A stretch of DNA of 41,949 bases, from positions 1-41,949 of the forward strand of contig QKHS01000032.1 in assembly GCA_003249955.1 (NCBI GenBank), given 5' to 3'. This document shows, piece by piece, positions 1 to 41,949 of the stretch. Under the pieces are notes generated by a model, which ran no database searches, was not told where the DNA came from, and saw only the letters and a list, made by a program, of their open reading frames with translations. Positions within the stretch are counted from its first letter, which is position 1. Each line of letters opens with the position of its first letter. The translations under genes and the position numbers were made by a program. Source of the DNA: Bacteroidales bacterium (GTDB taxonomy: Bacteria > Bacteroidota > Bacteroidia > Bacteroidales > ML635J-15).

Positions 1-1220
1 TCCAGAATTACGGGTAAAAATTCTTCAATCTGATTGTCGATAGTTTCAACTTTTTCGATTGTGTCAATCATACTCATAAGCTGTTTCATGCAAATTTCTT
101 TGCCACCCGGAACTTCTTTACGGGTAATCTTCCTCTTAAGAGTTTTTTCAATTTCCCTTATTTTGTGTAATTCCTTGCTGTGGATTATTGAAACAGATTC
201 GCCTTTTTTCCCGGCTCTGCCAGTACGTCCGCTACGGTGAATATACACTTCGCGTTCGTCAGGGAGATTGTAATTTATGATATGGCTTAAATCGTTAACA
301 TCAAGGCCTCTGGCAGCAACGTCTGTAGCAACCAGCAAATGTAAATGCCCGTTTCTGAATTTCTGCATAACATGATCACGCTGTGCCTGCGATAAATCGC
401 CATGCAAAGCATCGGCATTATACCCGTCCTGAATTAATTTTTCGGCTACTTCCTGGGTTTCGGCTCTGGTACGGCAAAACACAATTCCGTAAATATCAGG
501 ATTTATATCAGCAATTCGTTTAAGTGCAAGGTATCTGTTTTTTGCATTTACAAGGTAGTAGAAATGCTCAACATTTTCGGTACCTGAATTTTTTGTTCCT
601 ACCGAAAGTTCCAGAGGATTATGCATGTAATTCTCAGCAATTTTCATAATTTCCTGAGGCATTGTAGCTGAGAATAACAGTGTTTGTTTTTCTTTTGGTG
701 TTGTTTCGAGAATTGAATCTATATCTTCTTTAAATCCCATGTTAAGCATTTCGTCAGCTTCGTCGAGAACCAGAAAAGATATTTTATCAATTTTTAAAAC
801 ACCACGTTTGATTAAATCCAAAACACGGCCGGGAGTTCCGGCTATAATATGCGAACCTTTTTTTATGTCGCGTATCTGGTTCTCTATTGAAGCGCCTCCG
901 TAAACGGCAGTGATTCTTACGTCAGGTAAAAACTTTGCAAAATTTGTCATATCCTTCGAAATCTGGATGCAGAGTTCGCGGGTAGGGGACAAAATAATAC
1001 ACTGGGTATTCTTATTTGAACTGTCAATTTGTTGCAAAACCGGTAATCCGAATGCTGCTGTTTTTCCTGTTCCTGTCTGCGCCAGTGCTATAAGGTCACG
1101 TTTCGATCCGGCAATGTGTGGGATGGTTTTTTCTTGTATCGGGGTTGGGTTTTCAAATCCTAATTCTGTGATGGCCGCGATAATTTCTTCGCTGAGACCG
1201 TAATTTTCAAATGATGACAT
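1..1220 (-). CDS. DEAD-box ATP-dependent RNA helicase (3' end outside window)
   Basis: ATP-dependent RNA helicase of the DeaD/CshA/RhlE group, which unwinds structured RNA in ribosome assembly, mRNA turnover or cold adaptation. The reading frame is open from the ATG at 1220 to the window edge (406 codons seen, no stop). Visible motifs in order: Q motif with PTPIQ at residues 25-29, Walker A AQTGTGKT at 47-54, PTREL at 79-83, TPGR at 129-132, DEAD at 153-156, SAT, then TDVAARGLD and HRSGRTGRAG in the second RecA-like lobe. The stretch after the core resembles DeaD-type proteins (a basic segment before a possible C-terminal RNA-binding domain), but that domain lies outside the window, so the subfamily is not settled. 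The start is supported by a TAnnTTTG element 24 nt upstream. Confidence 0.95.
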   Translation of the reverse strand, partial: MSSFENYGLSEEIIAAITELGFENPTPIQEKTIPHIAGSKRDLIALAQTGTGKTAAFGLPVLQQIDSSNKNTQCIILSPTRELCIQISKDMTNFAKFLPDVRITAVYGGASIENQIRDIKKGSHIIAGTPGRVLDLIKRGVLKIDKISFLVLDEADEMLNMGFKEDIDSILETTPKEKQTLLFSATMPQEIMKIAENYMHNPLELSVGTKNSGTENVEHFYYLVNAKNRYLALKRIADINPDIYGIVFCRTRAETQEVAEKLIQDGYNADALHGDLSQAQRDHVMQKFRNGHLHLLVATDVAARGLDVNDLSHIINYNLPDEREVYIHRSGRTGRAGKKGESVSIIHSKELHKIREIEKTLKRKITRKEVPGGKEICMKQLMSMIDTIEKVETIDNQIEEFLPVIL

Positions 1221-1243
1221 ATAATCTTTATAATTTCAGGGCA

Positions 1244-1272
1244 CAAAAGTACAACAATTTATTGACATCAGA
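1244..1272 (-). promoter_or_regulatory. Candidate Bacteroidota promoter of the helicase gene
   Basis: On the minus strand TACTTTTG (1244-1251) matches the Bacteroidota -7 consensus TAnnTTTG. A weak -33-like TCTG lies 17 nt upstream (1269-1272). Predicted transcription start would be near 1237, giving a leader of about 17 nt before the ATG at 1220. The -7 match is exact; the -33 match and its spacing are poor. Confidence 0.45.
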
Positions 1273-1397
1273 GGATTTTATTTTATTGCCCTCAGGGCAA
1301 ACGCATACTTTGTCAAGGTTTACACAACAAAAAGAATTACAAAAAGAATTTATTACAGATTAAAAAAGGCTAATAGTTAATTATTAACAGACATATT

Positions 1398-1581
1398 TGC
1401 CGCGAATTATCGAATTTTTCCGAACGGCTTTAGCCCTCGACGAAGTCAATTAAAGTTCAGTGCTATGCGTTGAACTAAGGTTGGCAAGCTCGCCGAACAT
1501 CGGACTGAAACTATTGTCTTGTTAAATATATTTTGATCGTTCATTGTGAATTTATTCGTGGAAATTCGATAATTCGCGGCA
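1398..1581. repeat. Inverted-repeat element with 20-bp perfect arms
   Basis: Arms at 1398-1417 and 1562-1581 are perfect reverse complements over 20 bp, with a 144-bp interior that has no credible ORF. A second complementary pair extends the relationship: AAGTTCAGTG just inside the left part (around 1453-1462) pairs with CACTGAACTT (1580-1589), so parts of the arms are rearranged relative to each other. It has the size and form of a MITE or small dispersed palindromic element. No target-site duplication was identified. Copy number elsewhere in the genome cannot be seen from this window. Confidence 0.6.
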
Positions 1582-1822
1582 CTGAACTTCGGTTCGCGGC
1601 AAATGAAAATGAAACAGCTAATGCATTTGCCCTGTTTTGCTATGAGAGGGCTTGCTGATTTAAAAGTCTTGTAAATTCTGAATTTTACGATTATTTTGGA
1701 TCAAACAAAATTTCTGAGGGGAAGAGTTCTTCTGTGTAAAATAAAAAAATAATAGCGACACATATTCAGAAAAGCGACGCGGGCAGGACATGGGAAAACG
1801 GCGGGCCCGCTCCGGGGGTGAA

Positions 1823-1949
1823 AATCAAAACAACTAGAATTGAGGCAAGCTGACATTATTATGTCATTTACTAAAACAAAGTCTCAAGGGGAATGAGAGA
1901 TGGAACTTTGTTTTAGGCCCGGTTGCCATACAATTCTGTTGTTTTGATT
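1823..1949. repeat. Multi-branched palindromic element
   Basis: The outer arms 1823-1842 and 1931-1949 are complementary over 19 bp with one bulged base. Inside are a 6-bp hairpin with a 4-nt loop (1851-1856/1861-1866) and a perfect 12-bp stem (1871-1882/1905-1916), which itself contains TCTCA/TGAGA (1882-1886/1894-1898). Together they could fold into a closed multi-branch junction as DNA cruciform or RNA. A further hairpin lies at 1993-2013. It may be a dispersed repeat, a MITE remnant or a structured RNA; no homologous family was recognised. Confidence 0.55.
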
Positions 1950-2243
1950 GAGGCGGGGAGAAGCATTGTTTTCCCTAGTCTTTTTGTTTCTTTTGTGGCA
2001 ATGACAAAAGAAAAAGATAATCCAGAATATTTTAATGCGTTTTTTATGAAGTATTTTTATTTTTTGATTTGAATAATCCCACCCAAATTTTGCTTTATCC
2101 ATTGTTTTTATTCTGAATAGTATCGCATTTTAGATGTTTTAATATGGGAAAAGTATCCCGTTCTTATTTACTTACCGCAAATAAAAGGCAGACTTAAAAC
2201 TACTTTTTTTCAGGACGTTTTAATTGTAAAAATATCTGTATTT

Positions 2244-2981
2244 TTATTTAGCAAAGCTCAACATAAAAAACACAGTATAGTAATTAAATTCCTGAATTCT
2301 GTCTTCTTCAGGATCAAACCACTGGCCTTTAAACGGACCGTCTTCAACTTTAGTATATACAACCGGAAGTCCGTCTTCGTCAAAAGCAGACTTTATTTCG
2401 GTGATAATATCGTTTGCATAAACAATTTCAGCTTTTGGTTTTCCATTGGAATAATATGTTTTCCATGTGCCGGTCTTTAGTCCTTGCGGGGTATAAGTTC
2501 CGGTAACCAGAGGCTGTCCGTTTTTGTTATTTGCAATAAATTCACCTGTCGGTTTTCCTTTGTCCGAGAAACTCAGGCTTGCTGTCAGTTTGCCGTCTTC
2601 AGCAAAGATTTTCCATTCTTTAACAGGAATGCCGTTTACATATTCGCCTTTGTAATAGAGATTCCCGTTTTCATGATATGCCTCCCATATCCCGGTTTCG
2701 TTACCTTCATTATTGTAATTTCCCTTAAATTCCAACTGCCCGTTTTCATAATAACTTGCCCATAATCCGCTTGGCCATCCGTGATTATAAGTTTCGATCA
2801 TTTCAACTTTACCATTTTCAAAATAGTATTTACACTCGCCATGTTCGTCACCGTTCTGATCACGCGGAATAGAGTACTCCAGTTGCCCGTTCGGGTAATG
2901 AGATGTTTCTGTTTGTGCAAAAACAGAGCAGAAGCTGAAAGTCAGAGTGACTATGGACACAAAAATAAGATACCTGTTCAT
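2244..2981 (-). CDS. Secreted MORN-type repeat protein (YwqK-like)
   Basis: A 245-residue exported protein made mostly of MORN-variant repeats. Residues 1-22 form a typical signal peptide ending in VFA before Q. From about residue 28 there are six or more copies of a pattern like YYENGQLEFKGNY, with G-W or G-x-W turns between them (e.g. YYENGQLEFKG, YHENGNLYYKG, YYSNGKPKAE). This is the MORN_2 / 'YwqK antitoxin-like' family, widespread in Bacteroidota; despite that database label there is no toxin partner here. The molecular role is unknown; repeat sheets of this type are usually taken as protein- or surface-interaction scaffolds. It is divergent from the TonB receptor gene and monocistronic. 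The -7-like TATTTTCG upstream is one base off consensus. Confidence 0.85.
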   Translation of the reverse strand: MNRYLIFVSIVTLTFSFCSVFAQTETSHYPNGQLEYSIPRDQNGDEHGECKYYFENGKVEMIETYNHGWPSGLWASYYENGQLEFKGNYNNEGNETGIWEAYHENGNLYYKGEYVNGIPVKEWKIFAEDGKLTASLSFSDKGKPTGEFIANNKNGQPLVTGTYTPQGLKTGTWKTYYSNGKPKAEIVYANDIITEIKSAFDEDGLPVVYTKVEDGPFKGQWFDPEEDRIQEFNYYTVFFMLSFAK

Positions 2982-3102
2982 AATAGCGTTAATTTTGAAA
3001 ATTGTTTTACAATAATTTTACCAGAATGTTTAAAAGCGAAAATAATAAAACATTTTAATTATTTGGTGATTGATAGAAATATTTAAGAAAAGGCGGAAGT
3101 TG

Positions 3103-3150
3103 GAAGACCGAAGACGGGTTGTCAATGTGCTAAACCGGTCTTCGGTCTTC
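3103..3150. repeat. Strong inverted repeat between divergent genes
   Basis: Arms 3103-3120 and 3133-3150 are complementary over 18 bp with a single mismatch, the outer 13 bp perfect, around a 12-nt loop. It sits between the divergent MORN and TonB-receptor genes, about 100 nt upstream of the latter's start. It lacks a T run in either direction, so it is not a clear intrinsic terminator. GAAGACCGAAGAC-type palindromes could be dispersed repeats or a protein-binding or RNA-folding element. Confidence 0.6.
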
Positions 3151-3227
3151 AGACTCAATATTTTAAAACTCAGGTTGTTTTTTTGCAAGGTTGGCATAAG
3201 TTTTTTTTCTGTTATTAAAAAGCATGG

Positions 3228-3235
3228 TAGATTTG
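3228..3235 (+). promoter_or_regulatory. Candidate -7 element of the TonB/DUF4249/LytS/LytTR operon
   Basis: TAGATTTG at 3228-3235 matches TAnnTTTG exactly and lies 18 nt before the ATG at 3254. There is no good TTTG at -33 (a T-rich run at 3201-3208 instead). Its position argues that the upstream in-frame ATG at 3224 is not used, because that ATG would precede the predicted transcript start. Confidence 0.4.
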
Positions 3236-3253
3236 TGTTATAAATTTTACAAA

Positions 3254-5590
3254 ATGAAAAGATATATTTTAACGATTATTCTTGGTTTGGTTTTTTTTAG
3301 TTTTACTAATGTACAAGGTCAGACAAAATACACGATAAGCGGTTATGTAAAAGACAAGGAAAACGGAGAAACTTTGTTGGGGGCCAATATTTATCAGTCC
3401 GATACAAAAACGGGGGCTACTACAAACATTTACGGGTTTTATTCCGTTACACTGCCTGCCGGTAAATATAATCTGTCCTTTACATATATCGGATATCAGG
3501 AAAGAATTATCGAAGTTGATTTGAAAGAGAATTATTCTCTTGATGTTGAGTTGGTGGCTTCTGCAAGTATTATTTCGGAGGTTACTGTCAGCGATAAAAA
3601 ATTAAATGATAATATTACCTCAAACGATATGAGTTTGTTCAGGCTCGATAACAAGGCAATAAGCCAGATACCTGTTTTTATGGGAGAGTCCGACCTCGTT
3701 AAAGCGGTGCAGATGATGCCCGGAGTGAGCATTGCCAGCGAAGGCTCGTCATCATTTATCGTGCGGGGAGGCTCTGCCGATCAGAACCTGATTTTACTTG
3801 ATGAGGCTACGGTTTACAATCCTTCGCATCTGATGGGATTTTTTTCGGTGTTTAATTCAGACGCAATAAAAGATGTTAAGTTGTACAAGGGAGATATTCC
3901 GGCTGCTAACGGAGGCAGACTTTCATCTTTACTTGATGTTCGTATGAAGGACGGGAATAAAAAGAATTTTGCCGGCAGCGGAGGTATAGGGTTAATATCC
4001 AGCCGCCTGACCCTGGAAGGCCCTGTTGTAAAAGATAAAGCATCGTTTATTGTTTCGGGGCGAAGAACCTATGCCGACCTGTTTTTCCCTCTTTTTGAGA
4101 AACGGGACAGCCTGTTAAGCCAGACATCGCTTTATTTCTACGACCTTAATGCAAAAATAAACTGGGAGATTTCGGCAAAAGACAGAATTTTTGTTTCATC
4201 ATATTTTGGTAAGGATGTTTTTAAATTTACAGGTCAGGACATAAACTGGGGAAATAATACCGAGACTTTCAGGTGGAATCATATTTATAATCCCAGATTA
4301 TTTTCGAATCTGACTTTATTATATTCGGATTATAGCTATTCTCTGTCTAGCACAACAGGAACCCCGAAGTTTGTATGGACTTCCAATTTGCGGGATTATG
4401 GCCTGCGGTATGACTTTACTGCTTATCCGAATTCCAAAAATACGCTCAGATATGGAATAACAGGCACATTGCATCAGTTTAAACCAGGCGAGTTTGTTGT
4501 TACAATGGAAGATACAACTTTTATTGCCAGACTTAAAGAATCAAAGGCATTGGAGTATGCCGGTTATATAAGCAACGACCAGAAAATAGGAGGGACTCTT
4601 ACGCTTAATTACGGGCTAAGGTATTCTTTTTTCAGCAGCATAGGAGAAGCTACGCTTAACCGCTATGATTCCGCTCACAATTTTATAGACACTGTTCATT
4701 ACGGTAAAAATGAAATATATAATACCTATTCGGGATTTGAACCACGTTTCAGCCTTACATGGGTAATTAACGAAAAATCATCAGTTAAAGCAGCTTATAA
4801 CCGGACAATGCAGTATGTTCAGCTTGCATCAAACTCTTCGGGAGGCAATCCGCTTGATATCTGGTTTCCTGCCTCTCCAAACGTAAAACCACAAAGCGGA
4901 CATCAGTGGAATGCAGGTTATTTCCGGAATTTTGACAAGCCGGGACTGGAAACTTCAGCAGAGTTGTTTTACAAGAGAATGTACGATCAGGTTGATTTTA
5001 AGGATTATGCTAACCTGTTGCTTAACGACAGGATGGAAGGTGAGTTGCGTTTTGGCGATGCCCAGGCATACGGTGCGGAGTTTCTGGTGAGGAAAAACAG
5101 TGGAAATTTAACAGGTTGGATAAGTTATACTCTGTCGAGGTCGGAAAGAAAAATTGACGGAATAAACAATAATAAGACTTATTTATCGAACTTCGACCGT
5201 ACCCATAACTTGTCGGTAGTAGCGACATATAATTTTACAAAACGCTTAAGCGTTTCGGCCAACTGGGTTTATGTTTCGGGTGTGCCTGTTACTTTACCTG
5301 TCGGCAGATATTATTTCGGCAATACGCTTATTCCGGTTTATTCCGATCGAAACGAAGCCCGATTGCCGGCATACCACAGGCTGGATCTTTCGGTGACAAT
5401 AAAAAACAAAAACAGAAAAGACCGGAAGTTTAATTCGGAATGGAACTTTTCGGTTTATAACGTATATAATCGTAAAAATCCATATTCTTATTACTTCGAA
5501 ACAGACAGGACAAATCCTCAGGTAATAAAATCATATAAAATGAGTTTGTTGCCGATAGTTCCTTCAATCACTTATAACTTTAATTTTTAA
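3254..5590 (+). CDS. TonB-dependent outer-membrane receptor with CarboxypepD_reg-like N domain
   Basis: Outer-membrane beta-barrel receptor that takes up a ligand using TonB/ExbBD energy. Translation from the ATG at 3254 gives a 778-residue protein starting with a signal peptide (MKRYILTIILGLVFF, ending near VQGQ). Starting 10 codons earlier at 3224 would bury this signal. Residues of about 25-105 form a CarboxypepD_reg-like beta domain (SGYVKDKENGETLLGANIY, GFYSVTLPAG). The plug follows (about 130-235, with PGVSIASEG and FIVRGGSADQNLILLDEA), then a barrel ending in the aromatic C terminus YNFNF. It is shorter than SusC-type transporters and is followed by DUF4249, not SusD, so it belongs to the non-SusC class. 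The gap to the next gene is 12 nt, implying an operon. Substrate unknown. Confidence 0.9.
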   Translation: MKRYILTIILGLVFFSFTNVQGQTKYTISGYVKDKENGETLLGANIYQSDTKTGATTNIYGFYSVTLPAGKYNLSFTYIGYQERIIEVDLKENYSLDVELVASASIISEVTVSDKKLNDNITSNDMSLFRLDNKAISQIPVFMGESDLVKAVQMMPGVSIASEGSSSFIVRGGSADQNLILLDEATVYNPSHLMGFFSVFNSDAIKDVKLYKGDIPAANGGRLSSLLDVRMKDGNKKNFAGSGGIGLISSRLTLEGPVVKDKASFIVSGRRTYADLFFPLFEKRDSLLSQTSLYFYDLNAKINWEISAKDRIFVSSYFGKDVFKFTGQDINWGNNTETFRWNHIYNPRLFSNLTLLYSDYSYSLSSTTGTPKFVWTSNLRDYGLRYDFTAYPNSKNTLRYGITGTLHQFKPGEFVVTMEDTTFIARLKESKALEYAGYISNDQKIGGTLTLNYGLRYSFFSSIGEATLNRYDSAHNFIDTVHYGKNEIYNTYSGFEPRFSLTWVINEKSSVKAAYNRTMQYVQLASNSSGGNPLDIWFPASPNVKPQSGHQWNAGYFRNFDKPGLETSAELFYKRMYDQVDFKDYANLLLNDRMEGELRFGDAQAYGAEFLVRKNSGNLTGWISYTLSRSERKIDGINNNKTYLSNFDRTHNLSVVATYNFTKRLSVSANWVYVSGVPVTLPVGRYYFGNTLIPVYSDRNEARLPAYHRLDLSVTIKNKNRKDRKFNSEWNFSVYNVYNRKNPYSYYFETDRTNPQVIKSYKMSLLPIVPSITYNFNF

Positions 5591-5602
5591 AAATCAGATA
5601 TT

Positions 5603-6400
5603 ATGAAAAATATAAAGTCAATATTATTTATTCCGGTTATTTTGATTATGATTTATTCGTGCAAGGAAGAGTTTGACTACAATCAGATGACTGAAGGGCT
5701 GGAACGTCTTGTAGTTGAAGCTTACATAACCGATGTGGATTCTGTTCACACTGTAAAGCTTATGCGCAGTTCCGATTATATAGACCCACAGCCTGCTTTG
5801 GCTGCCACGAATGCTGTTGTAACTGTAAGTAATGGCACGGATACATATAGCTTTGCCGAAGTTATGCCGGGTGTTTACAGAAATACGCTTCCTTTTTACG
5901 GCGAAACAGGAAAAACATACACTATAAGCATAAATTACGGAGAAAAGGACTACAGTGCGACTTCAGTACTCGGTGAGTGTTTTGATATGGAGAATGTTTA
6001 TGCTTATTACGAAGACAGTACAAATTACCTGCTTTTATGCGGACAGGAGCCGGTTGAGCCAGATCAGTACTATACTTTGAAAACTATAGTTAACGGAGTT
6101 GAAAACGATACGTTAACAAACTGGGGCTATTTTGATGACGGACTTATTAACGGGCATTATTTTGATTTTGAGTTGTTCGCTATGCTTCAGGGAAAAGAGA
6201 CTGATACAATAGAGGTAATAATTAGTTCGGTGTCAAAAGAGTTTTATACATATTTTACAAGTATTGCTCAAAATACAGGTTACGAACCCGACCCGTTTTT
6301 TAGTACAACACCGGCTAATTTCAAGGGAAATATCAGCAATGGCGGACTTGGATTTTTTCAGGCAATGTCGGTAAAAAGGAAGTCCTGCATCAGGTTGTGA
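5603..6400 (+). CDS. DUF4249-family lipoprotein
   Basis: A 265-residue protein with a lipoprotein signal peptide: hydrophobic residues 4-18 followed by a lipobox-like IYSC with Cys20. The rest matches the DUF4249 family, with the early segment RLVVEAYITDVDSVHTVKL, a mid-section of beta strands (TYTISINYGEKDYSA), and the characteristic C-terminal NISNGGLGFFQAMSV. DUF4249 proteins regularly sit directly after TonB-dependent receptors in Bacteroidota and are presumed to be partner lipoproteins at the cell surface; their biochemistry is unknown. The gene starts 12 nt after the receptor and ends 41 nt before the kinase gene, so it is probably in the same transcript. Confidence 0.9.
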   Translation: MKNIKSILFIPVILIMIYSCKEEFDYNQMTEGLERLVVEAYITDVDSVHTVKLMRSSDYIDPQPALAATNAVVTVSNGTDTYSFAEVMPGVYRNTLPFYGETGKTYTISINYGEKDYSATSVLGECFDMENVYAYYEDSTNYLLLCGQEPVEPDQYYTLKTIVNGVENDTLTNWGYFDDGLINGHYFDFELFAMLQGKETDTIEVIISSVSKEFYTYFTSIAQNTGYEPDPFFSTTPANFKGNISNGGLGFFQAMSVKRKSCIRL

Positions 6401-6441
6401 AGTTTTTGTTAATTTTGTTGTTTATCACATATGATTTTTAA

Positions 6442-8250
6442 ATGGGAGTACTGCTGAAAAGAATATTTCTTGTAGTTTCGGTTTTAACGCTAAATATGGC
6501 TGTCTATTCCGAACCATTCAGCGACTCATTATTCAACAGCAATTCAAAATTTAAACTACTGTATCTGGAGTCAGACAATCGTAGCGATATTCTCAGATAC
6601 ATCCGTGATACTTCAGGCTGGATAAGTGCAGAAGAAATAGGTGTGGATGATATTAAGGGAAAGAACGAGATATTGCTTAAGTCCTGTTATAATGGTGCTG
6701 AATATGAATATCCTATGATTGCCCTTACAGGCTATTCGGGATCATTTGAGCTTTATCGTGATACCGTAATGATTTACAGTTCGGGGAAATACTTTAATCC
6801 TGCTTCGGAGAATCTGTATTTTGATTCTCATTTTGTTCTTTTAAAAAAACCTTTAAACGGAAGCAGTTTTACGCTGAGGCTGCATTTTAAAAGTTATCTG
6901 GATATTTCGGGCTTTAGTGTAGCTCTTATAGGAGATGCCGGTTTGCTTGCCGATAAGGTAGTTACCGAAAACAGAAAACTGCAGCAATCGGCTTTGCCGG
7001 AACTGTTTATGGGAATATTTCTGTTGATAGCAGGAATTTTTGCCATAGTGGCATTTTTTATCAGGTTCAGGCAAAAGGACTGGCTTTTGTTTTGGTTTTT
7101 TGTCTTTTCGGCATCGCAGGGATATGTATTTATTCTGGAATACATGTATATGCTTGTAAATATTTCGCCTGTAGCTTTTATTGCCAGCACAATAATAGTT
7201 AATAATCTTGTTCCCGTGGGGATATTGGGAATTATAGCGAAAATAAGCGGATTGTCGAAAAATATTCTGATAAAAATAATGATTGGCTTACACCTGATTT
7301 ATACGGCATTGAATCTGGCTATGATTCAGTACGAAATATTTAGCGGGTTATTTTGGGTACTGGTAGTTCTCGATATTATCCTGTTTGTAGGTGTTCTTAT
7401 TAAATCGCGTGTTTATAAAAACCGTGATTTTTTATTTCCGGTAATTGCTTTGTGTATTTTGGTTACTCTTGTAATTCTTGATATTTTTGCTGTCTTCGGA
7501 GTGTTTTTTATAGCCGAAGATCTCAGTTCGTACGGGATGCTTATTCTGGCTTTGTCTTTTGCTCAGTTTATCGAGAGGGCATTATACAAAAGCCGAAAGC
7601 AGAATTTCGATTACGAAATAGAAATTCAACAGACCAGAAACCGCCTTTTGTCGCTTGAGAATGAGAATGTTGTTGCTCAATACGAAGCATTAAAAAATCA
7701 GGTTAATCCACATTTTTTATTCAACAGTCTTAATGTACTTTCATCGCTTATCCGTCTGGATGATAAAAAGGCTTTGAGATTTATTGAGGAATTTGCTGAT
7801 ATATACAGATATGTGCTGGATGCAAATGATAAAACTCTTGTTGAAGCAGAAAAGGAATTGGCATTTGTTAAGTCGTATATTTTTCTGCAGCAGTTAAGAT
7901 ATGGTAAAAATCTTGTAATTGAGCCGGAATATTTACAATGCGGAAAAGATATTTATGTAGTGCCGCTGTCTGTTCAGATTCTGGTAGAAAATGCGATTAA
8001 ACATAATGAAATATCTGCCGAGTATCCGTTGAAAATTAAAATCAGTGTGGAGAATGATTATATTGTAGTTACCAATACTGTCAGAAAGCTAAACTATGAA
8101 CCCGATTCCAACGGCATAGGGCTTAAAAATCTGTCGGAGAGGTATGCTTTACTGACATCAATGGAAACCTCTTTTTTTATACAGGGAGATGAGTTTATTG
8201 CAAAAATTCCGTTAATAAAATCTGAAGATAATGAAAATTCTGATAATTGA
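6442..8250 (+). CDS. LytS/YehU-type sensor histidine kinase with 7TM sensor
   Basis: A 602-residue membrane sensor kinase. After a signal-like segment (residues 1-22) comes a periplasmic beta domain of about 150 residues, of the 7TMR-DISM extracellular type. A block of about seven membrane helices follows (roughly 185-375), then a short coiled coil. The His_kinase (LytS) domain carries NQVNPHFLFNSLNVLSSL with the phospho-accepting His at residue 424. The C-terminal ATPase has the N box VENAIKHNE and the G box NGIGLKNLSERY. It autophosphorylates and passes phosphate to the response regulator encoded immediately downstream, whose gene overlaps this one by 20 nt. Linkage to the TonB/DUF4249 pair suggests it senses something related to that uptake or the envelope; this is inference. 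Confidence 0.93.
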   Translation: MGVLLKRIFLVVSVLTLNMAVYSEPFSDSLFNSNSKFKLLYLESDNRSDILRYIRDTSGWISAEEIGVDDIKGKNEILLKSCYNGAEYEYPMIALTGYSGSFELYRDTVMIYSSGKYFNPASENLYFDSHFVLLKKPLNGSSFTLRLHFKSYLDISGFSVALIGDAGLLADKVVTENRKLQQSALPELFMGIFLLIAGIFAIVAFFIRFRQKDWLLFWFFVFSASQGYVFILEYMYMLVNISPVAFIASTIIVNNLVPVGILGIIAKISGLSKNILIKIMIGLHLIYTALNLAMIQYEIFSGLFWVLVVLDIILFVGVLIKSRVYKNRDFLFPVIALCILVTLVILDIFAVFGVFFIAEDLSSYGMLILALSFAQFIERALYKSRKQNFDYEIEIQQTRNRLLSLENENVVAQYEALKNQVNPHFLFNSLNVLSSLIRLDDKKALRFIEEFADIYRYVLDANDKTLVEAEKELAFVKSYIFLQQLRYGKNLVIEPEYLQCGKDIYVVPLSVQILVENAIKHNEISAEYPLKIKISVENDYIVVTNTVRKLNYEPDSNGIGLKNLSERYALLTSMETSFFIQGDEFIAKIPLIKSEDNENSDN

Positions 8251-8980
8251 AGATGAGGCTCTTGCCGTACAGAATCTTAAAGCGATTTTAAAAGAACTGG
8301 AACCGGATGCAGATATTGTAGGTGTTTGTTCATCGGTAAGGGAATCTGTGTTATGGCTGTCGGATAATACTGCCGATCTTATTCTTCTTGATATTCATTT
8401 ATCAGACGGGTTGAGTTTTAAAATTTTTGAACAGGTACAGGTAAATACTCCTGTAATTCTTACAACAGCTTACGATCAGTATGCAATAAAAGCATTTGAA
8501 TTAAACAGTATTGATTATATTATAAAACCTATTAAAGTTGCAGACATGAAGCGCAGCATAAATAAATTCAGAACGCTTTTGCAACCTAAAACTGTTGATT
8601 ATCAAAACCTTATAGATGTTCTCAGCAGATCACAGCCTAAGTACAGACAAAGATTTTCGGTTAATTTCGGAGGTAAAATAAAATCTGTTGACATAAACGA
8701 TATTGCATGCTTTTACATACTGGGTAAATCGGTATTTATTTGTACAATGTCAGGCCAGAGTTACGACCTGGGTTTTTCTCTGGATCAGTTGGAAAAAGAA
8801 TTGTCGCCTGTAGATTTTTTCAGAATAAGCAGACAGATGATAATTAACCACAAAGCAATTGAAAATATGTATTTTTTATCAAACCGGACTATAAAAATTG
8901 AAGCAAAAGTTAAAACCCCGGTAGAGGCAATAGTAAGCATTTTACGGTTAAGCGAGTTTAAAAACTGGCTGAACAGGTAA
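8231..8980 (+). CDS. LytTR-family DNA-binding response regulator
   Basis: A 249-residue response regulator. The receiver domain (residues 1-120) has the acidic pair E7/D8, the phosphoacceptor Asp54 in LILLDIHLSDG, the conserved Thr in LTTAYD and the Lys in IIKPI. The LytTR DNA-binding domain spans roughly 145-245, with FSVNFGGKIKSVDINDIACF and FFRISRQMIINHKAI typical of the family. It forms a two-component pair with the overlapping upstream histidine kinase, so the two are probably translationally coupled. Target promoters are unknown; autoregulation of its own operon, including the TonB receptor, is plausible. The gene ends 27 nt from the convergent exporter gene. Confidence 0.95.
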   Translation: MKILIIEDEALAVQNLKAILKELEPDADIVGVCSSVRESVLWLSDNTADLILLDIHLSDGLSFKIFEQVQVNTPVILTTAYDQYAIKAFELNSIDYIIKPIKVADMKRSINKFRTLLQPKTVDYQNLIDVLSRSQPKYRQRFSVNFGGKIKSVDINDIACFYILGKSVFICTMSGQSYDLGFSLDQLEKELSPVDFFRISRQMIINHKAIENMYFLSNRTIKIEAKVKTPVEAIVSILRLSEFKNWLNR

Positions 8981-9007
8981 TGAAAATACAGGCTTTTAAA
9001 TTAAATT

Positions 9008-10234
9008 TTAAAGTTCAGATGTTTTTTTGTTTATAAATTTACGATTTTCGATAAAGCTTCCTGAAAATATTAATCCACCGATAATTCCCATCAGGATTAA
9101 TAATATCTGTTCGCCGGTGTGTGCACTTCCGGGAGCCGCATCTGTTAAAATACTGCTCAATCCTATAAAAGCTTTACTTCCGGGCACCAGCATGATAATC
9201 CCGGGGACCAGAAATACCAGTTCAGGAGACTTTGTTATTTTGCTGAAAATCTTACTTGCTATTACAGCTACAATTGTTCCGATAAATATACTCATCATCA
9301 ATCCTGTGAACTCCATCAGCAATGTTGTGTAGTAACTTGCAAATCCGGCAATAACCCCAAAAATCAGGTCTTTTCGCCTTACCTTGAAAATAGGGAGCAG
9401 CCCCATGGCAAGGAAAACAATTGCAATGTAGTTAAACCATTCCGGTATGTCTCTTACTGTTTCAACAGGTACAATATCAATAAACAATGACATTATTGTC
9501 AGTCCTAAAAGTACACCAAAAAACTGCTTGAACAATGAGATTAAAGCGTCAAAAAGCTTTGCGGTTCCTGATACCAGACTTTTTGAGGTGATTTCTTCCA
9601 ACGCAGTTGTTATTGCCAGCCCGGGAATAAAAACAATGATCGATGCCAGAATTGTCATTGAAATGTTTATATGGGCTACATACCGGGCTACAAGCACAGT
9701 CAGAATGGTTGCTATTAATGAAACCAGAGATTCCAGAATAGTTTTTATGTATCTGGATTTGTATGACAGCAGTGTAATTCCGTAAATTATGGCTCCGTTG
9801 AAAGCTGCCATAACTGATGAGGCCCAGCTTGCATCGAGAATAATGCTAAATGCTCCTGCAGAAGCCATAAATGAAATCAGTTCTATTAACTTTCCGTATC
9901 CCAGCCGTGCGGTTTTAAGTTTCTCGATTTCTTCGTTGGCCTCAACAAAGCAGATTTTGTTGCTTAATACGTTGTTTGTAATCTCGACTATTCTGGACAG
10001 AGCTCCAAGATTCAATTCCCCGGGAGGTACACATTCTACATGATTGTATGTGTGATCATCGTCTTCAAAAAAAGTGTAATTTATCCAGGTGGGCGTATCC
10101 ATAAAGCTTCCCTTAATACCTTTCTTTTTTGCAATTTCACTGAGGTATGTCTGCGATTTATAGGATGGAACCCCATAAGTATGAAGGGCTTTGCCTAATT
10201 TAACGATAAATTTATATTTTTCCGGTACCTGCAT
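9008..10234 (-). CDS. ThrE-like threonine/serine exporter family protein
   Basis: An integral inner-membrane protein of 408 residues, matching the fused ThrE architecture. The N-terminal DUF1212-like part (residues 1-250) begins with a cytoplasmic segment containing GKALHTYGVPSYKSQTYL and TPTWINYTFFEDDD, then several helices (e.g. AFSIILDASWASSVMAAFNG, LVPGIIMLVPGS further on). The C-terminal ThrE_2-like half supplies the remaining helices, about ten in total. Family members export threonine and serine by proton motive force, but substrate has been shown for only a few. It is transcribed alone, convergent with the response-regulator gene. TATCTTTG at 10268-10275 (minus strand) is an exact -7 match 33 nt before the ATG. 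Confidence 0.88.
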   Translation of the reverse strand: MQVPEKYKFIVKLGKALHTYGVPSYKSQTYLSEIAKKKGIKGSFMDTPTWINYTFFEDDDHTYNHVECVPPGELNLGALSRIVEITNNVLSNKICFVEANEEIEKLKTARLGYGKLIELISFMASAGAFSIILDASWASSVMAAFNGAIIYGITLLSYKSRYIKTILESLVSLIATILTVLVARYVAHINISMTILASIIVFIPGLAITTALEEITSKSLVSGTAKLFDALISLFKQFFGVLLGLTIMSLFIDIVPVETVRDIPEWFNYIAIVFLAMGLLPIFKVRRKDLIFGVIAGFASYYTTLLMEFTGLMMSIFIGTIVAVIASKIFSKITKSPELVFLVPGIIMLVPGSKAFIGLSSILTDAAPGSAHTGEQILLILMGIIGGLIFSGSFIENRKFINKKTSEL

Positions 10235-10552
10235 TTTTTATAGGTTTTCAGGATATTAATTCCTCTGCAAAGATAACTTATAATTTAAATAATCTGCCGA
10301 CATATCTGTTGCCGGGACAAATTCATTAAACAGCAATTATTATGGCTGTTAAAAAATGCCTGTGACGCCTTTTTAAGTGTATTGCAGTAATGCCGGGTCT
10401 GTTGCCTGTGTAATAAACTATCCGAAAATCAATTGTCAGAATGTATGTTAAAAGCTGATTGTTTGCACATAGCCTGCCGATGACCAGGCACACCGGCAGG
10501 CCTGGAACTTTGACTAAGTTAATAGCCGGAAGGTTTTATTTTAATCTTCCTC
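10235..10552. other. 318-bp intergenic region with a hairpin
   Basis: Holds the exporter promoter near 10268 and one GC-rich hairpin: GCCTGCCG at 10472-10479 pairs with CGGCAGGC at 10494-10501 across a 14-nt loop, 50-80 nt past the end of the FISUMP gene. No T run follows it on the minus strand, so terminator function is uncertain. Nothing else gene-like is seen. Confidence 0.4.
10268..10275 (-). promoter_or_regulatory. Candidate -7 element of the ThrE-like gene
   Basis: TATCTTTG on the minus strand matches TAnnTTTG exactly, 33 nt upstream of the ATG at 10234. No convincing TTTG is found 19-21 nt further upstream, so only half the promoter is supported. Confidence 0.38.
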
Positions 10553-10663
10553 TTAATCTTTAATACAGCGTATAGAAAAACCTTTCGCGGGATAATAGGA
10601 AACTCTTATTAATGCGCCGCTGAAATATCTTAATTCCCTTGAATAAAGATCTGTGGATGTCCT
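10553..10663 (-). pseudogene. Out-of-frame C-terminal tail of the FISUMP protein
   Basis: The other minus-strand frame continues the FISUMP domain exactly where the main frame stops: FRTSTDLYSRELRYFSGAL followed by KGFSIRCIKD and a stop at 10553. The ending G-F-S-(V/I)-R-C-(L/I)-K-D is the usual end of this domain. Removing one T from the TTTT run (AAAA at 10664-10667 on the plus strand) restores a continuous domain. This is therefore either a real one-base insertion or a homopolymer sequencing error. It is not a separate gene. Confidence 0.8.
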
Positions 10664-12029
10664 AAAAGCTTTCATAACAATATAATCCAGGCGTTGAATT
10701 TGCTGCTTCACGAATTCCGCCGGGAAGGGCTGTAAAACCGGTTTCGTTTGTTGCACCGGCATTTGGAGTGTACCAATGTGTAGTTCCAGCTTCTTTCAGT
10801 TTTCCTCCGGCTACGCTTTCACCCCCAAGATAATCGGAAAGGACTGTCCATTCTGCATCAGAAGGAACATGCCATCCTGACGGACACAATATGCCTGTAC
10901 TTACTACATGTAAGTTGTATAATGCGCCGTATGTTTCTCCGTATGTAACAGGATCATTACGGTACCAGCAATAGGCAGGAGTGACCAGATTGTCCCATTC
11001 TAAACTGTCTGTTACCAATGGTATTGGAGTTCCGTCGTTGTATCTTGTAGTTTTAAGGTTTTCGGCCATCCATAACTGACTTCCTATTCTTACTGCTTCA
11101 TAGTGGTTATTGTCTATGTCTGTTACTCCTGATTCTGCAATAAGATCGAGCACCATTATACGCAATTCGTCAACATAAGCTTTTGTAGCGGCATCAGTCG
11201 GATTTACAGGTTCCGGAACTGTAACAATTCCTGTAAAAGTTTTGTCTCCGGCTATTGTCTGGTTATTGGTGAGCAAAACAGCATTAGGGTCGGTTTCAGT
11301 TGTAATAAACCCACTTACATCAGGAATTTCGCTTCTTAATTGTGCTGTTGAATCTGCCAGTGCAGTTGTGGGTGCCAATGAGCTCAGATCCTGATCTCCG
11401 GTGTTTATCCCTGATAAGTTGCCTAAATTGGTAATATCTGTTGCTGTAATATTTGATGCCTCGCTTAATGTGTAAACAGGATCTGTTTCGGTGTAGCCGG
11501 TTAAAAAACCGCTCAAATCCTGATCGCCGCTATTTATGCCTGAAAGATTGCCCAGATTGGTAATGTCGGTTGCAGTAATATTTACGGCCTGGCTACCGGC
11601 ATAAACCGGATCTGTTTCAGTTATTGTTCCTGTTAGGTTTTCTGCTGTTTTTGAGTGCAGGGCATAAGGTACACTCAGCAACTGGCTTGTACCGGTTATA
11701 GTGTAATCTGTTCCACCTGTCGGGTCGGTTTCTGTTTTTATAAAATAGATGTCGCTTGCCCAGTCGATTGAACTAAAACCTGTTTCACCACCAATTTCAA
11801 TACTTACCAAACCGTTTGCGTTGGTTGTTGGCGTTTGTGTTTCGGTATATACTACGGTTCCGCTTACAGAACCTTGCAGAATACTTATCTGCATTCCTAT
11901 CTGAGTATTTGTAACCGGAGTATTGCTACCGTTACGGATAACTGCCTGATAGCTCATTTTTTGCGGTGTCTGAGCAAAAACACCTGCAGTAAATAATACT
12001 GCTGCCACAATTGTAAATAATTGTTTCAT
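10662..12029 (-). CDS. FISUMP-domain secreted protein, main frame (C terminus frameshifted)
   Basis: Secreted protein of 455 residues in this frame, translated from the ATG at 12029, which starts a clean signal peptide (MKQLFTIVAAVLFTAGVFAQ). A start 16 codons earlier would bury it. Residues of about 20-120 form the domain seen at the front of many such proteins (KMSYQAVIRNGSNTPVTNTQ). Then come two 43-residue repeats, each TETDPVY...NITATDITNLGNLSGIN...GDQDLS, reminiscent of phage tail-fibre repeats, and a TKAYVDEL segment. The C-terminal 160 residues are a FISUMP domain (RIGSQLWMAENLKTTRYNDG, GWHVPSDAEWTVL, TGFTALPGG). The frame stops early at 10662; the missing tail is present in the next frame. 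Function of FISUMP proteins is not established. Confidence 0.82.
   Translation of the reverse strand: MKQLFTIVAAVLFTAGVFAQTPQKMSYQAVIRNGSNTPVTNTQIGMQISILQGSVSGTVVYTETQTPTTNANGLVSIEIGGETGFSSIDWASDIYFIKTETDPTGGTDYTITGTSQLLSVPYALHSKTAENLTGTITETDPVYAGSQAVNITATDITNLGNLSGINSGDQDLSGFLTGYTETDPVYTLSEASNITATDITNLGNLSGINTGDQDLSSLAPTTALADSTAQLRSEIPDVSGFITTETDPNAVLLTNNQTIAGDKTFTGIVTVPEPVNPTDAATKAYVDELRIMVLDLIAESGVTDIDNNHYEAVRIGSQLWMAENLKTTRYNDGTPIPLVTDSLEWDNLVTPAYCWYRNDPVTYGETYGALYNLHVVSTGILCPSGWHVPSDAEWTVLSDYLGGESVAGGKLKEAGTTHWYTPNAGATNETGFTALPGGIREAANSTPGLYCYESF
11380..11640 (-). repeat. Two 129-bp direct repeats inside the FISUMP gene
   Basis: Two in-frame copies of a 43-codon unit encode TETDPVY, NITATDITNLGNLSGIN and GDQDLS. 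They remain clearly alike at the nucleotide level, with many synonymous changes, so they are not very recent. Confidence 0.65.
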
Positions 12030-12183
12030 AGTTTGTCTTTCCTTAATTATTAATAATTTTAATAGCTTTTGCCTCATTTAAACCTTTTTGTTTTTTTATC
12101 AGGGATAATACTTTAAGTTTACCGGTCACGATGTCCGATAAAGAGGCAAATATATGTGTGCTGAATTGCTTATAAGACCTGAT

Positions 12184-13296
12184 TTATAATTCAGGACTTA
12201 TTTTTAAGGAAATATTATTGCATTTAAATTCGCTGGGGGAAATATTTTCGGATTTACGAAATGCCGCATTGAAAGCTGACTTTGAGTTAAATCCTGATTC
12301 AAATGCTATTGCAATCATTGTATCGTTATTTGGGGACAGCAAAAGCTCTTTGGCTTTTTTTATTCTGTATTCATTAATGAATGAATTGAAGTTTTTATGG
12401 TAATATACATTAATAAATTCGGAGAGTTGATGGGGGGTTATTCCGATTATTTCAGAAAATTTCTGAAGGGTAAGTTCACTGTCAATATATATTTCTTCAT
12501 TTATTTGTTTTTCTATTTTATCTCTCAATTCAGCAATATCTGTATTCTCTAAACGGGATTTCTTTGTTTTGCTGTTTTCTTTTAAATTCTCTGCAGCGTT
12601 TTTTATTCCCGGGAAAACCGTATTAATCATGAACAGGAATAATATGCATATTGAAAGCAGAAGGGAAGACAATTTCAAAAAATTATTATTACCGGTAATG
12701 ATGGTTATGGTATCAATCAAAAATATTATAATGAAAGATATAAATACCAGCAAACTTGCCATCAAATAAGGGTCTTTTTTCAGGTTACTTCTTTGCGAGA
12801 TAAAATATTTTACAGATAAATACCCGGAAAAAGACAGATATGACAAAAAGCTTATTGTTCCGAATATTCCCTGAACGGCAAATGTTTTATTAACAAAGAA
12901 GTCAAATCTTTCATTAAAAGATTCCGGACCTGAAGTGTAAACAGAAAGCAATGAAATTAGCCCGGAAAGCAGAAATGGTAAAAAGTGCAGGTAGGATATT
13001 TTTGAAAACCGAAAGTCCGGGTTTGTTGATATTAATGAGAAGAATAAAACCATCGGGCCTATCAGAAATATCCCTGAAAAGCAGATTGCCGATATAAATG
13101 GATAAAAATGAAACAAGTTTGATTCAAACAGGAAAAAATATGCATTGTTTATGCTGAATGCAAAAAGCAATCCTGAGAATATGCGGTTTTTTAGCTTTTT
13201 ATAATCAGCCAGAATTATTCCTGTGCATAAGAGAAGGGATAATAATGCAGAATGAAGAGTGAAAAATTTTATTATTGAAGACGCTGATGCCAACAT
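12184..13296 (-). CDS. Membrane-embedded AraC-family transcriptional regulator
   Basis: A 370-residue protein that fuses seven predicted transmembrane helices (residues of about 10-235) to a C-terminal AraC/HTH_18 DNA-binding domain (about 262-360). The two helix-turn-helix units are visible as LTLQKFSEIIGITPHQLSEFIN and MIAIAFESGFNSKSAFNAAFRK, followed by the SPSEFK end typical of the family. A charged linker with KENSKTKKS separates the halves. Such 7TM-AraC proteins are common in Bacteroidota; the membrane part probably senses a signal, and no kinase step is evident. It lies 92 nt downstream of the radical SAM gene on the same strand but has its own good promoter, so it could be a local regulator of that cluster, an inference from position only. 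Confidence 0.88.
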   Translation of the reverse strand: MLASASSIIKFFTLHSALLSLLLCTGIILADYKKLKNRIFSGLLFAFSINNAYFFLFESNLFHFYPFISAICFSGIFLIGPMVLFFSLISTNPDFRFSKISYLHFLPFLLSGLISLLSVYTSGPESFNERFDFFVNKTFAVQGIFGTISFLSYLSFSGYLSVKYFISQRSNLKKDPYLMASLLVFISFIIIFLIDTITIITGNNNFLKLSSLLLSICILFLFMINTVFPGIKNAAENLKENSKTKKSRLENTDIAELRDKIEKQINEEIYIDSELTLQKFSEIIGITPHQLSEFINVYYHKNFNSFINEYRIKKAKELLLSPNNDTMIAIAFESGFNSKSAFNAAFRKSENISPSEFKCNNISLKISPEL

Positions 13297-13323
13297 GCTT
13301 GATACTTTCTCATTTTATATGTG

Positions 13324-13354
13324 CAAATATAATAAGAATACAGAATCAAGTCAA
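13324..13354 (-). promoter_or_regulatory. Promoter of the AraC-family regulator gene
   Basis: On the minus strand TTG (13352-13354) is separated by 20 nt from TATATTTG (13324-13331), an exact -7 TAnnTTTG and a reasonable -33 element at proper Bacteroidota spacing. Predicted start of transcription is near 13317, about 20 nt before the ATG at 13296. This is the best promoter seen in the window. Confidence 0.55.
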
Positions 13355-13388
13355 GTTATTGTACATAAGGTAAATACATTTTGTTTCT

Positions 13389-14561
13389 TTAAATTTTTAC
13401 AGAGTCTTTCAGCAATTTATTCGTTACACAAACATTTTCGTTTTTTATGTTTTGAATATTATCCAATATCTGTGAAATGTCGTCTTCTGTAATATTTCCA
13501 AAGCTTTTCCCTATAAAGGGGCAAGGCTTAACATTACCGGCCGGGTCAATATAAATAAATAATCTTCCGCCTACACAGCCGCGTTTTGCTTCCCATAAAT
13601 CGGGAGAATACGTGATTGGCAGATTTTTATAATCTGATGATTTCTGGTTTTTTGTTGTTAAGCTTTCGAGTTGGCTGAAATCTGTAAGATTGAAACTGCC
13701 GTACTCATCGTTTAGCACATGGTGCATTTGTCTCGGGGAATAGCAATTTATAAAATGAGCTCCCTGCTCTCCGGCAAAATCAACATATTCTTTAAATTCT
13801 TTTTCCTGAAGTAAAGTCTTCCCGAAAACGCTGTCTATTGCTACAAACAGTCCGGTTTCGTTGGCTGCTTTTATTGCATCTGTCGCGTAAGAAAATGCTT
13901 TTGGAGTTCCTTTTACTGAATTGATATGTTCTGCATTAATTGAATCGAGGGAAATCATAACGCCTTTTAATCCCAAATCTTTAAGAACTGCCAGCTTTTC
14001 CCTGCCAAGCTGGTATCCTGTGGAAAGCAACCAGAACCGCGTTTTGCTTTTGCTGAATTTTTGTAAAATCTTTGTCAGGTCATTCCATCTCATCATTGGT
14101 TCTCCGCCCGATAAATAAATACTTCTAATTCCTTTCTGTATAAGGCTTTCAATTGTAGAAATTATTATTTCAGGGCTTAGCCTTTCTTCTTGCGTGTGAA
14201 GATCGGAATTGTAGCAATATCTGCATTTAAACGGGCATTTTGACGTAATGCAAATAATGGCAAAAACAAGTTGCGGTTGTTTGTTATGGTTTATCCATTC
14301 AATATCTTTTAATACATATCCGATAAAATCTTTTGAATTAACAGGCGGCATATCGGGAACAGCAATTATTTCCCTGCCAGCCTTAACATATCTGTTAGGG
14401 GTTGTATTAAAAAGGCATCTGCTGTCTTTAAAATATTTGTTTAATTCTCTGAATGCTTTAAAAAAACCAAAGCGTGAGATAGCTTTTAAGTATAAACGAA
14501 CTGCAATTTGCAGGTCTGTCAGTTTTTTATTAAAGCCATATATAAATTTAGTCTCTGACAT
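13389..14561 (-). CDS. Radical SAM protein with partial SPASM-like C terminus
   Basis: A 390-residue radical SAM enzyme that would cleave S-adenosylmethionine to start radical chemistry. The cluster motif is Cys109-x3-Cys113-x2-Cys116 (KCPFKCRYCY), followed by the SAM-binding LSGGEPMMRW and the beta-strand segment GLKGVMISLDSIN. The C-terminal part has RGCVGGRLFIYIDPAGNVKP and CPF before GNI, resembling a reduced SPASM/twitch region with few cysteines. The N-terminal 95 residues are an extension of unknown role. Its ATG shares one base with the stop of the GNAT-like gene, so the three-gene cluster is probably translationally coupled. The substrate is not identifiable; peptide maturation or small-molecule modification are both possible. 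Confidence 0.88.
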   Translation of the reverse strand: MSETKFIYGFNKKLTDLQIAVRLYLKAISRFGFFKAFRELNKYFKDSRCLFNTTPNRYVKAGREIIAVPDMPPVNSKDFIGYVLKDIEWINHNKQPQLVFAIICITSKCPFKCRYCYNSDLHTQEERLSPEIIISTIESLIQKGIRSIYLSGGEPMMRWNDLTKILQKFSKSKTRFWLLSTGYQLGREKLAVLKDLGLKGVMISLDSINAEHINSVKGTPKAFSYATDAIKAANETGLFVAIDSVFGKTLLQEKEFKEYVDFAGEQGAHFINCYSPRQMHHVLNDEYGSFNLTDFSQLESLTTKNQKSSDYKNLPITYSPDLWEAKRGCVGGRLFIYIDPAGNVKPCPFIGKSFGNITEDDISQILDNIQNIKNENVCVTNKLLKDSVKI

Positions 14562-14968
14562 TATTTAAGTGTTGTTTCAAAAACGGCATACTCACTGTCG
14601 GGTTCAGCCTTTTTTCCGCTTATCCTTTCAATATATTTTATTGCCATATTAATACTGTCTGTGTTTTCTTCAAAAATAAAGCCTCCGGTTCCGTATTTGT
14701 ATCCGGCTGCGATAACGTCCTGCATCATCTGATTCATCAAAGCCATTTCAATACCTTTTTTCCTGAACTCCGGAGCAATTCCTATTTCGGTGAATCTGAA
14801 TGTGTTTATAGGGTTGAAAAGCTTAAACCGGATGACGTCCTGGCTGTAATTGCTGTTGGCTTTTAACTCACGGTTTCTTTTGAGCAGTTGGTTGAAGTCC
14901 GGGAACCAAAATAAAAAACCGACCGGTCGGTCGTGAAAAACCGACCGGTCGGTCGTGGTATTCAGCAA
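14561..14968 (-). pseudogene. 3' part of the frameshifted GNAT-like acyltransferase
   Basis: This frame carries the C-terminal half of the acyltransferase: DRPVGFLFWFPDFNQLL, then IGIAPEFRKKGIEMALM, which resembles the acetyl-CoA-binding motif A of GNAT enzymes, and a C terminus ending FETTLK. No credible start exists (the nominal TTG at 14968 lies in the duplicated segment). With a single copy of the 22-bp duplication the upstream frame reads straight into it. The stop overlaps the radical SAM ATG by one base. Confidence 0.8.
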
Positions 14969-15689
14969 ACAACAAATTCTCGTTTTTCAGTAAAAACTGA
15001 AACTGCTCAAACAGTTCCAGATCTTCAGGTGCATTTCTGTTTGCCCAGAACGGATGTTCACGGAAGCAGATATTGTTAAGTTCTGTGTAAATCTTTGAAT
15101 ATTCCGGCAGATTCTTTTTGTCTGATTTCCTGATGCTTATGTTTTTGTCTGTTTTTATTCTGGCACTAAGCTTTTTGTAGTCTTCTGATATTTGTGCGTG
15201 GAAACTGAAAGATACTATTTTTCTTGCCTTGAGTTTACAGAAGTAGTCTTTGTAGTACGGCATGCTATAAGGCAACCCGAAAACCGGAACCTTGTCAAAA
15301 TTATTAAGTAAAATTCCGGCCCCGTAGTTCAGGTGTCCGTTTAATCCAAAGCAGATTTTATTTTTATCAGGGAAACGTCTTTTTGCTTCATTTATAATTT
15401 CTTCTGCAATGTTTTTTAATCCTTGTTTTGCCTCGAAAAAAGCGACCTGGACGTAATCGGGCAGGAGAGTGTCTGATATAAAAGCAAATCTGCAGACAGG
15501 CGAACCATCTTTTTCGACTATTACCGGATTTACCTGTGCATGTTTATGGAATTCTGACGGACCTTCAACAACAAGCTTTAAAACATCATCTTCGGATGAA
15601 CGGTAATAAGGATTTTTACGATAAATTTCGTTCCCGGTTTTGTAAAACCGGTCAAGGTCGTTTGCTGTATTTACATCAGTGAATTTCAA
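14868..15689 (-). CDS. GNAT-like acyltransferase, 5' part (frameshifted by 22-bp duplication)
   Basis: N-terminal 273 residues of a protein that should be about 375 long. It resembles a GNAT-fold family whose members show a FF-E-(n) strand, GLNGHLNYGAGIL and a GLPYSMPYYKDYF segment; all three are seen here. The likely start is TTG at 15689, whose bases overlap the stop of the preceding decarboxylase-like gene; there is no usable ATG in frame upstream before a stop. Reading is normal up to EYHDRPVGF and then passes into the second copy of a 22-bp repeat, giving a nonsense tail ending in AQKKP. The acetyl-CoA-binding half lies in the next frame (to 14561), so this product alone should be inactive. 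Substrate unknown. Confidence 0.78.
   Translation of the reverse strand: MKFTDVNTANDLDRFYKTGNEIYRKNPYYRSSEDDVLKLVVEGPSEFHKHAQVNPVIVEKDGSPVCRFAFISDTLLPDYVQVAFFEAKQGLKNIAEEIINEAKRRFPDKNKICFGLNGHLNYGAGILLNNFDKVPVFGLPYSMPYYKDYFCKLKARKIVSFSFHAQISEDYKKLSARIKTDKNISIRKSDKKNLPEYSKIYTELNNICFREHPFWANRNAPEDLELFEQFQFLLKNENLLFAEYHDRPVGFSRPTGRFFILVPGLQPTAQKKP
14914..14957. repeat. Exact 22-bp tandem duplication in the GNAT-like gene
   Basis: Copies at 14914-14935 and 14936-14957 are identical over all 22 bp. Each contains the 14-bp palindrome ACCGACCGGTCGGT. Because 22 is not a multiple of three, the second copy shifts the frame. A single copy restores the sequence EYHDRPVGFLFWFPDF across the junction. Confidence 0.95.
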
Positions 15690-16831
15690 ATGAATATTTC
15701 TTTTGGCTTTTCAAATCCTAAGAAAGTTGTGTACATCGATGCGCAATATGCCCCGGCATTTCCCAAAATAATAAAATCTCCTATTCCGGCTTTTGGCAAT
15801 AGCGCATCGTGTGACAAAAAATCTCTGGAATAAGTAGAACAGCCGTTTATTTTTGTTCTGATTTTATTTTCATTCTTTATCAGGCCGTTTTTATCCAGAA
15901 TCCAGACAGGGTGAAAAGAATCGTCAGGATATAACAATGGTCGCGGGAATTGTGCAGAACATGCATTTACCCCAATAAACTGAATGTTGCTTCTGAATTT
16001 GACATCTGTTGTATGGCAAATAAAATATCCTGATTGTCCGCCAAGAATCCGGCCCGGTTCGATGATAAGTTTTACCATCCTGCCTTTTGTTTCGGAGAAG
16101 TCTGTCATTAACTTCGTAACGCTTTTGCCATAAACTTCAAAGTCGAAATTTTGTTTTCCGGTATCATCAATACCAAAGCCTCCGCCGAAATCAATATATT
16201 CAAGATCAGGGAAATCCTTTGCCAGTTCAAGAAGAATTCTGTAGTAGCCTAAAAAGTAGTCTATATCCGTTATGTCTGTGCCGATATAAATGTGCAGGCC
16301 ATTGATAAGTTTTTTGTTTTTTATGGATTTTATTTCTTCAATACTTAATCCCAATCTGCTGTTTTCTCCGATAAAAATACCTGCTCTGCCCGATTTTGGG
16401 GTAAATGCTTTATTTCCGATATTGCACCTTATTCCTGCCGGCTTGCCGGGAAAATTTTCAAACCAGTAATCCAATTGCGAAAGAGAATCGAGATTTACAT
16501 AAATATTTTCGTCGTGAACTTTATGCATCATCTCCCTGCTTATTGACGAAGCTGTAAAAATGATTTGCTTACCACTAAACCCTGCACTTTTTACTTCGTC
16601 AAGGTGTAATTGAGAGTTCACAAATACATTCAGTCCATGGTTTTTGATGATTTTTAAAAACTCAGAATTGCAGTTTGCCATAGTTGCGAAGTGAACTGCG
16701 GTGTCGGGATAAGTAATGTTTTTGAAGTTATTACAGATCTGAATTATTTTATCTTTATCATACACGTAAACCGGTTCTTCACTTTGTAAGGCTTCTGCTT
16801 TTATCCATTCCGGTATTTTCTCTGACAGCAT
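15686..16831 (-). CDS. Fold-III PLP decarboxylase-like protein lacking the catalytic lysine
   Basis: A 381-residue protein (ATG at 16831; an in-frame TTG at 16858 would add nine residues) with the architecture of diaminopimelate/ornithine decarboxylases: N-terminal TIM barrel and C-terminal beta domain. Retained features are YIDFGGGFGIDD (phosphate-binding loop), IIEPGRILGGQSGYF, the FPRPLLY segment and the C-terminal GNAGAYCASMY. However, the segment HFATMANCNSEFL has Met51 where these enzymes have the Schiff-base Lys (usually xxxKAN). The motif normally carrying Cys near the end (C-x-S-x-D) reads GCSTYSRDFL, with Thr in the Cys position and the Asp kept. As a PLP decarboxylase it should therefore be inactive or altered. 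It is the first gene of a cluster with the GNAT-like and radical SAM genes. A TAAATTTG -7-like element lies at 16908-16915. Confidence 0.85.
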   Translation of the reverse strand: MLSEKIPEWIKAEALQSEEPVYVYDKDKIIQICNNFKNITYPDTAVHFATMANCNSEFLKIIKNHGLNVFVNSQLHLDEVKSAGFSGKQIIFTASSISREMMHKVHDENIYVNLDSLSQLDYWFENFPGKPAGIRCNIGNKAFTPKSGRAGIFIGENSRLGLSIEEIKSIKNKKLINGLHIYIGTDITDIDYFLGYYRILLELAKDFPDLEYIDFGGGFGIDDTGKQNFDFEVYGKSVTKLMTDFSETKGRMVKLIIEPGRILGGQSGYFICHTTDVKFRSNIQFIGVNACSAQFPRPLLYPDDSFHPVWILDKNGLIKNENKIRTKINGCSTYSRDFLSHDALLPKAGIGDFIILGNAGAYCASMYTTFLGFEKPKEIFI

Positions 16832-16924
16832 ATTGTTTGTTTTCGTATGTGATTTCAATATTACAATATTTTTTTGATTAACGGGCTATCTTAGGGTTTA
16901 TTGTTCCCAAATTTAAGAGCAAAA

Positions 16925-16952
16925 AAAACAGGGAAAATCATTTCCCTGTTTT
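16925..16952 (-). terminator. Intrinsic terminator of the 1738-residue protein gene
   Basis: A perfect 12-bp stem (16925-16936 with 16941-16952) closed by a 4-nt loop. On the minus strand it is followed by eight T residues in all, some belonging to the stem. It lies 23 nt downstream of the stop at 16975, a textbook Rho-independent terminator. Confidence 0.85.
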
Positions 16953-16974
16953 AAGATGTCTCTGAAAATTCAAT

Positions 16975-19900
16975 TTAGTTTTTGTTGAATTTTCTGATAT
17001 AGTTTTGTTGATTATCTCTTAAATTTAAAATATACATTCCAGGTTTGAAATTGCTGATGTCAATTTTTTCATAGATATCAGTATTGCCAGTGGTTAATTT
17101 TCCGCTCAAAACAACCTGTCCTGTGATGTTAGTAATGTTCCAGCAAATTTCATCCGAATCAGTATTTGAAAGTTTAATATTCAGTATGTCGCTGACAGGA
17201 TTTGGATAAATCATCAGGTTTTCGTCGCTGTTTGTAAATTCAACATTAACAAAAGGAGTAACAATTCCTGAGCAAGATACATTAATATTAGCAGCTCCGC
17301 CACCGGATATAGCTATCATTTCAGAATCGTAGTTTCCTACAGCCAGACCTGATTTAAGTCTTGCGAAAACAGTAGTTTCAGTTCCGTTATATGCACTGAT
17401 TACGATAGGAGTACTCTGGAATCCTGTTCCGGTAGTTAATGAAATTTCATAATCTGCAGTTGGAGTAATGGTTACATCTGAGCCATCGAGGAATTCTCCG
17501 CTTAAAACATAAGATTGTTCAGCAGACGGACCAAATCCGGATACGTATGTAAATCCGCTCAGACTGGTTGGATTAGCAGTAAGAACTGCTTCAGGAGAAT
17601 AAGCTCCGCAGTAAACGCTGATGTTATCAATGAAAGCTCTTTTGACGTCAGTTGCAATCTTTATTTTTGACAACTCTGTACCATCGTTTATTTGCAAACT
17701 GTATGACTGGAACTCAGTTGCAGGAGTAATATCAACACCAACCTGAACAAAGTTTACTCCGTCGCTTGCATGGAAAATCTGAATTACCGAAGCATCTGTT
17801 CCCCATTTTGCATAATCGAAATTTAACGAAGCTCCCTGGGTAAGATCAATAGCCGGAGTAATAATATAACCATTTGCAGATGATGTTCCGAGTTTAATTT
17901 CTCCTCCTGCAGAATATATTTTTAATCCTGTCCAACCGGTAACCATAGTGTAAGTATCAAGAGTTTCAGATATGTCTGTTGTTGAAGGCGCTTCGTGTGT
18001 TCCTGTTGTGAATCCGCTGAAATCTTCTTCCAGACAAGGATATGCGCTGCCATCGGTAACACTGCCGTTGCAGGTTACTGTAACATTGCCTGCACCACCT
18101 CCGGAAATTGTAATAACTTCAGAATTGTAATCCCCTACAGAAAGATCTGTAACAAGTCTTACATAAACTGTAGTATTTGTTCCGTCAAAAGCAGAAATGG
18201 TAACAGGTGTACTTTGGAAACCTGTTCCTGAAGTTAAAGATATTTCATAATTTGTTGATGGTGTTATGCTTACATCGCTGCCATCAAGTCCTGCTCCGCT
18301 TAAAACAAACGATTGTTCTGGAGACGGTCCATTGCCGGAAAGGTAATTAAATCCGCTTAAACTTGCAGGATCAGCAATGAGTGTAGGCTCTACATATTCT
18401 GTAACGCTTCCTGAGCATGTTACAGTAACATCACTTGCACCACCGCCGGAAATTGTAATAACTTCAGAATTGTAATCTGCTGCAGAAAGATCCGCAATTA
18501 ATCTTACATAAACTGTGGTATTTGTTCCGTCAAAAGCAGAAATTGTAACAGGAGTACTTTGGAATCCTGTGCCTGTAGTCAGAGATATTTCATAATCTGT
18601 TGATGGTGTGATAATCACATCGTTGCCATCCAGATTTATTCCGCTTAAAGTAAACGATTGTTCAGCAGAAGGGCCGGAACCGTAAATGTAATTAAAACCA
18701 TTTAAGCTTGCAGGATCTGCAGTTAATGTTGCTCCCGGAATATCGCTTACACTTCCGTTACAGGTAACAGTAATATCGCTTGCGCCACCACCTGAAATTG
18801 TAATAAGTTCAGAGTTGTAATCTGCAATCGCCAGACCTGCAATTAATCTTACATAAACAGGAGTAGCTGTTCCATCAAAAGCAGTGATAGTAATCGGAGT
18901 ACTTTGGAATCCTGAACCTGAAGTTAAAGATATTTCATAATTTGTTGAAGGAGTAATAGTTACATCTGTTCCGTCAAGAATTGTTCCGCTTAAAACAAAA
19001 GATTGTTCAGCAGAAGGGCCTGAACCGGTTATGTAATTAAAATCGTTCAAAACTGCAGAACTAACACTAAGTTCCGGAGTTGGAACAATACCACCGCATG
19101 TCACTTCAATATTATCAATGAATGCACGTTTAATATCTGTGCCGATTTTAATTTTTGATAATGGTGTTCCGTCAGTAATATCAATACTTGCTGTTTGGAA
19201 TCCGGTTTCTGGTGTAATGTCAGTACCTACCTGTACAAATGTAACTCCGTCACTGGCATGGAAAACCTGAATTACTGAAAGATCTGATGCCCATTTAGCA
19301 TAATCGAAACTTAAAGTTCCTCCAGCAGTGAGATCAATAGTTGGAGTTACAATATAGCCATTATCGCCACTGACTCCGATTTTAATTTCACCACCTGCTG
19401 AATAGATTTTGTAACCTGTCCAGCCTGGTATTGCAGTGTAAGTGTCAAGAGAAGTTGCTATATCTGTAAAACTTGGGGATGCATGTGAGCCATCTGTAAA
19501 ATTGTCAAAATATTCAGCTAAACAAGGTGCTGTTACTGGGTCTAAAACGCTGCCGTTACATTCAACAGTAATGTCAGAAGCGCCACCACCCGAAATTGTA
19601 ATTAATTCAGAATTGTAGTCGCTGATAGCAAGACCTGCGATTAATCTTACATAAACCCCGGTGTCGGTACCATTAAAAGCAGCAATAGTAACCGGAGTGC
19701 TCTGGAATCCTGTTCCTGAAGTTAAAGATATTTCGTAATTTGTTGAAGGAGTGATGATTACGTCGCTGCCATCCAGACTGGTTCCGCTTAAAGTGAAAGT
19801 TTGTTCAGCAGACGGACCTGATTCAAAAAGATAATTTAACCCGCTTAAACTTGCCGGTATAGCAACCAGGGCCGGACTTGGGATTTCGCTTACGTTTCCG

Positions 19901-22191
19901 CTGCATGTTACGGAAACGTCGCTGGCACCACCACCTGAAACAGTAATTAGTTCAGAATTGTAATCTCCGGCAACAAGACCTGCAATTAATCTTACAAAAA
20001 TCTGAGTGTCGGTTCCGTTATAAGCAGAAATTGTAGCAGGAGTGCTCTGGAATCCGGTACCGGAAGTTAAAGAAATTTCATAATTTGTTGATGGGGTGAT
20101 AACAACATCACTGCCATTAAGATCTGTTCCGCTTAAAATAAAAGATTGTTCAGCAGAAGGGCCTGAGCCTGCAATGTATGTAAAGCCACTCAACTCTGAA
20201 GGAGCTGCAAGCAGTGTTGGTGACGGCATATTGCTTACGCTTCCGCTGCATGTTACGGAAATATCACTGGCACCTCCACCGGATACTGTAATAAGTTCAG
20301 AATTGTAATCTCCGGTAACAAGGCTTGCAATTAATCTTACATAAATCTGGGTGTCTGTTCCGTCATAAGCAGCAATTGTAACAGGAGTGCTCTGGAATCC
20401 GGTTCCTGAGGTCAGAGATATTTCATAATTTGTTGAAGGTGTGATAACAACATCACTGCCATTCAGATTTGCCCCGGAAACTGTGAAAGATTGCTCAGTT
20501 GAAGGACCAAATCCCTGTACATACGCAAATCCGCTGAGTATTGAAGGATTAACCGAAAGAACCGGGTCTGTAGAGGCACCACAAAATACTTCAATATTAT
20601 CAAGAAAAGCCCGTTTTATATCAGTTCCGATTTTTATTTTTGACAATGCTGTTCCGTCGGTAATGTTGATACTGAATGTCTGAAAATCGACATCAGGAGT
20701 AAGGTCTGAACCAATCTGAACAAAGTTTACACCGTCAGCAGCATGAAAAACCTGCACTACTGAAACATCAGTGCTGTATTTTGAATAATCAAAATTTACA
20801 GAACCTCCTGCTGAAAGGTCAATAGTAGGAGTAATAATATAGCCGTTTGAACCTGAGGCTCCTAACTTTATTTCACCACCAGCAGAATATATTTTGAAAC
20901 CTGTCCAACCTGTTGTAGCAGTGTAGGTATCCAGTGAGGCAGAAATGTCTGTGGTTGCAGCAGAAGCATGAGAACCGGCAGTAAAACCGCTGAAATCTTC
21001 AGCGAGACAAGGTGTAGAAGATGGATCTGTAACACTTCCGTTGCATTCAACACTAATGTCAGAAGCTCCGCCACCTGAAATTGTAATTAATTCAGAATTG
21101 TAATCCCCCAGAGTGAGGGATGCGGTTAATCTTACATAAACTTCTGTATCAGTTCCGTCAAAAGCGGTAATAGTAACAGGTGTGTTCTGGAATCCTGTTC
21201 CGGAATTCAATGAAATTTCATAATTTGTTGAAGGGGTGATAGTTACATCACTTCCATCCAAAGTTGTTCCGCTTAATGTAAAAGATTGTTCAGCCGAAGG
21301 ACCTGATCCTTCAAAATAATTTAATCCGTTTAAAATTACCGGGTTTGCAGTTAAAACCGGACTTGGAATATCGCTTACACTTCCGTTGCATGTAACTGAA
21401 ATATCACTTGCACCACCGCCTGAAATTGTAATAAGTTCTGAATTATAATCTGCAATTGAGAGACCGGCAATAAGCCTTACATATACGTTTGTGGCAGTCC
21501 CGTCAAAAGCAGTGATGGTAATAGCGGTACTCTGGAATGATGTCCCGGAGGTTAAGGAAATTTCGTAATCAGTTGATGGCGTAATTGTAACATCTGTTCC
21601 ATCCAAGGTTGTTCCGCTAAGGGAGAAAGATTGTTCAGCAGAAGGACCGGAGCCGGTGATATAATTAAACCCGCTCAGTGTTAAAGGTGTAGCATCAAGT
21701 GTTGCAGAAGCCGGAGCAAATCCGGTAATTGAAATAGCATCAATTCCGGCACCTATAGCATCAATTGTCCCTTCAACATAAAACTTGATCTGAACTTCTG
21801 TTCCGTTATAGGCAGATAAGTCAAATTCAGTCATGTCTGTTAAAGTGTTTGTTGCAGGAACTCTCGTTCCTAAAATAGTCCAGTCAACACCATTGTTGGT
21901 TGAGATGGCAACCGTAATTGTGTTTTCGGCTTCATTAGTACCACCATAAGTTCTTGCTTTAAAGTTTAAAGCCTCACCGGTGTAATTGTCGAAATCCATA
22001 GTAGGACTAACTGTGGACGAGGTTGCTTTTAGCAATTGCAGATACGTGGTTCCTGCAACATCTGTATCCGTCCATGTGTCAAATCCTGATACATCAGTTC
22101 TTACAGGAATAATATTTTCCTGTGCGTAGCTTTGTCTGATTCCTGATAACAAAATAATTGTACCAAGAAATGCGAATAAAATTTTCTTCAT
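16975..22191 (-). CDS. Giant T9SS-secreted repeat protein (nine 115-residue repeats, three jelly-roll modules)
   Basis: A 1738-residue exported protein. Signal peptide 1-23 is followed by a jelly-roll-like domain (about 30-155, FKARTYGGTNEAENTITV). Then come repeats R of about 115 residues, each with GSGPSAEQSF, SGTxLDGSDVTITPSTNYEISL, a VYVRL strand, NSELITISGGGASD and a Cys in TCNGSV. Order: R1 R2 J1 R3 R4 R5 J2 R6 R7 R8 J3 R9, where J is a 145-residue domain (DFSGFTAGSH, WTGFKIYSAGGEIKLG, LDNIEVFCG). The last 85 residues (LMIYPNPVSDILNIKLS to YIRKFNKN) are a T9SS type A sorting signal, so it is exported and surface-attached or released. Probable adhesin or matrix protein; no enzymatic domain seen. 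Own terminator follows. Confidence 0.9.
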   Translation of the reverse strand: MKKILFAFLGTIILLSGIRQSYAQENIIPVRTDVSGFDTWTDTDVAGTTYLQLLKATSSTVSPTMDFDNYTGEALNFKARTYGGTNEAENTITVAISTNNGVDWTILGTRVPATNTLTDMTEFDLSAYNGTEVQIKFYVEGTIDAIGAGIDAISITGFAPASATLDATPLTLSGFNYITGSGPSAEQSFSLSGTTLDGTDVTITPSTDYEISLTSGTSFQSTAITITAFDGTATNVYVRLIAGLSIADYNSELITISGGGASDISVTCNGSVSDIPSPVLTANPVILNGLNYFEGSGPSAEQSFTLSGTTLDGSDVTITPSTNYEISLNSGTGFQNTPVTITAFDGTDTEVYVRLTASLTLGDYNSELITISGGGASDISVECNGSVTDPSSTPCLAEDFSGFTAGSHASAATTDISASLDTYTATTGWTGFKIYSAGGEIKLGASGSNGYIITPTIDLSAGGSVNFDYSKYSTDVSVVQVFHAADGVNFVQIGSDLTPDVDFQTFSINITDGTALSKIKIGTDIKRAFLDNIEVFCGASTDPVLSVNPSILSGFAYVQGFGPSTEQSFTVSGANLNGSDVVITPSTNYEISLTSGTGFQSTPVTIAAYDGTDTQIYVRLIASLVTGDYNSELITVSGGGASDISVTCSGSVSNMPSPTLLAAPSELSGFTYIAGSGPSAEQSFILSGTDLNGSDVVITPSTNYEISLTSGTGFQSTPATISAYNGTDTQIFVRLIAGLVAGDYNSELITVSGGGASDVSVTCSGNVSEIPSPALVAIPASLSGLNYLFESGPSAEQTFTLSGTSLDGSDVIITPSTNYEISLTSGTGFQSTPVTIAAFNGTDTGVYVRLIAGLAISDYNSELITISGGGASDITVECNGSVLDPVTAPCLAEYFDNFTDGSHASPSFTDIATSLDTYTAIPGWTGYKIYSAGGEIKIGVSGDNGYIVTPTIDLTAGGTLSFDYAKWASDLSVIQVFHASDGVTFVQVGTDITPETGFQTASIDITDGTPLSKIKIGTDIKRAFIDNIEVTCGGIVPTPELSVSSAVLNDFNYITGSGPSAEQSFVLSGTILDGTDVTITPSTNYEISLTSGSGFQSTPITITAFDGTATPVYVRLIAGLAIADYNSELITISGGGASDITVTCNGSVSDIPGATLTADPASLNGFNYIYGSGPSAEQSFTLSGINLDGNDVIITPSTDYEISLTTGTGFQSTPVTISAFDGTNTTVYVRLIADLSAADYNSEVITISGGGASDVTVTCSGSVTEYVEPTLIADPASLSGFNYLSGNGPSPEQSFVLSGAGLDGSDVSITPSTNYEISLTSGTGFQSTPVTISAFDGTNTTVYVRLVTDLSVGDYNSEVITISGGGAGNVTVTCNGSVTDGSAYPCLEEDFSGFTTGTHEAPSTTDISETLDTYTMVTGWTGLKIYSAGGEIKLGTSSANGYIITPAIDLTQGASLNFDYAKWGTDASVIQIFHASDGVNFVQVGVDITPATEFQSYSLQINDGTELSKIKIATDVKRAFIDNISVYCGAYSPEAVLTANPTSLSGFTYVSGFGPSAEQSYVLSGEFLDGSDVTITPTADYEISLTTGTGFQSTPIVISAYNGTETTVFARLKSGLAVGNYDSEMIAISGGGAANINVSCSGIVTPFVNVEFTNSDENLMIYPNPVSDILNIKLSNTDSDEICWNITNITGQVVLSGKLTTGNTDIYEKIDISNFKPGMYILNLRDNQQNYIRKFNKN
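17605..21690 (-). repeat. Higher-order direct repeat, period about 1485 bp
   Basis: Within the 1738-residue gene the block of three R repeats plus one J module recurs. Equivalent bases in the J modules lie at 17626, 19114 and 20599, i.e. spacings of 1488 and 1485 bp. Single R units recur about every 345 bp (landmark GPSAEQSF at roughly 17515, 18315, 18655, 19005, 19800, 20155, 20490, 21290 and 21640). There are two full higher-order units plus a partial third with only two R repeats. Confidence 0.8.
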
Positions 22192-22291
22192 TTCAAAACA
22201 GGTTAAATTAAAATATAATTTTTAGAGTCTCAATTTTTTAAATATCATTATTCTGGTATTCCATTCATTTAAAGATGCAACAAAAATCTGT

Positions 22292-25200
22292 TTAGTTTTT
22301 GTTTATCTTTTTAGAAATGCTGTGGGTGTCATCATATAATCTAATGTAATACATTCCTGACTTGAGATTTTCAGTTTCAATCTGGTCGAATGCAAAACCA
22401 CTTGTAATTAATAATTTAGATGTGTAAATTATTTGTCCTGTAATATTAGTGATTTCGTATTTTACAAATTCTGAATTCCAGTTGGATATACTGATGTTCA
22501 GGATGTCATCACAAGGATTAGGATAAATAATAACTTCTGCATTATTATCCGTGTAGCAGGTATTAACAATAATAGGGGAGTATTCGAACTTACCGTCGAA
22601 ATCAATTTGTTTTAATCTGTAGTATGATTTGGCATTATTGTTTTTATCTTCAAACTGATAGTTCAGAACAGCGTTTGAATTTCCGGCACCTTTTACAGTT
22701 CCCAGTATTTGCCAATTGTTGCCGTCATCACTTTTTTGTACCTCAAAATAATCGTTATTTATTTCGCTGGCAGTTACCCATTCAAGGTTTGCAACTGCAT
22801 TGCGGCATTTTACATCAAAATTTATTAATTCTACAGGTAACGGATTTGTATTGTTTTTTGCAATTGCAAAATCGGAGAAAGATGTTATGTTATTACGGAA
22901 AGCATAAACAGTTCCGCCTGTAATTAACTGTGTTGAGTTGTTGTGATTTCCGTAAAGTCCCCAGTCAGATGAAGCATTGGTACGTTTAATTACCGTATGC
23001 TGATCTGCTGTAGCTCCTGCATTCGAAGAGCCGTTAAGGCTTAAACCTACGTTGTAATTAACTGTAGTAGTTCCGGCATTAGGAGTAATTGTCCAGAATC
23101 CGCCATCGAGAACGGTCTCAACAGCAACGCCTCCATATTCCAGTCCAAGAGCAGAAATATCCAGATCTGCTCCTCCGATCGGATTAAAGCTTGCGTCAAG
23201 ATATGTCATTCCGGCAGAACTGTTAAGTGCAATATTTGCAAGTTCGTAGTTTGATGAATTACCCACAGGAATATCGTAACTCCCGGTTGGGTTTACCTGT
23301 CTGCGTAAATTGCCGTTTATATATGATGCATCAGAATAGTTGCTTAGGTTTGCTATTGCAGGATTTGTAACATATACTCTGTCTGATCCGGTATTTACAA
23401 GGCCTGATGTTAAATTCAGATTATTAACATTGATATTATCACTTAAATTAATATTTCCGCCTGATTTATTAACAACAAGAGTTCCGAAAGTTTCGGTTCC
23501 GTTGTTGGCTGATATATTCTGATCTGCTGATCCGTTCATTGTAATACTTATTCCTGTTGCATCAATAGCAGCATCAGAATGAACATAATAGTCTCCTCCA
23601 ATTTCGAAATTGTTTGAATTGGCATTTGCTGTTGCTGTGTTTTCAATGCTGAAATCATTATTTACTACAATTGTCTGTCCACCTGAAACCGGGTAAACTT
23701 CTAGGTCTCCTCCCTGTACATCCAGTGAGTAAAGTTCGGCAGCAACAGCACTTGTTCCGTCAGAATCAGACAAAATCATATCTCCGGTTACATTTGCTCC
23801 TGTAAAACGGACGATGCCCGTAAGATTATAATTGGAAGCTCCGTCTCCGCCAAGGAACAAATCATCATCGGTCTGAATTATGCTTCCGTTATCGGTAAAC
23901 AGGCTTGTTCCTGTCATGTTAAAATCTGCCCATGTCTTTATAAACAAGTCGGATCTGCCTCCTGTTGAAGACAGAGTTATGTTTGCATCTGTCTTGTCTG
24001 CCGCAATTGAATATGCTTTGATTGCATTCCCGCTGCCTTGCAAAATCTGGGATGTCGAAGACGATAAAATAACAGAGAGATTTGATTTACAGTTGTCGTG
24101 CATAGTAGCTCCGTTTTGTAAAACAATATTCCCGTCAATGTTTAATGAAGATCCTGCTGAAGACATGTTGAAGATACTGTTGTCAACCAACAAACCGTTT
24201 TCAATATCAAGCTTATCAGCAATTGTTTTGGTTCCTCCGCCTGACATTGCAAGGCTGTTTAAGGCTAATGTTACAAGAGTGGCAGCTTCGGAATTTACCG
24301 ATTGGTCTGTTGTTCCGTTTAGAACAAGGTCAGCTTTTGAACTTAAGAATCTTGTGTTATCATCGATTATAATGTCGCCTCCAACTTCAACGTGAACTGC
24401 ATTTGTGTTGAAATTAACGCTACCGCCTGTCAGTTCAAAATCTCCGCCAACGAATAACTGCGCACCATCAACATTATAAATGTCTCCTATTACATTGATA
24501 TCATTACAATATGCCAGAGAGTCTGCATGTGCACTTAAAACAAGGTCGTATCTGTCAGCAGCATGAGCCGGGATTTCGACATTTATTGTAGCGTCAGGAA
24601 CAACCAGACTATACCAGTTTCCGCAATTACACCACTGTCCGTCTTTATAACCTGCCCATTTACCACTGGTTAAATCGCCGGCTTCAATGCTGATAGTCTG
24701 TCCGTCCTGTTTGTAAAGCGGTAAGTTTGCATCATAATCAACATTGTCTGCCCAACCTGTCCAGTTGGTCGGATCGTTGACTCTGCCTATCCATTGGGTT
24801 CTGTTTGCGGCAGTCAGGCTTCCGGTATATTTTACTTTGGATTTGTTTGTAAGTCCTGATACATTGGTAGTAGCACATTCACAACCAGGATAAATTGTTG
24901 ATCCGGCAGTATTGTCATAGCCCGGGCTTGTGTACCAGCCTATAGCGGTCCATCCGTAAAGTACATTTCCTGAATAAGTTGCATTATGTGTACCTGCCGG
25001 ATCTGACCATGTTCCACCCTGCATTACCCATATCTGGTCGGAGTCGTTAAAATTAAAACCTGAACCATTGCCTAACTGAACACATGTCCAGTTTGCATTA
25101 TCAAGATCTCCGTCAAGATATACATTTACATTTGATCCGAAAACAGGAGATGCTACGTTTCCGACAGTCTCAAAAGTAATTACCTTACCGGCACCTATAT

Positions 25201-28200
25201 TTGAATTCTGACGTGTAAATCTTAAAACTCCTTCAGAATCTGCCCAAAGTCCTGCTGTAACTCTCTCATAACCATTGTCGGTAAAATCTATGGATGTCCC
25301 GTTTGCTATTGCTTTAAAAGAAACAATGGAAAACTCGTCCCCGTCGGTACCCGAAGTGTTTACTGCAAATATTGCCAAATCGCCGTATTGCAGAATTGTA
25401 ACAGTTGTAGGATATAATATAAGTTCAACACCTGCCGACCATTGTGTTCCCTGACGGACAAATATTGTTGCATAATAAGTTAAGTCATTTGTCAACCCGG
25501 TAACTGTCATTGATGTTCCGGTTCCTTTATAAATAACATACTCATTGGTACCTATGTCTGTTCCTGAGCCAAATACCGCATCAGCAGTATAGGAAGAGCC
25601 GTCACCACCCGGAGTTGCACTAACTGAAGCCCCTTCATGGCAAACGATAAGAACTTCGTCAAAACATGTTGCTCCCGGGTTATTCCATGTGAGTTCCGAT
25701 TCTGAATCGCCGTCAGCGTTGGAGTAGGTGTTTACATCAGATAATCCTAAATTAGAAACGGTCACAGTCGGACAATCGGTATTGGACAACCAGTTGGTTC
25801 CGGAATATGTATAAGCTTTTACTTTGTAAGTCTCACCTGCAGTCAGCCCTGTTACGGTAATTGATGTTCCGGTTCCTTTATATACTATGTAGGAATACGG
25901 AGTTGTTGAGCCAAATTCTGTTCCTGAAGCAAAATCAGCCACGGCCGTTAATGTAGAAGGATCTGTGCCGTCACTTATAGTATGTGGAACTAATGTGGCA
26001 GAATTGCGGAATGCAATTATTACTCCTTCATAATTCCCTGCAGGTGCAGTCCATGTTATTTCTGCAGTTGTGTTGCTTGTGCATCCTATATTCAGGTCGG
26101 TCACCGGAGCCAGAGTTACATTTCCGCTACATGCGAGAGTTTCACTTGTTGCGCCTGTTGAACTTATTGTTACATCTTCAAGATTGTATTCTCCTATAGC
26201 CAGACCTGCTTTCAGTCTTACATAAATTGTTGTAACGGCAACTGTATTTGATACCGGAGTCAATGAAACGGATGCGCCAAATGTTACATCATCATCAGAT
26301 ACTTCATAATCTGCAGGTGCTGTAACAACCAAATCGTTCGATAAACTGCTTCCTGAGACAGTAAAAGTCTGCGATGCAGCAGGCCCGTTACCATAAATGT
26401 ATGTAAATCCTGTCAGGGCTGTTTCTGAAACTGATAAAGCAGGAGTAGTTACACTACCATTACATGTTACGGTTTTATCTGTAGCATCAGTGCTTGTTGC
26501 TGTAATATCTTCGTTGTTGTAATCCCCGGCAGCTAAACCTGCTTTCAGTCTTACATAAATTGTTGAAGAAGCAACTGAACCGCCTGATTGTGTTAAAGTG
26601 ACCGGATTTGTAGCAAGGAAAGATCCTCCTGATCCGGTTGAAATTTCGTAATTTGCCGGAGGTGTAATGCTGATGTCGCCGGTTAGATTGTATCCGGAAA
26701 TTGAAAATGATTGTTCGCTACTTGGTCCGTTGGAAACGACATAATCAAGTCCGCTGAGGCTTGATGGGTTTACTACGATAGTAGGCCCTGAAATTAATCC
26801 TGTTAATTGAATGTCATCAACATAATAATACTCAGAGACATCCAGACCCACAACTCTTAATCTTACACTTATCTGAGTTTCGGCATTGTCGATATTTACA
26901 GTCCATGGATTTGTGGCAACTGTTGTCGGATCTGCTCCGTTGGTATTGCCAAAATCAATCGGGGTATTGCTGTATCCGTCAATAAGTTTGACAGAACCTG
27001 CACCTGTCCATGTAGAACCGTTGTCGTATGAAATATCCAAATACAAATCTTCACCGGAGTCCGGTCCTGCTGCAGCAAATGCTACCGATAAAACAACATC
27101 GTCGTAAGCAGTAATATCAATATTTTCCAGGATAATGCTGTTGCTTCCGTCCAAACGTCCTGATTGGGTTCCGCCACTGAACTTTGTAGTAGATTCTGTG
27201 CATGTTCCTGTATAGGTCCATGTATCTGCAGGAGTTGCAGGATCAACTTCAAATCCCTGGTAAGCAAGAACCAGAGGAGCTCCTGAAACTGTAACAGTTC
27301 CGTTACAGCCGACGGTTTTGTCTGTGGCACCGGTACTTGTAGCAGTAATATTTTCGTTATTATAATCTCCGGCAATTAATCCGGATTTAAGTCTTACATA
27401 AACGGTCACAGAACTAACAGTCCCGCCGGACTGTGTCAATGTTAACGGAGTTGTATATCCTGAACCGGATGTAAGCGAAATTTCGTAATCTGCCGGAGCA
27501 GCGATACTTATATCTGATGTAAGATTTGCACCTTCGATGGTAAAGCTTTGTTCTGCAGAAGGCCCGCTTCCCTCAACGTAAGTAAAACCAGTAATAGTTG
27601 CCGGGTTTACATTTATTATTGGCTGGGTTATGTTTAATATCCCCGAAACATTCGAAGACCCGTCCCATGTACCACCGTTGTAACCACCGTAGGAATATTC
27701 ATCAGCGTTGGGGTTTACTTTAAACCTGCTGGCGTAGTAATAAGTTCCGGCACTAAGAGCTGATCCTATTTCTGCAACAAATTCATCATTATTTCCGCTT
27801 TGGGCATTAAATGTTGCTGCTACCCAGTTTGTCCATGTTGAAGGATCTGTATCGGCAGAATTGTAGCCTATCCAGCAACTTACATTTGCTCCTGCTCCTG
27901 CAGCTTCTGTAACTCCTGATTCATAAATCTGGGCGTAGGCATTATATGTGTCACCAACATTAATAGTCCCGCTTGCAGGCCATTGAAGATTGCACCAGTC
28001 CGGATAATTGGAATTTATTGTTAATATGCCCGAAACATATGTAGTTCCGTCCCAGAAGCCACCTCCGCTTCCGTTATATCCTCCGTATGAGTATGTTGTC
28101 CCTCCGTTAAGTGAAAAACGGCTGGCATAGTAATATGTCCCGGCAGAACTAATTGAAGATCCTATATTTGCAACATATTCGTCATTATTTCCGTTGTCAG

Positions 28201-29245
28201 TGTTGTAGCTTGCCACTACCCAGTTTGTCCATGTGTCAGGGTTTGTATCTGAACTATTGTAGCCTATCCAGCAGGTAACACCTGCTCCCTGGCCTGCGGC
28301 TTCGGTTAATGAAGGTTCGTAAATCCGGGCATATACGTTAAACACTCCTCCTGTGGTAATTGTTCCGTTGCCCGGAGACTGAAGATTGCACCAGTTAGGG
28401 TAATCGACAACATAACCGCTGCATGTAACAGTTTTATCAGTTGCTCCCGTACTGCTTGCTGTAATGACTTCTGAATTATAAGTGCCTGCAGATAATCCAG
28501 ATTTTAATCTTACATAAATAGTAGTTGTTGTAACGCTACCGCCTGATTGAGTTAAAGTCAGAGGACTTGTATAACCGGAACCTGAACTAAGAGATATTTC
28601 GTAATTTGCCGGAGCCGCAATACTAATATCGGAGGTAAGATTACTGCCTTCAACTGTAAATGTTTGTTCTGCCCCAGGCCCTGCATCTTCGGTGTAACTG
28701 AAAGCGGTGAGAGTGGAAGGAGATACTGTTATCAGAGGTGTTGATCCGGCAAATGTTGTTGTTGAGAAATCATCAATATATATAGTTGCGCCGGTTCTGT
28801 ATATTTGAATTTTATTAACAGAAGAGTTGTTTACTGTAATCGTTTTTAAAGTTTTTGTTGTAGAGATTGTAAACGGAGATCCGGGAGCAGCAGCCCATGA
28901 AACTCCGTCATCCGTTGATATATTAACCTGATAAGCTCCGCTTGATGTTGATGCTGTTACATAAAAGGAAATTTCTCCAACGCCACCGGATAAGGTCGGA
29001 GTTATTATCTGAGCCCCTGTAGCACTTCGGATTTGAGCAGATTTTGTTCCGGAGTTTACTCCTGTAGTTCCGGCGATAACATTTTTCACCTGCCAATCGC
29101 CTGAAGAAAGAGTGGCAGTTATAAGAGAAGTATTATAAGAACTTGGTAAACCTGATTCAAAACTTTCACTTATTTGACCAAAACTAACCGTGCATAAGCA
29201 CAAAAACACAGAAATGCTAAAAAGAATTAATAAGCCTTTTTTCAT
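22292..29245 (-). CDS. Giant T9SS-secreted multidomain protein (2317 residues)
   Basis: Translation from the ATG at 29245 gives a clear signal peptide (MKKGLLILFSISVFLCLC, ending VSFG); an in-frame upstream start would bury it. Domains in rough order: jelly-roll 25-175; R repeat; two Trp-rich modules of about 115-130 residues (about 278-535, each WCNLQxP...VTCWIGYNSxDT...YYYASRF); R repeat; jelly-roll (about 650-825, with VDDIQLTG); two R repeats; two fibronectin-III-like modules (about 1045-1280, each with YKGTGTSxTVTGLT); a lamin-tail-like module from about 1283; a long beta-helix-like stretch rich in NG/GD turns (about 1540-2100); the ELINFDVKC...YYRLKQID spacer; and a T9SS type A sorting domain (about 2235-2317, IYPNPCDDILNISIS). 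Likely an extracellular adhesive or structural protein; no catalytic residues recognised. Confidence 0.88.
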   Translation of the reverse strand: MKKGLLILFSISVFLCLCTVSFGQISESFESGLPSSYNTSLITATLSSGDWQVKNVIAGTTGVNSGTKSAQIRSATGAQIITPTLSGGVGEISFYVTASTSSGAYQVNISTDDGVSWAAAPGSPFTISTTKTLKTITVNNSSVNKIQIYRTGATIYIDDFSTTTFAGSTPLITVSPSTLTAFSYTEDAGPGAEQTFTVEGSNLTSDISIAAPANYEISLSSGSGYTSPLTLTQSGGSVTTTTIYVRLKSGLSAGTYNSEVITASSTGATDKTVTCSGYVVDYPNWCNLQSPGNGTITTGGVFNVYARIYEPSLTEAAGQGAGVTCWIGYNSSDTNPDTWTNWVVASYNTDNGNNDEYVANIGSSISSAGTYYYASRFSLNGGTTYSYGGYNGSGGGFWDGTTYVSGILTINSNYPDWCNLQWPASGTINVGDTYNAYAQIYESGVTEAAGAGANVSCWIGYNSADTDPSTWTNWVAATFNAQSGNNDEFVAEIGSALSAGTYYYASRFKVNPNADEYSYGGYNGGTWDGSSNVSGILNITQPIINVNPATITGFTYVEGSGPSAEQSFTIEGANLTSDISIAAPADYEISLTSGSGYTTPLTLTQSGGTVSSVTVYVRLKSGLIAGDYNNENITATSTGATDKTVGCNGTVTVSGAPLVLAYQGFEVDPATPADTWTYTGTCTESTTKFSGGTQSGRLDGSNSIILENIDITAYDDVVLSVAFAAAGPDSGEDLYLDISYDNGSTWTGAGSVKLIDGYSNTPIDFGNTNGADPTTVATNPWTVNIDNAETQISVRLRVVGLDVSEYYYVDDIQLTGLISGPTIVVNPSSLSGLDYVVSNGPSSEQSFSISGYNLTGDISITPPANYEISTGSGGSFLATNPVTLTQSGGSVASSTIYVRLKAGLAAGDYNNEDITATSTDATDKTVTCNGSVTTPALSVSETALTGFTYIYGNGPAASQTFTVSGSSLSNDLVVTAPADYEVSDDDVTFGASVSLTPVSNTVAVTTIYVRLKAGLAIGEYNLEDVTISSTGATSETLACSGNVTLAPVTDLNIGCTSNTTAEITWTAPAGNYEGVIIAFRNSATLVPHTISDGTDPSTLTAVADFASGTEFGSTTPYSYIVYKGTGTSITVTGLTAGETYKVKAYTYSGTNWLSNTDCPTVTVSNLGLSDVNTYSNADGDSESELTWNNPGATCFDEVLIVCHEGASVSATPGGDGSSYTADAVFGSGTDIGTNEYVIYKGTGTSMTVTGLTNDLTYYATIFVRQGTQWSAGVELILYPTTVTILQYGDLAIFAVNTSGTDGDEFSIVSFKAIANGTSIDFTDNGYERVTAGLWADSEGVLRFTRQNSNIGAGKVITFETVGNVASPVFGSNVNVYLDGDLDNANWTCVQLGNGSGFNFNDSDQIWVMQGGTWSDPAGTHNATYSGNVLYGWTAIGWYTSPGYDNTAGSTIYPGCECATTNVSGLTNKSKVKYTGSLTAANRTQWIGRVNDPTNWTGWADNVDYDANLPLYKQDGQTISIEAGDLTSGKWAGYKDGQWCNCGNWYSLVVPDATINVEIPAHAADRYDLVLSAHADSLAYCNDINVIGDIYNVDGAQLFVGGDFELTGGSVNFNTNAVHVEVGGDIIIDDNTRFLSSKADLVLNGTTDQSVNSEAATLVTLALNSLAMSGGGTKTIADKLDIENGLLVDNSIFNMSSAGSSLNIDGNIVLQNGATMHDNCKSNLSVILSSSTSQILQGSGNAIKAYSIAADKTDANITLSSTGGRSDLFIKTWADFNMTGTSLFTDNGSIIQTDDDLFLGGDGASNYNLTGIVRFTGANVTGDMILSDSDGTSAVAAELYSLDVQGGDLEVYPVSGGQTIVVNNDFSIENTATANANSNNFEIGGDYYVHSDAAIDATGISITMNGSADQNISANNGTETFGTLVVNKSGGNINLSDNINVNNLNLTSGLVNTGSDRVYVTNPAIANLSNYSDASYINGNLRRQVNPTGSYDIPVGNSSNYELANIALNSSAGMTYLDASFNPIGGADLDISALGLEYGGVAVETVLDGGFWTITPNAGTTTVNYNVGLSLNGSSNAGATADQHTVIKRTNASSDWGLYGNHNNSTQLITGGTVYAFRNNITSFSDFAIAKNNTNPLPVELINFDVKCRNAVANLEWVTASEINNDYFEVQKSDDGNNWQILGTVKGAGNSNAVLNYQFEDKNNNAKSYYRLKQIDFDGKFEYSPIIVNTCYTDNNAEVIIYPNPCDDILNISISNWNSEFVKYEITNITGQIIYTSKLLITSGFAFDQIETENLKSGMYYIRLYDDTHSISKKINKN

Positions 29246-29658
29246 TTTATTTAATATTTTCAATTTACACTCAAACAAATATCCCCTATCAACAGGGGGA
29301 TTTACCTCAATTTTACAAAAATAAGCAATTTTATAACAGTAATTTCTGCTAAATGTTATGAAATCGTTATCAATTTTTTGTTTTTTTTCAAGTAAGCCTA
29401 AAAATTCAATGAAAACTAGTCTCTGTCTTGTTTTGAAGAAGATTTATTTTTTTTAACAATTGTTGAAAACCAGTATTTATTTGTGTATTAAAGATTGAAA
29501 ATATGATTATTGTGGTGTTTTTTCTCAGAAAAGTCAATATCCGTTTTTGTTTTTAAAGCAGATTAACGGGCAAATTCGTAAATAAGTGATAATCAGGCAT
29601 AAATTTCCGGTTCTGTTTTTTTACAGATATGAAAATTACATAATATGTTTTTTATGGT
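29246..29658. other. 413-bp intergenic region, AT-rich, with small inverted repeat
   Basis: Between two giant genes. ATCCCC (29281-29286) and GGGGAT (29296-29301) form a 6-bp inverted repeat lying over and just upstream of GATATTTG (minus strand, 29276-29283), a near-consensus -7 element 31 nt before the ATG at 29245. The rest is T-rich, with no gene and no clear terminator for the upstream gene (only a weak TCTGT/ACAGA hairpin near 29613). Confidence 0.4.
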
Positions 29659-32600
29659 TTATTGCGTTTTTATTATTTTATAAAAAGGACTTTTGTTTTG
29701 TTCATAAACAAGCTGAATAAAATATGTTCCGTTTCCTATTGCTGAAATATCAATAACCATATTATCTTTATTGTTTACAGCAACAGAGTAAACAAGACTA
29801 CCTTTAATATCCATAACTCTGATTTTTTCTGTGTTTCCAGGGATGTTTGAAATGCTTATCTGATTTACAGCAGGATTAGGGAAAACTGATACAGAGATAT
29901 TGTTTTCGCTTTGATCGATATAAACATTGTCTTCAGTTACATTTCCGCTGCAATTTACGTAAATATCTGTAGCTCCTCCACCTGATACAGTTGTATGTTC
30001 AGAATCGTAAAATCCAACTTCCATACCGGCTTTAAGCCTAATATAAACAGGAGTTGAGGTACCATCAAAAGATGATAAAACAATATCAGAATCTGTAAAA
30101 CCAGTTCCGGAATTTAAAGATATTTCAAAGTCTGCCGGTGCAGTAATTGTAACATCACTGCCATCCATATCTGTTCCGCTTATATTGAAAGATTGTTCCT
30201 CAGACGGGCCGCTTTCGTAAACATAAGTGAATCCCGTTAAAGATATAGGATCAGCTATGAGAACCGGCTGCATAACTTCGGAAATGCTTCCGCTGCAATT
30301 TACATAAATATCTGCTGCTCCTCCACCTGATACAGTTGCAGTTTCAGAACCGTAAATTCCAGATTCCAGACCGGCTTTGAGCCGAACATAAACAGGAGTT
30401 GAGGTCCCATCAAAAGATGATAAAACAATAGGATTGCCTGCAAAACCAGCTCCGGAATTTAAAGATATTTCAAAGTCTGCCGGTGCAGTAATTGTAACAT
30501 CACTGCCATCCATATCTGTTCCGCTTATATTGAAAGATTGCTCCTCAGACGGGCCGTGTCCGTAAATGTAAGTGAATCCGCTAAGGGTTGAAGTATTTAC
30601 CGATAAAACAGGATCCGGGTCAGGAGCCCCGCAAACGACATCAATATTATCCAGATAAACCCGTTTTTGAGTTGTCCCGATTTTTATTTTTGATAAAGAT
30701 GTCCCACCTGTAATTTCTACACTGTTGTTTGTATAGGCTGTCGTTGGAGTGATGTCGCTGCCAACCTGGACAAAATTGACTCCGTCGGGAGCATGAAAAA
30801 TCTGCACTTTACCGGCATCGGTTCCGTAAATCTGAATGTCAAAACTTACCGAAGCTCCTTCTGATAAAACAAGCGTTGGGGTAATAATATATCCGGCAGC
30901 AGAACTTGATCCGAGTTTTATTTCTCCGCCTGCAGAGAATACTTTAAGTCCTGACCATCCTGGCTCCTGAGTGTAGGAATTCAGAGTAACCGAAATATCA
31001 GTACTTCCGGGAGTAGCATGAGTGCCGTCAGTAAAACCACTGAAATCTTCGGATAAGCAAGGTCCTGTTACAATGTCCGTTACCGTTCCGTTACAGCTTA
31101 CGTTTAAAGTAGTTGCGCCACCACCTGTATTAGTAATAATCTCAGCATTGTAAGTCCCGGCAGATAAACCTGCCTTAAGCCTTACATATATTGTTGTTGA
31201 AGAAAGTGTTGCACTTGTGTAAGGAACAGAAATGTCTGATGTGTATCCTGATGCTGAGTTTAAAGAAATTTCGTAATCTGCCGGTGCGGTAACCATAATG
31301 TCTGACGGATATCCGGTAAGATTGTTTCCGGTAAGATTGTATGACAGGTATGCAGAAGGACCGGAACCTAGAGTATAGCTAAATCCGTTTAAACTTGTCT
31401 GGCTTAAAGAAAGTGCAGGAGGAGGAACTGCTGTTACACTGCCACCACAACTTACATTTACGGTTGTTGCTCCTCCACCTGTATTTGCAATTATTTCAGA
31501 ATTATAAGTCCCGATAGATAAACCTGCCTTAAGCCTTACATAGATTGTTGTTGAAGAAAGTGTTGCGCTTGTGTAAGGAACAGAAATGTCTGATGTGTAT
31601 TCTGATGCTGAGCTTAAAGAAATTTCGTAATCTGTTGGTGCAGAAACCGTAATATCTGACGGATATCCGGTAAGATTAGCCCCGCTAAGATTGTATGACT
31701 GAACTGCAGAAGGTCCCGATCCGAAAATATATGTAAATCCTGACAATGTGCCGGTGTTTACTGATAACACAGCCGGCGGGACAGCACTTACATATCCGTT
31801 GCAGCTTATATTTACAGTTGGGGCTCCGCCTCCGGCGTTTGTAATTATTTCCGAGTTATATGAGTTAACTGTTAATCCTGCTTTAAGCCTTACATAAATT
31901 GTGGTTGCAGTTAAATCTGCGTCAGGGCAGGGAATAAGTAATTCCGAAGAATATCCGGACCCGGAAATTAAAGAAATTTCATAATCTGCAGGTGCGGTCA
32001 CTGTAATATCTGTCGGATAAACTGTAAGATACGAACCGCTTAATTCGTATGATTGAACAGGCGAGGGCCCGTAACCTGAAATATAAGTGAAGTCTTGTAA
32101 TGTTGCCGGTGTTGCATATAAAGTTGCAGGAGGTATTGAACTTACACTTCCGTTACAACTCAGGCTTACAGTACTTGCCCCGCCACCTGAGTTTGTTATG
32201 GTTTCAGAGATATATGCTCCAGATGTCAATCCAGATCTGAGTCTGACGAATATTGGTGTTGGCGGTAGCGTTGCACTTGTATAAGTTACGCTTAAAGAGG
32301 ATGCAAAACCGGAAGCAGAATTAAGAGATATTTCATAATCTGCCTGTGCTGTAATTGTAATGTCAGAAGGAAATCCTGTTAATGAACTTCCGTTAAGGAT
32401 ATATGACTGAACTTCAGATGGCCCAGAACCTTCAATATAGTTAAACCCTGAAAGTGTTGAAGGAGTAACACTTAAAACCGGAGATGGAGGAGCACTTACA
32501 CTTCCGTTACAGGTAACATTTTTTGAATTTGCCCCGCCTCCGGAATTTATTATCAACTGAGAATTGTATGCGCCGCTTGCCAGCCCTGCTTTAAGCCTTA

Positions 32601-33717
32601 CATAAACAACTACAGAAGGCAGAACAGTTCCTGTGTAGGGAATACTGAGACTTTCGGTAAAAGTGGAATAATCCAAAGATAGTTCATAAGGGACAGGGGC
32701 GGTGATACTTAGATTACCAGGATATCCGGTGAGGTCTGTTCCCGAAATTGTGTAGCTCTGAATTCCCGACGGGCCGGAACCAAATACATAATTAAATCCT
32801 GATAATGCAGAAGGGCTTACATTTATTACGGAAGGAGGTGCTATGCTTACATTTCCGCTACATGACACCCCGAAAGAGACAGCTCCGCCACCGGAAACAG
32901 ATATAGTACCGCTGTATGTGTTTACTTCCAATCCGGATTGAAGCCTTACATATAACGGTGTAGGAGAGAGCAAACTGCCTGAATACGGAATATCAGTGCT
33001 CGCATAAAAATTCATATTGTCTGTTGAAACTTCAAAATTGGTTGATGCGGTTACCGTAATTACTCCGGGAGCTCCTGTTAAATTATTGCCTGATAGATTA
33101 AAACTTTGGGCAACAGATGGCCCTGCACCGTAAAAATAATTTAAATTACTTAGTGAAGACGGATTTGCAGATAAGGTCTGGCCAACATCACTTATCTGAA
33201 TCTCGTCAATACATAAAAATCCGGTATTTGTATTCGGACAGTAGAGACGTATTACGACATCGCTTCCGGCATCGTTTATAGCAACAGAATAATATGTGTA
33301 TGTACTGATATTTGTAAAATTAATTGTTGCAATATCACTGAAAGGCCCGTTGTTTACTGATTTCTGCACAATAAATTCGCCACCGCCGATAATTGAAGAA
33401 AAGTTACGGAAATAAAAGCTGACAGTTCCGACTGAATTTATTGCAGGTGACGAAAGATATGCTTCCAGATATCGGTTAAGTTTTACAGCCCCACCGGAAA
33501 GATTATATGCATTTAAGTTTTCTAACCCCTGAACATTTTTAACGTCCCATGTTCCGCTGCTTAAAACAAATGATCCGCTTGTCCATGAAGAAACAGGAAA
33601 GTTTGGAGATGTAAAACTTTCTGTAAAATGGACAGTTGCATTAGCATTAAAATTTAGGAAATTAAAAACCATGAATAAAAAACAAATCATGAATATTGTA
33701 AACGGGGATCTTTTCAT
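29659..33717 (-). CDS. T9SS-secreted repeat protein (eight 115-residue repeats)
   Basis: A 1352-residue exported protein. Signal peptide 1-27 ends in ANA; the jelly-roll domain at about 30-175 ends LCIDEIQISD. Six R repeats of the variant type follow (LSGxNLTGYPSDITVTAPADYEISL, YVRLKAGL, IITNxGGGATTVNVSCNGSV). One J module follows (DFSGFTDGTHATPGSTDIS, LDNIDVVCG), then two R repeats of the DGSDVTITAPADFEISL type, and a C-terminal sorting domain (VSVFPNPAVNQISIS to FYKIIKTQ). The change of R subtype across the J module suggests fusion or recombination between paralogous arrays. The protein shares both modules with its neighbours. Role is inferred to be surface adhesion or matrix; the ligand is unknown. 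Confidence 0.9.
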   Translation of the reverse strand: MKRSPFTIFMICFLFMVFNFLNFNANATVHFTESFTSPNFPVSSWTSGSFVLSSGTWDVKNVQGLENLNAYNLSGGAVKLNRYLEAYLSSPAINSVGTVSFYFRNFSSIIGGGEFIVQKSVNNGPFSDIATINFTNISTYTYYSVAINDAGSDVVIRLYCPNTNTGFLCIDEIQISDVGQTLSANPSSLSNLNYFYGAGPSVAQSFNLSGNNLTGAPGVITVTASTNFEVSTDNMNFYASTDIPYSGSLLSPTPLYVRLQSGLEVNTYSGTISVSGGGAVSFGVSCSGNVSIAPPSVINVSPSALSGFNYVFGSGPSGIQSYTISGTDLTGYPGNLSITAPVPYELSLDYSTFTESLSIPYTGTVLPSVVVYVRLKAGLASGAYNSQLIINSGGGANSKNVTCNGSVSAPPSPVLSVTPSTLSGFNYIEGSGPSEVQSYILNGSSLTGFPSDITITAQADYEISLNSASGFASSLSVTYTSATLPPTPIFVRLRSGLTSGAYISETITNSGGGASTVSLSCNGSVSSIPPATLYATPATLQDFTYISGYGPSPVQSYELSGSYLTVYPTDITVTAPADYEISLISGSGYSSELLIPCPDADLTATTIYVRLKAGLTVNSYNSEIITNAGGGAPTVNISCNGYVSAVPPAVLSVNTGTLSGFTYIFGSGPSAVQSYNLSGANLTGYPSDITVSAPTDYEISLSSASEYTSDISVPYTSATLSSTTIYVRLKAGLSIGTYNSEIIANTGGGATTVNVSCGGSVTAVPPPALSLSQTSLNGFSYTLGSGPSAYLSYNLTGNNLTGYPSDIMVTAPADYEISLNSASGYTSDISVPYTSATLSSTTIYVRLKAGLSAGTYNAEIITNTGGGATTLNVSCNGTVTDIVTGPCLSEDFSGFTDGTHATPGSTDISVTLNSYTQEPGWSGLKVFSAGGEIKLGSSSAAGYIITPTLVLSEGASVSFDIQIYGTDAGKVQIFHAPDGVNFVQVGSDITPTTAYTNNSVEITGGTSLSKIKIGTTQKRVYLDNIDVVCGAPDPDPVLSVNTSTLSGFTYIYGHGPSEEQSFNISGTDMDGSDVTITAPADFEISLNSGAGFAGNPIVLSSFDGTSTPVYVRLKAGLESGIYGSETATVSGGGAADIYVNCSGSISEVMQPVLIADPISLTGFTYVYESGPSEEQSFNISGTDMDGSDVTITAPADFEISLNSGTGFTDSDIVLSSFDGTSTPVYIRLKAGMEVGFYDSEHTTVSGGGATDIYVNCSGNVTEDNVYIDQSENNISVSVFPNPAVNQISISNIPGNTEKIRVMDIKGSLVYSVAVNNKDNMVIDISAIGNGTYFIQLVYEQNKSPFYKIIKTQ

Positions 33718-33776
33718 AAAATAAAATTTTTAAATAATCTGGTTGATTAAGTACTTTGATATTTTTGTATTTATAA

Positions 33777-33804
33777 AAGAAACCCTGATAATTCAAGGTT
33801 TCTT
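33777..33804 (-). terminator. Intrinsic terminator after the last giant gene
   Basis: Arms 33777-33788 and 33793-33804 form a 12-bp stem with one G-T wobble and a 4-nt loop, 23 nt past the stop at 33827. The minus-strand continuation is T-rich (TTCTTTTATAAAT). Terminator-like, with a less perfect T tract than the one at 16925. Confidence 0.7.
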
Positions 33805-33826
33805 CTATAAAATCAAATTTAATATT

Positions 33827-36800
33827 TTATTGTTTTACAAACTTTTTGACTATTGATTGATTTCCATCTGAGAGTCTGATAAAGTACAATCCGGGTTTTA
33901 AACTCTCCGTGTCCGTTTGTTTAATGCCAAAACCATCATGACTTTCCAGATTTGAAGACCAAATCAATTGACCGGGCATATCGGTAATTTCAATTTTTAT
34001 CGAGTTTGAAAACCAGTTTTCAACAGTAATATTCAGCTTGTCACTACACGGGTTAGGATAGATTAAAACACTTGCAGAATTATTTGCGGAACAGTCGCTG
34101 TAAATAATATTAGAATATTCAAACTTTCCGTCAGTATCTACCTGTTTTAATCTGTAGTATGCTTTGTTGCTGTCGTATTGTTTGTCTGCAAAAGAGTAGT
34201 TGTGTATGTTGTTGGAATTCCCTGCGCCGTCAATAACAGCTATATTATACCAGAAAACGCCGTCATTGCTTTTCTGCAACTCAAAATAATCATTGTTTAC
34301 TTCAGATGCTGTAGCCCACGAAATAAATACATAATCATTCTGACATTTTGCTTCGAATGATTCTAGTTCTACAGGCAGAATAATGATTTCACATCCGTAG
34401 TCGGTATATGTTCTTATTCTGGTAGTTTCATCATAAGAAGCCAATGCTCCGAGAGTATTCGGAATGCCGTTGTCGTAGAACTGAGAATCGTAGCAACCTG
34501 TAGCTTTGTCGATAATTGCCGTATAATCAAGTTCTCCGGCATCGGGAGTATTACCGTAGCGTCCGGCAGTGTTTGTGTTGTCACAGAAAACAACATAATA
34601 ATTGGTTCCTGAAATACATGCATCTTTAAAATCGTAGGTTACGGTAGGTGATTTACCTGTAAATATAACAGCATAAGAATTTGCCGGTATAATCCCTGAT
34701 GGTGGTTCCATTACAGGGGAACAAGCCGGATAACTTAAATGGACCAAATCGTTTAATTGAGTTATGTAAGCAGGATTGGATACGAATTTCTGATCTGCTT
34801 CCATGCTGTATTCTGTACCTCCGAGACCGACATTTGGGAATGAAACAGAAAGGTCGCTTACACGTACAGGATCTGCTCCGGTTTTAAATATAACAGATTC
34901 GTTTATACCTTCGCCTCCGCCACAGGATTGAACAAGTGTCTGAAGAATCTTAATATCAGAAGTGCAGGTGCTTGCAGCTCTGATTCTTACGTCATCGAGA
35001 TAACCCTGATACAACACGTCAGTTCTGGTATAAGTAAACCTTATTTGAGTAATGCTCGGATCAAGAGGATAGAAATATACAGCAGGTTTTGAAGATGCCG
35101 CTCCTCCGGGAATAGTTGCCAGTGTTGTCCATCCGGCTTTTGCAGAAGAATATTGTTCTACAACAAAAGGATTTGTTGAGGCAACATTTGGTTGTCTGTA
35201 CCAGAAACTCAACATGTCTGCTCCTGAAAATACAGGAGTAGTAATTGTTACGTAAGAACCTGCTGTTCCGGTGAAAGTTAACCCGTTTGCACTTCTGTTA
35301 TATCCTACGGTTGCTGTTGATGCTGCAATTGTCCCTGTGCCAGAAGCTGTAAACCCGGGAGTATTGGTTGATGTGATTGTTGCTATACTTGAAACAGCAT
35401 CAAATTTCTCATCAATTAACCATGCGGTGGTTTCCGATCCGCATGTTACGGAAACGTCGTCAAAGACAAGATTTGCCGAACTTCCACCTTTGGTAAAGGT
35501 ATAACGGAATCTTGAAAAAGCACTTACAGAATTATATGTTTTTGTAGTTCCTGTAGTTGTAATTGTTGTAATGTTTTCGATTGTCTGCCAGCTAAATCCG
35601 TTGAATCCTTCTACCAGAAGTGACGAGCCTGTCATTGTTCCCAATCCTTTAAACCAGAATGACATTGAAGTCGGGGCAGTAACAACATCTGTCATTATTT
35701 TGTCTGATGTGGCATCCATAACCAAAGACGGGCTGGCTGCGCCGAAATCGGTTGATGATGTACCATTAATATTAATATACAGCCAGCCAGACGGCATTGT
35801 TGTTCCGGCAGCAAATGCTTCCGTACCACAGGCTGTTACCGGTGTTAAAGGAGGTGTTACACTTAATGTGGCCGAGTATGAAGTGTCGGAACAACCGGTT
35901 GATGATGTGGCGATACATATATAATCAAAATTGTCCATCGCACCGGAAACAGAGTTTAAGGTAAGTGAATTTGAAGTTGCTCCTGCAATTTCCAGCCAGA
36001 CAGAACTGTTGTACTCCATTTGCAACCACTGGTAAGAAGCAATTGTTGCTCCGGTAGGAACTGTTGGTGCAGTTGCTGTAATTGAGAATGTCGCGTTTGC
36101 TCCTTCTGCTACAGACTGATCAGCAGGGGTACTAAGGCTTGGTAAGTAATAAAGTGTTGCTGTCAAATCTTTGTAAACGGTTGAAGCATTTGTACTGGAA
36201 AATGAGAGTCCGGAAGTCCCTGTGAAACTTACGGCTCCTGTTCCGCTGGCAGTTCCGGTTGCATAAAATCTTACATAGACAGTTGTACTTGCAAGAGTTA
36301 AACCTGTAGGTGTAAGTGTTACGGAACCTGAATATGTAATATTGTCGGCAGAGACCTGAAACTTTGTGGATGGGGATGAAATGATCACATTGCCCAATAA
36401 GTCAGAGCCTGATACTGTTATAGTCTGAGGTGCAGAATATTCACCCATACAAAGAGCTCCGAAATTTGAAAGTGTTCCGGTAACGGTTATTGCAGGTCCG
36501 TTTGACACATTTAATGTTGCTGCATCCGATGTGACAGATGTACAGGTATTTGAAATGTTACATTTGTATTTATAACCGTTCATTGATAACGGAACCAGAG
36601 TAATATTCAGTGTTGCAGTTGTAGCATTGGAATAAACACCGCCATTTGTTACCGTTGACCAGTTTGTTCCTCCGTCTGTGGATACCATCCATTCATAACC
36701 AAGTGATGTGCCGGATGATACAGATACTGTAAAACTTGGGTTGGCATTTACCAAAACTGAAGCATCAGATGGTGCTGTTACTGTTCCGATGGTGGTAACA

Positions 36801-39800
36801 CCTGTTCCAGAAACAGTGCAATTTGCAGCATTTGCTGCTCCGCCACCTGCAACTGTAATGTCTCCGTTATATGCCCCGGATACTGACGGAGAAAATTTAA
36901 CATAAATAACCTGACTGAATGAACCACCGGGTTGGGTTAAATCCAATGTTGTTGTATATGTCCCGCCGGATGTTGTTGAATATGTGTATCCTGATTTTGC
37001 AGCAACGGTTACATTTGCTGTTGTAAGGCCATCGCCTGTAATTGTAAAGCTGTTTGTTAATGTTGATCCTGTACAGATTTCACCAAAACCTAAGTTTGAA
37101 GGTGAAACAGAAAGAGCGGGAGTGACACTTCCATTACATCCCACATTAACAGTTGTTGCTCCTCCTCCGGCGTTTGTTATTGAAACAGAGCCATAAGTCC
37201 CTACTGCCAACCCCGACACCAATCTCATGTAAACCGGTGTTGAAGAAAGAGCTGAACCTGTGTATGGAACTGTAAGAGAAGAGGTGTATGTTCCTCCTGA
37301 TGTTAAACAAACTTCGTAACTTGAAGGAGCGGTTACCGTTATGTCTCCTGAGGCAGGGGTTAAGTTGGATGCACTCAGATTATATGATAATGGTGCAGAC
37401 GGACCGAAACCTACCATGTATGTTGGTGACAATGTAGTTTGATCTGTAATAATTGCAGGGCTTGTTGAACAATAGAATTCTACTGCGTCAAAATACATAC
37501 TTCCGCTGCTGGTAGCAGACATTCTCCACCTTACCGCAATAACGCTTGAGGTTAACGTGGCAGATAATTGTGAATACGTACTTGTTACAGATCCGCTATT
37601 TGAACCGTTGGCAGAAAAAGTTCCTGCTGTAATCCAGTCTGTTCCGTTTATAGTTGATTCCAGTAAAACTGTAAAATTTGAAGTAGAGCCCGATGCCCTT
37701 GCCCAAAATTTTACAGATGCCGGGCTTGTTAATGTGTTTGATTGAATCCAGTCTCCTGCCGAATTTAAACCGGCTTTATAAGAGCCTTCATAAGCAGAAC
37801 CTGAATTATAATATGCTCCTGAATTTGACCATCCTGTCGGGTCAGAAGTTCCGGGAACTTCAAATCCCTCACTTGAGCATGGTCCGGTTACAACTGTTAC
37901 TGTTTCAGTTGCATCACAACCGCCAACAGAATAAGTAATGACAGAAGTTCCTTCTGCAACACCACTTACAGTTCCGCTTGCGTCAATTGTCGCTACAGAT
38001 GTTGTTCCGCTGCTCCATGTCCCTCCGGCCGGTGTGCCGCTTAATATTGTTGTTCCTCCTATACTTACAGACAGCGTACCTGAAATAACAGGAGTGTTTA
38101 TAGTAACCTCAGTTGTTCCTGCTATACTGGTACATCCGCCGACTGTAGAAGTTACGGAATATGTTCCGCCTGCTGCAGAAGTTGCACTGCTAATTACCGG
38201 ATTCTGAACTGCAGAGCTAAAACTGTTTGGACCTGTCCATGCAATTATTCCGGTGGCATCAGATGTTAAATTCAGATCAGAGCCTGAACATATTGCACTG
38301 TTACTTCCGGCAGAAGGAGTTGCAGGAAGCGGGTTTATTGTCATGCTTACAGTGTTTGATGTCGCTGTTGAAGAAGTAACACATCCACCTGTAACTGTCA
38401 GTACACAACTTATATCATCACTGTCTGAAAGTCCTGTAGTTGTATAAACAGAACTATTGGTGCCAACATTGGTTGTGCCGTTTTTCCATTGATATGAAGG
38501 TGTTCCCAATCCAAGATTTGTCGCAGATGCGGTAAATGTTACAGAACTTCCTGCACATGACGGATTTGTACCTGTCGTAATGCTGTTTGTTATTGCAGGG
38601 GTAACCGGATCGATTATAAGAACTGTAAATCCGGTTCCCGTTCCGGAACAACCGGTTGTTGAATTTTTAACGTGTATTGTTCCGTTATATAATGTTGCAG
38701 GTGCAGATCCCGGTATAGTTAAATTAATAGGTGTTGCGGGTAGTGATGTTAAAGCAACATCTGCAAATCCTGCCGAAATTGCTGCTGCATCCCATGTAAT
38801 GCTGTATTGATCGGGAGAGTCCGTAGTTGCAGTGTATGCAAGCGATGCTGCTGTTGTTCCCGAACAAACCCTCGGACTTATATCCAAAGTGATTGAAGGT
38901 AACTGGTTTATTGTTGCAACAACTGCCGTTCTTGGAGTACTTTCGCACGAAGTAGCTGTTATATAACGGGTTACATAATAAGTTGTTGTGAAAGAAACAG
39001 ATTCGGTAGTGTATGTATTATCTGATTCATCTGTACTGGTTTTTAGTGCGCTTCCTCCCGAGGCGGCAGAATACCATTTGTAAACTTCTCCTGCAACTGC
39101 TCCTGAGGCAGACAGCCCAACTGTGCCGGTTCCGCAGATTGTTCCACCGGTAGTTGTTGGTGCTGATGGTGGTGTACAAGTGCTTCCGCAGTTGTCATTT
39201 GATAAAGCCTGAAGGTTGTCTTGACCGGGAGTTGCAAGGTTTCTGTCAGACATTAAATTCCAATCAGAAGAAATACTTGTTCCTGCAGAACCTGCATCAA
39301 TTCTTTCATAAGCTTTGTCTGCAGAAGTAGTTGTTCCGCTTTGTCCGGCCTGATCAATCACAACAGCACCTGCATCTTTAAGCTCAAAATAATCGCCTCC
39401 GTTTGCAATTAATGAAGTGCTGGCCATATAATAGGCCCCGGAGTATGTGCCATAAAGACTTTCCAGATTTGCCAACGTTCCGCGTATGAATACCATATAA
39501 TCACATGGCTGCAATGTTATGCTGCCAACAGTCGCTATTGCAGATCCGTTTTCATATAATTTCCATCCTGTGATATCCTGAGCAACATTACCGGCATTAT
39601 GTATTTCAACAAAAGATGCCTGATAAGTGCTGGCATCAACAATCTCAGTAATTATTACATTTGAAGCTCCTGCAGGAATACTTGTTACGGTTCCGTTACA
39701 TGCAACATTTATCGTTGTTGCACTTCCGCCTGAAATTGTAATGTTTTCAGAGTTATAACTTCCTGCACTGAGGCCTGATTTTAAACGAACATAAACAATA

Positions 39801-41572
39801 TTTGGCTGGCCAGTAATTACCCCACTTGCATAACTATAGGTAACAGATGAGGAGAAAGTTGTTCCGTCAGTTGAAACTTCATAATTTGTTGTTCCTGTAA
39901 CAGCTATGTTCCCGGTACCGGTTAAATTTGATCCGCTGATTGTAAATGTCTGGTTAGCAGATGGTCCGGAAGCTTCGACATAAGAAAAACCGTTTAAAGT
40001 TGAAACTGATGAAGTTAAAGCCGGTGCTGATGCAACAGTTACGGTTCCGCTACAGGTAATATTTATTGCTGTTGCGCTTCCTCCGGAAATTGCAATATAC
40101 TCAGAGTTATAGTCACCTGCACTTAAGCCTGAAATTAATCTTACATAAACAGTATTTGGCTGGCCGGTAATTATGCCGCTTGCATAAGGATAAGTAACAG
40201 ATGAGGTATATGTTATTCCGTCAGTAGAAACTTCGTAGTCAGAAGAGCCTGTAACTGTAATATTTCCTGATCCGACCAGGCCGTAACCGTTCAATGTAAA
40301 TGTTTGGACTGATGATGGCCCGGCACCTTCTGTGTAAGTGAATCCTGTAAGAGAAGATGGTGAGACAACTAATCTTGTTGAGCCTTCCGCCAGCCAGATT
40401 GTTGCATTCATGATAATTGTCCCGTTATCAGCATCAACCCAGTTGTTATACCGTGTTTCCCCATTGGTGTCACCGGTAGCATCTCCTGTAGGGGAACTGT
40501 CTCCAACCCCGACAACTCTGCCGGCTCCGTAAGATGCATAAGTTACCATGGCATTAGTTGTAGCCGGAAGAGAAGTTCCGGTCATGAATATAACGCCTTT
40601 TGCACTGGCATTGTTTGCGTTATTTATTGTCATTGTTGCACCTTCATTGAAAGACATGCTTGCAACATTGCCGTAGGTTCCGTGTAAAAGCGGATCTGCT
40701 GCATCAGAAATAACGTTTGAAGTGGTAGGGGAATTAGTGTTGTTGTTGTCAAACTGAATTCCAAACGGATCACCGCTCATTAAGTCGTTCCAGACTTCGG
40801 TAGAGTTCCAGCCGTCACAGTTTCTGTCAGCTTCTGTATTAGCACCACAAATTTCAGTGCTGGTATCCCCGTGGTCAGCTCCCATATACAATCCGCCACC
40901 TGCATTTATGAAGTTGATAATTGCAGTTTTTTCTGCTGTCGTAAACTGAACATTTGGTTCATTACAGATAAACACATCATAATTTGATAAATCCTGAGGA
41001 TTTGATCCGTCACCATAGGTAATGTCCTGACACGGGCCTAAAGATTCAATTGTATATCCGAGTAAAAATAATTCATAAGCCCATTTTGAGTTCCCCCCGT
41101 CCCAGTCTGACTCAGATGTCGGTGTTGCAGGTGTCGGATATCGTTGAGCATTTGCTTCTGTTCCCGAAGTATAACATACTCCGGAACTGTTCCAACCTGC
41201 ATCATATGTGTCAGCATCTACAACCCAGTCTGCACTTGACAATGATTGCCCGCTGGAAGCATCGAAAAGTATTTTTTTAGAAGTTGTAGCTGAGGTTACA
41301 GAGCCGCTGCATGAAAAATCTGCTGAACTTACTCCGCCACCGGAATAGCTGATGTTTTCATTGTAAGTTGCTTCTGATAAGCCTGTTTTAAGCCTTACAT
41401 AAACAGGGGTTGCATTTAGTGTAGCTGAAGTATATGTAATAGTCGTACTGGCTCCAAATGTGGAGTTGTCGGATGAAACTTCAAAATTCGTTGATCCGTT
41501 TATAGTTATATGCTCCGCTAAGATTAGAGCCTGATAAATCGAAACTTTGAGAGGTTGAGGGGCCGTTTCCAA
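33827..41572 (-). CDS. Giant T9SS-secreted multidomain protein, main frame (N terminus in another frame)
   Basis: About 2580 residues in this frame. The apparent TTG start at 41572 is not credible: real homology to the R repeat begins near 41510 (ITINGSTNFEVSS) and the N-terminal part lies in the next frame. Approximate order in frame numbering: end of an R repeat; a 300-residue Rossmann/GATase1-like domain (97-395, with FINAGGGLYMGADHGD and GAGRVVGVGDSSP); two R repeats; a lamin-tail domain (635-795, FVEIHNAGNVAQDITGWKL); Ig-like modules (800-1228); jelly-roll; R-like modules alternating with Ig-like ones (to about 1910); two jelly-rolls; a Cys-containing domain (2205-2395); the ESFEAKC...YYRLKQVD spacer; and a T9SS type A sorting domain (2504-2581, IYPNPCSDKLNITVE). 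Probable cell-surface protein, role unknown. Confidence 0.85.
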   Translation of the reverse strand: METAPQPLKVSIYQALILAEHITINGSTNFEVSSDNSTFGASTTITYTSATLNATPVYVRLKTGLSEATYNENISYSGGGVSSADFSCSGSVTSATTSKKILFDASSGQSLSSADWVVDADTYDAGWNSSGVCYTSGTEANAQRYPTPATPTSESDWDGGNSKWAYELFLLGYTIESLGPCQDITYGDGSNPQDLSNYDVFICNEPNVQFTTAEKTAIINFINAGGGLYMGADHGDTSTEICGANTEADRNCDGWNSTEVWNDLMSGDPFGIQFDNNNTNSPTTSNVISDAADPLLHGTYGNVASMSFNEGATMTINNANNASAKGVIFMTGTSLPATTNAMVTYASYGAGRVVGVGDSSPTGDATGDTNGETRYNNWVDADNGTIIMNATIWLAEGSTRLVVSPSSLTGFTYTEGAGPSSVQTFTLNGYGLVGSGNITVTGSSDYEVSTDGITYTSSVTYPYASGIITGQPNTVYVRLISGLSAGDYNSEYIAISGGSATAINITCSGTVTVASAPALTSSVSTLNGFSYVEASGPSANQTFTISGSNLTGTGNIAVTGTTNYEVSTDGTTFSSSVTYSYASGVITGQPNIVYVRLKSGLSAGSYNSENITISGGSATTINVACNGTVTSIPAGASNVIITEIVDASTYQASFVEIHNAGNVAQDITGWKLYENGSAIATVGSITLQPCDYMVFIRGTLANLESLYGTYSGAYYMASTSLIANGGDYFELKDAGAVVIDQAGQSGTTTSADKAYERIDAGSAGTSISSDWNLMSDRNLATPGQDNLQALSNDNCGSTCTPPSAPTTTGGTICGTGTVGLSASGAVAGEVYKWYSAASGGSALKTSTDESDNTYTTESVSFTTTYYVTRYITATSCESTPRTAVVATINQLPSITLDISPRVCSGTTAASLAYTATTDSPDQYSITWDAAAISAGFADVALTSLPATPINLTIPGSAPATLYNGTIHVKNSTTGCSGTGTGFTVLIIDPVTPAITNSITTGTNPSCAGSSVTFTASATNLGLGTPSYQWKNGTTNVGTNSSVYTTTGLSDSDDISCVLTVTGGCVTSSTATSNTVSMTINPLPATPSAGSNSAICSGSDLNLTSDATGIIAWTGPNSFSSAVQNPVISSATSAAGGTYSVTSTVGGCTSIAGTTEVTINTPVISGTLSVSIGGTTILSGTPAGGTWSSGTTSVATIDASGTVSGVAEGTSVITYSVGGCDATETVTVVTGPCSSEGFEVPGTSDPTGWSNSGAYYNSGSAYEGSYKAGLNSAGDWIQSNTLTSPASVKFWARASGSTSNFTVLLESTINGTDWITAGTFSANGSNSGSVTSTYSQLSATLTSSVIAVRWRMSATSSGSMYFDAVEFYCSTSPAIITDQTTLSPTYMVGFGPSAPLSYNLSASNLTPASGDITVTAPSSYEVCLTSGGTYTSSLTVPYTGSALSSTPVYMRLVSGLAVGTYGSVSITNAGGGATTVNVGCNGSVTPALSVSPSNLGFGEICTGSTLTNSFTITGDGLTTANVTVAAKSGYTYSTTSGGTYTTTLDLTQPGGSFSQVIYVKFSPSVSGAYNGDITVAGGGAANAANCTVSGTGVTTIGTVTAPSDASVLVNANPSFTVSVSSGTSLGYEWMVSTDGGTNWSTVTNGGVYSNATTATLNITLVPLSMNGYKYKCNISNTCTSVTSDAATLNVSNGPAITVTGTLSNFGALCMGEYSAPQTITVSGSDLLGNVIISSPSTKFQVSADNITYSGSVTLTPTGLTLASTTVYVRFYATGTASGTGAVSFTGTSGLSFSSTNASTVYKDLTATLYYLPSLSTPADQSVAEGANATFSITATAPTVPTGATIASYQWLQMEYNSSVWLEIAGATSNSLTLNSVSGAMDNFDYICIATSSTGCSDTSYSATLSVTPPLTPVTACGTEAFAAGTTMPSGWLYININGTSSTDFGAASPSLVMDATSDKIMTDVVTAPTSMSFWFKGLGTMTGSSLLVEGFNGFSWQTIENITTITTTGTTKTYNSVSAFSRFRYTFTKGGSSANLVFDDVSVTCGSETTAWLIDEKFDAVSSIATITSTNTPGFTASGTGTIAASTATVGYNRSANGLTFTGTAGSYVTITTPVFSGADMLSFWYRQPNVASTNPFVVEQYSSAKAGWTTLATIPGGAASSKPAVYFYPLDPSITQIRFTYTRTDVLYQGYLDDVRIRAASTCTSDIKILQTLVQSCGGGEGINESVIFKTGADPVRVSDLSVSFPNVGLGGTEYSMEADQKFVSNPAYITQLNDLVHLSYPACSPVMEPPSGIIPANSYAVIFTGKSPTVTYDFKDACISGTNYYVVFCDNTNTAGRYGNTPDAGELDYTAIIDKATGCYDSQFYDNGIPNTLGALASYDETTRIRTYTDYGCEIIILPVELESFEAKCQNDYVFISWATASEVNNDYFELQKSNDGVFWYNIAVIDGAGNSNNIHNYSFADKQYDSNKAYYRLKQVDTDGKFEYSNIIYSDCSANNSASVLIYPNPCSDKLNITVENWFSNSIKIEITDMPGQLIWSSNLESHDGFGIKQTDTESLKPGLYFIRLSDGNQSIVKKFVKQ

Positions 41573-41949
41573 AAACGTAGGTCATGCCGGCAAGAGTTGC
41601 AGGAGTTACATTAAGAACAGGAGAGGAAGAGATAACCCCGGAAATATTGATGTCGTCAATACCGGCCCCGACACCGGATGCCGTTCCTGCAACAGTAAAC
41701 TTTATTTTAACCTGGGTTCCGTTGTAAGCAGATAAGTCAAATGCCGTCATAGCAGTTAAAGTTGACGAAGCCGGAACACGAGTTCCGAGATCGCTCCATG
41801 ATACTCCGTTATCAGTAGAAATTGATACTGTAATGGTATTTTCGACACTATTAACCCCACCATAAGTCCTTGCTTTAAAGTTGAGAGTTTCACCGGTGTA
41901 ACTGTTAAAATCCATTGCAGGAGAAACTGTTGAAGATGTTGCTAAAAGT
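41481..41949 (-). pseudogene. N-terminal part of the frameshifted giant protein (5' end outside window)
   Basis: This frame is open from the right window edge and encodes LLATSSTVSP, then FKARTYGGVNSVENTITV and GIDDINISG. That is a jelly-roll domain almost parallel to the N terminus of the 1738-residue protein. It then enters an R repeat (GNGPSTSQSFDLSGSNLSG) and stops at 41481 after nonsense residues. The repeat continues one base later in the main frame at about 41510. Skipping one base (for instance reading GGAGAT where GGAGCAT stands) would join them. Signal peptide and start are beyond 41949. Confidence 0.8.

Follow-up and report, generated by a model that had tools for sequence, protein, structure and literature searches.

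Textbooks recognise a PLP enzyme by its Schiff-base lysine. Among decarboxylases, the BtrK type presumably has both this Lys and the catalytic Cys, and the Glu that follows the catalytic Cys in LysA helps to bind the substrate. Antizyme inhibitor, the eukaryotic pseudoenzyme of ornithine decarboxylase (ODC), is reported to retain Lys and Cys in most cases, with PLP binding abolished by the loss of other PLP residues (PMC3543441). In the fold-III protein YggS, PLP lay unbonded in the pocket of the crystal when the PLP Lys was changed to Ala, and the KD for PLP was 124 nM versus 1.3 nM; in solution, YggS K36A formed a Schiff base via another lysine, and variants that lacked those other lysines too bound PLP only weakly (PMC9601805).

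Here, we analysed a DNA stretch of 41,949 nucleotides from a Bacteroidales bacterium (contig QKHS01000032.1; hereafter, the window), which carries a gene for a decarboxylase-fold protein with Met in the place of the Schiff-base Lys (the Met gene; Table 1). Its product has the diaminopimelate (DAP)/ornithine decarboxylase fold, within which it is part of an old branch that spans several phyla. Rather than the product of a broken gene, it is probably a protein put to a new use, because the whole branch has replaced the Lys and most of the aldimine end and often travels with radical-chemistry enzymes. No description of the Met clade or its gene context was found in the literature searched, the coverage of which was thin for subscription journals and preprints.

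Fold and pocket residues of the Met gene product

The Met gene starts with the ATG at 16831 and stops at 15686-15688, and the plus strand across 15686-16831 is riddled with stops. The preliminary description had read a decarboxylase fold from this gene and had suggested modelling the structure. Both Orn/DAP/Arg decarboxylase domain models of Pfam matched above their cut-offs (PF02784, 82.5 bits against 23.4; PF00278, 34.2 bits against 23). The AlphaFold model (pLDDT 92.9), a predicted TIM barrel with a C-terminal sheet domain, had the DAP decarboxylase 1ko0 as its best Foldseek match (TM 0.87), in agreement with that reading. The model comes without cofactor. The score against the lysA model TIGR01048 was 181 bits (E 2.7e-53; 182.4 bits in the genome scan), below the equivalog cut-off of 297.9.

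The Met and Thr replacements named in the preliminary description were both found again. The Met51 codon is ATG on the minus strand, and HFATMANCN aligns to FAVKANNN of the solved DAP decarboxylase 2yxx, with Met opposite the Lys. The Thr333 codon is ACT, and GCSTYSRD aligns to GPLCESGD, with Thr opposite the Cys of C-x-S-x-D.

Table 1. Features of the Met gene and its neighbours in the window
Feature	Position	Strand	Remark
Lysine-less decarboxylase-fold protein (Met gene)	15686..16831	-	381 aa; ORF open from TTG 16858, ATG 16831 taken as start
Met51 codon, PLP Schiff-base Lys position (ODC K69)	16679..16681	-	Clade alignment: M 41/41, K 93/93 outside
Thr333 codon, catalytic Cys position (ODC C360)	15833..15835	-	T 40/40 rows reaching it, C 93/93 outside
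Phe70-Asn72-His76 stretch (Asp...Glu in ordinary decarboxylases; ODC D88/E94)	16604..16624	-	Clade alignment
Tyr182 codon, PLP-contacting His position (ODC H197)	16286..16288	-	Y 41/41 clade, H 92/93 outside
Gly216-218, phosphate-binding glycine loop, kept	16178..16186	-	G/G/G 41/41
Glu258-Pro-Gly-Arg261 (ODC E274/R277), kept	16049..16060	-	E and R 41/41
Gly360-Ala-Tyr362 (ODC G387/Y389)	15746..15754	-	Gly and Tyr kept; middle residue Ala or Ser in clade
GNAT-like gene c1, first piece	14868..15689	-	Its TTG overlaps the Met gene stop by 4 nt
GNAT-like gene c1, second piece, other frame	14561..14968	-
Perfect 22-bp tandem duplication at junction of the two GNAT pieces	14914..14957	-
Radical SAM/SPASM protein c5	13389..14561	-	390 aa; downstream of the GNAT-like gene

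Four further altered pocket columns were absent from the preliminary description, namely Phe70 for Asp, His76 for Glu, Tyr182 for His, and Tyr334 for Glu. The Phe70 column held F in 39 and C in 2 of the 41 clade rows, and D in 91 and E in 2 of the 93 outside rows; the His76 column was H in 41/41 and E in 93/93, respectively. For Tyr334, the 40 clade rows had Tyr (38) or Phe (2), and Glu stood in 91/93 rows outside. The neighbouring Asn72 was N in all 41 clade rows, and 87/93 outside rows had V. The aldimine end was thus rewritten at the positions of ODC K69, D88, E94, H197, C360, and D361. The residues newly fixed there in the clade were Asn72, His76, Arg159, Thr185, and Asp276 (41/41 each), and Phe70 and Arg280 (39/41) and Tyr334 (38/40) were nearly so. 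Among the superfamily's marks of a PLP enzyme, the Schiff-base Lys, the catalytic Cys of C-x-S-x-D, and Asp88/Glu94/His197 of ODC were missing.

The residues for the PLP phosphate and pyridine nitrogen (GGG, E..R, G-x-Y, and the ODC positions Arg154 and Ser200) were kept in 41/41 rows, and in 40/40 for G-x-Y; the ODC Ser200 position was Thr in all 41. Arg135, at the same end, as well as Arg297 and Tyr301, was kept and nearly invariant in the clade. Therefore, the 'intact cofactor-pocket motifs' of the preliminary description hold for the phosphate/pyridine-N end (GGG, EPGR, GAY), but not for the aldimine end. ODC numbers were assigned from motifs and their spacing, with the PLP phosphate/N1 residues listed in PMC5518511 as reference, rather than by a residue-by-residue alignment to ODC, and D332 and G171 were left unmapped.

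No substitute lysine was found in the clade: the sole Lys column at 80% or more was K278, which is also present in ordinary decarboxylases. At the same threshold, there was no Cys column. Cys331, two residues upstream of Thr333, is common in the clade, yet other members have Ser, Asn, Arg, or His there, which rules out a register shift that would make it the catalytic Cys.

Conservation and spread of the lysine-less branch

Met was fixed in 41/41 distinct clade members and Thr in the 40/40 that reach the loop (row L087 ends before position 333), whereas the distinct relatives read that belong to neither the clade nor its sister kept Lys and Cys in 93/93 cases. These counts exclude L033, which has two stops, and repeated copies of one protein. 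By record labels, the clade members span eight phyla. The tree supported the Met clade at 100/97 and a Met-bearing sister at 100/98. All three sister members have Met, with Glu kept at the His76 position and Val at the Thr333 position, so some Met-type proteins do without these two clade residues. Among nine pairs, dN/dS was 0.09-0.20 in six, 0.085 in one, 0.39 in one, and saturated in one. The fixed Met and Thr across a large clade and these mostly low ratios bear out the earlier view that the gene is not in random decay.

The sampling of this result has to be stated. Thirty-seven loci were fetched by patterns that require Met or the GLHxY motif (18 by both, 18 by the Met pattern only, and 1 by the Tyr pattern only), and neither pattern includes position 333. 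Eleven rows found without the Met pattern (window, L003, L004, L029-L032, L079, L128, L129, and L133) all had Met, although the profiles were built from Met rows. In a pattern-free profile search, the clade scored at least 294 bits and the next match, at 187 bits, had Lys (residues read at 29/34 matches; four were not fetched and the fragment L033 was unread). In two further profile searches, all five matches above 270 bits had Met and the inspected ones at 241.2 bits or less had Lys (20 loci read from 139 matching genomes, and 20 from 43). Another profile search gave the sister protein G511 at 213 bits, with Met, and Lys in the inspected matches from 189 bits down (30/52 matches read). In the same-genus protein search, the residues were read at all 24 places.

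Of four plasmid records with a Met-type gene, one is annotated as diaminopimelate decarboxylase and one as alanine racemase, and both annotations are very probably wrong; the residues were read in two of the four. Viral carriage was set aside, as one scan for relatives in viral contigs gave none. Genome G000 had no lysA above the cut-off; its Met gene scored 182.4 bits and the second place 80.8 bits. Nevertheless, 24 of 25 same-genus genomes were without a match to the Met protein at 1e-10, and the Met gene thus does not track the need for LysA. The idea that it serves as the genome's LysA with a new chemistry was ruled out on this ground.

Gene neighbourhood

The Met gene stands mostly in operons with SAM-using enzymes. 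In the 37 pattern-fetched loci, the GNAT-like gene c1 lay downstream of the Met gene in 28, and radical SAM genes were there too in 27 of these 28. Homologues with Lys and Cys in the same gene context were what the preliminary description had set against its reading; all 28 loci with the GNAT-like gene had Met and Thr. Among 393 genomes of the order, a high-scoring c1 was found only in 6 of the 7 Met-gene genomes; the seventh has a fragment. A further 79 genomes of the order gave GNAT matches of lower score (up to 128 bits), indicating that the GNAT family extends beyond the Met-gene cluster. In the window, the GNAT-like gene is split over two frames, and the operon of this copy may therefore not be fully working.

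The name GNAT-like is soft for c1, because Acetyltransf_1 matched weakly (at E up to 0.1 in 18/20 members, the best 8.1e-6, one just above the Pfam cut-off) and nothing was found below E 0.04 in the PDB. The radical SAM labels come from Pfam for the window, L068, L074, L078, L128, and L129 proteins, and elsewhere from models built from the same loci. Two rhizobial plasmids have a SPASM gene and a B12 radical SAM gene ahead of the Met gene. The cluster radical SAM models had no match near the three sister proteins, nor in the stretches fetched for the four actinobacteria, Bradyrhizobium, L075, and L095; thus, radical SAM enzymes are not obligate partners.

A defence system was considered as well. 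PADLOC gave no match for the Met gene or for either of the two GNAT-like families. Viperin models matched the radical SAM part of the SPASM protein (50 bits), and PDC-M51A matched the B12 radical SAM proteins (up to 41 bits); both were taken as superfamily resemblance, and the candidate was rejected.

Possible functions and comparison with known systems

This branch has probably abandoned Schiff-base PLP catalysis for good. The chances seem to us about even that the Met-clade protein does not decarboxylate and, as part of a SAM-driven pathway, keeps PLP or a different phosphorylated ligand in place without a covalent link. Given the kept phosphate end, the pocket would still take up a ligand with a phosphate group and hold it non-covalently; PLP, PMP, or a PLP-amino acid adduct is the most likely candidate. 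The Lys-to-Ala variant of YggS is a precedent, though a mixed one, for PLP held in this manner (PMC9601805). With four of the PLP-contacting residues lost, the pocket may not accept PLP itself; in antizyme inhibitor, the loss of other PLP residues is reported to abolish binding (PMC3543441). The pathway would concern small molecules or peptide modification; the protein would hold the ligand in it, and the GNAT-like and radical SAM enzymes of the neighbouring genes would carry out the reactive steps. The boldest step, offered as a hypothesis only, is that the bound substrate might be presented to the radical SAM enzyme. In a more far-reaching version, which we hold to be doubtful, the Met clade would be the first known stand-alone lysine-free PLP/PMP subunit. 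It would capture an amino acid as a PLP adduct in a pocket unable to decarboxylate it and hand the adduct to a SPASM or cobalamin radical SAM enzyme; in actinobacteria, the recipients would be spermidine-synthase-like and methyltransferase proteins. Together, the partners would perform a reaction beyond the reach of any single PLP or radical SAM enzyme.

Other explanations have to be weighed against the non-covalent ligand holder. The protein may be an active enzyme whose chemistry is new and needs no lysine; the rebuilt pocket (His76, Asn72, Tyr182, Thr333, Asp276, and Arg280) would act on a PMP-, PLP-, or otherwise phosphorylated substrate by acid-base or transfer chemistry. Several polar residues have become fixed at 95-100% instead of drifting, which is consistent with this reading, as are the low dN/dS and the gene's own slot in operons of biosynthetic look; however, no reaction can be named, and the sister has Glu and Val at two of the six positions. 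We regard such an enzyme as a possible but clearly less probable reading. A ligand-free scaffold or regulatory pseudoenzyme, acting as antizyme inhibitor does for ODC, would account for the lost Lys and Cys and has a precedent in that relative, reported not to bind PLP (PMC3543441). Nevertheless, a scaffold would not need nearly invariant GGG, EPGR, G-x-Y, Arg135, Arg297, and Tyr301, and no locus has a second cluster gene to be regulated as a paralogue (33 members, 33 loci), which makes this role unlikely.

That the protein is an ordinary PLP decarboxylase with another lysine for the Schiff base appears very improbable. The lysA score is substantial and YggS K36A sets an example (PMC9601805), but that score lies far under the lysA cut-off, K278 is shared with the Lys-type enzymes, and the equivalents of Cys, Asp88, Glu94, His197, and Asp361 are lost as well. 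The preliminary description had also allowed for a recent AAG-to-ATG mutation or a sequencing error in this one genome. The two codons are one base apart, and the adjoining GNAT gene is disrupted in the same genome; however, Met is also present in a same-genus homologue with 61% identity and in others with 35-53%, as well as in all clade and sister members, so that this explanation was rejected and retains practically no weight.

Taken as a whole, a branch of a central decarboxylase fold, in eight phyla and under purifying selection where measured, is without the Lys and the aldimine end and has kept the phosphate end. Its frequent GNAT-like, SPASM, and B12 radical SAM company marks gene clusters in many environmental bacteria for which this analysis found no product, and raises the testable question of what a lysine-less decarboxylase binds and what happens to that ligand.

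Compared with LysA (TIGR01048; 2yxx and 1ko0), the Met clade is alike in the two-domain fold (TM 0.83 and 0.87), the length, and the phosphate-binding GGG, EPGR, RPxxY, and G-x-Y motifs. However, it is without the PLP lysine, the catalytic Cys, and the Asp/Glu pair of the DxxSxxE motif, has Tyr for His and Thr-Tyr-Ser for Cys-Glu-Ser, and scores well short of the lysA equivalog. The BtrK-type decarboxylases (2j66 and 7ru7) share the fold (7ru7, TM 0.87), and the entry title places BtrK in a biosynthetic pathway (butirosin). The deposited entry describes an active enzyme, L-glutamyl-[BtrI acyl-carrier protein] decarboxylase, whereas the Met clade is without Lys and Cys. Antizyme inhibitor (3btn and 4zgz) is likewise a decarboxylase-fold protein, reported inactive, but the Met clade has the reverse of the pattern reported for it, with Lys and Cys lost and the phosphate end kept (PMC3543441). 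PLPHP/YggS (COG0325) is a fold-III barrel without known catalysis, and its K36A variant holds non-covalent PLP in the crystal (PMC9601805); YggS has a single domain and a native PLP lysine, whereas the Met-clade protein has two domains and no PLP lysine.

The Met gene and its relatives

Both decarboxylase domains of the lysine-less window protein scored above the Pfam cut-offs, and its top NCBIfam model, lysA, reached 181 bits, far under the cut-off of 297.9. In the alignment to the solved DAP decarboxylase 2yxx, Met51 occupied the Schiff-base Lys position and Thr333 the catalytic Cys position. Together with the reading of the ORF, this alignment bears out the coordinates and motifs of the preliminary description, which had reported Met for Lys and Thr for Cys.

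Coordinates of the features in the window and of the plasmid cluster of locus L129
Feature	Position	Strand	Remark
Met gene ORF	15686-16858	minus	TTG start 16858; first ATG 16831, giving 381 aa
c1, GNAT-like	14561-15689	minus	two frames
22-bp perfect tandem duplication	14914-14957		palindromic core; at the c1 frame change
Very long repetitive surface-type protein	16975-22191	minus	1738 aa
Very long repetitive surface-type protein	22292-29278	minus	2328 aa
Cluster on pRmeGR4a, Sinorhizobium meliloti GR4	3320-9769

A recent AAG to ATG point mutation had also been considered. This is contradicted by homologues that share Met, Thr, and Tyr182, including the protein of G011, a genome of the same genus (61% identical to the window protein), and more distant members on plasmids of Mesorhizobium huakuii (36%) and S. 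meliloti GR4 (34%). The protein of G057, from another family of the same order, was 46% identical. When 393 genomes of the order were searched by profile, seven scored at least 294 bits (the window's genome G000, G057, G280, G203, G292, G200, and G100), and the best score after these was 187 bits. The G100 member was a broken fragment that stops short of position 51. Class-wide profile searches of 395 and 245 genomes yielded an additional member, L133, and a sister group (L099, L134, and L152); in both searches, the inspected matches at or below 241.2 bits carried Lys (20 loci fetched per search).

Scanning 84,980 species genomes turned up 37 Met-clade loci, whose hosts were Bacteroidota, Ruminiclostridium hungatei, a Spirochaetales bacterium, several Myxococcota or Deltaproteobacteria, a Krumholzibacteriia bacterium, Crossiella, Streptoalloteichus, Saccharothrix, Streptosporangium, Bradyrhizobium, and an acidobacterium. 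Position 51 was Met in all 37 loci, a count that is not independent since the scan patterns required Met or GLHxY (both in 18 loci, Met only in 18, Tyr only in 1); position 333 was Thr in 36 of the 36 loci reaching the loop, and this count is independent.

Pocket residues, selection, and origin

Pocket positions were taken from the ornithine decarboxylase (ODC) residue list in PMC5518511, D332 and G171 being left out, and were placed by motif and spacing. The comparison covered 41 distinct Met-clade rows (L087 being without its C-terminal part), the 3 rows of the sister group, and 93 distinct rows of ordinary relatives from outside both.

ODC pocket positions lost in the Met clade
ODC position	Met clade	Sister	Outside rows with ODC residue (n=93)
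K69	Met 41/41	Met 3/3	93
D88	Phe 39, Cys 2	Gln	91
E94	His 41/41	Glu (kept)	93
H197	Tyr 41/41	Tyr 3	92
C360	Thr 40/40	Val	93
D361	Tyr 38, Phe 2 (n=40)	Leu

The clade kept ODC R154, G235-G237, E274, R277, Y389, and D364, as well as Arg297 (40/40) and Tyr301 (38/40), and had Thr for S200. The phosphate and pyridine-N end of the pocket is thus retained, and the end making and protonating the aldimine is rebuilt. Further new residues were fixed in the clade, namely Asn72, Arg159, and Asp276 (each 41/41) and Arg280 (39/41). At 80% within the clade, the only conserved Lys column was K278, which is present in the outside rows too, and no conserved Cys column was found.

The dN/dS ratios of nine pairs, calculated by the Nei-Gojobori method with our own script, were 0.085-0.20 for seven and 0.39 for one; the ninth pair was saturated. 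These values indicate purifying selection and not a decaying gene, in agreement with the preliminary description. In a 56-row tree, the Met clade had a support of 100/97 and grouped with the Met-bearing L099 at 100/98. Long branches are marked by the tree program for L099, both rhizobial rows, and three rows of the outgroup, so that the exact placement of these rows is unsure. On this tree, the K to M, V72 to N, and H to Y changes predate the divergence of the clade and its sister, and the D to F, E to H, and C to T changes are later than this or arose in parallel.

In the sister family (L099, L134, and L152; L130, L173, and L174), Met took the place of the Lys, Gln that of Asp88, Val that of the Cys, and Tyr that of His197; Glu94 was retained. 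No match to the cluster's radical SAM models was found near its genes; in L173, the gene adjoins ABC-transporter-like genes, as judged by eye.

Gene neighbourhood

In the window, the Met gene is followed by c1 and by c5, a SPASM radical SAM gene, and the identical order was found in G011, G057, L076, and L086. Most other c1 loci run from the Met gene through c1 and c2 (weak PF13480 or FemAB-like) to one to three or more B12-type radical SAM genes, sometimes with a methyltransferase. Downstream c1 was present in 28 of the 37 loci, 27 of them with the radical SAM genes c3 or c5; the remaining one, L066, ends first. The loci without c1 were L062 and L087 (both contig ends), L075, L089-L093, and L095. 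Radical SAM genes are not universal neighbours. In Crossiella, Streptoalloteichus, Saccharothrix, and Streptosporangium (L089-L092), the Met gene precedes two spermidine-synthase-like genes, the second copies being called by our own model only, and a methyltransferase; these four loci are perhaps a different pathway around the same protein. The Bradyrhizobium locus had one spermidine-synthase-like gene, a methyltransferase, an ATP-grasp protein, and an MFS transporter. On the two rhizobial plasmids, SPASM and B12 radical SAM genes directly precede the Met-type gene, and the GR4 cluster, which adds QueA-like, weak PqqD-like, and Rce1-like protease genes, looks like a peptide-modification cluster.

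Across the 393 genomes, c1 exceeded 330 bits in six of the seven Met-gene genomes (G280, G203, G292, G200, G057, and G000, the last as two pieces of 335 and 167 bits); the seventh, G100, had a C-terminal c1 fragment of 99.5 bits on a separate contig. Weaker matches occurred in 79 other genomes, at 128 bits at most. Intact relatives exist. The 22-bp duplication in the window may have truly broken the gene, may be a phase-variable site, or may be an artefact of assembly. A second c1 copy (391-395 bits) lies elsewhere in G200 and G292 (L183 and L184), beside a metallophosphoesterase-like protein recognized by eye and, in G292 (L184), also a c5-type protein; no Met gene was found near these copies within the stretch read. 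Judged by eye, the two long repetitive proteins in the window are of surface type, with C-terminal tails that resemble secretion or sorting signals.

Predicted structure and proposed role

The AlphaFold2 model of the window protein (36 sequences) had a pLDDT of 92.9 and a pTM of 0.91, and the top Foldseek matches were DAP decarboxylases (1ko0, TM 0.87), with BtrK 7ru7 also at TM 0.87. Since the nearest solved structures by profile (best 188 bits) carry ordinary DAP decarboxylase names, no close clade member seems to have been solved. The G000 assembly, 99.8% complete, had no lysA above the TIGR01048 cut-off, compared to 11 of 14 control genomes above it; lysine auxotrophy or another route is possible. 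No published description of the Met clade or its gene context was found in the open-access literature searched.

Loss of the Lys rules out the usual internal aldimine and transimination, and loss of the Cys removes the usual protonation step. The Met clade may hold PLP, PMP, a PLP-amino acid adduct, or another phosphorylated ligand, and would serve a SAM-driven pathway. According to PMC9601805, when a fold-III PLP protein loses its Lys, PLP can still sit unbonded in the pocket in the crystal; in solution another lysine substituted, and variants also without those lysines bound PLP weakly. The antizyme inhibitor differs from the Met clade in that, according to PMC3543441, it mostly keeps Lys and Cys and loses PLP binding.
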